Shown in pieces: positions 1 to 64,000 of a DNA stretch of 64,000 bases. This DNA comes from Stappia sp. TSB10P1A (lineage in GTDB: Bacteria; Pseudomonadota; Alphaproteobacteria; Rhizobiales; Stappiaceae). The stretch is from the NCBI RefSeq assembly GCF_900185725.1, contig NZ_FYAU01000026.1, forward strand, positions 186,001 to 250,000, given 5' to 3'. Numbering within the stretch: the first letter of the stretch is position 1; every line of letters begins with the position of its first letter. The notes under the pieces are model-generated. The model did no database searches. It saw only the letters and a list, made by a program, of their open reading frames with translations, and had not been told where the DNA came from. The position numbers and the translations under genes are program-made.

Positions 1-253
1 GCGCCGTCTGGGCGCTGTTGTTGCGGAACGTCAGCGTCTCCTGCGAAGCCTCCTGGAACATGGCGTGACGCCAGTAGTAGCGCAGCTCGTCCTGGGCGAA
101 GGTGGTGGCGAAATCGCTGTGGGTGTCGCGCCAGGGTCCGCGTTCGAGCGCCAGCACCTCAAGCCCCGCGGCCGTCAGCTTTTCGGCATACATCGCGCCG
201 GTCCAGCCGAAGCCGATCAGCACCACATCGACGCGTGGACGTTGCTTGGTCAT
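1..253 (-). CDS. GMC-family oxidoreductase, gluconate 2-dehydrogenase flavoprotein-like (partial)
   Basis: Only the first 84 residues are inside the window; the rest lies beyond its left edge. The N-terminus carries a Rossmann FAD-binding motif (VLIGFGWTGAMYAEKL, about residues 11-26) followed by an acidic strand end (LALERG), as in GMC oxidoreductases and the flavoprotein subunit of membrane gluconate/sorbitol dehydrogenases. The ATG is preceded by AGGGAG at good spacing. The gene lies 25 bp downstream of a gluconate 2-dehydrogenase subunit 3 gene, the usual partner, so the pair should form a periplasmic dehydrogenase that passes electrons to a cytochrome c subunit expected beyond the edge. 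The substrate cannot be told from this fragment. Confidence 0.8.
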   Translation of the reverse strand, partial: MTKQRPRVDVVLIGFGWTGAMYAEKLTAAGLEVLALERGPWRDTHSDFATTFAQDELRYYWRHAMFQEASQETLTFRNNSAQTA

Positions 254-278
254 GGGTCTCCCTCTGCCGGGCGCGCAT

Positions 279-1013
279 CTACGGACCGGACCAGCCGGGC
301 CGCCCCGAAAGGCCGACCGGTTCCAGCACGATGGCCGCCCCGTTGTGGTTGATGAAATCGCGATAGTCGTAGCGGGTGCCCGGGAAGCCGACATAGCGCC
401 AGCCAACCATGTCGCGGTTGCCGCCATAGATCGGATCGGCAAAGAAGCCCTCGATCGCGTTTTCAAGGACGAGGTCGAAGAACGTCTTCGCCGAGACGCG
501 ATCGAACTCGATCTCCTCGCCCTCCAGGCCGGCGAGGATGGCGTCCTGGTCGTCGGCGCCGAGATCCGCGAAGGGCGCGCCATGCTCCGCCCGGCAGTAG
601 GCATCGAGCTCCGCCAGCGCCAGCCGGTAGAGCATCGCCGGCGGATGCTCGCTCTGATAGCCTTGCGTCGAGGTCCCCTCGCCGAAGGGGCCCTTCATGT
701 ACCAGTTCTGGCCGCGGCCGTAGAAGCCGGCCAACTGCCGGTCGATGAAGGTGACGACATCGGCTTCCGCCGCCCCGGCCCCGTCCTCGTCGCTGGGAAT
801 GAGGCGGGCACAGATGGCCGCCACGGCCGCGTGCTCGGCAGGACCGAGGAAACGCTCCTCGCCGGTGCCGTGATGGGGAACGTCTCCCGACATCGGCGCC
901 CAAGGGGTGCCTTCGCCCTGGCCGTATTCCCGCGCCATAAGGCGCGGCGCGGCAAGGGCGGTGCCGGCCAGCAGCAAAAGCCTCACCGCCTGGCGTCGTG
1001 TGAAGGACGTCAC
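279..1013 (-). CDS. gluconate 2-dehydrogenase subunit 3 family protein, Tat-exported
   Basis: A protein of 244 residues. I chose a GTG start at 1013 because GGGAG lies about 9 bases upstream and because it opens directly on a twin-arginine signal peptide (TSFTRRQAVRLLLLAG, then an AAP cleavage region). Subunit 3 of gluconate dehydrogenase-type complexes is a small Tat-exported protein that carries the flavoprotein subunit through the membrane. The flavoprotein gene follows directly downstream, in the same order as in known complexes. The mature part contains the acidic, aromatic-rich family pattern (FYGRGQNWYMKGPFGEG; GWRYVGFPG near the C-terminus). Which sugar or polyol the complex oxidises is not shown. 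Confidence 0.85.
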   Translation of the reverse strand: MTSFTRRQAVRLLLLAGTALAAPRLMAREYGQGEGTPWAPMSGDVPHHGTGEERFLGPAEHAAVAAICARLIPSDEDGAGAAEADVVTFIDRQLAGFYGRGQNWYMKGPFGEGTSTQGYQSEHPPAMLYRLALAELDAYCRAEHGAPFADLGADDQDAILAGLEGEEIEFDRVSAKTFFDLVLENAIEGFFADPIYGGNRDMVGWRYVGFPGTRYDYRDFINHNGAAIVLEPVGLSGRPGWSGP

Positions 1014-1164
1014 GTCTCGTCTCCCGGTTTCCCCCCGCCCAACCCGCGAAAGCGCGGCGTGTTCCATTCCGGCCCGGCTGCGGCCGCGATCCGGAGGCCG
1101 CGGCGAACAGGGGGCGCTGTCCGCCGCGGCCCAATATGGCTGCGCGATGATCTGAAGCGCGCTG

Positions 1165-2097
1165 TCAGCGCCGGCCGACGCCCGACCAGAACTCATCGAC
1201 CGGCCCGCGATCGGCCTGCATGTTGTCAGGGCTTCGGAACCGGTCCGGATCGATGGTCGGCGCCCGCTCGAGCTCTTCCTGGCTGACATTCAGCACGATG
1301 GTCTCCAGGCCCGGCGTCGCGTTCAACTGCTCCCAGGGGACCGCGACATATTCCTCGCCGAGACCGAGGAAGCCGCCGCGCGCCACCAGCACATAGGAGA
1401 CGGCGCCCGATGCGGGATCGAGGATCACGTCATGCACGCTGCCGAGGTTCTCGTCCTGGATGTTGCGCACGTCGGTGCCGGTGATGTCGTCGATGCGGTA
1501 GGACCGCATGCCTTCCGCCTGATCGATCGGCTGCGCCAGAGCCAGTTGCTCCTGGCGCCAGTCGGTGACCTGCGCCGGGTCGACGCCGGCCGAGGTCAAC
1601 TGCTGCGTATAGTCCTGATAGACGGCATCCAACTGCCCGGCGACATAGTCGCAGCCTTCCTGCTCGCCGCGCTGGGCCAGGATGTGGGCGGCGAAATAGA
1701 GCGTGCGGATCTGCTCGCGCGGCGAATAGGCGCCCTCGACCGCCCCGCGCGGATCGCCCGCCAACGGTACGCCCTCGCCGGTCGGGGCGACCGAGGTTTC
1801 GGCTCCCGGCCGTGCCGCGCCGTCGGGCGCCGTGGTCGGGGTTCCCATCGGCCGCGTACCGTAGCCGGCGCCCCAGCCGGTCAGCCAGAACTGGTCCTGC
1901 CGCATCCGATCGGTCGCCTGTTGCAGACGCGCCTGGCACTGGGCGGAGGCCTGCTGGTTGGTTTGCGGATTGGTCTGCTGATTGGTTTGCTGGGCGGCCG
2001 GCTGGCCCGTCTGCTGCGCCGAGACGGCGTGCGGAAGCAGCGAAAGCGCGGTCGCGGTCAACAGCACGCCCGCCATCTTCGTTGCATGTCTGGTCAT
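1165..2097 (-). CDS. secreted PRC-barrel domain protein
   Basis: A protein of 310 residues with a Sec signal peptide (hydrophobic residues about 9-25, cleavage near AVSA-QQ). A low-complexity Q/T/N stretch follows, built from QQTN/PQTN repeats at residues about 28-52. The C-terminal third contains a PRC-barrel: MRSYRIDDITGTDV, then NLGSVHDVILDP and a VSYVLVARGGFLGLG strand pattern. Such exported PRC-barrel proteins are common in alphaproteobacteria, and their role is mostly unknown. The middle part (about 60-200) matches nothing I recognise. The gene is leftward, 151 bp upstream of the gluconate dehydrogenase pair, and diverges from the YciE-like gene across a 204-bp gap that must hold both promoters. 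Confidence 0.75.
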   Translation of the reverse strand: MTRHATKMAGVLLTATALSLLPHAVSAQQTGQPAAQQTNQQTNPQTNQQASAQCQARLQQATDRMRQDQFWLTGWGAGYGTRPMGTPTTAPDGAARPGAETSVAPTGEGVPLAGDPRGAVEGAYSPREQIRTLYFAAHILAQRGEQEGCDYVAGQLDAVYQDYTQQLTSAGVDPAQVTDWRQEQLALAQPIDQAEGMRSYRIDDITGTDVRNIQDENLGSVHDVILDPASGAVSYVLVARGGFLGLGEEYVAVPWEQLNATPGLETIVLNVSQEELERAPTIDPDRFRSPDNMQADRGPVDEFWSGVGRR

Positions 2098-2301
2098 TGG
2101 CTACTCCTCAAGTGGGGACAGGCAGCACCGCCGCCTGTCGTGGGGTCCACCCTGCAAACAGCCGACGCCGCCGCATGTTCCGCCCCTCACCCGGCGTCAC
2201 CGACACGGCGCAGCATCCCGCCGCCTGGAACAATCCCGGCGGCCCTGCGTTCGAAGGCGGCATCGCCCAGGGCGGCGAGCACCATCAGAAAGGGAAGTGA
2301 C

Positions 2302-2799
2302 ATGGCCAGGGAAAAGACCCTCGAAGATCTGTTCCACGACACGCTCAAGGACATCTACTATGCCGAGCGCAAGATCCTGAAGGCGCTGCCCAAGATGCAG
2401 CGCGCGGCGCAGTCCGAGGAGCTGAAGAAGGCTTTCGAGATGCATCGCGAGGAGACCGAAGGCCACGTCGAGCGCCTGCAGCAGGTGTTCGAGATCATCG
2501 GCAAGGCGCCGCGCGGCAAGACCTGCGACGCCATCGAAGGCATCGTCTCCGAAGGCGAGGAGATCATCGACGAGTTCAAGGGCACGCCCGCGCTCGATGC
2601 CGGACTGATTTCCGCGGCCCAGGCGGTCGAGCACTACGAGATCACCCGCTACGGCACGCTCAAGCGCTGGGCGAGCGAGCTCGGGCTCCAGGATGCGGCG
2701 AAGCTCCTCGACGAGACCTTGAAGGAAGAGGCCAAGACCGACGAGACCCTGACCAAGCTCGCGGACGCTTCGGCAAACGATCGCGCCAAGGCGGCGTGA
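2302..2799 (+). CDS. YciE/YciF ferroxidase family protein (DUF892)
   Basis: A protein of 165 residues, the usual family length. The DUF892 pattern runs through the whole protein: LFHDTLKDIYYAERKILKALPKM at the N-terminus, then MHREETEGHVERLQQVF, and AAQAVEHYEITRYGTL with the second set of Glu/His residues of a ferritin-like four-helix bundle. The family binds a di-iron site and is linked to stress and stationary phase. The start follows AAGGGAAGTGAC. It stands alone as a transcription unit, with a 15-bp stem hairpin directly after it. Confidence 0.9.
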   Translation: MAREKTLEDLFHDTLKDIYYAERKILKALPKMQRAAQSEELKKAFEMHREETEGHVERLQQVFEIIGKAPRGKTCDAIEGIVSEGEEIIDEFKGTPALDAGLISAAQAVEHYEITRYGTLKRWASELGLQDAAKLLDETLKEEAKTDETLTKLADASANDRAKAA

Positions 2800-2817
2800 T
2801 CACCGGCACGCTCGGCC

Positions 2818-2857
2818 CCCGCAACGGCCCTGGTCTGCGGAGCAGGGCCGTTGCGGG
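2818..2857 (+). terminator. long GC-rich hairpin after the YciE-like gene
   Basis: A perfect 15-bp stem (CCCGCAACGGCCCTG paired with its complement) with a 10-base loop lies 19 bp after the stop codon and 21 bp before the next start. There is no T-run, so it may be a weak terminator or an mRNA-stabilising hairpin that separates the two genes. Confidence 0.6.
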
Positions 2858-2878
2858 ACAGCGTCCGGGAACATCCCC

Positions 2879-3805
2879 ATGTCGATCTACCGCCTTTTTC
2901 TCCGCCTGCTGATCCTGGCGGCCCTCTGCGGCGCGGCGTTCCTTCTGTACCGGACGCTGGGCCGGTACACGCTCGAGGACATCACCGACGCGGTTCGCGC
3001 CATTCCGGCCGGGCAGCTCGCCCGCGCCGCCGCCTTTGCCGCCGCCTCCTATCTCTGCCTCACCGGTTTCGACTGGCTGGCCGTGCGCTACGCCGGCAAA
3101 CCGCTCGCCTGGCGCCGCACCGCGCTGGCCTCCTTCGTCAGCCTCTCCATCGGCCACAATGTCGGCGTCGCCGCCCTGTCCAGCGGCGCGATCCGCTATC
3201 GTTTCTATTCGCGCTGGGGATTGCGGGTCGGCGACGTCGCCAAGGTGATCCTGTTCTGCGGCATGACCGTGGGGCTGGGACTGGCGACGCTCGGCGGGAT
3301 CAGCCTGCTGCTCTATCCGGAGGAGGCGGAGGGGCTGATGGGCATCACCCGGGCCGAACTGCGGGGCATGTCGATCGTCTGCCTGTCGCTGCCGCTTGCC
3401 CATGTCGTGCTGTCGGCGACCCTGCGCGGCGACCTGAGGCTCCGTCGCTGGAGCGTGAGGTTCCCGCCGCTGCGGCTGGCCCTGCCGCAGATCGTTGTCG
3501 GAACGGCAAACTTCGCCTGCGTGGCGGCCTGTCTTCACCAGTTGCTCGCGGCGATCTCCGAGGCAGCCTATCTGGAAGTCACGGCGATCTACGTCATCGG
3601 CAATGTCGCCTCGCTGATCAGCCATGTGCCGGGCGGCCTCGGCGTGCTGGAGGCGACGGTCCTGTATCTTCAGCCGGGAGCGGAGGCGATCGGCGCGCTG
3701 ATCGTCTTCCGCGTCCTCTATTTTCTCGTGCCGCTGGCTATCGGCCTGCCTGTGCTGCTTGTCAGCGAATATGTTCTGTGCCCCTCGCGGGCGGCCGAGA
3801 ACTGA
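2879..3805 (+). CDS. YbhN/UPF0104-family membrane protein (lysylphosphatidylglycerol synthase-like flippase domain)
   Basis: A protein of 308 residues with about eight hydrophobic segments. Signature patterns of the YbhN/UPF0104 family are visible: FVSLSIGHNVGVAALSSGAIRYRFY around residue 90-115 and SHVPGGLGVLEATVLYL near residue 245-265. This is the transmembrane domain found alone in YbhN and fused to the synthetase domain in MprF. Here the synthetase domain is absent, so a lipid-transport role is only suggested by family. It converges with fdsD across 24 bp that contain a small GCGGCG-GCT-CGCCGC hairpin at 3815-3829. Confidence 0.8.
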   Translation: MSIYRLFLRLLILAALCGAAFLLYRTLGRYTLEDITDAVRAIPAGQLARAAAFAAASYLCLTGFDWLAVRYAGKPLAWRRTALASFVSLSIGHNVGVAALSSGAIRYRFYSRWGLRVGDVAKVILFCGMTVGLGLATLGGISLLLYPEEAEGLMGITRAELRGMSIVCLSLPLAHVVLSATLRGDLRLRRWSVRFPPLRLALPQIVVGTANFACVAACLHQLLAAISEAAYLEVTAIYVIGNVASLISHVPGGLGVLEATVLYLQPGAEAIGALIVFRVLYFLVPLAIGLPVLLVSEYVLCPSRAAEN

Positions 3806-3829
3806 AGGTCCGGCGCGGCGGCTCGCCGC

Positions 3830-4054
3830 TCAGGCGGCCTGCTTCGGCTTGCGGATGGCGGGGGCGGCCTCGACCACCAGCGGGTCGAAGCCGGCGCCGC
3901 CCGCCTCCAGCATGGCGAAGAGCTGGGTGCGCATGCGCGGCTCCCAGTACTTGCTGATGTGGTCGGCGATCCCCGCCACCGCCTCGTCATGCGGGCGGGT
4001 GCGGAAGAAGCCGGCGATCTGGTTGGCCATGTAGGTCAGTTTGTCAGGCGACAT
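3830..4054 (-). CDS. fdsD: formate dehydrogenase delta subunit
   Basis: A protein of 74 residues, typical of FdsD. It begins with the family pattern MSPDKLTYMANQIAGFF and contains HISKYWEPRM near residue 33-42. FdsD is a small subunit of NAD-dependent, molybdenum- or tungsten-containing formate dehydrogenase and supports activity of the FdsABG complex in related organisms. Its start overlaps the end of fdhD by 11 bp, which implies translational coupling as the last gene of the fds operon. Confidence 0.92.
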   Translation of the reverse strand: MSPDKLTYMANQIAGFFRTRPHDEAVAGIADHISKYWEPRMRTQLFAMLEAGGAGFDPLVVEAAPAIRKPKQAA

Positions 4055-4859
4055 CTTTCAGGCTTCCCCCGATGATCCTGTGCGGATGCGTGAAGAGTTC
4101 GAATTCCTCGCCGCGCGCGATCCCCGCGAGCGTGATGCCGGCGGCGGCTGCCTCGTCGACGGCAAGGGCGGTGGGCGCAGACACCGCGACGAGGATGCCG
4201 CAGCCGGCGACCGCCGTCTTCTGCACCAGTTCGATGGAGAGCCGGCTGGTGAGGATGACGGCGCCCGTCGCCATGTCGATGCCGGCCCGCGCTGCCGCGC
4301 CGATCAGCTTGTCGAGCGCGTTGTGCCGGCCGACATCCTCGCGCACCAGCACCAGCCCGCGCTCGCCCTGCCAGAAGCCGGCCGCGTGGACGGCGCGGGT
4401 GCGCAGGTTCAGCGCCTGCGCCTTGGCCATCGCCGCGACAGCGCGCGCGACCTCGGCCGGCGCGAGACGGATATCGGCGGAAACAGGCGCGATCTCGCGC
4501 ATCGCCGCCGCAAGGCTCTCGATCCCGCACAGCCCGCAGCCGACCGGCCCGGCCATCGACCGGCGCCGCTCGCCGAGACGCTGGCCGGCATCGCCGGCAA
4601 GGCGGACCTGCAGGTCGAGGCCGCGGCCGCAATCGACGATCGCGATCTCCTCGACCTCGCTGACCGAGGCGGCGAGCCCTTCCGTGAGCGAGAAGCCGTA
4701 GGCGAGATCCTCCAGATCGGCCGGCGTTGCCATCAGCACGGCATGGGACGTGCCGTTATAGCTGATGGCCACCGCCACCTCCTCCGCCAGCTCCCTGGTG
4801 GAGGCGGAGAAGCGGCCGTTGCGATAGGCCGTGCCGGAGGCGGGGCGATGGGTGAGCAT
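4044..4859 (-). CDS. fdhD: formate dehydrogenase accessory sulfurtransferase FdhD (FdsC)
   Basis: A protein of 271 residues. The family's Cys motif is present as GPVGCGLCGIESL near residue 110, followed by the conserved REDVGRHNALDKLIGAA block and the S-R-LS-E-V-K pattern (LTSRLSIELVQKTA). FdhD/FdsC passes sulfur from a desulfurase to the molybdenum cofactor, which the formate dehydrogenase alpha subunit needs before it is active. It sits 4 bp downstream of fdsA and overlaps fdsD, the standard fdsGBACD order. Confidence 0.95.
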   Translation of the reverse strand: MLTHRPASGTAYRNGRFSASTRELAEEVAVAISYNGTSHAVLMATPADLEDLAYGFSLTEGLAASVSEVEEIAIVDCGRGLDLQVRLAGDAGQRLGERRRSMAGPVGCGLCGIESLAAAMREIAPVSADIRLAPAEVARAVAAMAKAQALNLRTRAVHAAGFWQGERGLVLVREDVGRHNALDKLIGAAARAGIDMATGAVILTSRLSIELVQKTAVAGCGILVAVSAPTALAVDEAAAAGITLAGIARGEEFELFTHPHRIIGGSLKDVA

Positions 4860-4863
4860 GGCG

Positions 4864-7734
4864 CTACTCCGCCGCCTCGATCCGCCGCGACAGGGTCGAG
4901 AATTCCTCGTATTTCTCCTGCCAGTCGGTCGGGCCGTTGGACGGCATCACCTGCACCGCCGTCACCTTGTATTCCGGGCAGTTGGTCGCCCAGTCGGAAT
5001 AGTCGGTGGTGATGACATTGGCCTGCGTCGTCGGGTGGTGGAAGGTGGTGTAGACGACGCCCGGCGACACCCGGTCGGTGATCTGCGCCCGCAAGGCCGT
5101 CTCGCCCGAGCGGCTGGCGAGCTTCACCCAGTCGCCGTCCTTGACGCCGCGCGTCTCGGCATCGTGCGGATGGATCTCCAGCACGTCCTCCGCATGCCAG
5201 ACCACATTGGCGGTGCGCCGGGTCTGCGCGCCGACATTGTACTGCGACAGGATGCGGCCGGTGGTGAGCAGCAGCGGGAAGCGCGGCCCGGTCTTCTCGT
5301 CCGTCGCCACGTAGTCGGTGCGGATGAACCGGCCCCTGCCCCGCACGAAACCGTCGACATGCATGATCGGCGAGCCGTCCGGCGTCTTGTCGTTGCACGG
5401 CCACTGCACCGAGCCCTTCTTCTCCAGCATCTCGTAGGAGACATTGGCGAAGCTCGGCGTCGTCGCGGCGATCTCGTCCATGATCTGCGAGGGGTGGGTG
5501 TAGGACCAGTCGGCGCCCATCGCATTGGCCAGCATCTGGGTCACTTCCCAGTCCGCATAGCCGTTGCGCGGTGCCATCACCTTGCGCACCCGGTTGATCC
5601 GGCGCTCCGCGTTGGTGAAGGTGCCGTCCTTCTCCAGGAAGGTCGAGCCCGGCAGGAAGACATGGGCGTAGTTGGCCGTCTCGTTGAGGAAGAGGTCGTG
5701 GACGATGACGCAGTCCATCGCCGCAAGGCCGGCCGAGACATGGCGCGTGTCGGGATCCGACTGCAGGATGTCCTCGCCCTGGCAATAGAGCCCCTTGAAC
5801 GTGCCGTCGACCGCCGCATCCAGCATGTTGGGAATGCGCAGGCCCGGCTCGTCGGAAATCTCGACGCCCCAGAGCTTTTCGAAGATGTCGCGCACCTCCT
5901 GCCCGTTGACATGGCGGTAGCCGGGCAGCTCATGCGGGAACGAGCCCATGTCGCAGGAGCCCTGCACGTTGTTCTGGCCGCGCAGCGGGTTCACGCCGAC
6001 GCCCGGCCGGCCGATATTGCCGGTGAGCATGGCAAGGTTGGCGATGCCGATGACCGTGGTCGAGCCCTGGCTGTGCTCGGTGACGCCGAGGCCGTAATAG
6101 ATCGCGCCGTTGCCGCCGCGGGCATAGAGCCGGGCCGCAGCGCGCAGCTCCTGCGCCGGGACGCCGGTCAGCGCCTCGACGGCTTCCGGGCTGTGCTTGG
6201 CGTCGGAGACGAATTCCGCATAGTCCTGGAACTCGTCCCAGTCGCAGCGCTCGCGGATGAAGCTCTCGTCGAACAGGCCTTCGGTGACGATGACATGGGC
6301 GAGCGCCGTCACCACGGCGACATTGGTGCCCGGACGCAGCGCCAGGTGATGGGCGGCCTGCACATGCGGCGTCCTGACCAGGTCGATGCGACGCGGGTCG
6401 ACGACGATGAGCTTTGCCCCCTGGCGCAGCCGCTTCTTCAGCCGCGAGGCGAAGACCGGATGGCCGTCGGTCGGATTGGCGCCGATCACCATCACCACGT
6501 CGGCATGCTGGACGCTGTCGAAGTCCTGGGTGCCGGCGGAGGTGCCGAAGGTCTGGCCGAGGCCGTAGCCGGTCGGCGAATGGCAGACGCGGGCGCAGGT
6601 GTCGGTGTTGTTGTTGCCGAACACCGCGCGCGCCAGCTTCTGCACCAGATAGGTCTCCTCATTGGTGCAGCGCGAGGAGGTGATGACGCCGATGGCGTCC
6701 TTGCCGAGCTCGTACTGGATGGCGCGCAGCTTCGTCGCAGCAAAGCCCAGCGCCTCCTCCCAGGACACTTCCCGCCAGGGGTCGGTGATCTTGTCGCGGA
6801 TCATCGGGCTGAGGATGCGGTCCTTGTGCGCGGCATAGCCATAGGCGAAGCGGCCCTTGACGCAGCTATGGCCGCGGTTCGCCTTGCCGTCCTTGTAGGG
6901 CACCATGCGCACCAGTTCGTCGCCGCGCATCTCCGCCTTGAACGAGCAGCCGACACCGCAATAGGCGCAGGTCGTGACCACCGAATGCTCCGGCTGGCCG
7001 ATCTCGATCACCGACTTTTCCTGCAAGGTCGCCGTCGGGCAGGCCTGGACGCAGGCGCCGCAGGAGACGCATTCGGAGGACAGGAAGTCCTCATGCATGC
7101 CCGGCGAGACGCGGCTGTCGAAGCCGCGGCCCTCGATGGTCAGCGCGAAAGTGCCCTGCACCTCCTCGCAGGCCCTGACGCAGCGCGAGCAGACGATGCA
7201 TTTGGACGGGTCGTAGGTGAAATAGGGGTTGCTCTCGTCCTTCGGCATCCAGCGGGCATTGACCTCGCCCAGCCCATCGCGCGCCTTGACGTGGTTGTCG
7301 CCGTCATGGCCGTAGCGCACGTCGCGCAGGCCGACGACGCCGGCCATGTCCTGCAGCTCGCAGTCGCCATTGGCGGCGCAGGTCAGGCAGTCGAGCGGAT
7401 GGTCGGAGATGTAAAGCTCCATCACGCCGCGGCGCAACTGCTTGAGCCGGCCGGTCTGGGTGCGCACCACCATGCCGGGTTCCACCGGCGTGGTGCAGGA
7501 GGCCGGCGTGCCGCGCCGCCCCTCGATCTCCACCAGGCACAGCCGGCAGGAGCCGAAGGCGTCGACCATATCGGTGGCGCAGAGCTTGGGGATCTGGATG
7601 CCGGTCTCCATCGAGGCCCGCATCACGGACGTGCCTTCCGGCACGGTGACCTCGAAGCCGTCAATGGTCAGCGTGACCGTCTTGTCCGACGTCGAGGCCG
7701 GTGTGCCGTAGTCGGTTTCCTTGATCAGGGTCAT
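4864..7734 (-). CDS. fdsA: NAD-dependent formate dehydrogenase, catalytic alpha subunit
   Basis: A protein of 956 residues that oxidises formate to CO2 in the cytoplasm. In order it shows a 2Fe-2S ferredoxin domain (GSCRLCLVEIEG), a His-Cys cluster region (HPLDCLTCAANGDCELQ), two 4Fe-4S motifs (CIVCSRCVRAC and CVSCGACVQACP), then the molybdopterin domain starting at TCAYCGVGCSF. The presumed metal-ligand cysteine lies in ARVCHSPTGYGLG, and GVGVNPLRGQNNVQG is the usual cofactor-binding loop. The C-terminal cofactor domain ends with NVITTDYSDWATNCPEYK, typical of the family. It is 4 bp downstream of fdsB. Whether Mo or W is used cannot be read from the sequence. Confidence 0.96.
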   Translation of the reverse strand: MTLIKETDYGTPASTSDKTVTLTIDGFEVTVPEGTSVMRASMETGIQIPKLCATDMVDAFGSCRLCLVEIEGRRGTPASCTTPVEPGMVVRTQTGRLKQLRRGVMELYISDHPLDCLTCAANGDCELQDMAGVVGLRDVRYGHDGDNHVKARDGLGEVNARWMPKDESNPYFTYDPSKCIVCSRCVRACEEVQGTFALTIEGRGFDSRVSPGMHEDFLSSECVSCGACVQACPTATLQEKSVIEIGQPEHSVVTTCAYCGVGCSFKAEMRGDELVRMVPYKDGKANRGHSCVKGRFAYGYAAHKDRILSPMIRDKITDPWREVSWEEALGFAATKLRAIQYELGKDAIGVITSSRCTNEETYLVQKLARAVFGNNNTDTCARVCHSPTGYGLGQTFGTSAGTQDFDSVQHADVVMVIGANPTDGHPVFASRLKKRLRQGAKLIVVDPRRIDLVRTPHVQAAHHLALRPGTNVAVVTALAHVIVTEGLFDESFIRERCDWDEFQDYAEFVSDAKHSPEAVEALTGVPAQELRAAARLYARGGNGAIYYGLGVTEHSQGSTTVIGIANLAMLTGNIGRPGVGVNPLRGQNNVQGSCDMGSFPHELPGYRHVNGQEVRDIFEKLWGVEISDEPGLRIPNMLDAAVDGTFKGLYCQGEDILQSDPDTRHVSAGLAAMDCVIVHDLFLNETANYAHVFLPGSTFLEKDGTFTNAERRINRVRKVMAPRNGYADWEVTQMLANAMGADWSYTHPSQIMDEIAATTPSFANVSYEMLEKKGSVQWPCNDKTPDGSPIMHVDGFVRGRGRFIRTDYVATDEKTGPRFPLLLTTGRILSQYNVGAQTRRTANVVWHAEDVLEIHPHDAETRGVKDGDWVKLASRSGETALRAQITDRVSPGVVYTTFHHPTTQANVITTDYSDWATNCPEYKVTAVQVMPSNGPTDWQEKYEEFSTLSRRIEAAE

Positions 7735-7738
7735 CGGT

Positions 7739-9295
7739 CTACTCCGCCGCTTCGGCCATCGGCCGGGGGGTGAAATCCTGGGGGAAGTGGGTCAGCGCGC
7801 TGAGGACCGGATAGGGTGTGAAGCCGCCGAGCGCGCAGAGCGAGCCGGCCTTCATCGTGTCGCAAAGGTCCTTCAGCAGATCGACCTGCGCCTCCGGGCG
7901 CTCGCCGCCGGCGATCTTGTCCAGCGTCTCGACGCCGCGCACGGCGCCGATCCGGCAGGGCGTGCACTTGCCGCAGCTCTCGATGGCGCAGAACTCCATG
8001 GCGAAGCGCGCCTGCTTCAGCATGTCGACCGTGTCGTCGAAGACGACGATGCCGGCATGGCCGATCAAGCCGTCCTGCGCCGCGAAGGCCTCGTAGTCGA
8101 ACGGCGTGTCGAACAGCGCCGGCGGGAAATAGGCCCCGAGCGGGCCGCCGACCTGCACCGCGCGCACCGGACGCCCGCTCGCCGTGCCGCCGCCGATCTC
8201 CTCGACCAGGGTGCCGAGCGTCACGCCGAAGGCGGTCTCGTAGAGCCCGCCATGGCGGATGTTGCCGGCAAGCTGGATCGGCATTGTACCACGCGAACGG
8301 CCGACGCCGAAATCGCGGTAGAAGGCGGCGCCCCGATCCAGGATCACCGGCACGGAGGCCAGCGACAGCACGTTGTTGACCACCGTCGGCCGGCCGAACA
8401 GGCCCTGCAACGCCGGCAGCGGCGGCTTGGCCCGCACCACGCCGCGCTTGCCCTCCAGGCTGTTGAGCAGCGAGGTCTCCTCGCCGCAGACATAGGCGCC
8501 GGCGCCGACGCGCAGCTCCATGTCGAAGGCGTGGCGCGAGCCCAGCACCGAGGCGCCGAGAATGCCGTCGCGGCGGGCGATCTCGATAGCCTCGCGCATG
8601 ATCGCGATGGCATGGGGATATTCGGAGCGGGTGTAGATATAGCCCTTGGTCGCCCCGGTCGCGATGCCGGCAATCGCCATGCCCTCGATCAGCACGAAGG
8701 GGTCGCCCTCCATGATCATCCGGTCGGCAAAGGTGCCGCTGTCGCCCTCGTCGGCGTTGCAGACGATATATTTGCGGTCGGCCTCAGCCTTCAGCACCGT
8801 GTTCCACTTGATGCCGGTGGGAAAGCCGGCGCCGCCGCGGCCGCGCAAGCCGCTGTCGGTGACCGTGGCGACGATCTCCGCCGGTTCCATGGCGATGGCG
8901 TTGTGCAACCCGCGCAGGCCCTTGTAATGGCGGTAGTCCTCCAGTGACAGCGGATCGGTGACGCCGACGCGGGCGAAGGTCAGCCGGGTCTGGCTCTTGA
9001 GGAAGGGAATCTCCTTGGTCTCGCCGTGGAACAGCGGATGCTCGCCGCCCTCCAGAAAGCCGGCGTCGAACAGGCCGGGCACGTCCTTTTCCGTGACCGG
9101 ACCATAGGCGACGCGGCCATGGGCGGTGCGCACCTCGACCAGCGGCTCCAGCCAGTGCATGCCGCGCGAGCCGTTGCGCACGACCCTCGCCTCAAGCCCT
9201 CGGGCGGAGAGTTCGCCTGCGATCGCCTTGGCGACGCGGTCGGCGCCGACGGCCAGCGCCGCGGAGTCCCTGGGAACGAAGATCACCGGGGTCAT
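7739..9295 (-). CDS. fdsB: NAD-dependent formate dehydrogenase, beta (NADH-binding) subunit
   Basis: A protein of 518 residues that transfers electrons from the alpha subunit to NAD+. A thioredoxin-like N-terminal part is followed by the NuoF-like domain: the FMN/NAD motif GLRGRGGAGFPTGIKW, then CNADEGDSGTFADR and GAGAYVCGEETSLLNS, and the 4Fe-4S motif ESCGKCTPCRIG near the C-terminus. The start at 9295 gives a 4-bp ATGA overlap with fdsG, so the two are translationally coupled. All cofactor residues look intact. Confidence 0.95.
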   Translation of the reverse strand: MTPVIFVPRDSAALAVGADRVAKAIAGELSARGLEARVVRNGSRGMHWLEPLVEVRTAHGRVAYGPVTEKDVPGLFDAGFLEGGEHPLFHGETKEIPFLKSQTRLTFARVGVTDPLSLEDYRHYKGLRGLHNAIAMEPAEIVATVTDSGLRGRGGAGFPTGIKWNTVLKAEADRKYIVCNADEGDSGTFADRMIMEGDPFVLIEGMAIAGIATGATKGYIYTRSEYPHAIAIMREAIEIARRDGILGASVLGSRHAFDMELRVGAGAYVCGEETSLLNSLEGKRGVVRAKPPLPALQGLFGRPTVVNNVLSLASVPVILDRGAAFYRDFGVGRSRGTMPIQLAGNIRHGGLYETAFGVTLGTLVEEIGGGTASGRPVRAVQVGGPLGAYFPPALFDTPFDYEAFAAQDGLIGHAGIVVFDDTVDMLKQARFAMEFCAIESCGKCTPCRIGAVRGVETLDKIAGGERPEAQVDLLKDLCDTMKAGSLCALGGFTPYPVLSALTHFPQDFTPRPMAEAAE

Positions 9296-9771
9296 CGGCC
9301 GGTCTCCTTCACCAGCTCGCGCATCGCCGTCTCGTCCAGCCGTCCGTGCAGCTCGCCGTCGAGCATCGCTGCCGGGGCGCAGGAACACAGGCCGAGGCAA
9401 TAGACCGGCTCCAGCGTGACGCGCCCGTCCGGCGTCGTCTCGTGCCAGTCGATGCCGAGCGCGGCCCGCACCCCGTCGGCAAGCCCGTCGCCGCCCATCG
9501 ACTGGCAGGCCTCGGCCCGGCAGATCTTCAGCACGTGGCGGCCCGCCGGCTCTTTACGGAAATCGTGATAGAAGCTCGCGACGCCGTGCACCTCGGCCCG
9601 GCTCAGATTGAGCGCCTCGGCGATGGTGCGCAACGCCTCGTCCGGCACGCAGCCGAACTCCTTCTGCACCTCGTGCAGGATCGGCAGCAGCGGCCCCTCG
9701 AGCTGCGCAAGGTCCTCCACGACGGCCTGCGTCCGTTCCGCGACCTGTCGTGACGACAATTGCAATGACAT
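9292..9771 (-). CDS. fdsG: NAD-dependent formate dehydrogenase, gamma (NuoE-like) subunit
   Basis: A protein of 159 residues, the first gene of the fds operon. It is a NuoE-like 2Fe-2S protein with the four ligands visible in CRAEACQSMG and VYCLGLCSCAP. The preceding PLLPILHEVQKEFGCVP and EVHGVASFYHDF blocks are typical of the family. A GGGAGA ribosome site lies 6 bases before the ATG. The upstream 282-bp gap holds its promoter region. Confidence 0.95.
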   Translation of the reverse strand: MSLQLSSRQVAERTQAVVEDLAQLEGPLLPILHEVQKEFGCVPDEALRTIAEALNLSRAEVHGVASFYHDFRKEPAGRHVLKICRAEACQSMGGDGLADGVRAALGIDWHETTPDGRVTLEPVYCLGLCSCAPAAMLDGELHGRLDETAMRELVKETGR

Positions 9772-9846
9772 GCGTTCTCTCCCTCGCCTCGCCCGCCTCC
9801 CGGAAAGTCCGAAATGCGCGGAGAAACATCAACATCACTGTTCCGT

Positions 9847-9860
9847 TGTGCGATTGCACA
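9847..9860. promoter_or_regulatory. inverted repeat TGTGC-N4-GCACA upstream of fdsG
   Basis: A 5-bp inverted repeat with a 4-base spacer lies 76-89 bp upstream of the fdsG start, next to a short A/T-rich stretch (CTATAGATGAG). This is a plausible place for an operator of the formate dehydrogenase operon. No regulator gene is adjacent. A similar motif, TGTGCAGTGCACA, occurs upstream of the formamidase gene at 48356. Confidence 0.35.
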
Positions 9861-10007
9861 TCCCTATAGATGAGTAATCGGCTCCACTTTTATCTTCCCC
9901 TCGGCCCGGCTGCGTCGGGACGCGAGGGCTCGGCCGCGCCGGATGAACGGCACGCGGGGCGAAAGCACGGAAACGGTGGTTCGGAGCCCGGGACGCCGGA
10001 GCGCCCC

Positions 10008-10053
10008 GGGCTTGGGTCTGGGCTTGGGCCTGGGCTTGGGCCTGGGGCCTGCC
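10008..10053. repeat. 12-bp tandem repeat directly after the OFA transporter stop codon
   Basis: The unit GGGCTTGGGCCT occurs three times (10008, 10020, 10032; the first copy has one change) and decays into GGGGCCTGCCT. It abuts the stop codon at 10054-10056. Overlapping and beyond it, AGCCCGGG and CCCGGGCT at about 9986-10013 form an inverted repeat that could act as the transporter gene's terminator. Confidence 0.75.
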
Positions 10054-11799
10054 TCAGGCCTTGGCCGGCTGCGCGCCCTCCGGGCCGGTGCTCTTCGCGC
10101 CGGCGCCCGCGCCGCTTTCCATGTGATGCCTGGCATCGACCGGGCGCACCAGCGCATTGGCCACCAGCGCGACCACCAGCAGGGTCGCCATGGCATACAT
10201 GGTGGTGTTGTAGAGGCTGGGCGTCGGATCGACCGTGCCAATGGGCGCGATCTCCATCAACTGTGCCACCGTCACCGTCTTGGCCGCCACCAACTGATCG
10301 AGCTGCTCGACGCCCGCGCCGAACTTCTGCGCGAAGGCCTGCGGGTCGACCCTGGACGCAAGGTCCCGGATGGCACTGTTGAGCGACATGTTGCGCAGCT
10401 CGGTGATGGCGAGCGGGCCGAGAACGCCGGCCGTGCTCCAGGCGGTCAGCAGCCGCCCGTGGATGCCGCCGACATATTTGGTGCCGAAGATATCCGCGAG
10501 ATAGGCCGGGATCGTCGCGAAGCCACCGCCATACATCGTGAAGATGATCATGGTGGCGCCGTAGAACATCACCAGCCAGGTCACCGCCGGGTCGACGCTG
10601 ACCTGCGCCGCCGCGAAGGGGATCGACAGGTACAGCAGCGTGCCGAGCACGAAGAACACGTGGTAGGTGTTCTTGCGCCCGATATAGTCGGAGGTGGAGG
10701 CCCAGAAGAACCGGCCGACCATGTTGAACACGGAGATCATGAACACATAGGTCGCCGCGAAGGTGGAGTTGACGATCAGCGGCAGGGTGGTGCCGAAGAT
10801 CTCCGACATCATCGTCTTGGCGACGCCGATCACGCCGATGCCGGCGGTCACGTTGAAGCACAGCACGATCCACAACAGGTAGAATTGCGGCGTCTTCAGC
10901 GCCTGGTCGATATGGACGTTGTTCTGGGTGATCATCTTGCGCGAGGCGGCGGCCGCCGTCGGCGGTGTCCAGCCGGCCGGGCGCCAGCCCTCGCGCGGCA
11001 CCCGGTAGGACAGGGCCGCGACGATCATCACCAGCAGATAGGCGAGCCCCAGGGTGAAGAAGGTGCCGGCGGCGCCGGTGTTGCCGGTGCCGACCACATA
11101 GATGCCTTCCTGCAGCGCGACCGGGGCGGCGGCCACCTCCTTGGCGCCGGCGAGCACCACCTCGACCAGTTGGCCGTTGACCTCGGCGAGGCGACGGCCG
11201 CCCTCGGTGACGAGATCGATGGAGCCGAGCGGGCCGAGATAATCCGGCGCCCGGTAGAACACGCCGAGCAGCCATTCCTTGATCGGCGTCGCGATCATCG
11301 CACCGCCGCCGAAGCCCATGATCGCCATGCCGGTGGCCATGCCGCGGCGGTCCGGGAACCAGCGGATCAAGGTCGACACCGGCGAGACATAGCCGAGACC
11401 GAGGCCGCAGCCGCCGAGCACGCCATAGCCGAGATAGAGCAGCCAGAGCTGGTGCGTCATGATGCCGAGGCCGCCGATCAGGAAGCCGCCGCCCCAACAC
11501 AGCGCGGCGACGATGCCGACCATGCGCGGGCCGACTTCCTCCAGCCACTTGCCGGCAAAGGCGGCGGACAGGCCGAGAAAGACGATGGCGACCGAGAAGA
11601 TCCACACGACCGACGACAGGCTCCAGTCGCCGGGCGCCGCCGCCACGACGCCGAACTGCTTGATCAGCGGCGGATTGAAGATGCTCCACGCATAAACGGA
11701 GCCGATGCACAGGTGGATGGCAATGGACGCCGGCGGAACCTTCCAGCGGTTGAAGCCGTCCTCTGCGACGATGTGTTCCTTTTTCAGCCAGTCAAACAT
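10054..11799 (-). CDS. OFA-family MFS transporter (oxalate/formate antiporter-like)
   Basis: A protein of 581 residues with about twelve membrane segments. OFA-family hallmarks include an N-terminal IHLCIGSVYAWSIFNPP, KWLEEVGPR after helix 2, a very Gly-rich GYGVLGGCGLGLGYVSPVSTL and WFPDRRGMATGMAIMGFGGGA. OxlT-type members exchange oxalate for formate, and others carry pyruvate or similar monocarboxylates. It lies next to the formate dehydrogenase operon, which fits formate or oxalate, but no oxalate decarboxylase genes are present. A loop of about 90 residues around 200-290 is longer than usual. It is preceded by a sigma-54 promoter and two palindromic boxes. Confidence 0.85.
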   Translation of the reverse strand: MFDWLKKEHIVAEDGFNRWKVPPASIAIHLCIGSVYAWSIFNPPLIKQFGVVAAAPGDWSLSSVVWIFSVAIVFLGLSAAFAGKWLEEVGPRMVGIVAALCWGGGFLIGGLGIMTHQLWLLYLGYGVLGGCGLGLGYVSPVSTLIRWFPDRRGMATGMAIMGFGGGAMIATPIKEWLLGVFYRAPDYLGPLGSIDLVTEGGRRLAEVNGQLVEVVLAGAKEVAAAPVALQEGIYVVGTGNTGAAGTFFTLGLAYLLVMIVAALSYRVPREGWRPAGWTPPTAAAASRKMITQNNVHIDQALKTPQFYLLWIVLCFNVTAGIGVIGVAKTMMSEIFGTTLPLIVNSTFAATYVFMISVFNMVGRFFWASTSDYIGRKNTYHVFFVLGTLLYLSIPFAAAQVSVDPAVTWLVMFYGATMIIFTMYGGGFATIPAYLADIFGTKYVGGIHGRLLTAWSTAGVLGPLAITELRNMSLNSAIRDLASRVDPQAFAQKFGAGVEQLDQLVAAKTVTVAQLMEIAPIGTVDPTPSLYNTTMYAMATLLVVALVANALVRPVDARHHMESGAGAGAKSTGPEGAQPAKA

Positions 11800-12009
11800 G
11801 CACCTATTTCCTCCCGTGCACGGTTGTCGAGGCAGCTCCGCAAGCCATGCCGCGCCGTTGACCGGATCGTCGGCAGCTTCCGGCCGGTCCCCTCCGGAAC
11901 CGGATGCCTGCCGTCCGCCCTCCCCGCACGCCGCCAGGGCCTCCCGCCCCGCCGACCGCGGCAGACCGGCCCGCTCGGGCGGCCTGCGACCAGACAGCGC
12001 AGTCCCCTA

Positions 12010-12025
12010 CGCAAGTTCGGCGCCA
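12010..12025 (-). promoter_or_regulatory. sigma-54 (-24/-12) promoter for the OFA transporter gene
   Basis: On the minus strand the sequence reads TGGCGCCGAACTTGCG. It matches TGGCAC-N5-TTGC, with GG and GC exactly 10 bases apart. It is about 210 bp upstream of the transporter start. The nearby NtrC-type activator has an intact GAFTGA loop, which contacts sigma-54, so the match is supported by context. Confidence 0.7.
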
Positions 12026-12078
12026 GTTTGAATGATCTTTGTTTTTCAAGGGATTGACGGAAAAGCCCCACCCAACGC

Positions 12079-12134
12079 GGACATTTTGTCCACTTGACGC
12101 GCCGGTCGCCCGTCGCGGCCTGGACATTTTGTCC
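12079..12134. promoter_or_regulatory. two identical palindromic activator boxes GGACATTTTGTCC
   Basis: Identical 13-bp inverted repeats (GGACA-N3-TGTCC) occupy 12079-12091 and 12122-12134, 43 bp centre to centre, or about four helical turns. They lie roughly 60 and 100 bp upstream of the sigma-54 promoter. The second begins just after the kinase gene ends. Position and symmetry fit upstream activating sites for the adjacent NtrC-type regulator. Confidence 0.7.
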
Positions 12135-12140
12135 GAAGGC

Positions 12141-14184
12141 TCAGGAGGCGTCGGCCAGCGGCTCCTCGGGCAGCCAGATGGTGAAGACGGTGCCGGCGCC
12201 CGGCGCGCTGCGCACGCGGATCTCGCCGCCCTGGCGGCTGACCAGCGTCTGGGTGATCGACAGGCCGAGCCCCGTCCCCTGCCGGCTCTTGGTCGTGTAG
12301 AACGGGTCGAAGACGCGCGCGAGCACCTCCGCGCTCATGCCGACGCCGGTGTCGGCGACCTCCACGGTCACGCCCGGCACGCCGTCGCGCTGCGTGTCGG
12401 CGGTGGCGAGCGACAGCCGCCCGCCCTTCGGCATCGCGTGGATGGCGTTGACGATCAGGTTGATCAGCACCTGCTGCAGCTCGGTCCGGTTCATCAGGAC
12501 GGTGCGGGAGGCCCGCATCTCGCGCGCCACCTCGATCTCGGTCTGGCGCAGCAGATGACGCACCAGCGGCAGGCAGTCGGAAATCACCTCGTCCGGCGCG
12601 TGCCGGTCGGCATAGCCGGCATATTCGTCGGGCTTGGCGAATTGCAGCAGCTTCATGACGATCTGGTTGATCCGGTGGACCTGCTCGTCGATCAGCCGGA
12701 TCTCGGTGCCGGCGACCTCGGCATGCGCACCGAGCAGCATCCGCAAGACCTCCAGGTTGCCCTGGATGACGGCGATCGGGTTGTTGATCTCATGCGCGAC
12801 GCCGGCGGTGATCTCGCCGATGGCCGCCAGCTTCTCCGACATGATGAGCTGCTTGGTGGTCTCCTCCAACTGGCGGTTCGCCAGCATCAGGTCGCGGGTG
12901 CGCTCTTCCACGCGGGCGTTCAGCTCCTCGTTCCAGGAGCGGAGCTGCCGGTCGCGTTCCTGCACCAGGTCGAGAAGATGGTCGAGATGCTGCGCGACGC
13001 GGGCGATCTCGTCGCTGCCGCCGCCGCCGGGCCGGGTGCGCGCGCCCAGATCGCCGTGCTCGACCCGCCCGATCGTGTCGGTCATCCGCTCCAGCGGCTT
13101 GAACACGCCGCGCGCCCAGCGCAGGAACAGCGGCACGCTGCCGGCGGTGACGACGAGGAAGCCGACCAGCACGGCAACCAGCGTCGCCAGCTTTTCCGCC
13201 TGGAACGGCGCCTCCAGAAAGCCGACATAGAGCATGCCGACCCGCTCTCCCCGGCTGTCGGCGATCGGCTCGTAGGCGGAGATGTACCAGTCGTTGACGA
13301 CGAAGGCGCTGTCGAGCCAGACCTGCCCCTCGCCCAGCACGCGCTCGCGCACCGCCGCCGAGACCCGCGTGCCGAGCGCCCGGCGGTTCTCGAACAGGCG
13401 CACATTGGTGCTGACCCGCACATCATCGAGAAACAGCGTGGCGGTGCCCTGGCTGCCCTCCGGCAGGCTCGCCTCGCGGTAGACGAGATCGTTGATCGTG
13501 TCGATGAAGACGAGGTTCTGGTTGAGCAGGATGCCGCCGACCAGCGCGCCCGGCACCGCCTCCGCCAGACGCGCCGGACTGGCGGAATGCACGACCATGC
13601 CGCGCGTCTCGGTCGTCCGCTCCGTCGGCACCGCGTTGGCTGTGGGGATCAGCTCCAGGCTCGCCCGCGCCGCAAGCTCCGGCGACAGGCCGGCAAGCTC
13701 CTCGCCCTCGAAGATGTCGACGCTGCTGGCCGGCGTGCCGGCCATGGCCCGGTCGATCACCGGCCAGTCGCGGCCGAGCGGCGGGCTGGCTCCAGCCGGA
13801 GAGACGGCCCGGACCCGGCCGTCGCCGCCGACCAGATAGAGAAAGTCGAGGCCCATCTCCGCGCGGCTGCGCTCCAGCAGCGCGGCCAGCGCCGCCCCGT
13901 CGCGCGCGTCGGCGATGTCGCGGAACTCCGCCGACTTGCCGAGCGCGTCGAGCCGCTCGCCGGTGTTGTCGAGGATCCGGGTGAAATACTGGTGGGCGAC
14001 CGTCAGGTCGGCATTGACCTTGGTCTTCAGCAGGGCATCGAACTTCGAGTTCCAGCGCACCATCGCCCAGCCGAGGAACAGCGGCAGCACCACCAGGGTC
14101 GGCAGCAGCGCGATGGCCAGCAGCCGCACCCGGACCGACAGCCGGCCGCGGCGCGCGGGCACCGCCCGCCGCCCGTCCTCAGGC

Positions 14185-14192
<8 letters not shown>
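12141..14192 (-). CDS. sensor histidine kinase with periplasmic Cache domain (DctB/NtrB-like)
   Basis: A protein of 683 residues. A membrane helix (about 18-46) is followed by a large periplasmic Cache-type sensor region (about 47-325), a second helix, a HAMP domain, a coiled coil (ERDRQLRSWNEELNARVEERTR), the phosphoacceptor box GVAHEINNPIAVIQGN (His near residue 460) and a full ATPase domain with DTGVGM and GTGLGLSI motifs. The start at 14192 overlaps the regulator gene by 8 bp. With the downstream transporter it resembles carboxylate-sensing kinase/activator/transporter sets. The ligand is unknown; formate, oxalate or another small carboxylate would fit the neighbours. Confidence 0.88.
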
Positions 14193-15591
<1,399 letters not shown>

Positions 15592-15763
15592 GAACTCCCT
15601 CCCCCGGATTCTTTTGTCGTTCTGTGTTTTTCTCTTCCAAGAGATAGCACAGCCGGCCGGACACGATAATGCCCGCGAGGCGCAGCTTGCAAACACACGA
15701 AGACGCGAGAACCGGAAGACCGGCGCTGTGGGAGGGACGACGCGCGCCGCCGACGCGCGCCTC

Positions 15764-16078
15764 CTAAACGGCGCTGAGGCGCAGGGCGACCGTGTTCAGC
15801 GCCGCGACCTTGGCCTCGGCCGAGCCGCCGGCATAAGCGCTTTCCAGCGTCTCCAGCACCTGGCGGAACCGCTCCAGCTCCTTGCCGGCGATGTCCAGCG
15901 TCAGCGGCTGGTCGTCATAGGCATCGACGAAGGCTTGCGCGGCGCGGGCCACCAGCAGCCAGGCGATGGCCTGTTCGGGCTCGCCGACGATGCGGGCACG
16001 GGCCTCGCGCGCGCAGGCTTCGAAGCTGCGCACGCTCGCGCTGTGCTCGGTCAGACCATTCGCAATCTCGATGAACAT
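15764..16078 (-). CDS. small helical protein of unknown function
   Basis: A protein of 104 residues with no domain I recognise. It is predicted mostly helical, soluble and acidic, without a signal peptide (MFIEIANGLTEHSASVRSF...). A very strong ribosome site (AAAGGAGAGCAGG) precedes the ATG. It begins 49 bp after the pyrC stop on the same strand, so it may be the last gene of the orotate operon. A GC-rich inverted stretch at about 15735-15760 may end transcription. No function is proposed. Confidence 0.55.
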   Translation of the reverse strand: MFIEIANGLTEHSASVRSFEACAREARARIVGEPEQAIAWLLVARAAQAFVDAYDDQPLTLDIAGKELERFRQVLETLESAYAGGSAEAKVAALNTVALRLSAV

Positions 16079-16127
16079 CCTGCTCTCCTTTGGCGAAGAC
16101 CTTTCGCCGGCCTCGTTCGCGGGGACC

Positions 16128-17177
16128 CTACGCCGTGCGGGCCGAGACCGTCCAGTGCACCGGCACCATGGGATCGAAGACGGTAACCGTGCCCTCGCCC
16201 GTCACCACCTTGTCCGGCACCGGGACCGGCGCCGCGCGCTTTTCCAGCACCAGATGGCCCTCGTTCGGCGGCAGCCGGTAGAAGGCCGGCCCGTTCAGCG
16301 AGGCGAAGGCCTCCAGCCTGTCGAGCGCGCCCTCCTCCTCGAAGACATGGGCAAGGCAGGCCATCGCGTTCGGCGCGGTGTAGATGCCGGCGCAGCCGCA
16401 GCCGCATTCCTTCGCCGGATCCACATGCGGCGCGGAATCGGTGCCGAGGAAGAAGCGCGCATCGCCCGAGGTCGCGGCCGCACGCAGCGCCAGCCGGTGT
16501 TCCTCGCGCTTGGCGACGGGCAGGCAGTAGTAATGCGGGCGGATGCCGCCGGCGAAGATCGCATTGCGGTTGATCATCAGGTGATGGACCGTGATCGTCG
16601 CGGCGAGATCCCTCTCCTGCGCGCGGACATAATCGACCCCCTCGCGCGTCGTCACATGCTCCAGCACGACGCGCAGGCCCGGAATGCGCCGGCGCAGCGG
16701 ATCGAGCACCGTTTCCAGGAACACCGCCTCGCGGTCGAAGATGTCGACGGCCGGGTCCGTCACCTCGCCATGGACGCAGAGCGGCAGGCCGATCTCGGCC
16801 ATGCGCTCCAGCACCGCAGTGACCTTGGAGAAATCGCGCACGCCGCCATGCGAATTGGTGGTGGCGCCGGCCGGATAAAGCTTCACCGCGGTGATCAGCC
16901 CGCTGCGGAAGCCGGCCTCGACATCGTCCGCCGCGGTGCCTTCGGTGAGGTAGAGCACCATCAGCGGGGTGAAGTCGTGCCCCTTGGGCAGGGCGGCGAG
17001 AATGCGCTGGCGATAGGCCTCAGCCTGCGCCGTCGTGACCACCGGCGGCACCAGGTTCGGCATGATGATCGCGCGGGCGAAATCGGCCGAGCTGTGCGGC
17101 AGCACGCCGGCGAGCATCGCCCCGTCGCGCAGGTGCAGGTGCCAGTCGTCGGGCCGGCGGATCGTCAGTCGGGTCAT
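16128..17177 (-). CDS. pyrC: dihydroorotase, E. coli PyrC type
   Basis: A protein of 349 residues that aligns by eye along its whole length with the E. coli-type (class II) enzyme. Metal ligands are present: DWHLHLRDG (His13, His15), the carbamylated lysine in [13 protein letters not shown] (Lys99), His136 (CVHGEVT), His174 (LEHVTT) and the catalytic Asp in FLGTDSAPH. It interconverts dihydroorotate and N-carbamoyl-L-aspartate. Its start overlaps the carbamoyl hydrolase gene by ATGA. Next to that enzyme and a transporter, the ring-opening (catabolic) direction is likely. Whether another pyrC serves biosynthesis elsewhere in the genome is unknown. Confidence 0.93.
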
Positions 17178-18457
17178 GGCGCCCCCACGAGATACTGGTG
17201 GACGATATCGGTGGCGGCGAGCAGATCGGGCAGCTCCATCGCCTCCTGCGGATTGTGCGAGCCGTTGCGGTTGCGCACGAAGACCATGCCGGCCGGCACC
17301 CCGACGGACGAGAACACCGCCGCGTCGTGGCCACCGCCGCTCGCCATCACGAACGGCTCCTGGCCGACGGTCTCCATGGCTTTGCAAAGGCCGGCGACGA
17401 GACCGGGATCGCACAGGGCGGGGGCGACGCGCAACTCCTCGTCGAGCTCGAAACGGACTTTCCGGTCGCGCTCGATCTGCGCCATCTCGGTCTTCAGCAA
17501 TTCGCGCATCTCGTCCAGCACCCGCGCGCTCTGGCTGCGGATGTCGAGGCTGAACGACACCTGGTCGGGAATCCGCGTCATCGCGTGCTTTTCCGGATCG
17601 GTGCCGACGATGCCGCTGGTCAGCACCAGGTCGTCGCCCTTGGCGAGAATGGTCGCCCAGCTCTCGTCGAGCCGCACCAGGAGGTCGGCCAGCGCCAGCA
17701 CCGGATCGCGGCGGAAGGCGCGCGGCACGGCGCCCGAATGGCCGGCCTCGCCGAGGCAGCGCAGGGAGCGGTAGCGGATGTTGCCGCGAATGCCCGAGAC
17801 CACCGCCGCCGGCACGTCCTTGCCGATCAGGAGCGGCCCCTGCTCGATATGCACCTCCAGATAGGCGGCGATCCGCGACAGGTCGATCAGCGGCCGGCCG
17901 GCGCGCACGCCCGCCATGTCGATGCCGAGCGCGTCCATATGGGCATCGAGGCTGCGCCCGTCGCCTTTGTGACGGGCGGCGAGATCGGAGGCGGACAGCG
18001 TGCCGGTCAGCGCCTTGGAGCCGATATAGCACGGGCCGAACCAGGCGCTTTCCTCGCCGCGCATGGCGAGCACATGTACCGGGACGGCGAAGCGGCGGCC
18101 CTCGCGCCGCGCCCGCACCAGGCACAGTAGCCCGGCGACGACGCCGGCAAGCCCGTCGAAATTGCCGCCGAAGGGGACGCTGTCGACATGCGAGCCGATC
18201 AGCGTGTAGCGCGCCGCCTCGCGCTCGCCCGGCAGGCAGAAATTGGCGTTGAGCCCGGCGTCGTACCAGACCTCCAGCCCTTCGCGGCGGGCGAAATCCT
18301 CCAGGAAGGACAGCGTCTTGGTCTCGATGTCGGAAAAGGCCGGGCGGCTGACGCCTTCCACATCCGGCGACAGGCGCGCGATCTCGTCGAAGAGGAAACC
18401 GGCAAGGCGCAGCTCCTCGGCGCGGTCATAGGCCCCGGACTTCCTCAGCGCGGTCAC
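17174..18457 (-). CDS. M20-family carbamoyl-amino-acid hydrolase, probable N-carbamoyl-L-aspartate hydrolase
   Basis: A protein of 427 residues of the hydantoinase/carbamoylase (M20) group that includes allantoate amidohydrolase and beta-ureidopropionase. Metal-site motifs are [18 protein letters not shown] (His90, Asp101), the glutamate pair in [10 protein letters not shown] and a C-terminal [14 protein letters not shown] belongs to the dimerisation/substrate region. I use a GTG start at 18457, which overlaps the pyrD stop as GTGA. Placed between pyrD and pyrC, the most economical substrate is N-carbamoyl-L-aspartate (ureidosuccinate), giving aspartate, CO2 and ammonia. The family assignment is firm; the substrate is inferred from context. 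Confidence 0.78.
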
Positions 18458-19398
18458 GGCGCCGCCTCCATGAACACGACGCCCTCCTTCTGCTCGCCGT
18501 CGATCAGCGTGCCGATCAGCTCGCGCACGGACGAGAGCTTCTCGCGCTGCAGATAGCGCTCCAGCTCGGCGATGACGGTGACCATCGCCGTCGGGTTGAT
18601 GAAGGTGGCGGTGCCGACCTGCACGGCGGTGGCACCGGCGATCAGGAACTCGATCACGTCCTCGGCGGTGGAGATGCCGCCGCAGCCGATCACCGGAATG
18701 GTGGTCGACTTGGCGCACTGATAGGCCATGCGCAGGGCGATCGGCTTCAGCGAGGGACCCGACAGGCCGCCCATCAGGTTGCCGAGCTTCGGCCGCCGGG
18801 TGCGGATGTTGATGGCCATGGCCAGCAGCGTGTTGGCGACGACCAGCGCATCGGCGCCGCCCTCCTGCGCCGCGCGCGCCACTTCCGGCGTTTCGCCGGT
18901 GTTCGGCGTCAGCTTGGCCCAGAGCGGCAGATGCGTCGCCGCGCGCAGCTTGCGCATCACGTCATAGGTCGAGGAGGGACGGATGGCGAAGGCCTTGCCG
19001 TCTTCCTCGATGTTCGGGCAGGAGATGTTGACCTCGATGGCGGCAACGCCCTCCACCGTCACTTCCGAGCACAGGCGGGCGAACTCGTCCGCCGTATTGC
19101 CGGAGATCGACACGACCAGCGGCGTCTCATAGGCGCGGTAGAACGGCACCACCTTGTCGAGGAAAGCGCCAACGCCCTTGCTCGGGATGCCGATGGAATT
19201 CAGCATCGACCCGCCGACCTCGCACACGCGCGGCGTCGGATTGCCGTCGCGCAGGCCCCTCGTGATCGTCTTCGTCACATGGGCGCCGAGGCAGTCGAGG
19301 TCGAAGACCTCGGCCAGTTCCTCGGAAAAGGTGCCCGAGGCCGGCATGATCGGGTTCTTGAGCTTGAGGCCGGCAATGTCGACGGACAGGTCTACCAC
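18454..19398 (-). CDS. pyrD: dihydroorotate dehydrogenase, class 1B catalytic subunit
   Basis: A protein of 314 residues with FMN-barrel motifs of class 1B enzymes: NPIMPASGTF near residue 15, NSIGIPSKG, and the catalytic-base cysteine in VNISCPNIEEDG (Cys127; class 2 enzymes have serine). GGLSGPSLKPIAL and GCGGISTAEDVIEF bind phosphate/FMN. Class 1B enzymes work with a PyrK subunit and NAD(H), so they can reduce orotate. The GTG start at 19398 overlaps the pyrK end by a few bases. Proteobacteria normally use a membrane class 2 enzyme for biosynthesis, so a 1B pair in this operon points to a separate role. Confidence 0.88.
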   Translation of the reverse strand: MVDLSVDIAGLKLKNPIMPASGTFSEELAEVFDLDCLGAHVTKTITRGLRDGNPTPRVCEVGGSMLNSIGIPSKGVGAFLDKVVPFYRAYETPLVVSISGNTADEFARLCSEVTVEGVAAIEVNISCPNIEEDGKAFAIRPSSTYDVMRKLRAATHLPLWAKLTPNTGETPEVARAAQEGGADALVVANTLLAMAINIRTRRPKLGNLMGGLSGPSLKPIALRMAYQCAKSTTIPVIGCGGISTAEDVIEFLIAGATAVQVGTATFINPTAMVTVIAELERYLQREKLSSVRELIGTLIDGEQKEGVVFMEAAP

Positions 19399-20243
19399 GG
19401 CATGGCCTCCTGGATGTCGAAGACGGGTCCCTCGCGGCACACGCGCAGTTGCACGGTCTTGTCGCCCTTGCGGAACGGGCGGACGCAGCAGTGGCACATG
19501 CCGAGGCCGCAGGCCATCTGCTGCTCCAGCGCGATCTCGCCGGGAATGCCGTGGCGCTTGCCGATCCGCTGCAACAGGGTCAGCAGGCGGTTGGAGCCGC
19601 AGGTGTAGAAGGCATCGATGCCGGGACCTGCGATCCGCTCCTCGATCAACCCCTCCAGATGCTCAAGCGACGAGGTGCCGTCCGCATCGGTGACCGGCAC
19701 GATCTCGGCCCCGAGATCGCGGAAATAGTCGATCGACATCAGCAGGTCCGGATGGCGGGCGCTGCAGATCGCGGTGAGATGCCGGCCGAGCCGGTTGGCC
19801 TCCAGCGCCAGCGGCGCCAGCGTTGCAAGGCCGACGCCGCGGGCGACCAGCACCAGCCGCTGCCAGTCGTCGTCGATGCGGAAGCCCTGGCCGAGCGGGC
19901 CCATGACGTTGAGCGTATCGCCCGCGCGCAGCTTCGCCAGCGCCCGGGTGCCGGCGCCCGCCACCTTGTAGAGGAAATGCAGCTCGCCGCGCTCGGGATA
20001 GAAGCCGTAGATGCTCATCGGCCGGCGCAGATAGGGCGTCTCGCCGCCAAGCACCGGACACAGCAGGTTGAAGAACTGGCCGGCGCGGCACAGGTCGAGC
20101 ATGTCGCGCGGGGCTGCCAGCACCAGGCGCATGTACTCGCCGTTGACCGGGTCGTTGGCGAGGACGCCAAGGTCCCGCTCGAAGACGACGGGTTGCGCCC
20201 GCCCGCCAATGGCGGGCGCGGCTCTTGTCAGCACGCTGGTCAT
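19392..20243 (-). CDS. pyrK: dihydroorotate dehydrogenase electron-transfer subunit
   Basis: A protein of 283 residues with a ferredoxin-reductase-like FAD domain (RRPMSIYGFYPE; VMGPLGQGF), a nucleotide-binding part with an atypical LVARGVGLATLAPL, and a C-terminal 2Fe-2S site with ligands Cys245, Cys250, Cys253 and Cys269 (CGLGMCHCC...VC). PyrK links NAD(H) to the class 1B PyrD. Its start overlaps the dctM stop by ATGA, so import and reduction are translationally coupled. Confidence 0.88.
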   Translation of the reverse strand: MTSVLTRAAPAIGGRAQPVVFERDLGVLANDPVNGEYMRLVLAAPRDMLDLCRAGQFFNLLCPVLGGETPYLRRPMSIYGFYPERGELHFLYKVAGAGTRALAKLRAGDTLNVMGPLGQGFRIDDDWQRLVLVARGVGLATLAPLALEANRLGRHLTAICSARHPDLLMSIDYFRDLGAEIVPVTDADGTSSLEHLEGLIEERIAGPGIDAFYTCGSNRLLTLLQRIGKRHGIPGEIALEQQMACGLGMCHCCVRPFRKGDKTVQLRVCREGPVFDIQEAMPW

Positions 20244-21526
20244 CCGAACACCAGATTGGGCAGGAAGGTGGAGATCGACGGGATATAGGTGATGATCCCG
20301 AGCGCCACGAGATTGGCGATCACGAAGGGCCAGATGCCGGCAATGATCGTCATCACCGGCTTGCCGAGCGTCGAGGACGCCACGAAGAGATCGAGCCCGA
20401 AGGGTGGCGTGATCATGCCGGCGGAGATGTTCAGCGTGACGATCATGCCGAAATGCACCGGGTCGATGCCCATCGCCATCGCCACCGGATAGAGCGGCGG
20501 CACCAGGATCAGCAGCGCCGAATTCGGATCGATGAACATGCCGGCGATCAGGAAGACGACGTTGACCACCAAGAGGAAGGCGATCGGGCCGGCATCGACC
20601 GCTGCCAGGAACTGCAGGATCTGGCTGGGGATCTGCGCCAGCGTGATGAAGTAGGAGAGCAGGCCGCCGAGCGCCAGCAGGATGAAGATGATCGCGGTCG
20701 AGACCGCCGCCCGTTCGGTGACCTTGAACAGCTTCTTCAAGGTCAGTTCGCGGAACACGACCATCTCGACGAAGATGGCGTAGACGACGCTGACGGCGGC
20801 GGCCTCGGTCGGGGTGAAGACGCCCGAATAGATGCCGCCGAGAATGATCGCCGGCATGCCGAGCGCCCAGCCGGCATGGCCAACGGCGCGCAGCCGCTCG
20901 CCCCAGGAGGTGCGCTCGCCGGCGGACACGCCGGCGCGCCGCGCCTCGATGGCGACCATGATGGCGAAGACGAGGCCGAGCACCAGGCCGACCGCCATGC
21001 CGGCGACGAACAGCCGCGCGACCGAGGTGCCGGTCATCCAGCCATAGATGATGAAGGTGATCGACGGCGGGATCAGCAGCGCCGTCTCGGCGCTGGAGGC
21101 GATCAGGCCGAGCGAGAACTTGTCGCTGAAGCCGGCCTTGCGCATTTCCGGATAGACCAGCCGGCCCATCGCCGCGACCGTCGCCGGCGCCGAGCCGGAG
21201 ACCGAGCCGAAGGCCATCGAGCCGCCGACGATGGTATAGCCGATGCCGCCCTTGCGATGGCCGAGCAGCGACTGCACGAGGCCGGTGAGGCGGCGGGCGA
21301 TCTGGCCCTCGCCCATCAGCTCGGCCGCCAGGATGAAGAAGGGAATGGCGAGCAGCGTCGAATGGTTGATGCCGCCGACCAGCTTCTGCACCACGACCGG
21401 ATCCGGCAGGGTGCCGTAGAAGATCTGCTTGACCAGCAGCGCCGGCACGCCGAGCACGAGGAACATCTCGAAGCCCGCGACCAGCAGCAGAACGGCCAGC
21501 GCGACGATGAGGTAGAGAAGAATCAT
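20240..21526 (-). CDS. dctM: TRAP transporter large membrane subunit (DctM family)
   Basis: A protein of 428 residues with about twelve hydrophobic segments and DctM signatures: IPFFILAAELMGEGQIARRL, GGSMAFGSVSGSAPATVAAMG, LIPPSITFIIYGWMTGTSV and a C-terminal MITPPFGLDLFV. It is the ion-coupled transport subunit of a tripartite uptake system. It overlaps dctQ upstream and pyrK downstream by 4 bp each. The direct coupling to pyrK is the best evidence for orotate or a related pyrimidine acid as the substrate. Confidence 0.93.
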   Translation of the reverse strand: MILLYLIVALAVLLLVAGFEMFLVLGVPALLVKQIFYGTLPDPVVVQKLVGGINHSTLLAIPFFILAAELMGEGQIARRLTGLVQSLLGHRKGGIGYTIVGGSMAFGSVSGSAPATVAAMGRLVYPEMRKAGFSDKFSLGLIASSAETALLIPPSITFIIYGWMTGTSVARLFVAGMAVGLVLGLVFAIMVAIEARRAGVSAGERTSWGERLRAVGHAGWALGMPAIILGGIYSGVFTPTEAAAVSVVYAIFVEMVVFRELTLKKLFKVTERAAVSTAIIFILLALGGLLSYFITLAQIPSQILQFLAAVDAGPIAFLLVVNVVFLIAGMFIDPNSALLILVPPLYPVAMAMGIDPVHFGMIVTLNISAGMITPPFGLDLFVASSTLGKPVMTIIAGIWPFVIANLVALGIITYIPSISTFLPNLVFG

Positions 21527-22026
21527 GCCTCGTCGGCCTCCCGTGCCGGCATGCGGTCGATCAGCCCGAGGAAGCTCAGCAGGTAGCGCAGGGCAAGCAG
21601 CCCGAAGCCGACCAGGGGCGCGACATAGATCCAGCCCATCTCGAGGCCCAGCGTCGGGCTCTTCTGACCCGAGCCGAAGACGAACAGCGTCATCTTCCAG
21701 GCGAGCCAGACGAGATAGAGCGAAAACAGGAAGCCGGTGGCATCGATGATGCGCTGGACCGGCAGGCGGGTAGCGGCGGCGATGCGCGCGCGCCAGGTGT
21801 CGACGGCGACATGGCGGCCGATCTCCAGCGCGTAGCCGATGGCGAGGAACACCAGGTAGAGGTTCATCAGCCGCACCGCTTCCTCGATCCAGCTCAGGCT
21901 GGAGGCAAGCGGGCTGCCCGAGGCGCGCACCACCACGTTGACGAAGTAGAGAGCCACCATCGTCAGGAAAATCAGGACCAGTGCGGACCGTTCGACGGTC
22001 CGCAGGATCGAGAGGGCACTGCGCAT
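21523..22026 (-). CDS. dctQ: TRAP transporter small membrane subunit (DctQ family)
   Basis: A protein of 167 residues with four hydrophobic helices and the DctQ pattern LSWIEEAVRLMNLYLVFLAIGYALEIGRHVAVD near residue 43-75. It bridges the binding protein and DctM. The start lies just after a 344-bp repeat-filled gap that separates it from dctP. Its stop overlaps the dctM start as ATGA. Confidence 0.92.
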   Translation of the reverse strand: MRSALSILRTVERSALVLIFLTMVALYFVNVVVRASGSPLASSLSWIEEAVRLMNLYLVFLAIGYALEIGRHVAVDTWRARIAAATRLPVQRIIDATGFLFSLYLVWLAWKMTLFVFGSGQKSPTLGLEMGWIYVAPLVGFGLLALRYLLSFLGLIDRMPAREADEA

Positions 22027-22128
22027 TGACCTGCTCCAGTCGTCCGCCGCAAGGGCTGTCCTGCCCGCCGCTCACGGCGGACCCGGAATGAAATCGGGCG
22101 CGGATCCGGCCGCGCCACCCACCACACA

Positions 22129-22351
22129 AGGCGGCGGGCAGTTCTTAAGCGGTGCGGGCGCAGGTCCGGGCCGCGCCCACCCGCCGCAAGGGCGGCGGGC
22201 AGTAAAGCGGTGCGGGCGCAGGTCCCGCCGCGCCCCCCCGCCGCAAGGGCGGCGGGCAGTAAAGCGGTGCGGGCGCGGTCCGGGCCGCGCCCACCCGCCG
22301 CAAGGGCGGCGGGCAGTAAAGCGGTGCGGGCGCGGTCCGGGCCGCGCCCGC
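22129..22351. repeat. four 57-58 bp tandem repeats, each with two hairpins, between dctP and dctQ
   Basis: The phrase AGCGGTGCGGG recurs at 22148, 22206, 22263 and 22320 (periods 58, 57, 57). Each unit carries two strong stems: CCCGCCGC-AAGG-GCGGCGGG and GGGCGCGG-N6-CCGCGCCC. A decayed extra copy is visible near 22097-22117. The copies are almost identical, so the array is recent. It fills most of the gap inside the TRAP operon. It could stabilise the dctP mRNA or limit read-through into dctQM. Confidence 0.92.
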
Positions 22352-22370
22352 GGGCCGGAACAGCCGGCGG

Positions 22371-23384
22371 TTACTTGGTAACCGCGGCGTATTCCTGCTC
22401 GTAGAGGTTCACCAGCAGCATGCCTTCCTCGCCGGCGCCCTGGATGTAGGCGTTGCGGGCGGCCGGATACATGGTCTCGCGGAACGCGGCCTTCTCCTCG
22501 GCGGAGAGCTCGCGCACCTCGACGCCGGCACCCTTGATCTCCTCCAGCGAGGCGGCGACCGACGCCTGCTTGTGGGCGATCAGGTCCGGGATCACCTCGG
22601 CGAAGGCCTCGGTGATGACCGTGCGATACTCTTCCGGCAGGCTGGCCCAGAAGGTCGGGTTGAACAGGACCACGTCCTCCATCGCGCCGTGATTGGAGAG
22701 CACTAGGTGCTTCTGCACCTCGTAGAACTTCATGGCGCGGATGGTGTCGAGCGGGTTCTCCTGGGCATCGACGACGCCGGTCTGCAGCGAGGTGTAGAGC
22801 TCGCCGAAGGGCAGCGCGATGGCCGTGGCGCCGACCGCCTTGAACTGCTCGATCAGGATCGCCGAATCCATGACGCGGAACTTCTGGCCGGAGAAGTCCT
22901 CCATGCTGGCGAGCGGCTTGTTGGACGTGAAGTTCTTCTTGCCGTTCGGCCACAGCATCAGGCACTCGACGCCGCGGCTCTCGAAGGACTCGCAAAGCGC
23001 CTTGCCGAAGGTGCCCGAGCGCAGCTCCTGCGCCTTGGCATCGTCATCGGGCAGCAGGAAGGGAATGTCGAGGATCGACACGACCGGATTGAAGCCGCCG
23101 AGGAAGGCGGCCGGGGCGACGGTCGCCTCCAGCGAGCCGAGCTGCACGCCCTCGGTCATCTCGCGCTGCTGGCCGAGCTGGCCCTGCGGGAAGATCTGGA
23201 ACTCGACGGCGCCGTTGGTGCGCTCGGCGACCAGGGCCGCGACCTTTTCCAGATGCACGTGGCGGGACTGCTGGGTCGATTCCAGATGGCCGATCTTGGC
23301 GACGAAATCCGCCGCGAAAGCGCCGGACGAGAAGGCGACGGCGAGGACGGCCGTTGCGGCCAGCTTGCTGATTGAATGTGACAT
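22371..23384 (-). CDS. dctP: TRAP transporter periplasmic solute-binding protein (DctP family)
   Basis: A protein of 337 residues with a Sec signal peptide (cleavage after about residue 24, GAFA-ADF). DctP motifs include IFPQGQLGQQREMTEGVQLG, the substrate-carboxylate arginine region GQKFRVMDSAIL and the GVVDAQENPLDTI block. Family members bind organic acids. As the first gene of the operon, it determines the imported substrate; orotate, which has a carboxylate, fits. It diverges from the XRE regulator. Confidence 0.92.
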   Translation of the reverse strand: MSHSISKLAATAVLAVAFSSGAFAADFVAKIGHLESTQQSRHVHLEKVAALVAERTNGAVEFQIFPQGQLGQQREMTEGVQLGSLEATVAPAAFLGGFNPVVSILDIPFLLPDDDAKAQELRSGTFGKALCESFESRGVECLMLWPNGKKNFTSNKPLASMEDFSGQKFRVMDSAILIEQFKAVGATAIALPFGELYTSLQTGVVDAQENPLDTIRAMKFYEVQKHLVLSNHGAMEDVVLFNPTFWASLPEEYRTVITEAFAEVIPDLIAHKQASVAASLEEIKGAGVEVRELSAEEKAAFRETMYPAARNAYIQGAGEEGMLLVNLYEQEYAAVTK

Positions 23385-23490
23385 AGGGCTCCACCTCTAA
23401 GGCTAACAGGCACCGGATACGCTTTTGCTTCTTGGCGCGACAGCGCGGAAGGAAGGACGCAGCGTATGGGGCGATCCGGAGCCTGTCAAT

Positions 23491-23528
23491 ATTTCATCTC
23501 AAAAATGAGACAATTGGACATTTCATCC
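23491..23528. promoter_or_regulatory. A/T-rich palindrome and repeated ATTTCATC between dctP and the regulator
   Basis: TCTCAAAAATGAGA (23497-23510) is an inverted repeat, and ATTTCATC occurs at 23491 and 23520. This A/T-rich island in very GC-rich DNA lies about 110 bp upstream of dctP and about 130 bp upstream of the regulator start. It is a likely promoter and operator for the divergent pair. Confidence 0.45.
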
Positions 23529-23641
23529 AAGAACTGATTATCTTGATCGGAAATGAGCCGCCACACGAGATCGCCGGCCGCGCTGCCGGCCCTCGCAGGC
23601 CATGGGAACCCGTGGTGACCCCGATACCGACCTCGATACCG

Positions 23642-24562
23642 ATGCAGGACGACGACGCCATCCGGTTCAGCGATATCGGCGCAAGGCTGCGGGCCCATCG
23701 CCTGGGCAAGGGCCTGACGCCGGAGGCGCTGGCGGAAAAGCTCGGCATTTCCCGTGCCGCGCTGTACCGGGCCGAGAAGGGCGAGATCCGCAAGATCGAG
23801 ATGCTGACCTCGATCGCCGCCGAACTCGGCGTGTCGCTGCCGAGCCTGCTCGGCGTCGGGGTGGAATATGTCAGCACCTCCATCGGCTTCTTCGAGCGCA
23901 TGCGGCAACTGGAGGACGAGTGCCAGCAGATCATCGGCCTGTTCAGCCCGATGTCCTACTTGCTGACCTCCGACGACTATGACGCGATCCTGAGGGAAGT
24001 GCTGCTGGAATCGATCCCCGACGGCACCGATCCGGACGGCGAGGCGGCCGATGCGGTGGAGCGGCTGCTGGAGATCCTGCGCGCCCGCAAGGAGGCCTTC
24101 CGCCTGCGCCGGCCGCTGATCGTCAGCCTGATCTCCTCGGCCGATCTCGAACGCTTCCTGCTGCACGGGCTGATCGGCCGCCACGACCTGCCGCCGCAAA
24201 CGGTCGACCGCCGCCGGCTGATGGCGCGGCGCGAGGCGGAGTATCTCCTGTCGATGCTGCGCGACCAGCCGATCGGCATCCAGATCGGCATCGTCCGCGG
24301 CCCGGTGCCGGCGACGAGCTTCCAGATCTTCCGCCAGACCAGCCGCTCGGTGCTGGCGATCAGCCCGTTCCGGCTCGGCGAACAGCCGAATGTCCGCCTC
24401 GGCGTCGCCATGATCACCTCGGCGGCGGAGGCGATGACCCTGCACGAGACCATCGCCGAACGGCTGTGGGGCGACGCCCTCAAGGGCGCCGAGGCGATCG
24501 CCCATCTGGACGCGACGATCGACAAATACGCCATCGCCGCCCCGCCGACGACGGACGGTTGA
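23642..24562 (+). CDS. XRE-family transcriptional regulator of the orotate/TRAP operon
   Basis: A protein of 306 residues from the ATG at 23642. An in-frame GTG at 23612 is possible, and the reading frame stays open further upstream through the putative operator. Residues about 8-65 form an XRE helix-turn-helix (GARLRAHRLGKGLTPEALAEKLGISRAALYRAEKG). The remaining 240 residues are a soluble domain I cannot name. It includes FFERMRQLEDECQQIIGLFSP, and its C-terminal half may bind a ligand. It is divergent from dctP, so it probably controls the operon and itself. Confidence 0.75.
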   Translation: MQDDDAIRFSDIGARLRAHRLGKGLTPEALAEKLGISRAALYRAEKGEIRKIEMLTSIAAELGVSLPSLLGVGVEYVSTSIGFFERMRQLEDECQQIIGLFSPMSYLLTSDDYDAILREVLLESIPDGTDPDGEAADAVERLLEILRARKEAFRLRRPLIVSLISSADLERFLLHGLIGRHDLPPQTVDRRRLMARREAEYLLSMLRDQPIGIQIGIVRGPVPATSFQIFRQTSRSVLAISPFRLGEQPNVRLGVAMITSAAEAMTLHETIAERLWGDALKGAEAIAHLDATIDKYAIAAPPTTDG

Positions 24563-24581
24563 GACGCCGGGCGAGGCCCGA

Positions 24582-25235
24582 TCAGCCGCCAGTCGCCGGC
24601 GTTCCCTTCCGTGCCGCCACCAGATAGCGGGGGGTCGTGCCCGGCCAGATCCCCGCCCGCGCCAGGTTGAGCTCGCCGAACGGCCCGGCCCTGAGGATCT
24701 CGAACCCCACCGACGACAGTGCCTCCGCAACGGGCCGGGCGCTTTGCACTGCGGCAAAGGGCTGCCGCGCCCGCTCAGCGGCGGGCCAGTCCGACGCGCG
24801 CCAGAACCCGTCCACAAGCAGGACGCGGCCGCCCGGCCTCAGCCATCCGGACCAGGCGGAGAAGACCCGATGCGGATCGACCAGATGGCAGAGCACCTGT
24901 CGCGAGACGATCCAGTCGAAGGCGCCAGCGGCAAAAAGCGCGGCGTCGTCCGATGCGCCGACGACAAATTCGTGCCGCCGCAGGGCCGGGTTCCGCTCCA
25001 GCGCCCGCTCGACCATCGGCCCGGAGGGCTCCAGCCCGGACACTGCGTAGCCGGCCGCCTTCAGCGCCACCGTCAGCAGGCCAGTCCCGGCGCCGATATC
25101 CAGCACGCGCGACGGCGGCCGCTCCTTCCCGGCAAGCGCCGTCATCACCGCGAGCCAGGTTTCGACCTCCTCGGGAGGCAGCCGGTGCTCGGGGTCGTCA
25201 TCGTAGCGGGCTGCCCCGATCTCGTCATAGCTCAT
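24582..25235 (-). CDS. class I SAM-dependent methyltransferase
   Basis: A protein of 217 residues with the SAM-binding motif VLDIGAGTGLLTVALKAAGY near residue 44-63, SGLEPSGPMVERA as motif II, and a DWIVSRQVLCHLVDP post-motif. It belongs to the UbiE/Methyltransf_11-type group. The substrate is unknown. Its start overlaps the stop of the ABC permease gene by ATGA, which is unusual company for a methyltransferase. It converges with the XRE regulator. Confidence 0.82.
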   Translation of the reverse strand: MSYDEIGAARYDDDPEHRLPPEEVETWLAVMTALAGKERPPSRVLDIGAGTGLLTVALKAAGYAVSGLEPSGPMVERALERNPALRRHEFVVGASDDAALFAAGAFDWIVSRQVLCHLVDPHRVFSAWSGWLRPGGRVLLVDGFWRASDWPAAERARQPFAAVQSARPVAEALSSVGFEILRAGPFGELNLARAGIWPGTTPRYLVAARKGTPATGG

Positions 25236-25930
25236 GTCACCGATGCCATCCGTTGGGGAGCGGCCCTGCGAGAGCTGCCCGTCACATCGCAGGTCGCGAA
25301 CCTGCTTTCGATCACCTGCTGGAGCCGCGCGATCGCGAAGGAGAGTGCCCAGTAGATCGCGGCGGCGATGACGAACATCTCCAGATACCTGAAGCTGGAG
25401 GAGCCGACTTTCTCCGCGACACGGGTCAACTCGACGACCGTGACGACGGAGGCCAGCGAGGTCTCCTTGACCGCGCCGATGAAGCGCGTGCCGAGCGTCG
25501 GGATCGCCGCCCGCAGCGCCTGGGGCAGGACGATGAGGAACAGGACCAGCGCCGGTTTCAGCCCCAGGGAGGCACCGGCATCCCACTGTCCCGGCTCCAC
25601 CGACCCGATCACTCCGCGCAGGTCCTCGCCGATGAAGGCGCCGGAATGCAGGGCAAACGCGGCGATGACCGTGGGGATCGCCGGAAGCACCACGCCGACC
25701 TGGGGCAGGCCGTAATAGAGGAGCAGGATCTGCACCAGCAGCGGCGTGCCGCAGAGAAACGACACGGCAATGCGCGCAGGCACCCGCAGCAGGCGCGGGC
25801 CGTAGAGCCGCGCGACGGCCAGACCCAGCCCGATCGGCAGGGCGAGGAGAAACGACACTACCCCGAGGACGACGGTCAGCACCGTCCCCGAAACGAGAAG
25901 CGGCCAGGCCCGGATGAAAAGATCGATCAC
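25232..25930 (-). CDS. polar amino acid ABC transporter permease (HisM/GltK type)
   Basis: A protein of 232 residues with about five membrane helices. It has the family N-terminus (LLVSGTVLTVVLGVVSFLLALPIGLGLAVARL), FLCGTPLLVQILLLYYGLPQ and the ATPase-coupling EAA-like region DAGASLGLKPALVLFLIVLPQALRAAIP. It is separated from its binding protein gene by two palindromic repeats. No ATP-binding gene is adjacent, so it must use one encoded elsewhere or the system is incomplete. Confidence 0.88.
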   Translation of the reverse strand: MIDLFIRAWPLLVSGTVLTVVLGVVSFLLALPIGLGLAVARLYGPRLLRVPARIAVSFLCGTPLLVQILLLYYGLPQVGVVLPAIPTVIAAFALHSGAFIGEDLRGVIGSVEPGQWDAGASLGLKPALVLFLIVLPQALRAAIPTLGTRFIGAVKETSLASVVTVVELTRVAEKVGSSSFRYLEMFVIAAAIYWALSFAIARLQQVIESRFATCDVTGSSRRAAPQRMASVT

Positions 25931-25947
25931 ACGCAGTGCCCCACGAC

Positions 25948-26023
25948 CTAGTCACCCGAATCTGAAGTTCGTCACAGGTCTCGGCATGCTCTGAACGAAC
26001 TTCAGATTCAAAAGGGTGACTAG
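25948..26023. repeat. CTAG-bounded palindromic element 1
   Basis: A 76-bp imperfect inverted repeat. The outer arms CTAGTCACCC / GGGTGACTAG and inner arms GAATCTGAAGTTCGT / ACGAACTTCAGATTC enclose a loop of about 22 bases, with a 4-base AAAA bulge on one side. It is A/T-richer than its surroundings and bounded by the rare tetramer CTAG on both sides. It resembles a small palindromic repeat (REP/MITE-like) or a paired operator. Confidence 0.8.
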
Positions 26024-26036
26024 CAAGTCTATGTTT

Positions 26037-26115
26037 CTAGTGTGGTTTTCGAATTTGAAATACGCTCACCGGCACGCTGCAAAAATGAGGCGTATTTCAA
26101 ATTCACCACACCTAG
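26037..26115. repeat. CTAG-bounded palindromic element 2, overlapping the SBP stop codon
   Basis: A 79-bp imperfect inverted repeat, 13 bp from element 1. The outer arms CTAGTGTGG / CCACACCTAG and inner arms GAATTTGAAATACGC / GCGTATTTCAAATTC enclose about 24 bases. The inner arm shares 11 of 14 bases with element 1 (GAATYTGAARTWCG), so the two are related. The final CTAG contains the TAG stop codon of the solute-binding protein gene. Confidence 0.8.
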
Positions 26116-26918
26116 TCGGCGGCCTTTTTCAGCTCAGCCGCCATGTCGACGCTGCCGAGCCATTTGGCGGACAGGCTGCTATAGGTGCCGTCGTCGATGA
26201 TCGACCGGAAGGCCGCGTTCAGCGCCTGCCCGAAGCGGTCCTCGCCCTTCCGGAACACCATCGCGTTGATTTCCCGGTTGACCTGCACCGCCCGGACCAC
26301 CGGCAGGGCGTTGATCCTGGCGATATAGGCGCCCGCATCGTCGGAATAGATCACCGCGTCGACCCGGCCCACCGCAAGGTCGGACAGCGCCAGAGTGGCG
26401 TTCTCATAGGCGCGCACATCGAGCTTCTTGTCGCCGTGCTCGGCCGCCAGATACCCCTCGGTGATCGAGCCCGCGAGCGTGCCGACGGACTTGCCGTCGA
26501 GATCGTCCAGCGTCCGGATCCGCTCGTCGCCCGTACGCACGAAGACGCTGGTCCCGATCGCCATGTAGGGCAGCGAGAAGTCGACGATCTTCGAGCGCTC
26601 CTCGGTGATCGTGTGGCCGGCGATGACCAGGTCGAACCTGTTCGCCTGGATGCCGGGAATGAGGTCGGGAAACCGGGCCGGCACGAACTCGACCTTGCCG
26701 ATGCCCATCCGCGCCGCCAACTCGTTCGCCAGGTCGATCCCGAGCCCGGTCAAGCGGTTGTCGTCGTCGAGAAAGTCCCAGGGCGCATGCCCCTGCGTGT
26801 TGGCCACCCGTAGGGTCCCCGCCGCTTCGACACGGGCGAGAAGGTCGTCCTGCGCAGCGGCCGCGGACGCCGCGACGGACAGAACGATGGAGAGGGCAAG
26901 CAGGATCGCTCTGCGCAT
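26112..26918 (-). CDS. polar amino acid ABC transporter substrate-binding protein
   Basis: A protein of 268 residues with a Sec signal peptide (cleavage near AAAA-QDD). Family motifs include GTLRVANTQGHAPWDFLDDDNRLTGLGIDLANELA near residue 34-68, FDLVIAGHTITEERSKIVDFSLPY and GKSVGTLAGSITEGY. The conserved ligand arginine of amino-acid binders (FS-PY...R) is replaced around TITEERSKIV in a recognisable context. The stop lies inside palindromic element 2, so the C-terminus may have been set by insertion of that repeat. Confidence 0.87.
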   Translation of the reverse strand: MRRAILLALSIVLSVAASAAAAQDDLLARVEAAGTLRVANTQGHAPWDFLDDDNRLTGLGIDLANELAARMGIGKVEFVPARFPDLIPGIQANRFDLVIAGHTITEERSKIVDFSLPYMAIGTSVFVRTGDERIRTLDDLDGKSVGTLAGSITEGYLAAEHGDKKLDVRAYENATLALSDLAVGRVDAVIYSDDAGAYIARINALPVVRAVQVNREINAMVFRKGEDRFGQALNAAFRSIIDDGTYSSLSAKWLGSVDMAAELKKAAD

Positions 26919-27263
26919 GGCGGCTCCCTTGACGGATTGCGGGTGGGCACGGCAGGCGGAACCGCACAGGACGGTGGGCCAAGCCGCCCGCCCCTGCCGA
27001 TGACGCCCGGCGCGTTACAGGGTAACATTTACATAGACGTGATAACATAACAGTTGCCGTGGTCAAGGGGCCGGATCGGCATCGGCACGGGGGATCCGCG
27101 CCCGCGCTGGACGCCACGGTGACATTGTCACCGTTCCCGCGGGGCGGTGCATGGCATCCCGGCCGGACGTCGTGCCGAGCGGCCCGGGATTGCGACTGTG
27201 AGATCAAACCCATTCCATCGCAGGATGCCGGCCTGTCAGGGAGGCTCGGGAGAGCACGGGACC
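26919..27263. promoter_or_regulatory. divergent promoter region with operator palindrome ACGGTGACATTGTCACCGT at 27116-27134
   Basis: This 345-bp gap has no gene. An A/T-rich part (about 27017-27060, GGGTAACATTTACATAG) should hold the leftward promoter of the binding protein gene. At 27116-27134 there is a perfect 19-bp palindrome around one central base, 130 bp upstream of cydD. The same core, CGGTGAC-N3-GTCACCG, occurs before cydA at 30623, so this is a likely shared cyd operator. Confidence 0.65.
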
Positions 27264-28979
27264 ATGGACAGCCCTGAACGGCCGACCGCCGCCCCACCGG
27301 AACGGGGCGCGTCGGAACGGGACGCGTCGGAAGGGCGCGCGTCGGAACGGGACGCGCGGGCACGGATCATCGCCCCGGTGCGGGCGGAGCTGCGCCGGGC
27401 CGGACTGCTGGCCGTGCTCGCCGGCATGATCTGGCCGCTGCAGGCCGCCGCCATCGCCTGGGCGATCGCCGGCTGGGCGACCGGCACGGATGTGCTTGCC
27501 CGCAGCCTCGCGGCCGCGCTCGCCATCGGCATCGGCGGTCTGGTCCGCGCCGGGCTCGAGCACCGGAGCGGCCGCCTGCTGTTCGAGGCCGCCGACCGGA
27601 CCATCGCCCGCGAGCGCCAGGCGCTGCTGCTGCGCGAGGCCCGCGCCCGCGCGCCCGAAGGCTCCGCCGCCGTCGCGGCGCTGGCCTTGCAGAAGCTACC
27701 GCTGCTGCAGCCCTGGATCACGCGCTACCATGTGGCGATGACGCGGGTCGCGGTGCTGCCGGCGCTGCTGCTGCTGCTGACCGTCTCGATCTCCTGGGCG
27801 ATCGGTCTGGTGCTGCTGGTCGCCGGGCCGCTGATCCCCGTGTTCATGGCGCTGGTCGGCATGGCCGCCGAAGCCGCCTCCCGCCGGCAACTGGCCGAGA
27901 TCGGCACCATGAACGACATGCTGATGGACCGGCTGTCGGCCCTGCTCGACATCCGCCTGCTCGGCGCCGCCGACCGCGCGGCGCAGGATTTTTCGGCCAG
28001 AGCCGAGGCCCTGCGCGAGCGGACGATGGCGGTGCTGCGCATCGCCTTCCTGTCCTCCACCGTGATGGAACTGTTCTCGGCGATCGGCGTCGCCATGGTC
28101 GCGGTCTTCGTCGGCTTCAGCCTGCTCGGCGAGATCGGCTTCGGCACCTGGGGCGCGCCGCTAACCCTGGGCGAGGGCGTGTTCCTGCTGCTGATCGCCC
28201 CGGAGTTCTTCCAGCCGCTGCGGGACCTGGCCGCCGCCTGGCACGACCGCGCCGCCGGCCAGGCCGTGGTCGCCGAGCTGGAAGCGTTCGACCGCGCCGA
28301 ACGCGTCACCGTGGTCGGCCAGGGCGAGCCCGCCGCACCGCTTGCCGGCCCGATGTCGCTCGAACTCTCCGGCGCGGTCGCCGCCCTGCCCGCCCGCGCC
28401 CTGCCGCTGCCCGCCTTCGCCGTCGCCGGCAGCGCGCTGATCGCCTTGAGCGGGCCGAGCGGCGCCGGCAAGTCGACGACGCTCGCCGCCATCGCCGGAC
28501 TGGTGCCGCTCGCCGCCGGGCGCATCACCGTCTGCGGCCGGCCGCTCGGCCCCTCGACCGCCGATGCCTGGCGCGCCCGCCTCGCCTATATGGCGCAGGC
28601 GCCGCATTTTCCCGACCAGATGCTCGCCGACTATCTCGATCCGCTCGGCGAGGGCGCCGACCCCTGGCACGCGCTCGACCTCGCTCGCGCCCGGCAGGTG
28701 GTCGAACACCTGCCGGCGGGCTTGCGGACCCGGCTCGGCGAGACCGGCGGCGGCGTCTCCGGCGGCGAGGCGCGCCGGCTGATGCTCGCCCGTGCCATCC
28801 TCACCGGCGGCGACCTCCTGCTCGCCGACGAGCCGACCGCCGACCTGGACGGCGAGACGGCGGCGATGATCATCGCGGCGCTGCGACAGCTCAAGGCGGG
28901 CGGACGCACGGTGATCGTCGCGACGCACGACCCGGCGCTGATCGCGGTGGCCGACCGCACCGTGGAGATCACCCCATGA
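27264..28979 (+). CDS. cydD: heterodimeric ABC exporter CydDC, subunit CydD
   Basis: A protein of 571 residues: six-helix membrane domain (about 40-335) then ATPase domain with Walker A GPSGAGKST, signature VSGGEARRL and Walker B LLLADEPTADLD. CydDC exports glutathione/cysteine, or handles heme and thiols, and is needed to assemble cytochrome bd. The first 35 residues are a low-complexity tail built from ASERDA-like repeats (GASERDASEGRASERDARAR), encoded by 18-24 bp DNA repeats. The stop overlaps cydC as ATGA. Confidence 0.9.
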   Translation: MDSPERPTAAPPERGASERDASEGRASERDARARIIAPVRAELRRAGLLAVLAGMIWPLQAAAIAWAIAGWATGTDVLARSLAAALAIGIGGLVRAGLEHRSGRLLFEAADRTIARERQALLLREARARAPEGSAAVAALALQKLPLLQPWITRYHVAMTRVAVLPALLLLLTVSISWAIGLVLLVAGPLIPVFMALVGMAAEAASRRQLAEIGTMNDMLMDRLSALLDIRLLGAADRAAQDFSARAEALRERTMAVLRIAFLSSTVMELFSAIGVAMVAVFVGFSLLGEIGFGTWGAPLTLGEGVFLLLIAPEFFQPLRDLAAAWHDRAAGQAVVAELEAFDRAERVTVVGQGEPAAPLAGPMSLELSGAVAALPARALPLPAFAVAGSALIALSGPSGAGKSTTLAAIAGLVPLAAGRITVCGRPLGPSTADAWRARLAYMAQAPHFPDQMLADYLDPLGEGADPWHALDLARARQVVEHLPAGLRTRLGETGGGVSGGEARRLMLARAILTGGDLLLADEPTADLDGETAAMIIAALRQLKAGGRTVIVATHDPALIAVADRTVEITP

Positions 28980-30628
28980 CGCCGCTGCTGCGCGTGGCGC
29001 GCCTGCTGGTGTCGGCCTCGCCCCGGGCGATGGCGCGCGGCGCCGCGCTGACCCTTGTGGTGCTGCTGATGGGCGCCGCCCTGCTCGGCCTGTCCGGCTG
29101 GTTCATCACCGCGACGGGCCTCGCCGGCCTTGCCGGCATCGGCATCGCCTTCGACGTGTTCCGCCCCTCGGCCGGCGTCCGTCTGCTGGCCCTCGGCCGC
29201 ACCGCCGCACGCTACGGCGAACGGGTACTGACCCACGACGCCACCTTGCGCGCGCTCGCGGCGCTGCGCGTCGACCTGCTCACGCGGCAGGCCGGGCTCG
29301 ATGCCCGCGCCCTGGCGCGGCTGCGTGGCGAGGCGAACCTGACGCGGATCGTCGCGGATGTGGACGCGCTCGACGGCATCGTGCTGCGCCTGCTGCTGCC
29401 GGTGCTGGCCGGGCTGGCGACCCATGCGGTGGTCTTCCTGGCGCTCGGCCTGCTGGTCGACTGGCTGGTCGCCTGGCTGGTCCTGCTCGGCTACCTGCCG
29501 CTCGCCGCGCTGGTGCTGCGGCGCCTGGCCCGGCGCGGCATCGCCCCCTCGGCCGCGGCGGAAGACCGCGCCCAGACGCTGCGCCGCGGGCTGATCGACA
29601 TGCTGCGCGACCGCGAGGCGCTGATCCTGACGGGAACGCTCGGGGCGCGCGAGACGGCGCTCCTCGACGTGGAGCGGCAGGCGCGGGCGGCGGCGCGGGA
29701 GCTCGACCGCAGCGAGCGGGAGGCCGGCGCCCTGCTGTCGCTGGTCGTCGCCCTCGTCGCCGCGCTGGCGCTGCTGGCCGGCGGCTGGCTGGTGCAGCGC
29801 GGCGATGTCGACGCCGCCGCCGCCGCCATCGGACTGTTCGTCGCCCTGGCGCTGGCGGAAACCGTCCTGCCGTTGCGGCGCGGCTTCGCGGAGCTGGGAC
29901 GCATGCTCGGCGCCGCCGAGCGGATCCTGCAGGACGACCCCGGCCCGCGCGCGCGCGGCCCCGCCCCGGATCGGGATCAGGACCGGGATCAGGACCGTGA
30001 TCCGGCGCCCCCCGTCCCGGCGGCCGGCGCGCCGCTGCTGGACTGGCGCCGCGGCCCGCTCTCGCTGATGCTCCATGCCGGCGAGGCAGCGGCGCTGGAA
30101 GGGCCGAGCGGCGCCGGAAAGACCACGCTGCTGCTGCGGATCGCCGGCATGACCGACGCGCCCGCCGACGAGATCCGGGTGCTCGGCCGGCCGCCACTGG
30201 ACTGGCCGGAGGATCTGTTCCGCGACATCGTCACGATGGTGCCGCAGCGCAGCGCCCTGATCGCCGGCAGCGTGCGCGACAATCTGACGCTCGCCGGGCC
30301 GGCAACGGACACGCAGATATGGGCGGCGCTGGAGGCGATGGATCTCGCCGCCGCGATCGACGAGCGCGGCGGCCTTGGCGTCCGGCTCGGCGAGCGCGGC
30401 GCCGGCCTGTCGGGCGGACAGGCGCGGCGGCTGTCGCTCGCCCGCGCCATTCTCCGGCGTCCAGGGCTGCTGCTGCTCGACGAGCCGACCGAGGGCCTCG
30501 ACGAGGCGACGGCCGAGAGGGTGCTCGCCGGCCTGCGCCGGGCGCTGCCCGAGACCGCGCTGCTGGCGGCCCTGCATCGCGGCGGCGAACACCCGGTGTT
30601 CGGACAGCGGCTGCGCCTCGCCCGGTGA
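28976..30628 (+). CDS. cydC: heterodimeric ABC exporter CydDC, subunit CydC
   Basis: A protein of 550 residues with an N-terminal membrane domain and a C-terminal ATPase (GPSGAGKTTLL; LSGGQARRLSLARA; LLLLDEPTEGLD). Between the domains is a short charged repeat, DRDQDRDQDRDP, in a Pro-rich linker. It is translationally coupled to cydD. The stop codon TGA lies within the second cyd operator palindrome. Confidence 0.9.
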   Translation: MTPLLRVARLLVSASPRAMARGAALTLVVLLMGAALLGLSGWFITATGLAGLAGIGIAFDVFRPSAGVRLLALGRTAARYGERVLTHDATLRALAALRVDLLTRQAGLDARALARLRGEANLTRIVADVDALDGIVLRLLLPVLAGLATHAVVFLALGLLVDWLVAWLVLLGYLPLAALVLRRLARRGIAPSAAAEDRAQTLRRGLIDMLRDREALILTGTLGARETALLDVERQARAAARELDRSEREAGALLSLVVALVAALALLAGGWLVQRGDVDAAAAAIGLFVALALAETVLPLRRGFAELGRMLGAAERILQDDPGPRARGPAPDRDQDRDQDRDPAPPVPAAGAPLLDWRRGPLSLMLHAGEAAALEGPSGAGKTTLLLRIAGMTDAPADEIRVLGRPPLDWPEDLFRDIVTMVPQRSALIAGSVRDNLTLAGPATDTQIWAALEAMDLAAAIDERGGLGVRLGERGAGLSGGQARRLSLARAILRRPGLLLLDEPTEGLDEATAERVLAGLRRALPETALLAALHRGGEHPVFGQRLRLAR

Positions 30629-30639
30629 CCATGTCACCG
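30623..30639. promoter_or_regulatory. second cyd operator, CGGTGAC-CAT-GTCACCG
   Basis: This has the same 7-bp arms and 3-bp spacer as the palindrome at 27116-27134. It overlaps the cydC stop and lies about 103 bp upstream of cydA. Two copies at equivalent positions before cydDC and cydAB support one regulator acting on both. Confidence 0.6.
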
Positions 30640-30741
30640 TCGCGGCGGCGGCCGGCGCGCTAACCAGATCCCCGAACCTCAACACCCCGGCACCGATCGC
30701 TTACGCGCTGGCGATCGCGGCCGGACGTTCGGGAGAGTCCG

Positions 30742-32355
30742 ATGGAACTCGATGTCGTCGAGCTGTCGCGCCTGCAATTCGCGATGACAGCCATGTACCA
30801 CTTTCTCTTCGTGCCGCTGACGCTGGGCCTGTCGGTCATCGTCGCGATCATGGAGACGGTCTATGTCATGACCGGCCGCCCGATCTGGCGGCAGATGACC
30901 AAATTCTGGGGAACGCTGTTCGGGATCAATTTCGTCCTCGGCGTCGCCACCGGCATCACCATGGAATTCCAGTTCGGGATGAACTGGTCCTATTACAGCC
31001 ACTATGTCGGCGACATTTTCGGCGCACCGCTGGCCATCGAGGGCCTGATGGCCTTCTTCCTGGAGGCAACCTTCGTCGGCCTGTTCTTCTTCGGCTGGGA
31101 CAAGCTCTCCAAGGTCGGCCACCTGACGGTGACCTGGCTGGTGGCGATCGGCTCGAACTTCTCGGCCCTGTGGATCCTCATCGCCAACGGCTGGATGCAG
31201 AACCCGGTCGGCGCCGTGTTCAACCCCGAGACCATGCGCATGGAGATGACCTCCTTCTTCGAGGTCATGTTCAACGAGGTGGCGCAGGCCAAGTTCGTGC
31301 ATACCGTCTCGGCCGGCTACGTGACCGCCTCGGTCTTCGTCCTCGGCGTCTCGGCCTGGTATCTGCTGAAAGACCGCCACGTCGAACTCGCCCGCCGGTC
31401 GATCGCCGTCGCCGCCTCCTTCGGGCTGGCCTCGGCCCTGTCCGTCGTCGTGCTCGGCGACGAGTCCGGCTACTCCGCCACCCATACGCAGCGCATGAAG
31501 CTCGCCGCCATGGAAGGCATGTGGCAGACCCATGAGGCACCGGCCTCGTTCACCCTTGTCGGCATTCCCGACCAGGAGGCGCGCGAGACCCGCTACGCCG
31601 TCGAGATCCCCTGGGTGATGGGCCTGATCGGCACCCGCTCGCTGACCCGCGAGATCCCCGGCATCGAGGACCTGGTCGCGGAATCGGACCGGCGCATCCG
31701 CTCCGGCATCATCGCCTATGACGCGCTGATGACCATCCGCGAACAGCGGAACGACACGCCGGCGGAGATCCGCGAGACCTTCGAGGAGCATGGCGGCAAC
31801 TTGGGCTATGCCTTCCTGCTGCTGCGCTATGTCGAGGACCCGCGCGGCGCCTCCGACGAGTTGATCGCCAAGGCGGCGCAGGACACGGTTCCCACCGTCT
31901 GGCCGCTGTTCTGGGCGTTCCGGATCATGGTCGGCCTCGGCTTCGGCTTCATCGCGGTGATGGTCTACTTCTTCTGGTATGCCAGCTTCCGCGCCCATGC
32001 CTATCCCCGCTGGGCCCTGCGCGCGGCGGTCGCGATCATTCCCACGCCCTGGATCGCCGCCGAACTCGGCTGGTTCGTCGCCGAATACGGGCGCCAGCCC
32101 TGGACCGTCGACGGCGTGCTGCCGACGGCGCTCTCGGTCAGCCACCTGTCGGTGCAGGACGTCCTGCTGACGCTGGCCGGCTTCGTGCTGTTCTACACGG
32201 TGCTCTTCGTCATCGAGATGGGGCTGATGCTGAAATACATCCGCAAGGGCCCGACGCAGGATGTCGATGTCACCGACGCCTGGGAAGCGCAGCACCGGCG
32301 CCGCCTTCTCGATCGTGGCGGCGCGCCCCTGCCGGCCGCCGCACCCGCGGAGTAA
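30742..32355 (+). CDS. cydA: cytochrome bd ubiquinol oxidase subunit I
   Basis: A protein of 537 residues with family signatures SRLQFAMTAMYHFLFVPLTLG (heme-ligand His in the first helix), GVATGITMEFQFGMNW, a Q-loop region around residue 250-330, and ELGWFVAEYGRQPW, the GRQPW block of bd oxidases. It reduces O2 with electrons from quinol in the inner membrane. The Q-loop looks like the long (CydA, E. coli-like) form. It lies 114 bp after cydC. Confidence 0.95.
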   Translation: MELDVVELSRLQFAMTAMYHFLFVPLTLGLSVIVAIMETVYVMTGRPIWRQMTKFWGTLFGINFVLGVATGITMEFQFGMNWSYYSHYVGDIFGAPLAIEGLMAFFLEATFVGLFFFGWDKLSKVGHLTVTWLVAIGSNFSALWILIANGWMQNPVGAVFNPETMRMEMTSFFEVMFNEVAQAKFVHTVSAGYVTASVFVLGVSAWYLLKDRHVELARRSIAVAASFGLASALSVVVLGDESGYSATHTQRMKLAAMEGMWQTHEAPASFTLVGIPDQEARETRYAVEIPWVMGLIGTRSLTREIPGIEDLVAESDRRIRSGIIAYDALMTIREQRNDTPAEIRETFEEHGGNLGYAFLLLRYVEDPRGASDELIAKAAQDTVPTVWPLFWAFRIMVGLGFGFIAVMVYFFWYASFRAHAYPRWALRAAVAIIPTPWIAAELGWFVAEYGRQPWTVDGVLPTALSVSHLSVQDVLLTLAGFVLFYTVLFVIEMGLMLKYIRKGPTQDVDVTDAWEAQHRRRLLDRGGAPLPAAAPAE

Positions 32356-32360
32356 AGATC

Positions 32361-33524
32361 ATGATCCTCTACGAACTCATGAGTTACGAACTGCTGCGCG
32401 TGGTCTGGTGGCTGCTGCTGGGCGTGCTGCTGATCGGCTTCGCCATGACCGACGGCTTCGACATGGGGGTCGGCGCCCTGCTGCCCTTCGTCGCCCGCAC
32501 CGACACCGAGCGGCGGGTGGCGATCAACACGGTCGGCCCGGTCTGGGAAGGCAACCAGGTGTGGTTCATCCTCGGCGGCGGCGCGATCTTCGCCGCCTGG
32601 CCACCGCTCTACGCGGTCAGTTTCTCCGGCTTCTACCTCGCCATGTTCGTGGTCCTGGCGGCGCTGATCCTGCGGCCCGTCGGCTTCAAGTACCGCTCCA
32701 AGCGGTCGTCGCCGGCCTGGCGCAACGGCTGGGACTGGGCGCTCTTCGTCGGCGGCGCGGTGCCGGCGCTGATCTTCGGCGTGGCGGTCGGCAACGTGCT
32801 GCAGGGCGTGCCCTTCGAACTGACGCCCAACCTGTTCGCCCGCTACGAGGGCGCCTATTACGCCAAGTTCATCGGCCTGCTGAACCCCTTCGCCCTGCTT
32901 GCCGGGATCGTCTCCCTGACGATGCTGGTCACCCATGGCGCGGCCTGGCTGTCGCTGAAGGCGGAAGGGGCGGTCGCCGAGCGGGCGCGGCAGATCGGCG
33001 CCGTCACCGGGCTTCTCACCATGGGCGGCTATGCCCTGGCCGGCCTGTGGCTGGCCTTCGGGATCGAGGGCTATGCGCTGGTCGGCGAGGTCGTCACCGA
33101 CGGCCCGTCCAACCCGCTCTATTCCGAGGTCGAGCGCACCGCAAGCTGGCTTTCGGCCTATGGCGAGCGGCCGTGGATCGCCATCGCGCCGGTCCTTGCC
33201 TTCCTCGGCACCGGCCTGGCGGTCAGGGGCCTGCTGAGCGGCCGCGAGGTCTCGACCCTGCTGTGGTCGAAGCTCGGCATCTTCGGCGCGATCTCCTCGG
33301 TCGGCCTGACGATGTTTCCCTTCATCCTGCCGTCGTCGCTCGACCCGCGCAGCTCGCTCACCGTGTGGGACAGCTCGTCCTCGCATCAGACGCTGTTCGT
33401 GATGCTGGTGACGACGGTGATCTTCATGCCGCTGATCCTCGCCTACACCGCCTGGGTCTACAAGGTGCTGTGGGGCAAGGTCACAGAGGCCGAGGTCAGC
33501 GAAAACTCCGAAAACGTCTACTGA
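32361..33524 (+). CDS. cydB: cytochrome bd ubiquinol oxidase subunit II
   Basis: A protein of 387 residues. It has the family pattern GFAMTDGFDMGVGALLPFVARTDTERR near the N-terminus and GPVWEGNQVWFILGGGAIFAAWP around residue 60-80, with about eight membrane helices. It starts 5 bp after cydA and pairs with it. Confidence 0.95.
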   Translation: MILYELMSYELLRVVWWLLLGVLLIGFAMTDGFDMGVGALLPFVARTDTERRVAINTVGPVWEGNQVWFILGGGAIFAAWPPLYAVSFSGFYLAMFVVLAALILRPVGFKYRSKRSSPAWRNGWDWALFVGGAVPALIFGVAVGNVLQGVPFELTPNLFARYEGAYYAKFIGLLNPFALLAGIVSLTMLVTHGAAWLSLKAEGAVAERARQIGAVTGLLTMGGYALAGLWLAFGIEGYALVGEVVTDGPSNPLYSEVERTASWLSAYGERPWIAIAPVLAFLGTGLAVRGLLSGREVSTLLWSKLGIFGAISSVGLTMFPFILPSSLDPRSSLTVWDSSSSHQTLFVMLVTTVIFMPLILAYTAWVYKVLWGKVTEAEVSENSENVY

Positions 33525-33538
33525 GGAAGGGGTTCGCA

Positions 33539-33667
33539 ATGTGGTACTTCGCCTGGCTGCTCGGCCTGCCGCTCGCCGCGATCTTCGCGGTCATGAACGC
33601 CATGTGGCTGGAAATGCAGCGTGACCGCGCCCTCGCCGAGGAGCGCGACGACCGCTGGCCGCGCTGA
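33539..33667 (+). CDS. cydX: cytochrome bd small subunit CydX/CbdX
   Basis: A protein of 42 residues, too short for most gene callers, 14 bp after cydB with a GAGGAAGGGG ribosome site. It has the CydX pattern MWYFAWLLGLPLAAIFAVMNAMW, a single membrane helix, followed by a charged tail (EMQRDRALAEERDD). CydX stabilises the oxidase. Confidence 0.93.
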   Translation: MWYFAWLLGLPLAAIFAVMNAMWLEMQRDRALAEERDDRWPR

Positions 33668-33688
33668 CCGAACACCGCTGCCGCAAGG

Positions 33689-33720
33689 ACGGGAGGCCGA
33701 CCGGTCGCCTCCCGTTCTTT
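33689..33720 (+). terminator. rho-independent terminator after cydX
   Basis: The arms ACGGGAGG and CCTCCCGT, extended inward by CGACCGGTCG, form a near-perfect stem 21 bp after the cydX stop, followed by TTCTTT. Confidence 0.8.
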
Positions 33721-33768
33721 CCCGTTTCAGGGCCCGTTTCAGGTCCCGTTTCAGGGCCCGTTTCCGGC
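33721..33768. repeat. four 12-bp tandem repeats CCCGTTTCAGGG
   Basis: Units start at 33721, 33733, 33745 and 33757 (the last is diverged) directly after the cyd terminator and 50 bp before the TDT transporter gene. No function is evident. It may affect the spacing of the next promoter. Confidence 0.8.
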
Positions 33769-33818
33769 CCCCGTCTGCGGCCTTCCGCTTCGGCGGACAC
33801 TACCGAAAGAACCGATAC

Positions 33819-34787
33819 ATGACCACCATCGAGGCACACGCGGCCGAACCCCGGTCGCGGCTGGAGCACTTTCCGATCAGCTTCTTCGGCGTCAGCATGG
33901 GCGTCTTCGGCCTCGCCCTGGCGCTGCACGCGGGCGGCTTCGAGCGCGCCTCGCGAGCGACCGGCTGGACCGGCATCGCCGTGCTTGCCGTCCTGTTCCT
34001 GGTGCTCGGGCTCAAGGTGCTGCGGCATCCCGCGGCGATCCGGGCGGAATGGTCGCACCCCGTCCGCCTCGCCTTCTTCCCGGCGACCAGTATCTCGCTG
34101 CTGCTGCTGGCCACCTTCCTGCGCGAGGCGGCGCCGGCGGCGGCGAACCTGATCTGGATCGCCGGAGCGGCGGTGCAGGGCGTCTTGACGCTGGTCGTCA
34201 TCTCGGTCTGGATCGGCCACCGCGCCTTCGGGCCGGGGCACCTGTCGCCGGCCTGGTTCATCCCGGCCGTCGGCAATGTCGTCGCCCCGCTGGCCGGCGT
34301 GCCCCTCGGCCATGCCGAACTGAGCTGGTACTTCTTCTCCGTCGGCATCCTGTTCTGGATCGTGCTGCTGACGCTCGTCGTCAACCGGCTGGTCTTCCAC
34401 GATCCCCTGCCCGAGCGGCTGCGCCCGACCCTGGTCATCCTGATCGCGCCGCCGGCCGTCGCCTTCCTCGCCTGGATCCAGTTCAACGGCGGCACCATCG
34501 ACGCCGCCGCGCGCATCCTCATCAATGCCGGCTTCTTCTTCACCGCGCTGGTCGCCATCCAGGTTCCAGCCTTGCTGCGGCTGCCCTTCGTCCTGTCCTT
34601 CTGGGCGCTGTCCTTCCCGCTGGCCGCGATCACCACCGCCAGCTTCCGCTTCGCCGCGCTGACGGGATCGGACCTGCATCGGGGGCTCGGCCTGGTGCTG
34701 CTCGCCCTGCTGGTCCTCACCATTCTCGCCCTCGCGGTTCGCACCGCGCGGGCGGCCATCGCCCACCAGATCTGTCAACCCGAGTGA
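33819..34787 (+). CDS. TDT/SLAC1-family membrane transporter (TehA-like)
   Basis: A protein of 322 residues with ten hydrophobic helices. The N-terminus HFPISFFGVSMGVFGLALALH and the internal AWFIPAVGNVVAPLAG block fit the TehA/SLAC1 fold. Family members are anion channels or exporters linked with tellurite resistance, dicarboxylates or sulfite. The next gene, 15 bp on, encodes an exported DsrE-like sulfur protein, which makes a sulfur anion an attractive but unproven substrate. Confidence 0.82.
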   Translation: MTTIEAHAAEPRSRLEHFPISFFGVSMGVFGLALALHAGGFERASRATGWTGIAVLAVLFLVLGLKVLRHPAAIRAEWSHPVRLAFFPATSISLLLLATFLREAAPAAANLIWIAGAAVQGVLTLVVISVWIGHRAFGPGHLSPAWFIPAVGNVVAPLAGVPLGHAELSWYFFSVGILFWIVLLTLVVNRLVFHDPLPERLRPTLVILIAPPAVAFLAWIQFNGGTIDAAARILINAGFFFTALVAIQVPALLRLPFVLSFWALSFPLAAITTASFRFAALTGSDLHRGLGLVLLALLVLTILALAVRTARAAIAHQICQPE

Positions 34788-34802
34788 ACGAGGAGAGATC
34801 CC

Positions 34803-35258
34803 ATGAAAGCAAAGATCATCGCCGCCACCCTGCTGGCCGCAACCGCGTTCGGCACCGTGATCGGTGCCGGCCAGGCTGTCGCAGAAGACCGGCAGAAGCT
34901 GGTGACGATCGTCACCGCGGCCGAACCGCAGACCCAGTTGATGGCTATGGTGCTGACCATGCAGGCCGCGCAGCAGGGCGCCTCCGTCCACATCATGCTG
35001 TGCGGCCCGGCCGCTGACATCGCCTTGAAGGAAGCGCCGGACAGCGCCACCGCCGGCCAGCCGCCGCGCGGCATGAGCCCGCAAGGGCTGATGCAGACGA
35101 TCCGCGAGAAGGCCGGCGCGACCGTCGAGGTCTGCGCCATCTACCTGCCCGGCAAGGGGCTGGAGCCGGCGGCACTGCTCGACGGCGTCGGCGTCGCCAA
35201 GCCGGAGGAGATGGCGGCGCGGATCCTGGATCCGGCCACCCGCATCCTCGATTTCTGA
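34803..35258 (+). CDS. exported DsrE-like protein
   Basis: A protein of 151 residues with a Sec signal peptide (cleavage near VA-EDRQ). The mature part has a DsrE/DsrF-like alpha/beta pattern: LVTIVTAAEPQTQLMAMVLTMQAAQQGASVHIMLCGPAAD, then GATVEVCAIYLPGKG and LLDGVGVAKPEEMAARIL. The cysteines in MLCG and EVCA could be sulfur-carrying or redox active. It is probably co-transcribed with the TDT transporter. Confidence 0.7.
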   Translation: MKAKIIAATLLAATAFGTVIGAGQAVAEDRQKLVTIVTAAEPQTQLMAMVLTMQAAQQGASVHIMLCGPAADIALKEAPDSATAGQPPRGMSPQGLMQTIREKAGATVEVCAIYLPGKGLEPAALLDGVGVAKPEEMAARILDPATRILDF

Positions 35259-35335
35259 CCGCAGGGGTCGAAGACGGCGGGAGGGGGTTCAGCGCCCGGC
35301 TCCCCGCTGCCGTCCTCGGTGCGCCGCCGCGCCGG

Positions 35336-35525
35336 CTATCCCGGCGCGGCGGTCTCCACCGCTTCGCGCCCACCCTCCCGGCCCGCTCCGGGCGCCTCGC
35401 CGACACGCGCGCGCGCCTGGCGCAGGCACGCACCGATCCGGCTGTAGAGCGCGCCCTTGGACGAGCTCTTGCGCCAGACCAGGGCGACGCGGCGTGGACA
35501 GGCATCGGGCAGGGCGGCGTCCTGC
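35336..35525 (-). pseudogene. C-terminal remnant of an OxyR-like LysR regulator
   Basis: The minus-strand frame ending at 35336 encodes PRRVALVWRKSSSKGALYSR followed by IGACLRQAR. This aligns by eye with the C-terminal segment of OxyR (RTIGLVYRPGSPLRSRYEQL in E. coli). The DNA-binding domain and most of the effector domain are missing. Homology stops near 35525, exactly where the peroxiredoxin remnant begins on the other strand. Confidence 0.55.
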
Positions 35526-35752
35526 GCGCCATGATCTACTACCCGATGAACAACGGCCGCTCGGTCGACGAGATCCACCGGCTGGTCGAGGCGCTGCAGA
35601 CCTCGATCGCACATCAGGTGGCAACCCCCGAGAACTGGAAGCCCGGCGACGCGGCGATCGTTCCGACGCCGCAGACGGTCCAGGCCGCCGAAGCCCGGAT
35701 GAGCGAGGGCTACGAGACGAAGGACTGGTATTTCTCGACGCGCAGCCTGTAA
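35516..35752 (+). pseudogene. C-terminal remnant of a 1-Cys (Prx6-type) peroxiredoxin
   Basis: About 75 codons, from VLRAMIYYPMNNGRS to the stop, match the C-terminal part of Prx6-type peroxiredoxins (IYYP-x3-GR, ATPENWKPGD and GYETKDWYF blocks). The N-terminal thioredoxin fold with the peroxidatic Cys is gone. There is no ribosome site, and an ATG at 35531 would give only 73 residues, so this is a fragment rather than an active gene. Confidence 0.75.
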
Positions 35753-35840
35753 ACAGTGCCTACGGCATCGGCCCGGGAACCGGACGCGGTTTTCGGGCCG
35801 ATGCGGACAGTCAAATGCGCGCACTGACGGGAGTGACGAG

Positions 35841-36521
35841 ATGAGCGAAACGGCGGGAGCCTGGATCGAGCAGTTCGAGGCCCTGAGCGGACTGCCGCAA
35901 CCCTTGCGCGACGACCTGGTGAACGGCAGCCAGGTGGTCGAGATTCCCGCCGGGACGCAGGTCTTCGGCCCCGGCCAGACAGCGGACAGTCTGCTGCTGC
36001 TGCTGGAGGGAACGGTGCGCGTGCAGCAGCGGTCGGAAACCGGCCGCGAAGTCTTCCTCTACCGGGTGCACGCCGGCGAAAGCTGCGTGCTGACCACCGC
36101 CTGCATGCTGGCCTTCGAGGACTATTCCGCCGACGGCATCGCCGAAACGGATCTGCGCGCCGTTGCCATCCCGCGGGCGATCTTCGACGGTCTCGTCGGC
36201 CGCTCGCCGCTGTTCCGGGATTTCGTGTTCAAGGCCTATTCGCGCCGCATCATCGACCTGTTCACCCTGATCGACCACATCGTGTTCCAGCGCATGGACG
36301 TGCGGCTCGCCGCCCGGCTGCTGGAACTGGCCGATACCGACGGCGTGGTCCGCGCCACCCATCAGGTGCTGGGCACCGAACTGGGCACGGCCAGGGAGGT
36401 CGTCTCGCGGACCTTGTCGGAGTTCCAGCGCCGCGGCTGGATCGCCCAGTCGCGCGGCGAGGTGCGCCTGCTCGCCAATGACGGGCTGGCGGTGCTGGCC
36501 CGCGCCGGCGGCGACCGCTGA
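35841..36521 (+). CDS. Crp/Fnr-family transcriptional regulator without an Fe-S cluster motif
   Basis: A protein of 226 residues: cyclic-nucleotide-binding fold (about 15-135), long dimer helix and a winged helix-turn-helix (THQVLGTELGTAREVVSRTLSEFQRRGWI). The N-terminal cysteines of FNR are absent. Cys82 and Cys88, in GESCVLTTACML next to the effector pocket, are the only two cysteines and could be redox sensors. This segment is shared with regulators often found near sulfur-transfer genes, which agrees with the DsrE neighbour. Its target could also be the cyd operators, but their half-sites and spacing do not match the usual TTGAT-N4-ATCAA. Confidence 0.85.
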   Translation: MSETAGAWIEQFEALSGLPQPLRDDLVNGSQVVEIPAGTQVFGPGQTADSLLLLLEGTVRVQQRSETGREVFLYRVHAGESCVLTTACMLAFEDYSADGIAETDLRAVAIPRAIFDGLVGRSPLFRDFVFKAYSRRIIDLFTLIDHIVFQRMDVRLAARLLELADTDGVVRATHQVLGTELGTAREVVSRTLSEFQRRGWIAQSRGEVRLLANDGLAVLARAGGDR

Positions 36522-36524
36522 CCG

Positions 36525-36980
36525 CTATCCGTGTTTCAGCGCCAGCCGCGCCAGCCGGTCCAGCGACTGCAGGAAGCGCGACCGGTCGGCCTTTGAAAAC
36601 GCCCGGCCGCCGCCCTGGTGAAACGGGTCCGCCGCGCGGATGTCCTGCATCAGATCGCGGGTCGCGAGCCGACCGCCGATATTCGCGGCGTCGAGGATCT
36701 GCCCGTCATGCTGCACCACATGCGCGCCCGCCTTCAGGCAGCGGTCGGCAAGCGGCAGGTCCGAGGTGACCACGATGTCGCCGGGACCGCACTCTTCGGC
36801 GATCCACTTGTCGGCCATGTCCGGCCCCTCGGCGACGATCCTCAGCGAGACGAGCGGGTTGGCGGGAGGCCGGATGCCGCCGTTGCAGACCAGCACCACC
36901 GCAATGCCGAGCCGGGTCGCAACCCGCTCCACCTCCGACTTCACCGGACAGGCATCGGCATCGACATAGAAGGTGGTCAC
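36525..36980 (-). CDS. YaiI/YqxD family protein (DUF188, UPF0178)
   Basis: A protein of 151 residues with [20 protein letters not shown] at the N-terminus, [14 protein letters not shown] in the middle and [16 protein letters not shown] at the C-terminus, all diagnostic of DUF188. It has a PIN-like nuclease fold, but its function is unproven. I use a GTG start at 36980 with GGAG 10 bases upstream; a TTG at 37004 is also open. It converges with the Crp gene with only 3 bp between stops. Confidence 0.85.
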
Positions 36981-37120
36981 GTCCTGCAATCTCCATGGTG
37001 GCAACGCGGCGCGTAACGCCGGGGCCTCCCTCGTCGCTCCAGCACGCCCCCTCGCGCGGCGTCTTATAGACGGCTCCTGCCCGGAGTGAAATCCGCAAGG
37101 CGCGCCTTTCCAGGGTCCGG

Positions 37121-39226
37121 CTACAGCATCTGCCTCTGCGCCAGATGGTGGAAGGTTCCGCCGCGGGCCAGCAGCGTATCGAAGCGCCCTTCCTCGACGA
37201 TCCGTCCCCCGTCCAGGACGATGATCCGGTCGGCATGGCGGATCGTCGAAAGCCGGTGGGCGATGACGATACGGGTCGCCTCGATCCTGTCGATGGCATC
37301 GGACACGATGGCCTGGGTGGCATTGTCCAGCGCGCTGGTGGCCTCGTCGAACAGCACGATGCGCGGCCGGCGCACCAGGGCGCGGGCAATCAGGATCAAC
37401 TGCCGCTGACCGCCCGAGAAGGTGCTGCCGCCTTCGGTCACCACGGTTTCCAGCCCCATCGGCAACCGCTCGACAAGCGGCGCCAGCCCGACAGCGCGGG
37501 CGGCGGCCATCACCTCGTCACGACTGGCCATGCTGGAGGCGGCGATGTTCTCGTAGAGCGAGCCGGGCGTCAGTTCGACCGTCTGCATCACCGCGCCGAT
37601 CTGGCGGCGCAGCAGGCGCAGATCCATGCCCGACAGGGCCTCGCCATCATACAGAACCTGTCCCGCGCGCGGGGTCTCGAAGCCCAGCATCAGGCGCATC
37701 AGCGTGGACTTGCCCGACCCGGACGCCCCGACAATCGCCACGAACTCGCCCGGCGCGATGTCGAGATCGATGTTGGAGAGCGTGAGGCTGCGCTTGTCGT
37801 CATAGGCGAAGTCGACGCCGTTCAGGGTGATACGGCCCGAAAGCACCGGCGGCGGGGCGTTGGAATGCAGCGTCTCGGGAGCCTGGGTGAAGACCGGCCG
37901 CGCGCGGGCGAGCAGCGGCGCGGCCACCAGCGCGGCGTTCATCGTCTGGCTGAGGCTGGCAAGCCCGCCCACGAACTGCCCGAAGGCGACGTTGAACGCG
38001 GCGAACGTCGCCAGCGTGATGCCGTCGCGCCCCACCAGGAGGAAGATGCCGAGCATTCCCACCGGCGACAGCAGGGTGGAGAAGACCATCTCCAGATTGG
38101 CGATGCGCCCGGCCGCCAGGCGACGGCGCACCTGTTTCTCGAACAGGCCGGCAAACCGCCCGAGCGCCCGCTCCTCCGCCCCGCTCATCCGCAGCTTGCC
38201 GATGGCGCCGAACAGTTCGACCAGGAGGCCGGAGGTGGCGCCGACTTCGGCGAAGACCTTGCTTTCGCGCCGCACGCGGAGCCAGCCCAGCAGGGCAAGG
38301 AGCGCCGTCGCGCTCACCCCGTAGATCAATCCGTAAAGGGCCAGTCGGGCGTCGAAAGTCAGCATCAGGACGAGGCTGCCCAGGGCCGAAACCGCTCCCA
38401 GCAAACCGCCCAGCGCCGCCCCGCCCAGCGCCCGGCGGGCGTGATCGACGCCAAGGACCCGTTGGGCGAGATCGCCGACGGTATAATCGCGGAAGAACCG
38501 CGTCGGCAGGTCGAGCACACGGCCCCACAGGGCAGCCTGAAGCCGCAGGTCGACCCGGTTGAGGATGCGCGTCAGGGTGAGCGAGCGCATGATCTGGAAA
38601 CCGGCCGCACCGATCGCGCCGGCGCAGAGCAGGAAGACCATCTCGCCGACCATCCCCATGCGCCCGTCCGGCAGCGCCGTGCCGACAAGGGTTCCCATGG
38701 CGATCGGCGCGATCAGGCTCACCAGCATCATCAGAAAGACCGCCAGGGCGAGCGTCGCCCCGTCCCGCGCCACGCCGCGCAAGGTGAAGGACAGCAGCGC
38801 GGAGCGGGTGATCTGCGCCGGCAGCGGCGCATAGAGCTGGATCGCCTGCGGAGCGATGGCCCTCGCACCGGCCGCGTCGAGCGGGATCGGAGGACTGTAG
38901 GGCGACGACGCGACGCCATAGCCCGCGCTGCCGGCAACCAGCGCCACGGGGCGCCCGGCGGCATGGCCGAGGAGATCCGGGCCGGACCTACGCCACCACT
39001 CGCCGCCCAGCGTCACCGGACGCAGCAGCAGTCCGGCGCGGCGGGCGAGGGTCTCAAGGTCGCCCGTGCGGTCGGCGGGCAGGTCCACCCCTTCGCGCTC
39101 GGCCAGGATCGACACCGCCTCGATGAGCGCCCGGCCGGACGGAGCGGACGCGGCTGCCGCCCGATCCGGACCCTCGACCTCCTGCGATCCGGATCCTTCC
39201 GGGAATTTTCCGAGAGCGAGCCCCAC
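37121..39226 (-). CDS. NHLM-type bacteriocin ABC transporter, ATP-binding/permease protein (no peptidase)
   Basis: A protein of 701 residues from a GTG at 39226, which has GGGAG 11 bases upstream; a TTG at 39235 overlapping the previous stop is less well spaced. A 200-residue N-terminal region of unclear fold contains [18 protein letters not shown]. It is followed by a six-helix domain (about 210-480) and an ATPase with [26 protein letters not shown] and [12 protein letters not shown]. The layout matches the second ABC protein of NHLM peptide-export loci. It is the last gene of the cluster. Confidence 0.85.
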
Positions 39227-39231
39227 GGCTG

Positions 39232-41346
39232 TCAAATCTCCCTCACCAGACGGGCATAGGCCCCGCCCGTCGCCAGCAGGTCGGCATGGCTGCCCCGCTC
39301 CACGATCCTCCCGTGATCGAGCACCAGGATCTCGTCGCAGTCGCGGACGGTGGACAGCCGGTGCGCCACGACAATCAACGTGAGGCCGCGCGCCCTGACC
39401 GCCGCCATCACCTGTTCCTCGCTGACGGCGTCGAGCGCGGAGGTCGCCTCGTCGAGCACCAGCAGCGCCGGGTTCCGGACCAGAGCGCGGGCGATTTCGA
39501 CGCGCTGACGCTGGCCGCCGGACAGATTGCGCCCGCCTTCGGTGAGCGGCATGTCGGGCGAGAAATCGCCGAGGCCGGCGTCCTGCATGGCGCGCCGGAC
39601 GTCGGCGAGCGGGATCTCCTCGTCCCACAGGGTGATGTTGTCGCGCAAGGTGCCGGAAAACAGGCGGATGTCCTGATCCACCCGCGCCAGCGCATGGGAG
39701 AGATCGGCGCGCGGCCATTCGGCAAGCGGGCGGCCGTCGAGGCGGATGCTGCCCGCCTTGGGCAGATAGAGCCCGCAGACCAGCGAGCCGATGGTGCTCT
39801 TGCCGCTGCCCGAATGGCCCACCAGCGCCACCGACCGTCCCGGCTCCAGCGACAGGGAGAAATCGGCGATGAAGGGCGGATCGAGGGGGCCATAGGCAAA
39901 GGCGACGCCGTCGATGTCAAGGCGGCCGCGCGCCCGCTCCCCGGTCGCGGCCGGCGTGGCGTAGCGCCAATCCTGCCGCGCCGCCTCGACATCCGCCAAC
40001 CGCGCGAAATCGGCCCGCGCCGCCTGCAGGCTGCTGCCCGTTTCCACCAGGTGGGAGGCATGGGCGGAAAACGCCCCCATCAAGGCCTGAAACGCCACCA
40101 GCCCGCCGACGGTGAGACTGCCGGCCATCACCTCGACCGAGCCGGCCAACAGCACGCAGGCCGCGGCGATCGCCGTGGTCAGGGGCGTCAACACGGCAAA
40201 ACCCTGTTCGAACAGGGCCGACCTTTGCTCCGCCTCCAATGCACGGGCATGGTGGCCCGCCCATTTGGCGAAGGCGCCGGTCTCGTTGCCGCCGGCCTTT
40301 ATGGTCTCGATGGTGGCAACGCCCGTCACCGTGGCGGAAAACAGCTTGGCGGCCTCGGTCTGCAGGCGCAGGGCGAGATCGGTGCGCCGCCGCCGCACCA
40401 TGTGCAGGACGCCGAGATTCACCAGGACCATCAGCAGGGCAATGGCGGTGAGCAGCGGGCTGTAGGCCAGCATCAGGGCGAACAGGAACACCGCCGCCAG
40501 CCCGTCGAGCCCGACGCCGGACAGATCGCGCGACACCAGCCGCGCGGCCGTTTCCACCGAGCCGGTTCTCGACACCAGATCGCCCGTGTGGCGGCTGGCG
40601 AAGAAGGCCACCGGCAGGCGCAGGAGATGTTCGACGAAACCGAGGGTGCGCCCGCGCAACAGCGCCATATGCACGCGCAGGCTCAAGGACTGGGTGAGCA
40701 GGCTCACCCCGGCCTGCACCAGCACGGCCACCGCCAGCCCGAGAACGATCGGCCCGGCCCAGCCGGGAGACCGCTGCACCAATACGCCGTCGATGAAGGT
40801 CTTGATCATGCCCGGCACGGCCAGTCCGGCGACCGCCAGCACCAGCGCGTAAAGAACGACCAGAACGGCCGGCTCGCCGAGCCCGCGCGCCATCTCCCTG
40901 ACCCGGGGCCAGAAGGCGGGCGGACGCCCCCCGGCGGCAAAGCCTTCTCCGGTCTCGAAGACGAGCATCACGCCGCTGTAATGGCGGGAGAAGTCCTCGC
41001 GCGTCATCTCGCGCGGACCATGCGCCGGATCGTTCAGGAACACCGTCTTCCCCCGCGCCCCTTCGAGCACGAGGAAATGGTTGTAGTCCCAGAAGACGAT
41101 GGCCGGAAACGGGCCGGCGAGCGCGGCCTCGACGGGCCGCCGCAGCCCCTTCGCGGCAAGACCGTAGGAGCGGGCGGCCTTCAGGATGTTGGCGGCGTTG
41201 GCGCCGTTGCGGTCCACGCCGCAGCGCGCGCGCAGGTCCTCCAGTCCGACGAAGCGCCGGAAATGCCCGAGGATCATGGCAAGCGAGGCCGCGCCGCACT
41301 CGGCCGCTTCCATCTGCAGGATGGTGGGGGTCCGCGCGCGGGCCAT
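39232..41346 (-). CDS. NHLM-type peptidase/permease/ABC transporter (C39 peptidase)
   Basis: A protein of 704 residues. The N-terminal C39 peptidase has its triad: Cys17 (QMEAAECGAASLAM), His90 (WDYNHFLVLEG) and Asp106 (LNDPAHG). Six helices (about 155-430) and an ATPase follow ([38 protein letters not shown]). It should cleave leader peptides after the double glycine and export the core. The five peptides just upstream all carry such a motif. It overlaps no gene but lies 3 bp from the HlyD gene and 5 bp from the next ABC gene. Confidence 0.94.
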   Translation of the reverse strand: MARARTPTILQMEAAECGAASLAMILGHFRRFVGLEDLRARCGVDRNGANAANILKAARSYGLAAKGLRRPVEAALAGPFPAIVFWDYNHFLVLEGARGKTVFLNDPAHGPREMTREDFSRHYSGVMLVFETGEGFAAGGRPPAFWPRVREMARGLGEPAVLVVLYALVLAVAGLAVPGMIKTFIDGVLVQRSPGWAGPIVLGLAVAVLVQAGVSLLTQSLSLRVHMALLRGRTLGFVEHLLRLPVAFFASRHTGDLVSRTGSVETAARLVSRDLSGVGLDGLAAVFLFALMLAYSPLLTAIALLMVLVNLGVLHMVRRRRTDLALRLQTEAAKLFSATVTGVATIETIKAGGNETGAFAKWAGHHARALEAEQRSALFEQGFAVLTPLTTAIAAACVLLAGSVEVMAGSLTVGGLVAFQALMGAFSAHASHLVETGSSLQAARADFARLADVEAARQDWRYATPAATGERARGRLDIDGVAFAYGPLDPPFIADFSLSLEPGRSVALVGHSGSGKSTIGSLVCGLYLPKAGSIRLDGRPLAEWPRADLSHALARVDQDIRLFSGTLRDNITLWDEEIPLADVRRAMQDAGLGDFSPDMPLTEGGRNLSGGQRQRVEIARALVRNPALLVLDEATSALDAVSEEQVMAAVRARGLTLIVVAHRLSTVRDCDEILVLDHGRIVERGSHADLLATGGAYARLVREI

Positions 41347-41349
41347 TGG

Positions 41350-42669
41350 CTACGACTCCAGCCAGCGCTTCAACAGCGGCAGCACCAGGGTAATCGGGGC
41401 CTGGTGGAAGACGTCGATTTCGACGTTGGACAGTGTCCCGCGTTCGACAGGGAACTGGGGACCGGTCCCGCCCCACCACGCGAAGCCGTTGGGCGTGTCG
41501 GCGGTGACGAGCTTCAGCCGCGCGACGATCGGCGGACCGGCCTGGGTGTAGTGGCGGGCCATCTCCGCGTTGCGGATGAGCGCATAGACCTGATCGTAGC
41601 TGACCGGACGCGGATTGATCGCCACCACCTCGGCGCGGATCGCGCCGAATTCCTCCTTCTTGATCGAGGCGGGAATGACATGGGCACGCATGCCGGGCTG
41701 CACGCGCAAGCCTTGTGCCGGATCGAGGAAGGCGATGAGCTCCGCCCCATCCGCGTTGCCGTCGTCCAGTTCCTCGTGCAGACCGAAACGGGCACCGCCG
41801 GCAACGACGATCCCCTGTTGCGCGGCCACCACGCTGTGATCGCCCGACGCCGCCAGCACCGCGAGCTTCTGGCCGACGCCGAGGATATCGCCAGGATCGG
41901 CGAAGACCTCGGCAATCGTCCCGGCATAGGGCGCGCGCACCTCCTCGTCGTGATCCAGCCTCTCCAGCAGGACGACAAGACGGGCTTCCCGCGCGGCCAG
42001 TTCGTCCTCGGCCGCACGCAGTTTCGCCGCCAGCGCATCGAGAAAGGTTCCGTGCTCGGCGCGCAACTGGGCAAGACTGGTGCCGACCCGCGCCAGGGCC
42101 AGGGCGGCGTCATTGTAGGTGTTGCGGGTATCCTCCACGTCCAGGCGGCGGATCACCCCGCGCTCGAACAGTTTCTCCCGGTTGGTGAGCAGTTCCTGCA
42201 ATTGCCGCGAGCGCTGCACCAGCACACGCCGCTCCTCCTCCAGCGCCGCCACCTGCTCCTCGAAGGCGGCGATCCGGTGGGTTCTCTCCCGCTCGCTGGC
42301 CTCGCCCAGACGCTCCAGCGCCCGCGCCGCCTGATCGCGTGCCAGCTCGCCGGAGCGGATTTCCGCCTCGATCTCGCGCACGTCCATCCGGGCGATGACC
42401 ATGCCCGCCTCGACCTTCTGCCCGGGGACGACGGAGATCTGCTCCAGCCGGCCGGCGACCGGGATCGCGATGGTATAGAGCGCCTCTCCCGCCGCCAGGA
42501 TCTGTCCCATCCCCTGAACCTTGACCGAGACGGTGCCGACCACCGACCAGGCAAGCGCGGCGCCGACGACCAGAAGCGCACCCAGCGCTCCGGCCCAGTA
42601 GCCGCGCGGCAGGTAATGGCTGGGCTGGCGCGTTTCGTCGAAAGGCTGAGGCAGAGCTGGCAGGCTCAT
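41350..42669 (-). CDS. HlyD-family adaptor, NHLM bacteriocin secretion protein
   Basis: A protein of 439 residues: an N-terminal membrane helix (about 26-48), a biotinyl-lipoyl-like half motif (GRLEQISVVPGQKVEAGMVIARMD), a long coiled coil (about 100-240), the second lipoyl half (VRAPYAGTIAEVFADPGDILGVGQ) and a C-terminal beta-rich region. It would connect the inner-membrane exporter to the outer membrane. No outer-membrane TolC gene is in the window. Confidence 0.9.
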   Translation of the reverse strand: MSLPALPQPFDETRQPSHYLPRGYWAGALGALLVVGAALAWSVVGTVSVKVQGMGQILAAGEALYTIAIPVAGRLEQISVVPGQKVEAGMVIARMDVREIEAEIRSGELARDQAARALERLGEASERERTHRIAAFEEQVAALEEERRVLVQRSRQLQELLTNREKLFERGVIRRLDVEDTRNTYNDAALALARVGTSLAQLRAEHGTFLDALAAKLRAAEDELAAREARLVVLLERLDHDEEVRAPYAGTIAEVFADPGDILGVGQKLAVLAASGDHSVVAAQQGIVVAGGARFGLHEELDDGNADGAELIAFLDPAQGLRVQPGMRAHVIPASIKKEEFGAIRAEVVAINPRPVSYDQVYALIRNAEMARHYTQAGPPIVARLKLVTADTPNGFAWWGGTGPQFPVERGTLSNVEIDVFHQAPITLVLPLLKRWLES

Positions 42670-42804
42670 GGAGCAAGTGCCCCCATCGCTTTCCCCTTTT
42701 TTCCTGCCGGCGGGCCGATCCCGACCGAATCCGCCAACACCTTCAACCCGCGGCGGGATGCGGCATTGCGCCCGATGCAGGGCTCCGCATCCCCTCGCTT
42801 GCCC

Positions 42805-43002
42805 CTACTTAAGCGTGGGGTAGCCGCCAAACTCCGTTTCATTCCAGATGACCTGCTGCCCTGCCCGCATGCGATCCCGGATGAGCTGACGCTCGTTACG
42901 AGACATTCCCTGCGGCCAATCGTAACCGCCACTGATGGTTTCAAGTTCTTCGTCGGAAAGAACTTCATGGTCCGGGGGGATATGGTCGTTCCGCTCACGC
43001 AT
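42805..43002 (-). CDS. double-glycine precursor peptide, 65 residues
   Basis: The leader DHEVLSDEELETISGG (about residues 11-26) has the LS-x-EEL-x-x-I-x-GG pattern cut by C39 peptidases. The predicted core of 39 residues starts YDWPQGMSRNERQ and ends YPTLK. It is hydrophilic and charged, with two Trp and no Cys, very different from the neighbouring NHLP cores. It could be a small bacteriocin, an immunity or accessory peptide, or a signal. It lies between the NHLP genes and the transport genes. Confidence 0.75.
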   Translation of the reverse strand: MRERNDHIPPDHEVLSDEELETISGGYDWPQGMSRNERQLIRDRMRAGQQVIWNETEFGGYPTLK

Positions 43003-43030
43003 CTCGGCCTCTTCTGCTCAATCCAATCCG

Positions 43031-43441
43031 TCAGTCCGCAGCAATCGCGGCGCCAACGCCAACGGTGACCGCTCCTGCCTTGACCGCAGGAAAGGCAGCG
43101 CCTTGCGTCATGATAATCACGGGGAGGCCCGCAACCATGGTGGTGCCGTAGCCCGTCATGAAGGCCGTTACATGCTTCATCTTGATCTTGTCGAAGAAGC
43201 CGCCATTGATCGCCTCAAGCTCTTCAGCGGACAATTCCTCGGACAGTTTCGGCGGCAGAACGAGGTGAAGCTGCGCGGGCGTATCCTCCACCACCGTGAT
43301 CTCGATCCCTTCGGGGATTTCGACGCCTTGCGATTTCAGTGCCCCCTTCGCATCCGCCAGCAGCGCGGCGCGGAAAGCCTCGTCGGTCGCAGCGCGGACG
43401 AGGAATTGGGCGTAAGCGTTCTGTTCGATCTGTTCGGTCAT
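43031..43441 (-). CDS. NHLP-leader precursor peptide A
   Basis: A protein of 136 residues. The start at 43441 has GGGAG 9 bases upstream; a start 7 codons earlier is less likely. The leader is nitrile-hydratase-like: FLVRAATDEAFRAALLADAK, EIPEGIEITVVEDT and LHLVLPP, ending in SAEELEAINGG. The core of about 55 residues (FFDKIKMKHVTAFMTGYG...) is hydrophobic, with two helix-length stretches, and lacks Cys. Absence of Cys rules out lanthionine rings. Confidence 0.9.
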   Translation of the reverse strand: MTEQIEQNAYAQFLVRAATDEAFRAALLADAKGALKSQGVEIPEGIEITVVEDTPAQLHLVLPPKLSEELSAEELEAINGGFFDKIKMKHVTAFMTGYGTTMVAGLPVIIMTQGAAFPAVKAGAVTVGVGAAIAAD

Positions 43442-43458
43442 TGCTACTGCTCCCTGGT

Positions 43459-43854
43459 TCAATCCGCGATCACCGCGCCGGCGACGCCACCGCCGATCAT
43501 GGCCGCTCCGACCAGGGGCGCGGCCGCCCCGCCCGTCGCGATGATTGCCAAGGCGCCGCCTCCGATCATGACGGCGCTGGCGCCGATGCCGAAACCGGCC
43601 AGATGCTTGAGCTTCAGGAAGCCGCCATTGATCGCCGCAAGCTCGTCGTCCGACATGTCCTCGCTGACCAGCGGCGGCAGGACGAGATGGAGGCTCTCGT
43701 GGGTGTCCTCCACCGCCTTGATCTCGATCCCTTCGGGGATTTCAACCCCCAGCGACTTCAGCGTGCCGGTCGCGTCCGACAGCAGCGCGGCGCGAAAGGC
43801 CTCGTCGGTCGCAGCGCGGACCAGCACCTGCGTATGGGCGTTCTGTTCGATCAT
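43459..43854 (-). CDS. NHLP-leader precursor peptide B
   Basis: A protein of 131 residues, with GAGAGG six bases before the ATG at 43854. The leader is nearly identical to peptide C (ATDEAFRAALLSDATGTLKS and EIPEGIEIKAVEDT), ending SDDELAAINGG. The core of about 53 residues (FLKLKHLAGFGIGASAVMIG...) is glycine-zipper-like, with repeated GxxxG/AxxxG spacing, no Cys and few charges. This is typical of pore-forming unmodified bacteriocins. Confidence 0.9.
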   Translation of the reverse strand: MIEQNAHTQVLVRAATDEAFRAALLSDATGTLKSLGVEIPEGIEIKAVEDTHESLHLVLPPLVSEDMSDDELAAINGGFLKLKHLAGFGIGASAVMIGGGALAIIATGGAAAPLVGAAMIGGGVAGAVIAD

Positions 43855-43864
43855 CACACACCTC

Positions 43865-44266
43865 TCAGATTGAGCCGCCGATTTTTGCCCCGGTCGCCTC
43901 GCCGCCACGGACCAGCCCTGACGCTTGACGAGCCCCATTGCCCCCGGTTCCTACAATCACACCCGTGGCCAGAAGCCCGCCGAAGGCAGCGCCGATGCCA
44001 GCCCCGAGAGTGCGACCGAACCACCCGCCATTGACGGCGCCGAGTTCCTCATCGCTCATCTCTTCCGAGATCTTCGGCGGGACGATGAGATGAAACACCG
44101 TGCCGGTGTCCTCCACCGCCTTGATCTCGATCCCTTCGGGGATCTCAACCCCCAGCGACTTCAGCGTGCCGGTCGCATCCGACAGCAGCGCGGCGCGAAA
44201 GGCCTCGTCGGTCGCGGCCCGGACCAGCACCTGCGTATAGACGTTCTGTTCGATCTGTTCGGTCAT
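43865..44266 (-). CDS. NHLP-leader precursor peptide C
   Basis: A protein of 133 residues. I chose the ATG at 44266, as AAGGA lies 8 bases upstream and it matches the MTEQIEQN start of peptide A; an ATG two codons earlier is possible. The leader ends SDEELGAVNGG. The core of about 52 residues (WFGRTLGAGIGAAFGGLLAT...) starts with a glycine zipper and ends hydrophilic. No Cys. Peptides A-C are recent duplicates in their leaders and diverged in their cores. Confidence 0.9.
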   Translation of the reverse strand: MTEQIEQNVYTQVLVRAATDEAFRAALLSDATGTLKSLGVEIPEGIEIKAVEDTGTVFHLIVPPKISEEMSDEELGAVNGGWFGRTLGAGIGAAFGGLLATGVIVGTGGNGARQASGLVRGGEATGAKIGGSI

Positions 44267-44299
44267 CTTCATGTTCCTTGGCTGAAGGGAAGGTCGCGA

Positions 44300-44494
44300 T
44301 TATCGCGGCGGCGCAGCAGCCAGGGCGCGCTCGATATGCTCCATCGCATACTCGACAAGATTCGCATTGGGGTCGCGCGGACGCACCGGAGCGGCGGTTC
44401 CCGGCGCAAGTCCGCCGACAATGGAGGACAGTTCATCCTCGCCGAGTTCTTCCGCTTCTCTGGCGAACAACTCGCGATCCAAGTCTTTTGTCAT
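44300..44494 (-). CDS. double-glycine precursor peptide, 64 residues
   Basis: The short leader ends in EELGEDELSSIVGG (residues about 15-28). The core of 36 residues is Pro/Ala-rich (LAPGTAAPVRPRDPNANL), with a C-terminal amphipathic helix. It is the first gene of the cluster and, like the 65-residue peptide, has no NHLP domain. Confidence 0.7.
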   Translation of the reverse strand: MTKDLDRELFAREAEELGEDELSSIVGGLAPGTAAPVRPRDPNANLVEYAMEHIERALAAAPPR

Positions 44495-44665
44495 TTACAA
44501 CCCCCTGCTATCCAGTTTTTTGAGACGATTTCCCGTCCTGCCTACAGAAGATGACGCAGGGGCTCTTTCCGAATTGTGAACTTCCGGCGGCAAAACAGAA
44601 ACTTCGGACCATTCGTCAAGGAACTGCAACGATCCGCGCACAGATGACGCAACGGGCGCCACAAT
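44495..44665 (-). promoter_or_regulatory. promoter region of the peptide-export cluster
   Basis: This 171-bp, A/T-richer gap lies between the AraC gene and the first peptide gene. AGATGACGCA occurs twice (44549-44558 and 44642-44651) in the same orientation. AraC-type proteins bind direct repeats, but the 93-bp distance is large. No clear -35/-10 pair stands out. Confidence 0.4.
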
Positions 44666-45721
44666 TCACGCAAATCGGCCGATCCAGGCGTGCCAGCTTT
44701 CCGACTTGCCCTCGCTCGCAAGCGTCCGCGCCCTGGAGACCTGGCGATACTGCCCCGGCGTCATGCCGAAGGCGCGCTCGAAGGCTCTGGCGAAACTGTT
44801 GCGATGGGCAAAGCCGTGGTCCTCGGCGATCCGCTCGACCGTCCTGTCCGCCTGCGCGGGATCGGTGAGGGCGCGGCGGGCGAGCAGCAGGCGCTGATGC
44901 CCGATATAGGAGGCAACGCCGCCCAACTCCGCGAAGAGATAGGACAGCTTTCTCTCCGAGATGCCGAACAGCCGGCCGAGCGCTGCCGGGGACAGGCCAG
45001 GATCGCGAGCATGGGCGCGGATGTGACGGCAGATCGCATCGACGAGCGCGGCCTGCACGCTGCTCCGCCCCACCTCCGGCACCGCCCCCCTGATGGCCGC
45101 GACGGCCAGGTCGAGCGTCGGGCCGACGAGCAGCCCCGCCTCGGCGACCGTCATGCCGGGTGCGGCGCGCATCACCGCCGCAAGATGATCCTGGAACAGG
45201 CCGACAAGCGCGTTGTCGCGCCGGATCACGGTCATGTCGAGCCCGTCCACCGTGCCCAGGCGCGCCTCCAGCTCCGCGCGGGGCACGACAAGCGTGAGGC
45301 TATCGATATCGGGGATGGCGGTGCGCTGAACCTCCGCCAGATCGGTGACGAACAGATCGCCAGGCCGCACCCCGGCATCGGCGTCCCGGTCGCGGCAGAA
45401 GACGCTGCCCCGGTCGAAGAACCGCAGGACGAGCTGATCCAGTCCGTCGCGGGCGATGCGGAAGCGGGACCGGTCGAAGGTCTGGGCGGGCTGGATCGAG
45501 CGGCCGAGCACCAGCGGCCCGATCTGGAAAGCCTCGACCTGGACGTGGAAGCCACTCGCCACCGGCCGCAGGGAGCGCGCCTCGCCCATCGCGTTCAACT
45601 GCTCGCGCCAAAGCTCGAACGCCGCCCCGCCCGCCATGCCGCGCGTGTCGACAACGGACTGCGGAACCCGGTCCCGTGCCTCCTCCATCCCTCCCCCCGT
45701 CATGCCGAAGACGTCCCCCAT
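44666..45721 (-). CDS. AraC-family transcriptional regulator
   Basis: A protein of up to 351 residues; ATGs at 45703 and 45688 are alternative starts. An N-terminal sensing domain of the AraC_binding_2 type (SGFHVQVEAFQIGPLVLGRS; DGLDQLVLRFF) is followed by a C-terminal double helix-turn-helix (LSPAALGRLFGISERKLSYLF; VERIAEDHGFAHRNSFARAFERAFGMTPGQYRQ). It is directly upstream of the peptide cluster on the same strand and is its most likely regulator. Confidence 0.85.
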   Translation of the reverse strand: MGDVFGMTGGGMEEARDRVPQSVVDTRGMAGGAAFELWREQLNAMGEARSLRPVASGFHVQVEAFQIGPLVLGRSIQPAQTFDRSRFRIARDGLDQLVLRFFDRGSVFCRDRDADAGVRPGDLFVTDLAEVQRTAIPDIDSLTLVVPRAELEARLGTVDGLDMTVIRRDNALVGLFQDHLAAVMRAAPGMTVAEAGLLVGPTLDLAVAAIRGAVPEVGRSSVQAALVDAICRHIRAHARDPGLSPAALGRLFGISERKLSYLFAELGGVASYIGHQRLLLARRALTDPAQADRTVERIAEDHGFAHRNSFARAFERAFGMTPGQYRQVSRARTLASEGKSESWHAWIGRFA

Positions 45722-45799
45722 CCCGCGAAAGCGACACCGGTAGATGCCCCGCGGATCGCATCCAGCGCCTGCGCAGCTTGGCCCGATCGCCGCCCGATC

Positions 45800-48124
45800 T
45801 CAACGATCCCCGTCGCCCCACAGCGCTTTGGGGATCGTCGCGTGAACGCCGAAATTGCCGTCCGCGACCTGGGTGACGCCGAAATCCGCGCCGAGCGACA
45901 GCAGACAATGCGCCTCGTCCTCGTTCATCCCGTAATGCTCCATCAGGAACCGCCGCGCCTGCCGGAACGCATTGCGCATCGCCAGATCGATGGAGGAATG
46001 CTGGTAGATCTTCGACTGGGCATCGCGCCCCAACTCGCGCAGATAGTTGGGATAGCTGAAGCTCTGGAGCACCCAGTGGGTTTCCGTCTCGATCAACGGT
46101 CCGCTCAACGCCCGCAGAAACGGCCTCCCCTCCCCTGACGCCTTGTGCAGGGTCAGGCGAATGTCGGCGGTCAGCGAACATTCGAGCCCGGTACCGTTCA
46201 CTTCGCTGTCGCCTTGCGCGAAATGACCGTCGCCGATGGACAGCAGCCCGCCCGGCACGGAGACCGGCAGGAAGACCCGGCTGCCCTTGCCGAGCCTCCA
46301 ATTGTCGATATTGCCGCCGAAGTAACCGGGAGGAATGCTGTCGACCAGATCCTCCTCCCGCGGCGCCAGCGCGACGGTGCCGAAATGCAGCCGCGCCGGG
46401 ATCTCGATCCCCCGAAGCGCGCGCCAGTCGGGGGTGACCGTCGCCGGATCGACGAGGACGCCGGGATAGTCCATCGTCTCGTGGACGATGCCGAACGGGT
46501 CGGTCTGCGGCGTCCAGCGATAGCTGTAGAGCGGCCGCGCCACGTCGGGCTCAGTGAGGTCGATCTCGAAGATCGTGACGGTCTCTCGCCGGGCGCCGGG
46601 GACGATGGAATCCTGGTACTGATACCCCCACCAGGCCGAGACATTGGAGGCGAAGGCTTTCCCGGCAAACTCCGGATTGGCGCAGGGGCGCAGGCGGATG
46701 TCCAGAAACTCCACCTCGATCACGTCGCCCGGCTCGGCCCCGCGCACGAAGATCGGCCCTGTCAGGATGTGAACACCGAAGCCTTCGCCCGCGCCGCGCC
46801 CGAAGATGGAGGCATTCATCGGCCCCGCTCCGCGCCGGTCGACCGCCTTCCAGTCCCTGGTCCATTCGAACACGCTTTCGGCGCCCGCATCGCCCTGGAT
46901 CATGCGCTCGGATGCGTCGCCGGCATGCTGGGTCAACGTCTCCACGGTGACGGTCGCACCCGACCTCACCGTCAGCACCGGCGGCAGGCTCTTGCTCAGA
47001 TAGCCCCAGTGCACCGTCTGCGCGTTCGCGGGAAGATGGAACCGCGCCTGCCGGAACGGCTCGGCCAGCTCCGTCGTCGGGCTTTCGCCATGGGTGCGAA
47101 ACTCAGCCGCCGACCGTGGAAACGCCATCGGCGCGGCCGGGCGCTTCAGCGGTTTGCCGCGCTGGAGCGGCCGGCCGTCCGCAACCGTCCCGACACCCCG
47201 TCTGATGTTGCTGGGCGACACTCCATAGGCGCTGCTGAAGGCGCGGCTGAAATAGGACTGATCGCGAAATCCCCACCGCATGGCAATCGCGCCCACCGCC
47301 TCATGCGCATGCGCCGGGTCAGCGAGTTCGGCCTTGCATCGTTCAAGGCGAAGCCGGCGCACATAGTCCGAGAAACTCTCGCCATGCTGCTTGAACAGCC
47401 GCTGCACATAGCGTTTCGACAGGCCTTCGTCGCGCGCCACATCCTGGATCGAGAGACCGGCTTCGCCCAGCCTGCGATTGACCGCGGCCGCGACGCGGCG
47501 AAAGTTCGCCATCTGCGAATCCGTCCGTTCATGGCCGTTGCCGCGCAGTTCCGCCAGCAGCGCGCCGCTCACCAGTTCGGTCACCGCGACCTCGGCGGCG
47601 GCGAAGTCGCCGGCACCGAGCGTGTCGAGGTTCATGGCCAGCGTGCGCAGCACCGGCCGGGCAGCGGACGCCGCCACGGTCCCTCCCAGCACCACCGGAA
47701 AGCCGGCACGGTTCCGGCCCACACGCGCCTCCACCGCGCTCCGGGACAGATCGAGCAGCAGGATCGAGAAGTCGCCGCGCATCTCCACCTGCACTCCCGC
47801 CTCCGGGGCAACGACGACAAGATCCGCGTCGGCGAGTTCGAAGGCCTTTGAGGGCGCGACGATGCGCCCGCGCCCGGACAGCACGAGCAGCAGCACCAGC
47901 GGACCGGGAGCCTTGCCCGGCGCGCTGAAGGCAAAGCTCTGGCCGCGGGCCTGGACCATCGTCATCCTGGCGCCGGCGGGCGCCCGGAACGAGGTCACGG
48001 TGCCGGTGTCCAGGCAGCCGGTCTCGGCAAGCGGCAGCAAGCCGACCCCGCGCAGCGTCTGACGCCAGATGTCGGACCGGCCATCGCCGGGCACCGCATC
48101 GAGATCGATCTGCTCCACCGCCAT
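45800..48124 (-). CDS. AraC regulator fused to a formamidase/acetamidase domain
   Basis: A protein of 774 residues from the ATG at 48124. Residues about 10-195 are an AraC_binding_2-type sensor; 205-310 are an AraC helix-turn-helix (LSIQDVARDEGLSKRYVQRLF; AIAMRWGFRDQSYFSRAFSSAYGVSP). A linker leads to a full FmdA-type domain (about 360-774) with TVHWGYLSKSLPP, RGAEPGDVIEVEFLDI, HFGTVALAP, GGNIDNWRLGKG, GDGHFAQGDSEVNGTGLE and ADFGVTQVADGNFGVH. The reading frame is continuous with no sign of frameshift. It diverges from a formamidase paralogue with the same motifs. I infer that the enzyme domain senses or consumes an amide to adjust regulation. Confidence 0.88.
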   Translation of the reverse strand: MAVEQIDLDAVPGDGRSDIWRQTLRGVGLLPLAETGCLDTGTVTSFRAPAGARMTMVQARGQSFAFSAPGKAPGPLVLLLVLSGRGRIVAPSKAFELADADLVVVAPEAGVQVEMRGDFSILLLDLSRSAVEARVGRNRAGFPVVLGGTVAASAARPVLRTLAMNLDTLGAGDFAAAEVAVTELVSGALLAELRGNGHERTDSQMANFRRVAAAVNRRLGEAGLSIQDVARDEGLSKRYVQRLFKQHGESFSDYVRRLRLERCKAELADPAHAHEAVGAIAMRWGFRDQSYFSRAFSSAYGVSPSNIRRGVGTVADGRPLQRGKPLKRPAAPMAFPRSAAEFRTHGESPTTELAEPFRQARFHLPANAQTVHWGYLSKSLPPVLTVRSGATVTVETLTQHAGDASERMIQGDAGAESVFEWTRDWKAVDRRGAGPMNASIFGRGAGEGFGVHILTGPIFVRGAEPGDVIEVEFLDIRLRPCANPEFAGKAFASNVSAWWGYQYQDSIVPGARRETVTIFEIDLTEPDVARPLYSYRWTPQTDPFGIVHETMDYPGVLVDPATVTPDWRALRGIEIPARLHFGTVALAPREEDLVDSIPPGYFGGNIDNWRLGKGSRVFLPVSVPGGLLSIGDGHFAQGDSEVNGTGLECSLTADIRLTLHKASGEGRPFLRALSGPLIETETHWVLQSFSYPNYLRELGRDAQSKIYQHSSIDLAMRNAFRQARRFLMEHYGMNEDEAHCLLSLGADFGVTQVADGNFGVHATIPKALWGDGDR

Positions 48125-48400
48125 CCGGCTGGACCTTTCTCTCGCTTCCGCAGCAAACACTATCCCAGAACCGGGCGGGATACTTGTCCCAGAGCGTCCG
48201 TAGTTTTGACTTTACGGAGCGCCGCCCCCGAAGGAAGCCGGCGTAAAAACCACTCAACACTTTGCGATAAAATAATTTTTCGTCACCAGACGGGGAGTGA
48301 CGGGGCAGCCGGCGCGCCGGTCGGGCGGTTGCGTGGAGCCCGTCGCCAGGCATCATGTGCAGTGCACAATCCACCCATAACCAGAGAGGAACGGCAAATC
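48125..48400. promoter_or_regulatory. divergent promoter region with palindrome TGTGCAGTGCACA at 48356-48368
   Basis: This 276-bp gap contains an A/T-rich stretch (about 48262-48281, AAAATAATTTTT), a 13-bp palindrome 33 bp before the formamidase start, and GTCAC-N10-GTGAC at 48282-48301. These are candidate sites for the AraC-formamidase fusion protein. TGTGC...GCACA also occurs before fdsG (9847). Confidence 0.45.
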
Positions 48401-49855
48401 ATGTGCAAAGGCGACGACGTTCACTGCCCGCATTTCGAGGCCCATTACAAGGCGTTCAGGGAAGACCTCAACCCGGAACGGCGGAGCTTCCTGAAGAGCG
48501 GCGTTCTGGCGGCGGGAGGGCTTGCGGCCTTCGGCGCGGCCGGCGGCGTGACGCTGGTGACCCCGGCCCTGGCGCAGGCGAGCGCCGCACGCCAGAAAGG
48601 CACCCCCAGCTACCATTATCTGCCGGCGACCGCCGACACGGTGCATTGGGGGTATTTTTCCAAGACCCTCAAGCCGCAGGTCGAGATCGACTCCGGCGAC
48701 ATCGTCACCATCGAAGCGCTGACGCATCACGCGGCCGACGACCTGGAACGCATGGTCCAGGGCGACCCCGGTGCCGAAAGCGTCTACGAGTGGACGAAGG
48801 ACAAGAAGGGCGTCGACCGGCGCGGCGCGGGGTCGACCGATCCGACCGTCTACACCAAGGGCTCCGGCGACGGTCTCGGCGTGCACATCATGACCGGCCC
48901 GGTCTATGTCCGCGGTGCCGAGCCGGGCGACGTGCTGGAGGTCCGCATTCTCGACTGCGTGCCGCGTCCGTCCGCCAATCCGGCCTATGCCGGCAAGGCG
49001 TTCGGCTCCAACGCGGCGGCGTGGTGGGGCTTCCACTACAAGCACCTGCTCGGCGGCGACAAGCGCGAGGTGGTGACGATCTACGAGATCGACGCGACCG
49101 GCGGCAAAAGCTGGGCCGAGGCGGTCTACAATTACAAGTGGACCCCGCAGACCGACCCGTTCGGCGTGGTGCATCCGGTCATCGACTATCCGGGCGTGCC
49201 GGTCGACATGTCGACGGTCGATCGGAATTATGACGTGCTCAAGGGCATACGGGTGCCGATCCGGCCGCATTTCGGCACGCTGGGCCTGGCACCGGCCGAG
49301 GCGGACTTCGTCGACACCATCCCGCCGAGCCATTTCGGCGGCAACATCGACAACTGGCGCATCGGCAAGGGCGCGACGATGTATTACCCGGTGTCGGTCG
49401 AGGGAGCGTTGCTCTCCGTCGGCGATCCCCATGCCTCGCAGGGCGACAGCGAGCTGTGCGGCACCGCCATCGAGTGTTCGCTGACCGGCACCTTCCAGCT
49501 CATCCTGCACAAGAAGGCGGATCTGGCCGGCACGCCGCTGGAGGACCTCGACTACCCGATGCTGGAGACCCAGACCGAATGGGTGGTCCACGGCTTCAGC
49601 GTTGCCAACTACCTGGCCGAACTCGGCCCCGATGCCCAGAGCGAGATCTACAACAAGTCGTCGATCGACCTCGCCCTGCAGGACGCGTTCAAGAAGATGC
49701 GGCACTTCCTGATGACCACCAAGGGCCTGACGGAGGACGAGGCGATCTCGATCATGTCGATCGGCGTCGACTTCGGCGTGACCCAGGTTGTCGACGGAAA
49801 CTGGGGGGTGCACGGCATCGTCAAGAAGGATCTGTTCTCGGGCCGGGCCGCGTGA
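48401..49855 (+). CDS. acetamidase/formamidase family protein, Tat-exported
   Basis: A protein of 484 residues with a twin-arginine signal (NPERRSFLKSGVLAAGG, residues about 24-40, cleavage near ALA-QAS). The FmdA fold follows: TVHWGYFSKTLKPQ, RGAEPGDVLEVRILD, HFGTLGLAP, GGNIDNWRIGKG, GDPHASQGDSELCGTAIE and VDFGVTQVVDGNWGVH. Formamidases make formate and ammonia; acetamidases make acetate. Export is unusual for this family, which is normally cytoplasmic. Ribosome site GAGAGGAA. Confidence 0.9.
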   Translation: MCKGDDVHCPHFEAHYKAFREDLNPERRSFLKSGVLAAGGLAAFGAAGGVTLVTPALAQASAARQKGTPSYHYLPATADTVHWGYFSKTLKPQVEIDSGDIVTIEALTHHAADDLERMVQGDPGAESVYEWTKDKKGVDRRGAGSTDPTVYTKGSGDGLGVHIMTGPVYVRGAEPGDVLEVRILDCVPRPSANPAYAGKAFGSNAAAWWGFHYKHLLGGDKREVVTIYEIDATGGKSWAEAVYNYKWTPQTDPFGVVHPVIDYPGVPVDMSTVDRNYDVLKGIRVPIRPHFGTLGLAPAEADFVDTIPPSHFGGNIDNWRIGKGATMYYPVSVEGALLSVGDPHASQGDSELCGTAIECSLTGTFQLILHKKADLAGTPLEDLDYPMLETQTEWVVHGFSVANYLAELGPDAQSEIYNKSSIDLALQDAFKKMRHFLMTTKGLTEDEAISIMSIGVDFGVTQVVDGNWGVHGIVKKDLFSGRAA

Positions 49856-49890
49856 CGCAGGCCTGACGTCCGGCGAGCAGCCCATGTCTC

Positions 49891-49920
49891 GTGCCGCCCT
49901 CCGACAGGAGGGCGGCACTT
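49891..49920 (+). terminator. strong hairpin after the formamidase gene
   Basis: GTGCCGCCCTCC-GACA-GGAGGGCGGCAC, a perfect 12-bp stem followed by TTTCC. It can serve the formamidase gene and, from the other side, the cyclase gene. Confidence 0.82.
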
Positions 49921-50078
49921 TCCGGTCATATCCACGGACGGCAGCGGCCGCGCCCTTCGGTTCGAACTGCCGGGACCGTCCGCGCATGACGTCCGCTGCG
50001 CTGGATCCCCCGGCAGACTGCGCTGCTCAGGACAAAGTCGGCCGGCAGGAACAGACAGATGCCGGCGACCGGGCGGCT

Positions 50079-51440
50079 CTATGGCAGGGTGAGGATCACT
50101 GCGCCGATCTGCCCGTCCGCCCCGTCGATCCGGGCCGCGACGTGGCGGGCTTCGAAGCGGCCGCGATACCCCTGGGCCTGTGCCAGGCGCCAGGTTTCGG
50201 CATCGACCATGCAGGTGCTGCCGAACGCCTTGTTGCATTTCTCGATCTTGGCCGAAAGGTTGACCGCGGGCCCGATCACCGTCAGTTCGAGCCGCTCATC
50301 CCGTCCCACAACGCCCCAGCTCACCGTTCCGGACGAGATGCCGATGCCGATCGCCAGCGGCTGCCGCAGCGCCTGCATCTCGGGCAGATCCGCCCACCCC
50401 TTCAGGTCGGCAAGCACGGCTTCCGCGCAGGCAATGGCATCGGCGGCATAGGATTCGCTATCGGTGCCCAGACCGAAGGTCACCATGATCCCGTCGCCGA
50501 GGAACTTGTCGATCATCCCGTTGCGGGCATGCACGATGGGAAGCACCCGCCCCTGATATGCGGCAAGGACACGCATGACCGCATCGGGCTCGCACTGCTC
50601 CGCGATGCGGGAAAAGCTCCTGATATCCAGGTTCATGATCGCCGCCGCTTCCCGCTGCGCGGTACCAGGGATCGGCTGATGCTCGCCGGCGCGGATGGCG
50701 CGAGCAACGCCTGGATCGAAGAAGCGCGACAGCCCCGTCGCGGCGGCCTCTTCCGTGACGGCGGTGATCAGGAGACTTCGCGAGCCGTTCACCGCCAAGG
50801 CCAGCACCGCGGTCACGGCAAGCATCGAGATGATCTTGTCGACCTCCGCGCCGATCAGCAGCGCATTGGAGGTCAGGTACTCGACATAGGACCGCGTCAG
50901 CACGAATTCCGACGGATCGACCTGCCGCACATAGACGATCACGGCACCCCACCCCGCGGCAGCCACCAGACCCGCGAAGATCACGAACTTCGGGTTAAAG
51001 CGCAGAGTTCGCAAGGCGATGAAGATGAAGACGTAAAGCAGTGCCGGCGCCTTGAGCAGGAAACTCGCGGGCTGGGCGTACTGATGATGGAAGCTGATGA
51101 TCAGTCCGTAGAGCAGCGCGAAATCGAAGATGATCGAAACATAGCTCGCCCAGTCCGGCGGTTCCCGCAGATATCCCCAGACGAGGCCGATCACGGCGAG
51201 CACGAAATAGGCTGCCAGCACGAACGGCGTCGGCGACAGGCTCCCCGCCTCGAAGGTCTTGGGCGACAGCGCATAAAGGAGACTGAAGAAGCAGATCATC
51301 AGCAACTGGATGGCGCGCAGCAGACGCTCGTTGGCCCAGTCGCGTTCGGCGATGCGTCGTCGGATCGCCTCGGGAAGCCTCGAGACGTCGGCGCCGCCAC
51401 GCAGGATGCGGCCGAACCGCCGGCTCAGGTCAGCGCGCAC
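50079..51440 (-). CDS. membrane-anchored class III adenylate/guanylate cyclase
   Basis: A protein of 453 residues. Five to six membrane helices lie in residues 40-225. The cyclase domain is at about 255-450, with MNLDIRSFSRIAEQ (metal-binding Asp), DKFLGDGIMVTFG and GIGISSGTVSWGVVG-DERLELTVIGPAVNLSAKIE. Nucleotide specificity cannot be set from the sequence with confidence. Next to it (51441-51665) a 225-bp gap contains nothing I recognise. Confidence 0.9.
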   Translation of the reverse strand: MRADLSRRFGRILRGGADVSRLPEAIRRRIAERDWANERLLRAIQLLMICFFSLLYALSPKTFEAGSLSPTPFVLAAYFVLAVIGLVWGYLREPPDWASYVSIIFDFALLYGLIISFHHQYAQPASFLLKAPALLYVFIFIALRTLRFNPKFVIFAGLVAAAGWGAVIVYVRQVDPSEFVLTRSYVEYLTSNALLIGAEVDKIISMLAVTAVLALAVNGSRSLLITAVTEEAAATGLSRFFDPGVARAIRAGEHQPIPGTAQREAAAIMNLDIRSFSRIAEQCEPDAVMRVLAAYQGRVLPIVHARNGMIDKFLGDGIMVTFGLGTDSESYAADAIACAEAVLADLKGWADLPEMQALRQPLAIGIGISSGTVSWGVVGRDERLELTVIGPAVNLSAKIEKCNKAFGSTCMVDAETWRLAQAQGYRGRFEARHVAARIDGADGQIGAVILTLP

Positions 51441-51665
51441 GAGGGACCTCCGGGCAGCGAGTGTCCGGCGACGACGTCCCCTGCGCCCCGGTTGGGGCCC
51501 CGGTTGGCGCCGCGCCTTCGCTCACAGGGTCCAACCGATCGAGCAGCAGGTCCGCACTGCCTGACATGACGACCTCCTCCAGCCTGTCGCCGCGAGCTTG
51601 GCGCCTGCCACCTTCACATGAAAGTCAAGACTGCGCGACACGCACGCTGCACAAGTGCCCAAGCG

Positions 51666-52292
51666 TCACGAGGTCAGTCCCGCCGTCAGGATCGCGACCG
51701 CACCCTTGCTCGTGTCGCGCAACGTTTCGGGAGCAACGCCCGCCCGGGCGCTGAGCATCAAGCCGCGCGCGAGGGCTCCAACGACCGCGGCGACCGTTGC
51801 CGGGCTTGCCGCACCGGACATCTCGCCGACCGACTGCGCATGCGCGACGCGCTCGGCGATCCGCGCTTCGACCGCGGCAAATCGCCGGCCCAGTTCCGCC
51901 CTCAGCCGCGGATCCGATCCGGCCGCATCGGAAAGAACCGACGCCACGAGACACCCCAACCGCTCGGGATCGGCCGTCGCATGCCGCACGACGGCGTCGA
52001 GGAAGGCAGCCAGATCGCTCCGGAAACCGCCGCCGCCGTCGAGAGCCTCGAGGAGGGGCTCGATCCGGGTGCGCGCGTAGTGTTCCACCGCGCTCAGGAA
52101 CAGGGCCTCCTTGTTGCCGAAGGACTGGTAGAGGCTCGACCGCGAGATGCCCATGGCGCCGGTGAGGGCATCCATCGAGGTGCCCTCGTAGCCCATCCGC
52201 CAGAACAGACCCATCGCGATGTCGAGCGCCTCGGTTTCAACGAAGGTGCGGGGACGGCCGCGCACGCGGCGCTCATGAATTTGTGAACTCAT
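51666..52292 (-). CDS. TetR-family transcriptional regulator
   Basis: A protein of 208 residues. The N-terminal helix-turn-helix is GYEGTSMDALTGAMGISRSSLYQSFGNKEALF (about 35-65); the C-terminal ligand domain contains HATADPERLGCLVASVLSDAA. It diverges from the AhpD-like gene across 73 bp that hold an operator-like palindrome, so it probably represses that gene. Confidence 0.88.
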   Translation of the reverse strand: MSSQIHERRVRGRPRTFVETEALDIAMGLFWRMGYEGTSMDALTGAMGISRSSLYQSFGNKEALFLSAVEHYARTRIEPLLEALDGGGGFRSDLAAFLDAVVRHATADPERLGCLVASVLSDAAGSDPRLRAELGRRFAAVEARIAERVAHAQSVGEMSGAASPATVAAVVGALARGLMLSARAGVAPETLRDTSKGAVAILTAGLTS

Positions 52293-52329
52293 CGTTCCGA
52301 AAATAGTTTGCCGGGCCGCGCCTGGCAAT

Positions 52330-52351
52330 ATATGGATCGATCATTCCATAT
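52330..52351. promoter_or_regulatory. TetR operator palindrome ATATGGA-N8-TCCATAT
   Basis: This inverted repeat lies in the 73-bp divergent gap, 38 bp upstream of the tetR start and 15 bp upstream of the AhpD-like start. The central part ATCGAT adds symmetry. The form is common for AcrR/TetR regulators of oxidoreductase genes. Confidence 0.7.
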
Positions 52352-52365
52352 TTGGAGACGACCCC

Positions 52366-52938
52366 ATGTCCCAGTCATCCGCCAGCCTCACTCTTGCACC
52401 CCTGACCGCGGAAACGGCCGAACCCGCTGCCGCAACCGCTCTGGAAACCGCCGCCAGGAGATTGGGCTTCGTTCCCAACATGTACGGCTACATGGCCTAC
52501 GCGCCGGACCTGCTCGGCACCTATCTGGCGGGCTACGACGGCTTCCGCCGCACCTCCGGCTTCCAGCCGGACGAGCAGGAAACCGTCTTCCTGGCAGTGA
52601 GCGAAGCCAACGGCTGCGACTATTGCGTCGCCGCTCACTCGATGATCGCCGAGAAGATGAGCAAGGTGCCGGCGGACGCGATCGCCGCCCTTCGCAACGG
52701 CGGTCCGCTTCCCGACCCGCGCCTGCAGGCTATCGCCACCTTCACCCGCACCATGGTCCGGACGGCCGGGCGGCCGTCGCGCGCCGATGTCGACGCCTTC
52801 CTCGCTGCCGGTTTCGAACCGCGTCAGATCTTCGCGGTGATCCTGGCCATCGGCGTCAAGACCTTCTCCAACTACACCAATCACATCGTCGCGACGAAGC
52901 TCGATCCGGCTTTCGCCGCCTACGAAGTGACCGCCTGA
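52366..52938 (+). CDS. carboxymuconolactone decarboxylase/AhpD-like peroxidase
   Basis: A protein of 190 residues with the redox CxxC of AhpD-type proteins, EANGCDYCVAAHSMIAEK (near residue 83-100), preceded by FQPDEQETVFLAVS. It probably acts as an alkylhydroperoxidase or thiol-disulfide enzyme. Regulated by the divergent TetR. Confidence 0.88.
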   Translation: MSQSSASLTLAPLTAETAEPAAATALETAARRLGFVPNMYGYMAYAPDLLGTYLAGYDGFRRTSGFQPDEQETVFLAVSEANGCDYCVAAHSMIAEKMSKVPADAIAALRNGGPLPDPRLQAIATFTRTMVRTAGRPSRADVDAFLAAGFEPRQIFAVILAIGVKTFSNYTNHIVATKLDPAFAAYEVTA

Positions 52939-53081
52939 CCACGGCCGCGCGTCATCTCGTCCAAGGACCGTGACGCATCGGCCGACGCCAGGCTTGCCCT
53001 GCCCGCAGCCAGCAAGAAACACCCGGCGACGGCCCGCAAGGCCGCCGCGGGATCGCTCTTGCACCATCGAAAGGAACAGAC

Positions 53082-53546
53082 ATGACCAGACTGAATGCAT
53101 TGCTCGGCGCCTTCCTGCTTCTGTTGTTCTCCGCCGCCACGTCCTTCGCGGGGAGCGAGTTGAACGTGACGTCCACGGGCCTTGCCCTGCGCGGCGTCGA
53201 TCCGGTGAGTTTCTTCTCGCCGGCCGGTCCCGTCCCGGGCGACTTCAGGGTCACGGCCGTGCATGGCGGTGCCGTCTATCGCTTCGCCAGCGAGGAGAAC
53301 AAGGCGGCGTTCACAGCCGATCCCGACAAGTACCTGCCCCAGTATGGCGGCTATTGCGCCATGGGCGTGAAGATGGGCCAGAAGCTCGATGGCGATCCGG
53401 CCGTCTTCACGATCGTCAACGACAAGCTCTATCTGAATGTCGCTCCGGCGGTTGCCGACATGTGGCGCTCCGAGATGGCGGCAAACATCGAGGCCGCCGA
53501 CGAGATCTGGACCAAGATCGAGAGCACGGATCCGGGCGCCCTCTAA
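53082..53546 (+). CDS. exported YHS-domain protein
   Basis: A protein of 154 residues with a Sec signal (cleavage near SFA-GSE). A YHS-type domain follows: ALRGVDPVSFFSPAGPVPGD, YRFASEENKAAFTADPDKYLPQYGGYCAMGV. The C-terminal tail is helical (ADMWRSEMAANIEAADEIW). YHS domains are linked to metal binding. It lies 219 bp upstream of the bufferin operon. Ribosome site GAAAGGAAC. Confidence 0.82.
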   Translation: MTRLNALLGAFLLLLFSAATSFAGSELNVTSTGLALRGVDPVSFFSPAGPVPGDFRVTAVHGGAVYRFASEENKAAFTADPDKYLPQYGGYCAMGVKMGQKLDGDPAVFTIVNDKLYLNVAPAVADMWRSEMAANIEAADEIWTKIESTDPGAL

Positions 53547-53559
53547 GCCGGCCCGTGTC

Positions 53560-53584
53560 CCGGGAGCGGCAACCGGCCGCTCCC
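53560..53584 (+). terminator. hairpin after the YHS gene
   Basis: CGGGAGCGG paired with CCGCTCCCG, 14 bp after the stop; no T-run follows (AAACC). It separates the YHS gene from the bufferin operon. Confidence 0.6.
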
Positions 53585-53689
53585 GAAACCGCCGGCGCCG
53601 CCCCTGCGAAGACCGGCCCGAGCGCCGCGCGAAACGACCTCGCATGTTTTTGAGTGTGCGCCCTGCCCGGATCACCTTGCCGTGAAGCT

Positions 53690-53715
53690 GTAACGGCCAC
53701 GGCACCGTCCGCGAA
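53690..53715 (+). promoter_or_regulatory. SigF-type ECF promoter GTAACG-N16-CGAA before bufA
   Basis: GTAACG at 53690-53695 and CGAA at 53712-53715 are separated by exactly 16 bases. This agrees with the GTAACC-N16-CGAA form I recall for Caulobacter SigF promoters. Transcription would start near 53722, about 44 bp before bufA. The sigma factor itself is the fifth gene of the operon, which implies self-activation. Confidence 0.65.
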
Positions 53716-53765
53716 TTGTTCAATGAAGGCGCTGGAGCGTCTTCGTCGAGAGACAGGAGAATGAC

Positions 53766-54068
53766 ATGACAGCACGACACACGAATATCGCCCTGAGCGC
53801 CGCTTTGGTCTCCGCGCTCACGCTGATGGCCGCGCCGGTGCAGGCCCAGACGACGGAAAAGTGCTTCGGCGTCTCGCTTGCCGGCCAGAACGACTGCGCC
53901 GCCGGCCCAGGCACGACCTGCGCCGGGACGTCCAAGGTCGACTATCAGGGCAATGCCTGGAAGATGGTCCCGGCCGGCACCTGCACCACGATGGAACTGC
54001 CCGCCCAGGCCGACGGGACGCCGCGCAAGGGCTCGCTGACCGAACTCAGCCGCGATCTCCCTGCCTGA
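53766..54068 (+). CDS. bufA: bufferin-1 precursor (DUF2282)
   Basis: A protein of 100 residues with a Sec signal peptide (cleavage near VQA-QTT). The mature part contains four cysteines in the DUF2282/BufA1 arrangement: [25 protein letters not shown] and AGTCTTME. Family knowledge: such peptides are modified at Cys by the MNIO enzyme BufB and exported to bind copper; the same genes are called gigA in Caulobacter. It is followed by a hairpin and then bufB. Confidence 0.92.
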
Positions 54069-54079
54069 GGCCAACGCAC

Positions 54080-54101
54080 GGGGCGCGACCGGTCGCGCCC
54101 C
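54080..54101 (+). terminator. perfect palindrome between bufA and bufB
   Basis: GGGGCGCGACC is followed directly by its complement, an 11-bp arm hairpin 12 bp after the bufA stop. It probably reduces transcription into bufB, so that precursor is made in excess over enzyme. Confidence 0.7.
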
Positions 54102-54112
54102 GCCTTCCTCCA

Positions 54113-54982
54113 ATGCACGGTGCACTCGAGATGCCTCAGTTACCCGCGAGCGTCGGTGTGGGCTTCAAACCGCAGCATTTCATCGACATCACCCAGGATC
54201 CCGGCAAGGTCGGCTTCTTCGAGGTCCATGCCGAGAACTACATGGGAGCCGGCGGTCTGCCGCACGCCCAACTCACCGCGCTCAGGGCGGACTATGCCCT
54301 TTCGGTTCATGGCGTCGGCCTGTCGATCGGCGGCACCCGCGGCCTGGATCCCGATCACCTGGCGAGGCTTCGCCAGCTCTGCGAACGCTACCAGCCCGAG
54401 AGTTTTTCCGAGCACCTCGCCTGGTCGAGCCACGACACCGGTTTTCTCAACGATCTTCTGCCGCTGCCCTACACGGACGAGTCGCTGAACGTGATCTGCG
54501 CTCATGTCGACCAGGTGCAGGAGGCACTCGGGCGCAGGATGCTGCTCGAGAACCCGTCGACCTATGTGATCTTCGAGCAGTCGACGATCGCCGAGGTCGA
54601 CTTTCTCGCCGAAGTCGCGCGGCGCACCGGCTGCGGCCTGCTCCTCGACGTCAACAATGTGTTCGTGTCGGCGACCAACCACGGTTTCGACCCTTGCGCC
54701 TATATCGACAGCTTCCCGCTCCAGCATGTCGGCGAAATCCACCTGGGCGGTCACGTGGTGGAAGAGCTTCCGTCGGGGCCGCTGCTGATCGACGCGCATT
54801 CCTCCGAGGTCGCCGACCCGGTCTGGTCGCTCTTTGCCGATGTCGTCTCGCGATGCGGAGCGATCCCGACGCTCGTCGAATGGGACAATGACGTTCCCTG
54901 CTGGTCGGTTCTGGCCGACGAAGCCGCGCGCGCCGCGCGCATTCTCCATGCTCCGGAGAAGCGTCATGCGCAGGCTGGCTGA
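54113..54982 (+). CDS. bufB: MNIO-family enzyme BufB (DUF692)
   Basis: A protein of 289 residues; an ATG at 54131 (283 residues) is equally possible, as neither has a strong ribosome site. DUF692 motifs carrying the iron ligands are [63 protein letters not shown] and DAHSSEV. MNIO enzymes use two or three iron atoms to turn cysteines into thiooxazole-type rings. Overlaps bufC by 17 bp. Confidence 0.93.
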
Positions 54983-55730
54983 GCTGCAATCCAGCTTTGA
55001 CGCAGCCCTGCGCGGAGGCCCGCTTCCTGCCGGACTGACGGCGCGGGACCCGGCGGAGGCCGAGCGCCGCTTCAATGTCTACCGCAACAATGTCGTCGTC
55101 AGCCTGACCGAGGCGCTGGCCATGCGGTTCCCAGTCGTCCAGCGGCTCGTCGGCGAGGCATTCTTCCGGCAGATGGCGCGCGTCTATGTCGAACTGGACC
55201 GGCCGAAGACACCGGTGCTGACGCAGTGGGGAGACGGCTTCCCCGCGTTCCTGGCGGGTTTTCCGCCGCTTCTGGACTATCCCTACATGGCCGACGTCGC
55301 CCGCATCGAGTATCAGCGCGGCGTTGCCTTTCACGCGGCCGACCATGAACCGGCAACGCCGGACCTTTTTGCCAATGCCGACCCGGCCGACCTCGTTCTG
55401 GCCTTGCACCCTTCCGTTTGCGTGCTTGCTCTCGCGCATGCGGCGGTCGCGATCTGGGCATCGAACCAACCCGGCGCGCTGCCCGGCGCCATCGTTCACG
55501 GTCCCGAAACGGCGCTCATCTTCCGGGATCGCTTCTTCAACGTGCCGGTGAAGGCGATCGCGGCCGGCGATGCCGCCATGATCGCCGCGCTCAGCGACGG
55601 CCGGCCCTTGCTGGAGGCGGCGCAACTCGCCCAGGCGGCCGACCCGGCCCACGACGCCGGACGCCTTCTCGCCGAGTTCATGGCAGCCGGTCTCATCCTC
55701 AATGCGGAGATTTCGACATGCAGACCCTGA
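54966..55730 (+). CDS. bufC: BufC, DUF2063 (putative DNA-binding/RRE-like) partner protein
   Basis: A protein of 254 residues. The N-terminal DUF2063 pattern is [48 protein letters not shown], with the [19 protein letters not shown] block after it. The family usually pairs with DUF692 and is thought to present the precursor to the enzyme. The start overlaps bufB, and the stop overlaps the bufD start. Confidence 0.9.
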
Positions 55731-56167
55731 TCAAGCGGCTGAACGGCTGGTTCCAGCTCATTCCCGACGACCTTGTCGCCCTCGGGCTCCGCTTCTTTCC
55801 GGCCATGGTGTTCTGGCTGTCGGGCCGCACCAAGGTCGACGGCTTCGCGATCAAGGACTCGACATGGTTCCTGTTCGAAACGGAGTTTGCCTTGCCGATC
55901 ATCCCGCCGAATGTCGCAGCGGTTCTTGCCACCGTCAGCGAACATGTGCTGCCGGTGCTGATGATCCTCGGCCTTTTCACGAGACTGTCCGCCTTCGGTC
56001 TGCTCGTCATGACCGCCGTCATCCAGATATTCGTCTATCCCAGCGCATGGGTCACGCATGGGCTGTGGGCCGCCGCCCTGCTTGCCGTCGTGGTCCGGGG
56101 ACCGGGCAGGATCTCGCTGGATCATGTGCTGCGTCTTGACGGCCCGCCGCAGAAAACGACCGCATGA
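55718..56167 (+). CDS. bufD: DoxX-family membrane protein (BufD)
   Basis: A protein of 149 residues with four hydrophobic segments and the DoxX pattern ([37 protein letters not shown]). It is the usual fourth gene of gig/buf operons. Its role may be in redox supply or membrane handling of the product; this is not settled. Confidence 0.88.
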
Positions 56168-56252
56168 TGGACCCGGTCTTCGCCTGTCGCACAGGAATGC
56201 GAGCCGCCCAGATCAAGGGACGTGCCGGCGCCACGCTCGCTGCCGTGACCGC

Positions 56253-56894
56253 ATGACGGCGTCGCTCGCAACTCTGCGTGATGTGGGTTGCCTCGCGATC
56301 GCAAGCCCCGCTAGGTTGCCTCTCGCGGACGCGCGACGGGAGGCCGAGATAGCCGACGCTTGCAACGATCTGGAGGCGCTGTTGACCGCCGCGAACGCAG
56401 GCGACGCAAAGGCGTTTGCCCGCTTTCTCACCGCCGTCATGCCGCTTGTCCGAAAGGTCGTAAAAGCCCGCGGGCGCGGGCTGCCGCCGGACCAGCACGA
56501 CGACGTGGTGCAGGAGGTGCTGCTGGCGATCCACCTCAAGCGCCAGACCTGGGACCCGCGCACGCCGGTGCGTCCCTGGCTCTATGCCGTCGCGCGCTAC
56601 AAGGTGGTCGACGCCTTCAGACGGCTGGGAGCTCACATCCACCTGCCGGTGGACGACTTCGTCGATCTCATCGCGCAGGACGAGCCGAGCGATCTCCTGT
56701 CGGATCAGGAGGCCTCGAGGATGCTGGCCCAGATCGATACGAGGTCGGCCGCCATCGTGCGCGCAATCGGCCTTGACGGCGACCGCGCAACCGAGGTCGG
56801 CGCCCGGTTTTCGATGAGCGAGGGAGCCGTGCGCGTTGCCTTCCACCGCGCCATCAAGAAGCTGTCCGCTCTTGCGCGGGGACCCGACCGATGA
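56253..56894 (+). CDS. sigF: ECF sigma factor, SigF type
   Basis: A protein of 213 residues from the ATG at 56253. The true start may be later, since the first 35 residues have no sigma homology and the ribosome site is weak. Region 2 is AFLTAVMPLVRKVVKARGRG-like with QHDDVVQEVLLAIHLKRQTWDP and RPWLYAVARYKVVDAFRR; region 4 is ATEVGARFSMSEGAVRVAFHRAIKKL. The stop overlaps nrsF by 4 bp. It should transcribe the bufA promoter at 53690. Confidence 0.88.
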   Translation: MTASLATLRDVGCLAIASPARLPLADARREAEIADACNDLEALLTAANAGDAKAFARFLTAVMPLVRKVVKARGRGLPPDQHDDVVQEVLLAIHLKRQTWDPRTPVRPWLYAVARYKVVDAFRRLGAHIHLPVDDFVDLIAQDEPSDLLSDQEASRMLAQIDTRSAAIVRAIGLDGDRATEVGARFSMSEGAVRVAFHRAIKKLSALARGPDR

Positions 56895-57535
56895 CCCGGA
56901 AAAGACTGTCCACGGAGGACTTCATCGCCGACCTGGCCCGGGCCCCTGTCCCGAAGCCGTTTGCAGCGTCCTCGATCGCGCTTTGGACCTCGGCGGCGAC
57001 GGCCCTTGGTGTTGCCCTCTGGCTCTCCCTGATGGGGCTGCGGCCGGACCTCGGCACCGCGTTGAGCGCGCCGGTGACCCTCGCCAAGACAGGGCTGCCG
57101 GCGTTGCTGTCGGTCTCCGCATTGTGGCTCGCGATCCGCTCCGCCTATCCCGGCAAGGGGCTCAGGCTGTCATACCTGCTTCTGCCGCCGGCAATGGCGC
57201 TTGTCCTGATCGCCGATGCCGCAGCCGCCACGCCGGCACCGTTTCTGACGCAAGCGATGGTGGGCAGTACGGCGATGAAATGCCTCTCCGCCGTTCTCGG
57301 CCTGTCGCTGCTTCCGATCGCCGCGGGACTGAGTGTCTTGAAGAACGGCGCGAGCACGAATCCGGCCCTGTCCGGCGCCTTGCTCGGCCTTGCGGCCGGC
57401 GCCGGAGCGGCGGCCGGCTATTCTCTCGCCTGCACGGAGGACTCTCCGCTCTTCTATGTGGTCTGGTATGGGCTCGCGATTGCCTCGGCCGGCGCGGTCG
57501 GCTCCCTCGCAGGTTCGCGCCTCCTCAGGTGGTGA
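56891..57535 (+). CDS. nrsF: membrane anti-sigma factor NrsF (DUF1109)
   Basis: A protein of 214 residues with six hydrophobic helices after a short cytoplasmic N-terminus. Two conserved cysteines fall at 131 (STAMKCLSAVL) and 181 (SLACTEDSPLF), the same numbers I recall for the metal-sensing cysteines of Caulobacter NrsF. It would hold SigF until heavy metal or copper stress. Coupled to sigF by overlap. Confidence 0.9.
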   Translation: MTRKRLSTEDFIADLARAPVPKPFAASSIALWTSAATALGVALWLSLMGLRPDLGTALSAPVTLAKTGLPALLSVSALWLAIRSAYPGKGLRLSYLLLPPAMALVLIADAAAATPAPFLTQAMVGSTAMKCLSAVLGLSLLPIAAGLSVLKNGASTNPALSGALLGLAAGAGAAAGYSLACTEDSPLFYVVWYGLAIASAGAVGSLAGSRLLRW

Positions 57536-57700
57536 TTGCGAACAGACCCAGGCCTGCTGACAAGAATTGTGAACACCGATGAGGGGCATCCTGCGACCGA
57601 TGCGCCTCAGTCAGATCGCCGTGTTCAGCCGTCTTTGCCTGTTCCAGATCGCGCAAGGGGGACCGACAGTGCGCGAGAAGCCTGCCGATCAGGCGTGAAC

Positions 57701-57723
57701 AAAAAGGGCGCCTCGCGGCGCCC
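57701..57723 (-). terminator. rho-independent terminator of the nos operon
   Basis: On the minus strand GGGCGCC-GCGA-GGCGCCC is followed by TTTTTG. The 7-bp stem lies 9 bp after the DUF2249 stop, marking the end of the leftward nos transcript. Confidence 0.9.
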
Positions 57724-57731
57724 GTTGTCGT

Positions 57732-58037
57732 TCAGCCGCAGCCGCCGCCGCAACACTCGTCGCGCCTTTGCTCCTCGACCTGCCCTTCCTTGCCCACGAG
57801 GACATGCCAGTCGACAGGACCGAGGACCCGATAGGTCCAGGAAAACTGGCCGGGAATGGCTTGCTGGAACTGGTACAAGAGCCCCTGCGGATCATGATCG
57901 TTGATCAGTTCGAAACATTCACCCGGGAGCAGCGCGTCGTACTGGCGGAAGACCAACGAGTGACGTTGCGGCCTGGGCAGCGATCGCAGATCCACAATAG
58001 CGACAGGCCGATCGGCATGGGCAGGTGTAAGGGTCAT
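57732..58037 (-). CDS. DUF2249 protein with Cys-rich C-terminal tail
   Basis: A protein of 101 residues. The DUF2249 core contains VDLRSLPRPQRHSLVFRQYDAL, ELINDHDPQGLLYQFQ and WTYRVLGPVDWHVLVGK. It ends in DECCGGGCG, with three cysteines in the last six residues, a tail suited to metal binding. Members often lie near denitrification genes. It is the last gene of the nos operon here, 104 bp after nosX. Confidence 0.85.
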   Translation of the reverse strand: MTLTPAHADRPVAIVDLRSLPRPQRHSLVFRQYDALLPGECFELINDHDPQGLLYQFQQAIPGQFSWTYRVLGPVDWHVLVGKEGQVEEQRRDECCGGGCG

Positions 58038-58141
58038 GGCGCACTCCGATGTTGATGCGGATGACCCTGTTCTTAGGGGGCGAATGAGCGGCCGTCCTTG
58101 TCCGGGAACAAACTCCCGCCGGCAGCGTTGCCTCGCCCGGT

Positions 58142-59131
58142 TTACGGAGTTCTCCAGCCGTCACGGCCGTCCGACAACATGACGTCGATGTCGCCTTCAC
58201 GCTTGGCTACCGCTCGGATGTCCTCAGACGACATCAAGCTGAACGCGGTCGAGAATGCATCGGCTTTCGCAGCGTCCCGCGCGGTGACGGTAACACTTCT
58301 GTCGCCGGTCACGCTTGCCCCGGTGCGGGGGTCCAGCAAGTGCGTGAAACGGCCCGCGGCATCGAAGCTGAAGCCCGCCGCGCTCGATGTGGCCACCGCC
58401 TTGTCGACCAACTCGATCGCGGCCGCGCGCCCGGCAGGGGTAGCCACGTCCCGGATGCCGACCTGCCATGGACCACCGTCCGGTTTCGATCCGAGCACGC
58501 GGATCTCGCCGAGATCGACGATGCTCTTTTCGATGCCACCCCGACGCAGAAGCTCGACAGCCCGGTCCGTGATGTAACCCTGGGCGATGCCGTTGAGCGT
58601 CAGGGCCATGCCAGGTCGGCCAAACGCCACACGGCTCTGATCGAAGCTGACCTTGTCGAAGCCAACCAGATCGAGAGCCTCACGAATTTCGGTCGATGTG
58701 GGACCGCCGGCCGAAGCACCGGGCATCGAAAAATGCTCTGCCAGCACTTTCCACAGCGGCTGGACCGTGGGGTCGAACACCCCACCGGTCACTTCCCAGG
58801 CCTTGCGACAGATGTCGAGAAGCGCGACCAATTCGGACGGAGGCATGGCCAGGGCGCCCAACCGGTTCAACTGCGAAATCGCCGAGCCGGGCCGGTAGAG
58901 ACTGAAGATCTGCTCCAGCCTGTCGACCTCGGACCGGACCTGCCGAAGCAGGCGCTCCGCAGCGACGGGGTCCTGATGGTAGATCACCAGGGAGGTCGGC
59001 GCGCCGAGCGCCTGCCCGCGCCAGCTCACCGCCTCTTGCCAGGGCGTCGCCGCAAAAGCCGGCCAGGCTAGGCCGCAGCCGGCCGCCGCGGCGGTGATCG
59101 AGATGAAGCGTCGGCGGTTCATGGTGCCCAT
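58142..59131 (-). CDS. nosX: NosX, ApbE-like FMN transferase for nitrous oxide reduction
   Basis: A protein of 329 residues with a Tat signal (NRRRFISITAAAAG). ApbE motifs are LGAPTSLVIYH, SLYRPGSAISQLNR, LTLNGIAQGYITDRAVELL, VDLGEIRVLG (the family's G-(D/E)-(I/M)), HLLDPRTGA and ADAFSTAFSLM. NosX attaches FMN to NosR-type electron donors in the periplasm. The start has AGGGG six bases upstream. Confidence 0.9.
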   Translation of the reverse strand: MGTMNRRRFISITAAAAGCGLAWPAFAATPWQEAVSWRGQALGAPTSLVIYHQDPVAAERLLRQVRSEVDRLEQIFSLYRPGSAISQLNRLGALAMPPSELVALLDICRKAWEVTGGVFDPTVQPLWKVLAEHFSMPGASAGGPTSTEIREALDLVGFDKVSFDQSRVAFGRPGMALTLNGIAQGYITDRAVELLRRGGIEKSIVDLGEIRVLGSKPDGGPWQVGIRDVATPAGRAAAIELVDKAVATSSAAGFSFDAAGRFTHLLDPRTGASVTGDRSVTVTARDAAKADAFSTAFSLMSSEDIRAVAKREGDIDVMLSDGRDGWRTP

Positions 59132-59140
59132 GGCGTGCCC

Positions 59141-59674
59141 CTATTGTGTCGAACCCGCCGCCCCAGGCGCCGTTGCCGCGTCACCGGGCCCCAGCACGTA
59201 GTCGACAGGGATGTCCTCGAACGTCACCACCTCGCCGCCGTTGTCCTGCGCAAACCGCTCGGCGGCGTCCCTGGTGGAGAAGGGAACCGTCTCGGCGGCC
59301 CCCATCCCGCCCCTTGCCGAACTGCCGATCACATAGAAGGCGGCTCGCGCATCGACCCAGTTATCCGCGCCCGGATTGTCCCAGTCCGGCGCATGCTTCA
59401 TGTCGGACACATAGATGGCGGAGTAGGTCTTGGGTTCCTCCGGAAGCATGGTGAACGCCACCGCATCACGGGCGGAGGAAAACCAGATCGGCTCGGGTCC
59501 GAAGATGACCTGCCCCTTCGGGCCGGGGTGCTCGAGCACGTTCATGCCGCAGTAGCGCCCCATGGCGTCCTGCGTCAGGGCAAAAGGCTCCGGCAAGGCG
59601 GCAGAGCCTTCCTCGCCGCATCCCGCCAGACCGAACGCGGCCGCCACGATGATCGGAAACAACAGGCGTCTCAC
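59141..59674 (-). CDS. nosL: NosL copper-binding lipoprotein
   Basis: A protein of 177 residues with a lipobox (FGLAGC, Cys19). The Cu(I)-binding region is MGRYCGMNVLEHPGPKGQ, followed by the NosL pattern FSSARDAVAFTMLPEEPK and IYVSDM. NosL carries copper for NosZ assembly together with NosDFY. The start overlaps the nosY stop. Confidence 0.93.
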   Translation of the reverse strand: MRRLLFPIIVAAAFGLAGCGEEGSAALPEPFALTQDAMGRYCGMNVLEHPGPKGQVIFGPEPIWFSSARDAVAFTMLPEEPKTYSAIYVSDMKHAPDWDNPGADNWVDARAAFYVIGSSARGGMGAAETVPFSTRDAAERFAQDNGGEVVTFEDIPVDYVLGPGDAATAPGAAGSTQ

Positions 59675-60498
59675 AGTTCCCTCCTGGAGAAAACCAGGGC
59701 AGCGGCGGACAACGGCACCGCCACCCAGACAAGCAGCGCGCCGACCAGCGTGGCCGGCGAAAGCGCCGCATTTTCCGCAACGCCGCCCATGCCCGAGAGG
59801 GCTCCGACATTGCCGGAGCTCAGGTTCAGCAGCCGGTATGCATCCGTCGGATTGGCCAGCAACAGAGCGTCGAGCACCCCGCCGCTGATGATGCGGCCCT
59901 GATCGACGACCAGCAGGCCGAGAAGCGCCATGTCATAGATCAGCACGTAGAGCAGCCACACCCCGATCGCGATGCCGCCGGCGGTGCCGCGCTCTCGAAC
60001 CAGCACGCTGACGAGATAGCCGATCGCGATGAAAACGGCTCCGAGCAGGATCGACGACAGGATCATCGAGGCAAACGCACCGAAGCTGCTTCGATCAATA
60101 TCCGCGCCGGTCGCCGCCAGCGCAACAGCAGCGGCCCCGTAGCCAAGCAAGGTGGCAAAGGCGAGGATGGCCAGATGGCCGGCGAACTTGCCGGCGATCA
60201 CCTGCCAGCGCCCTACCGGATAGCTAAGCAGGAGCAGCATCGTGCCCCGCTCCATTTCCCCGACGATGGCGTCGTGCGAAATCAGCAATGCGATCAACGG
60301 CACGAGGAAGATCGAAAGGCTCGACAGGCTGACGATGACGACGTCCAGCGCGCTGGCGCCGATATTCCCGGTCGGGGCGCTGCCGAGAAAGGTCAGCGTC
60401 AGGGCCAGCGCCGCCAGAAGCAGCGTCGTGGCGAGGACCCAGCGGTTGCGCAGCCCCTCCTGGATTTCCTTGCGGGCGATAATGAAGATGTTGGTCAC
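59671..60498 (-). CDS. nosY: NosY, ABC permease for NosZ copper-site assembly
   Basis: A protein of 275 residues with about six hydrophobic helices. It opens IARKEIQEGLRNRWVLATTLLLA, and contains ISHDAIVGEMERGTMLLLLSYPVGR, typical of NosY. It works with NosF and NosD. Overlaps on both sides. Confidence 0.93.
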   Translation of the reverse strand: MTNIFIIARKEIQEGLRNRWVLATTLLLAALALTLTFLGSAPTGNIGASALDVVIVSLSSLSIFLVPLIALLISHDAIVGEMERGTMLLLLSYPVGRWQVIAGKFAGHLAILAFATLLGYGAAAVALAATGADIDRSSFGAFASMILSSILLGAVFIAIGYLVSVLVRERGTAGGIAIGVWLLYVLIYDMALLGLLVVDQGRIISGGVLDALLLANPTDAYRLLNLSSGNVGALSGMGGVAENAALSPATLVGALLVWVAVPLSAAALVFSRREL

Positions 60499-61415
60499 TC
60501 GCCCCTCCCCCGCGCCTCAAGGAAATGCGCGTAGAGTTCATCCAGCGTCGGCGGTATCACGTCGAAGTCGGCAACGGGAGCGCCCGGCTCGGCGACCCGG
60601 CGCAGCACCGCGACCTTCTCCCCCGGCTCCGCGTCGATCTCCAACTGGCGCCCGTTGACCCGTCGCCAACCGCCGGCGCGGGCCCAATCGTCGGCTGCGG
60701 AAACGACCTCGCCGGCCAGCGTGAGACGGATGCGTGTCGGCAGACGGGCGATCCGCCGGAGATCGTCGAGCGTTCCATCGGCGATCTTGACGCCCCGGTC
60801 GACGATCACGACGCGGTCCGCCCTGCCTTCCAGCTCGGTCAAGGCATGGGAAGACAGCAGCACGGTCGCGCCGCCGGCGCGCAGCTCCGCGACGATGTCG
60901 TAGAAGCTGCGGCGCAATGCCGGATCGAGGCCGGTGGTCGGTTCGTCCAGCAGCAGCACCCGCGGCTGCCCCAGAAGCGCCTGCGACAGCCCCAGCCGCT
61001 GGCGCATCCCCTTGGAATAGGTGCCGACGCGCCGGTCGGCCGCGCCCCCCAGCCCGACCCGCTCAAGCAGCGCTCCGGTCGTCTCCACGGGCACGCGTTT
61101 CAACCGGGCGTAGAAGGCAAGGGTCTCGCGGCCCGTCAAAGCCATGTTGAAGGAGACGTTTTCCGGCAGATAGCCGAGCCTGCGGCGCGCTTCGAACTGT
61201 CCGGCCGCCGGGTCTTCGCCAAGCACCCGGACCGTGCCGGCGGTCGGTTTCACCAGGCCGAGCATCAGTTTGATGAGCGTCGTCTTGCCGGCGCCATTGT
61301 GACCGACAAGTGCGATGGTCTCGCCTTCGCGAAACACGCAGGAGATCTCACGCACCGCCTGCACGGCGCCGTAGGACTTGGCAACGTTCGATACCTGGAC
61401 CGTCTCGACCATCAT
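60495..61415 (-). CDS. nosF: NosF, ABC ATPase
   Basis: A protein of 306 residues: Walker A GHNGAGKTTLIKLML, signature YSKGMRQRLGLSQALLG, Walker B VLLLDEPTTGLDP. The start at 61415 gives an ATGA overlap with nosD. NosF powers the NosDFY complex. Confidence 0.93.
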   Translation of the reverse strand: MMVETVQVSNVAKSYGAVQAVREISCVFREGETIALVGHNGAGKTTLIKLMLGLVKPTAGTVRVLGEDPAAGQFEARRRLGYLPENVSFNMALTGRETLAFYARLKRVPVETTGALLERVGLGGAADRRVGTYSKGMRQRLGLSQALLGQPRVLLLDEPTTGLDPALRRSFYDIVAELRAGGATVLLSSHALTELEGRADRVVIVDRGVKIADGTLDDLRRIARLPTRIRLTLAGEVVSAADDWARAGGWRRVNGRQLEIDAEPGEKVAVLRRVAEPGAPVADFDVIPPTLDELYAHFLEARGRGE

Positions 61416-62788
61416 TGCTCCATCCGCATCGGTCTTGGGGGCGTCATCAGCGGCCGGCTGTCGACCACGCCGCCGGGCAGCAGAGCCGGAAACTGCGCCT
61501 GTGCCCAGCGGATCACCTGGACGGCAGGGCTGTTCACGAGAACCTTCGCCTGCGGCGCGGTCCACAGCACCCTGTCGATGATGTCGTTCGGGCGGTAGGG
61601 AGTGTCGCCGATCCCGTCACCGTTCAGGTCGAAGGCCGGATTGTCGCTCCAGTAGTTTCCTCGCCCCTCGAACGACCAGTCGAGCTGCCGCGTCCCGACA
61701 TACTTCACCTGGTGCCTGTTGCCGATGAAGGCATTGTCGGTCATCGCGTTGCTTTCCGACCCGGCGGTGAAATGGATGCCGATGGCGCAGCCCTCGAACC
61801 AGTTTCCGGTCAGCCGGTTGCGGTTCGCATTGTAGATGAAGACGCATTTCTCCGGGCCAAGCCGCATCCCCCCGCTCACGCGACCGGCGGTCTCGCGCTC
61901 ACCCGGGAGGCCGTGCACCCCGTCGATCCGCGCCGCCGCCGTCCATCTGTGGATCGGAAGCGGCCGGCCGCGCACGATGTTTCCGGAGATCTGCGACCCG
62001 TTGGCGTAATTCAACAGCAGGCCATGGTCGCGGTCGCCATCGGAGATGTTGTTGGTGACACGCAACCGGTCGGAAAACATGATCGCGTAGCCGACGGTGT
62101 TGCCCGACGACAGGTTGTCGCTGACCTCGCTGTCGTTGGTGTACATGTAGTGGATGCCGAAGCGGACATTCTTCAGCGTGTTGCCCTTGAAGACGTTGCC
62201 CTGGCTCGTTTTCGTGAAAATGCCGTCCCGTCCATAGCTGATCTCATTGTCGACAACCTGGGCGCCGGGGGCATTCCACACCGAGACGCCGTCGCCGGCC
62301 TCGCTGGTGCGCCCCTCCCGCAGGCCGACGATGCGATTGCCCCTGGCCAGCGCGTCCCTGGCTCCGTGCAGGTAGATGCCGACGAGGTTGTCGAGGATGG
62401 CATTGTCCTCGATGCGGGCCCCTGTCGCCGTCTGTGCGACGAACACCCCGGAATCCATCTCGAAAAGGTCCCGTCCCGACCCCCGTATTTCAAGGCCGCG
62501 GACAACCGCGCCGGGTGCCGTCACGGTGATGACGCTGCCCTTGCCGTTGCCGAGAACCACCGCCCCGGCCTCCCCTTCGAGCGTCAGCGACGTATGAAGC
62601 GTCACCGACCCGGCATGCTCACCGGACTGGAGACGGATTACGTCGCCCGGCGCGGCGGCATCGACGATCGCCTGCAGGCCGGCGCCCCCCGGACGGTGCT
62701 CGATGACCCGCGCCGAGGCAGGCGCCCCCACGGTGGCGGCGAGGACCGCCGCCACCAGGGCTCCGATGAACGTGGAGCCGGATCGCAT
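61412..62788 (-). CDS. nosD: NosD, periplasmic copper-chaperone beta-helix protein
   Basis: A protein of 458 residues with a Sec signal and a right-handed parallel beta-helix (carbohydrate-binding/sugar-hydrolase type) seen as repeated N-x-I/V-x-x-N turns (EDNAILDNLVGIYLHGARD; TVGYAIMFSDRLRVTNNIS). The C-terminus has YWSDNPAFDLNGDGIGDTPY, a standard NosD block. It lies 3 bp after nosZ. Confidence 0.93.
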   Translation of the reverse strand: MRSGSTFIGALVAAVLAATVGAPASARVIEHRPGGAGLQAIVDAAAPGDVIRLQSGEHAGSVTLHTSLTLEGEAGAVVLGNGKGSVITVTAPGAVVRGLEIRGSGRDLFEMDSGVFVAQTATGARIEDNAILDNLVGIYLHGARDALARGNRIVGLREGRTSEAGDGVSVWNAPGAQVVDNEISYGRDGIFTKTSQGNVFKGNTLKNVRFGIHYMYTNDSEVSDNLSSGNTVGYAIMFSDRLRVTNNISDGDRDHGLLLNYANGSQISGNIVRGRPLPIHRWTAAARIDGVHGLPGERETAGRVSGGMRLGPEKCVFIYNANRNRLTGNWFEGCAIGIHFTAGSESNAMTDNAFIGNRHQVKYVGTRQLDWSFEGRGNYWSDNPAFDLNGDGIGDTPYRPNDIIDRVLWTAPQAKVLVNSPAVQVIRWAQAQFPALLPGGVVDSRPLMTPPRPMRMEQ

Positions 62789-62791
62789 CGT

Positions 62792-64000
62792 TCAGGCGCC
62801 TTGCGGTTCGACGAACATGCGGCCCTTCATCTCCATGTGCATCGCATGGCAGAACCACGAGCAGTAGTACCAGTAGACACCCGGCTGGCTGGCGGTGAAG
62901 GTCACCGAGGCGGTTGCCTGCGGTCCCACCTCCATGTTGACGCCGTAGTTGATGACGCAGAAGCCGTGGGTCAGGTCCTCAACCTCGTCGAGGTTGGTGA
63001 CATAGACCGTGACCTCATCGCCCTGGCGCACGGTGAAGTCCTCGAGGCCGAACGCCGGTGCAACTGAGGTCATGTAGACCCGCACCTTGTTGCCGTCGCG
63101 GATGACTTCCGAATCGCTCATCAGATCGATGCCATCGGCCTCGGCCTGAGCCACCGCATCGGCGAAGAACGGGTCATCGCGGCTCCACACATGCACCGGG
63201 TTGATCTTCGAGCGGTGCACGAGCGTCGCGTCATGCGGCTCGGCGAAGGTCGGATTGTCATGCACCAGCACCATCTCATCGCCCGAGATGTCGATGAGCT
63301 GGTCATTCTCCGGCTTCAGAGGGCCGACGTTGAGGTAGCGGTCCTTGGAGAACTTGTTCAGAGAGATCAGCCACTTGCCGTCCGCCTCCTTGGTCTGGCC
63401 CATGGAGGTGTGGTTGTGTCCGGGCTGGTAGTGGACGTCGAGTTTCTGCCGGATCGGGTCCACCTGTTCACCGGCATAGGCACGCTTTGCGTCCTCGATG
63501 TTCCACTTGCAGACCTGGCTGTCGATGAACAGGGTGGTGTAGGCGTTGCCGCGTCCGTCATAGGCCGTGTGCAACGGCCCGAGGCCCAGTTCCGGTTCGG
63601 CGACGACGGTGTCCCGCGGCTGGATCTTGTCGTCGAACAGATCGTCGAACTTGCGGACGTCGAAGACGGTGACCGTCGGCGACAGCTTGCCGTTCGCCAC
63701 CACATGGATGCCATCCGGCGCGGTGTTGATCCCGTGCGGGCTGTTGGGCACAGGAACATAGCGGGTGTAGGGCGATCCCTTGCGGCCATCGACCACCGGC
63801 ACGCCGTTGAGCTCCTGATAGTCGCCGTTGGCGACGGCCTCCTCGATCCGGGCGAGGTTGAAGATGACGATCCAGTCCTGCTCGTTCGCCATCATCTCCG
63901 CGAGGGTGACGCCTTCCTCCGAGTTGTAGCAGGTGGCAAAGGCGTACTTGCCCTGGTAGTCGGCGTCGACATTGTCGAGATTGCCGTCGACCATGACCTG
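62792..64000 (-). CDS. nosZ: NosZ, nitrous oxide reductase (C-terminal part; start beyond the window)
   Basis: About 402 residues of the C-terminal side are present; the frame is open to the right edge. Seen are beta-propeller segments with CuZ-region histidines ([41 protein letters not shown]), followed by the cupredoxin domain with the CuA site [12 protein letters not shown] and an upstream His in [10 protein letters not shown]. It reduces N2O to N2 in the periplasm. The CuA ligands are intact. The signal peptide lies outside, so clade I (Tat) is inferred from the NosX/NosL context. Confidence 0.95.

Follow-up and report, generated by a model that had tools for sequence, protein, structure and literature searches.

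A self-regulated operon for the acquisition and reductive degradation of orotate is probably encoded at 15764..24562 of the window, the whole 64,000-nucleotide stretch of Stappia DNA analyzed here; a rough probability of 0.7 is given to this reading. The genes dctP, dctQ, dctM, pyrK, pyrD, an M20 amidase gene, pyrC and a short open reading frame (sORF) follow one another on the minus strand, and the gene of an XRE-type regulator diverges from them on the plus strand. Orotate would be imported by DctPQM and reduced to L-dihydroorotate by PyrD together with a PyrK-like subunit, PyrC would open the ring to give N-carbamoyl-L-aspartate, and the M20 enzyme would convert the latter into L-aspartate, CO2 and ammonia, yielding carbon and nitrogen. 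The reductive degradation of orotate to aspartate, via dihydroorotate and N-carbamoyl-aspartate, is known from Clostridium (Zymobacterium) oroticum. The two systems were compared at the pathway level, where the same sequence of compounds is proposed; the operon described here is, in contrast, alphaproteobacterial and brings together a TRAP importer, an M20 amidase, the sORF, and a dedicated regulator with its operator. Orotate breakdown is old biochemistry to which, to our knowledge, few or no genes have been assigned. Among the matches listed by a literature search of titles and abstract starts, there was no paper on the genetics of the C. oroticum route. No description of the operon or of its operator was found at this same level, in a search that left subscription journals mostly outside, so that an earlier description may exist. 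In the available part of a paper on Ruegeria, TRAP, pyrE and dihydroorotase genes are listed, with nothing on orotate uptake (PMC10041152).

The protein families and gene junctions confirm the initial annotation, which had described a TRAP-pyrK-pyrD-M20-pyrC order on one strand with overlaps of a few bases after dctQ. Overlaps of 4 bp join dctQ (21523..22026; small permease, PF04290) to dctM (20240..21526; large permease, PF06808), dctM to pyrK (19392..20243), pyrD (18454..19398) to the M20 gene (17174..18457), and the latter to pyrC (16128..17177), all on the minus strand; the pyrK/pyrD overlap is 7 bp, given the GTG start of pyrD at 19398. The dctP gene (22371..23384, minus strand), encoding the TRAP solute-binding protein, is separated from dctQ by a gap of 344 bp, in which a 57-bp GC-rich tandem repeat (22095..22349) is present in 4.4 copies with strong stem-loops (z -5.1). 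This gene order goes beyond chance, since the same order recurs in relatives. The sORF (15764..16078, minus strand) encodes an all-helical protein of 104 aa, conserved in relatives, for which no PDB fold match was found below E 0.17. It lies within the range covered by the initial annotation and was unnamed there; the operator was likewise missed.

The nature of the substrate is suggested by DctP. This protein (PF03480, 287.4 bits) is by far nearest to 4NN3 (450.9 bits, full-length), the next chain scoring 170.6. 4NN3 is the TRAP solute-binding protein of Maridesulfovibrio salexigens and holds orotic acid (PMC11668362); orotic acid is also named among TRAP ligands in a second paper (PMC5812351). 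The former describes a carboxylate arginine and a supporting asparagine in TRAP proteins, and R170 and N210 of DctP are the matching residues when positions are compared by eye. Conservation was counted over rows of gene calls above a length floor, the window included (82 for DctP, 60 for PyrD, 60 for M20 and 54 for PyrK). R170 is found in 82/82 and N210 in 72/82 DctP rows, which include other DctP paralogs of the loci. DctP and 4NN3 moreover share, in alignments read by eye, a lysine where other TRAP proteins carry an arginine. A TRAP transporter for orotate had initially been considered new; because the 4NN3 structure is described in that source as holding orotate, the binding of this compound by TRAP proteins is not.

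PyrD belongs to class 1B (NF005574, 355.8 bits for a cut-off of 269), and K42, N66, N123, C126, N128 and N188, which we take to be the orotate/FMN lysine and asparagine ligands and the catalytic cysteine, are each present in 60/60 rows. PreA-type enzymes have much of this active site in common, an overlap that was counted against the main reading. A role in uracil degradation was rejected, a separate PreA being encoded on another contig (C53). The electron-transfer subunit (PF10418, FAD/[2Fe-2S]) keeps the cysteines of its cluster (C245, C253 and C269 in 54/54 rows, C250 in 53/54) and the RRPxS motif for FAD, as RRPMS in 54/54. Its NAD glycine motif is altered to RGVG in all 54 rows, and in L164, L168 and L169 beyond them; a motif search found neither RGVG nor GGGIG in PyrK of L166 and L172. 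Structures 1EP1-1EP3 are presumably PyrDK from Lactococcus lactis. The operon PyrD matches the L. lactis enzyme at 242.6 bits over nearly its full length, and the Fe-S cysteines and RRPxS are kept in PyrK; the operon protein has, however, ARGVG for the GGGIG of 1EP1, its pyrKD genes are clustered with M20, and its genome also has a class 2 enzyme. The name PyrK-like was preferred since the NAD motif differs and the protein scores under the PyrK equivalog cut-offs (120.3 versus 270; 116 versus 219). Of the initial proposal that a class 1B PyrD/PyrK pair uses NADH, the family assignment of PyrD is thus retained, whereas NADH as the donor is not assured because the NAD site is altered.

The M20 enzyme exceeds the broad TIGR01879 cut-off for hydantoinase/carbamoylase-family amidases (250.6 versus 204), and none of the specific family cut-offs listed. 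Residues H91, D102, E137, H204 and H402, presumably the metal ligands, are present in 60/60 rows, and two arginines, R225 and R229, are invariant in 58/58, two rows below 40% identity having been dropped from this count. The M20 amidases 3N5F and AllC (1Z2L) match in family and in metal-ligand motifs; R225, in contrast, aligns by eye with an alanine in 3N5F and a valine in AllC. On the basis of its context and of the invariant arginines, the enzyme is proposed to be an N-carbamoyl-L-aspartate amidohydrolase (ureidosuccinase). A search under six names for this enzyme found no paper on it, in a literature from which subscription journals were mostly absent.

PyrC is a dimeric, E. coli-type dihydroorotase (TIGR00856, 417.5 versus 292.95) and the sole protein of the genome above the cut-off for dimeric PyrC. 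The dihydroorotase-like protein linked to pyrB is devoid of the HxH metal motif and looks inactive, judging from its sequence. Since it seems dead and no other dimeric PyrC is encoded, the operon enzyme probably also serves UMP synthesis and would work in both directions. A purely catabolic pyrC was rejected on this ground, and also because a tree of 36 PyrC rows mixes operon copies with others. Nor does the operon have the composition of a de novo pyrimidine operon: pyrB is missing from it and M20 is present. For comparison, L172 (pyrK-pyrD-pyrC-pyrE) is probably a class 1B operon for de novo synthesis. The pyrK, pyrD and pyrC families are common to both; M20, the sORF and the operator were not found in the stretch of L172 that was read, where PyrK shows 33% identity. 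The absence of pyrB from the operon had been taken to argue against biosynthesis; this gene lies elsewhere (C46). A check for separate biosynthetic genes located a class 2 pyrD elsewhere in the genome, as well as pyrE, with no second dimeric pyrC. The ground for refutation named in the initial annotation, that these be the only pyrC and pyrD genes, thus applies in part to pyrC and does not apply to pyrD.

The divergent regulator gene announced by the initial annotation (23642..24562, plus strand) indeed encodes Pfam HTH_31/HTH_3 domains; its start is most likely the ATG at 23642, giving 306 aa, rather than that of a long TTG frame. The palindrome TCTCA-N4-TGAGA (23497..23510) is matched exactly only once in the 5.1 Mb of the genome; it lies at the putative dctP promoter (23461..23489, minus strand), which reads TTGACA (23489-23484), a 17 bp spacer and TACGCT (23466-23461). 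Through this site beside the -35 box, the XRE protein would control the operon. Among 79 loci taken from the best 80 of 328 DctP places, and with kinship uncorrected, the operator is present in 60 of the 63 with an XRE gene and in 0/16 without. TTGAC starts 6-9 bp past it in 50 of 53 upstream regions containing the site with at most one mismatch. Two loci with an MFS gene (L166, L167) carry an XRE gene (45-46%) whose promoter side lacks the operator; in L168 the operator is exact, and the stretch, which starts at a contig end, has no XRE gene. The AF2 model of the regulator (pLDDT 90.9) matches PLD-fold proteins and TrmBL2 in Foldseek (E 7e-5 to 6e-4, TMq 0.31-0.41); the HxK(x4)D motif was not found in the protein. 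Its C-terminal domain may, from this model, be PLD-like and would sense the substrate.

The 79 loci were chosen by DctP similarity, so that TRAP linkage is built into them. Gene calls in relatives were made by a codon-score script, which is incomplete for certain loci (genes are missed in L062, L063 and L170); cluster contents were counted by tblastn instead. Among the 59 loci complete downstream of pyrK (best 80 of 328 DctP places), M20 is present in 58, the sORF in 53, pyrE in 47 and pyrC in 27. The enzymes retained most constantly, the class 1B dehydrogenase and the carbamoyl hydrolase, are the pair that is missing from synthesis. Salvage to UMP is part of the picture as well, since the clusters of relatives hold pyrE more often than pyrC: imported orotate could also be used by PyrE, whose gene lies elsewhere in this genome and, for most of the relatives covered, within the cluster. 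The transporter itself can be exchanged, pyrK-pyrD-M20-(pyrE)-sORF adjoining an MFS gene (L166, L167) or an ABC operon (L164, L165). An order-wide PyrK sample of 297 genomes, including this one and three of its genus, is free of DctP selection; G245 (82.6 bits) was excluded from it, since its locus L172 is probably the de novo operon mentioned above. In four of its genomes (G168, G226, G258, G313) the PyrK-like protein and the sORF are present with no close DctP (E 1e-90), and another transporter adjoins the module. Two others have the PyrK-like protein with no sORF match (G046, G141), and two have weak sORF matches (27-28 bits) with no PyrK-like protein (G054, G272). No PyrK-like protein was found (E 1e-15) in 12 of 13 genomes with TRAP genes and no adjoining pyrKD. 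These 13 are G256 and the genomes of 12 loci among the 15 that lack pyrKD (L043, L053 and L097, on short contigs, were left out). The transporter therefore also serves other ends, which speaks against the main reading.

These distributions bear on three other explanations. The low frequency of pyrC (27/59 clusters) and the high one of pyrE, a gene of salvage or synthesis (47/59, from the best 80 of 328 DctP places), both speak against the main reading. So do the altered NAD motif and the low scores of the PyrK-like protein, the lack of a specific family match for M20 beyond its broad one, and the departures from operator and XRE pairing in L166, L167 and L168. The frequency of pyrE fits an operon for salvage and synthesis, in which PyrE is supplied by the TRAP system, PyrC and PyrDK run in the synthetic direction, with PyrDK as an NAD-linked option beside class 2 PyrD, and M20 is peripheral. 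This explanation, also favored by the uniqueness of the operon pyrC in its genome and by three genomes that have no strong PyrE match other than the one in the cluster (G005, G006, G007), is nevertheless unlikely. Class 2 pyrD is present in all 21 genomes searched, this one included, the window's cluster has neither pyrB nor pyrE, and M20, if acting as proposed, would waste a synthetic intermediate in 58/59 of these same clusters. The retention of M20 supports degradation, because this enzyme has no place in synthesis.

A main substrate related to orotate (dihydroorotate, 5-carboxymethylhydantoin, orotidine or another carboxylated pyrimidine), handled by the same enzymes, is a little less probable again. 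The M20 family is broad, and in eight loci (L164, L165, L024, L025, L039, L042, L066, L071) the same operator precedes a phosphorylase-superfamily gene that belongs to an NMT1-type ABC operon; against this, orotic acid is the compound bound in 4NN3, the nearest DctP relative of known structure, and the PyrD site fits orotate/dihydroorotate. It is very improbable that PyrDK-PyrC-M20 removes internally accumulated orotate, with uptake secondary. The four genomes devoid of a close DctP would agree with such a detoxification, but another transporter adjoins their module, and TRAP genes lead the operon in the window. The orotate-to-aspartate operon of the initial annotation is kept in its essentials, on the strength of DctP and its orotate-bound relative 4NN3, of M20 in 58/59 clusters and of separate pyrB, class 2 pyrD, PreA and pyrE genes; its PyrC is probably not purely catabolic, salvage is added and the donor is unsure. 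A broader picture, with somewhat less than an even chance of being right, is that of an undescribed alphaproteobacterial orotate regulon. It would comprise an XRE/PLD-like sensor acting on TCTCA-N4-TGAGA, swappable TRAP, ABC or MFS uptake, a reversed PyrDK with a changed donor site, a ureidosuccinase gene, and an sORF perhaps coupling or gating the shared PyrC and PyrE.

If the reading of the operon for orotate uptake and degradation is right, it suggests a physiological role for a known orotate TRAP protein and provides a gene candidate for N-carbamoyl-L-aspartate amidohydrolase. The operator would be rare enough for the regulon to be traced across other genomes, and one synthetic enzyme, PyrC, would seem to be used for both building and breaking the same compound.

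The interpretation of the gene cluster at 15764..24562 as an operon for orotate uptake and reductive degradation, proposed by the initial annotation, is mostly correct as to the type of system, but oversimplified. The seven genes dctP-dctQ-dctM-pyrK-pyrD-M20-pyrC are found on the minus strand in the order described, their families being verified by Pfam and NCBIfam, and the short overlaps reported after dctQ amount to 4 or 7 bp at each junction. The XRE regulator gene is indeed divergent, with a probable start at ATG 23642. The same range includes a small 104-aa ORF (sORF, 16078-15764), located 49 bp downstream of pyrC, which matches none of the Pfam or NCBIfam models at E 0.001. A GC-rich 57-bp tandem repeat of 4.4 copies with strong stem-loops (22095-22349) separates dctP from dctQ and may reduce permease gene expression relative to the binding protein. 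In the surroundings, a sCache histidine kinase and a sigma-54 response regulator are encoded directly downstream on the same strand (12141-15696), NuoF-like proteins and a molybdopterin oxidoreductase at 4864-9400 probably constitute a NAD-linked formate dehydrogenase, and a 15-bp tandem repeat of about four copies (27298-27356) lies upstream of a gene for an amino-acid ABC binding protein.

The closest solved relative of DctP is 4NN3 (450.9 bits; second best, 170.6), which is described in excerpts of PMC11668362 as a Maridesulfovibrio salexigens protein with orotic acid bound, carrying a lysine where the other compared structures carry an arginine. In an alignment read by eye, this lysine is common to the DctP of the window. 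Orotic acid is also listed among the new TRAP ligands from a 2015 screen in an extract of the review PMC5812351. On the basis of this kinship and of these reports, orotate can be predicted fairly securely as the substrate; a TRAP transporter for orotate, initially presented as new, is already on record in the same extracts (PMC11668362, PMC5812351). The transporter can also have another use, perhaps salvage: of 13 genomes carrying TRAP genes without pyrKD, 12 yielded no PyrK-like protein.

The main argument for breakdown comes from the relatives of the cluster. Out of 328 places hit in a DctP scan, the 79 best were taken as loci, and pyrK and pyrD follow dctP in 64 of them. Among the 59 of these 64 loci with sufficient downstream sequence, M20 is present in 58, the sORF in 53, pyrE in 47 and pyrC in 27, the layout of the window (pyrC and sORF, no pyrE) being restricted to seven. 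The identity of pyrE was supported by NF001729 in all four members checked (285 to 381 bits, cut-off 245). A class 2 pyrD was detected in 21/21 genomes searched, including that of Stappia sp. TSB10P1A. The steadiest parts are thus the dehydrogenase, able to work in reverse, and the putative carbamoyl hydrolase, both outside what synthesis supplies; the variability of pyrC and pyrE can be explained by housekeeping copies able to do their job. This constancy argues, by conservation, in favor of orotate breakdown as the function of the cluster.

The initial annotation would be contradicted if the window held the only pyrC and pyrD of the genome (GCF_900185725.1). This is clearly not the case for pyrD: the three DHO_dh proteins are a class 2 PyrD (contig C40), the class 1B enzyme of the window and PreA (C53). 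It is perhaps the case for an active pyrC. On C46, pyrB is followed by a DHOase homolog (PRK09059; locus L015) that appears inactive because its HxH metal motif reads GVTV; it is probably a PyrC'-type protein, a group of inactive DHOase homologs. A second DHOase-like protein (PRK09060, C40) carries QVH at this motif and may be active, and the PyrC of the window is the only protein above the dimeric PyrC cut-off. On C27, pyrE adjoins none of the other pyr genes of this set. A second aspartate-carbamoyltransferase-like protein on C63 (locus L021) scores 213 bits, slightly less than the family cut-offs require (236.95 bits).

At the residue level, the PyrD site positions examined are kept in 60/60 rows, and the Fe-S cysteines of the PyrK-like protein are kept in all but a single one of 54 rows, which lacks one of them. 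In all 54, RGVG replaces the NAD motif GGGIG, so that NADH is only a possible electron donor. RGVG recurs in three of five additional PyrK-like proteins (L164, L168 and L169) and was not found in those of L166 and L172. The M20 protein retains its metal-ligand motifs. Two of its arginines, R225 and R229, are invariant (58/58 rows); where it has R225, 3N5F and AllC have A or V. As a suggestion only, these arginines would fit a substrate with a second carboxylate.

An order-wide sample of 297 genomes was searched for PyrK-like (E <1e-70), sORF (E <1e-9) and DctP (E <1e-90) proteins. The first is present in 19 genomes, the second in 17, all within those 19, and DctP in 15, of which 14 also contain the PyrK-like protein. 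In genomes G226 and G313 a MFS gene replaces the TRAP genes ahead of pyrK-pyrD-M20-pyrE-sORF; in G168 and G258 a NMT1-type ABC operon that includes a gene of the phosphorylase superfamily (L164:2926-6980, L165:1558-5557) stands opposite pyrK-pyrD-M20-sORF, Pfam having been applied to one member of each pair. The sORF follows the module in all four. A related ABC operon occurs near the orotate cluster in L024, L025, L039, L040, L042, L066 and L071, and could possibly represent a nucleoside uptake branch, for orotidine or uridine. Elsewhere, a PyrK-like/PyrD pair lies amid Rieske oxygenase, phenol-hydroxylase-type monooxygenase and asparaginase genes (L169:7468-9302), perhaps a different role of this PyrDK branch, and pyrK-pyrD-pyrC-pyrE without M20, sORF or operator (L172:7693-11108) has the appearance of a class 1B operon for de novo synthesis.

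The palindrome TCTCA-N4-TGAGA is found upstream of dctP in exact form in 36/60 regions and with at most one mismatch in 53, compared with a mean of 0.5 sites within one mismatch in shuffled sets of 60; TTGAC starts 6-9 bp past it in 50 of the 53. Across the 79 loci (best of 328), with kinship uncorrected, a site with at most one mismatch accompanies 60/63 loci with an adjacent XRE gene vs 0/16 without (shuffled control, 7/790). The exact operator occurs once only in the Stappia genome, at 23497-23510, with a TTGACA box 7 bp downstream. In L164 and L165 it precedes both the pyrK and the ABC operons, and an operator-like site, with positions read by eye, precedes the related ABC operon in L024, L025, L039, L042, L066 and L071, that is in 8/9 loci in total, the operon start of L040 falling outside the locus. 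Some loci are at odds with this link between operator and XRE gene. No operator was found on the promoter side of L166 and L167, the modules beside a MFS gene, where the XRE gene is present; in L168, an exact operator occurs in a stretch that begins at a contig end and contains no XRE gene. The XRE structure is predicted with confidence (pLDDT 90.9), and its C-terminal part shows a weak likeness to PLD-fold proteins, without the PLD catalytic motif, and to archaeal TrmBL2. By analogy with TrmB proteins, this part may sense a ligand.

The predicted structure of the sORF product is a compact bundle of helices (pLDDT 90.5) with no convincing match in the PDB (best E 0.17); at a guess, this protein could couple or control the shared enzymes. 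Weakly matching relatives (L173:8429-8731, L174:8119-8352) occur in two genomes where no PyrK-like protein was found, and may point to a wider sORF family. No description of this cluster was seen among the papers listed from an open-licence library. A known type of pathway and a known type of transporter would here be united in a conserved alphaproteobacterial cluster, with an operator and a small protein of its own.
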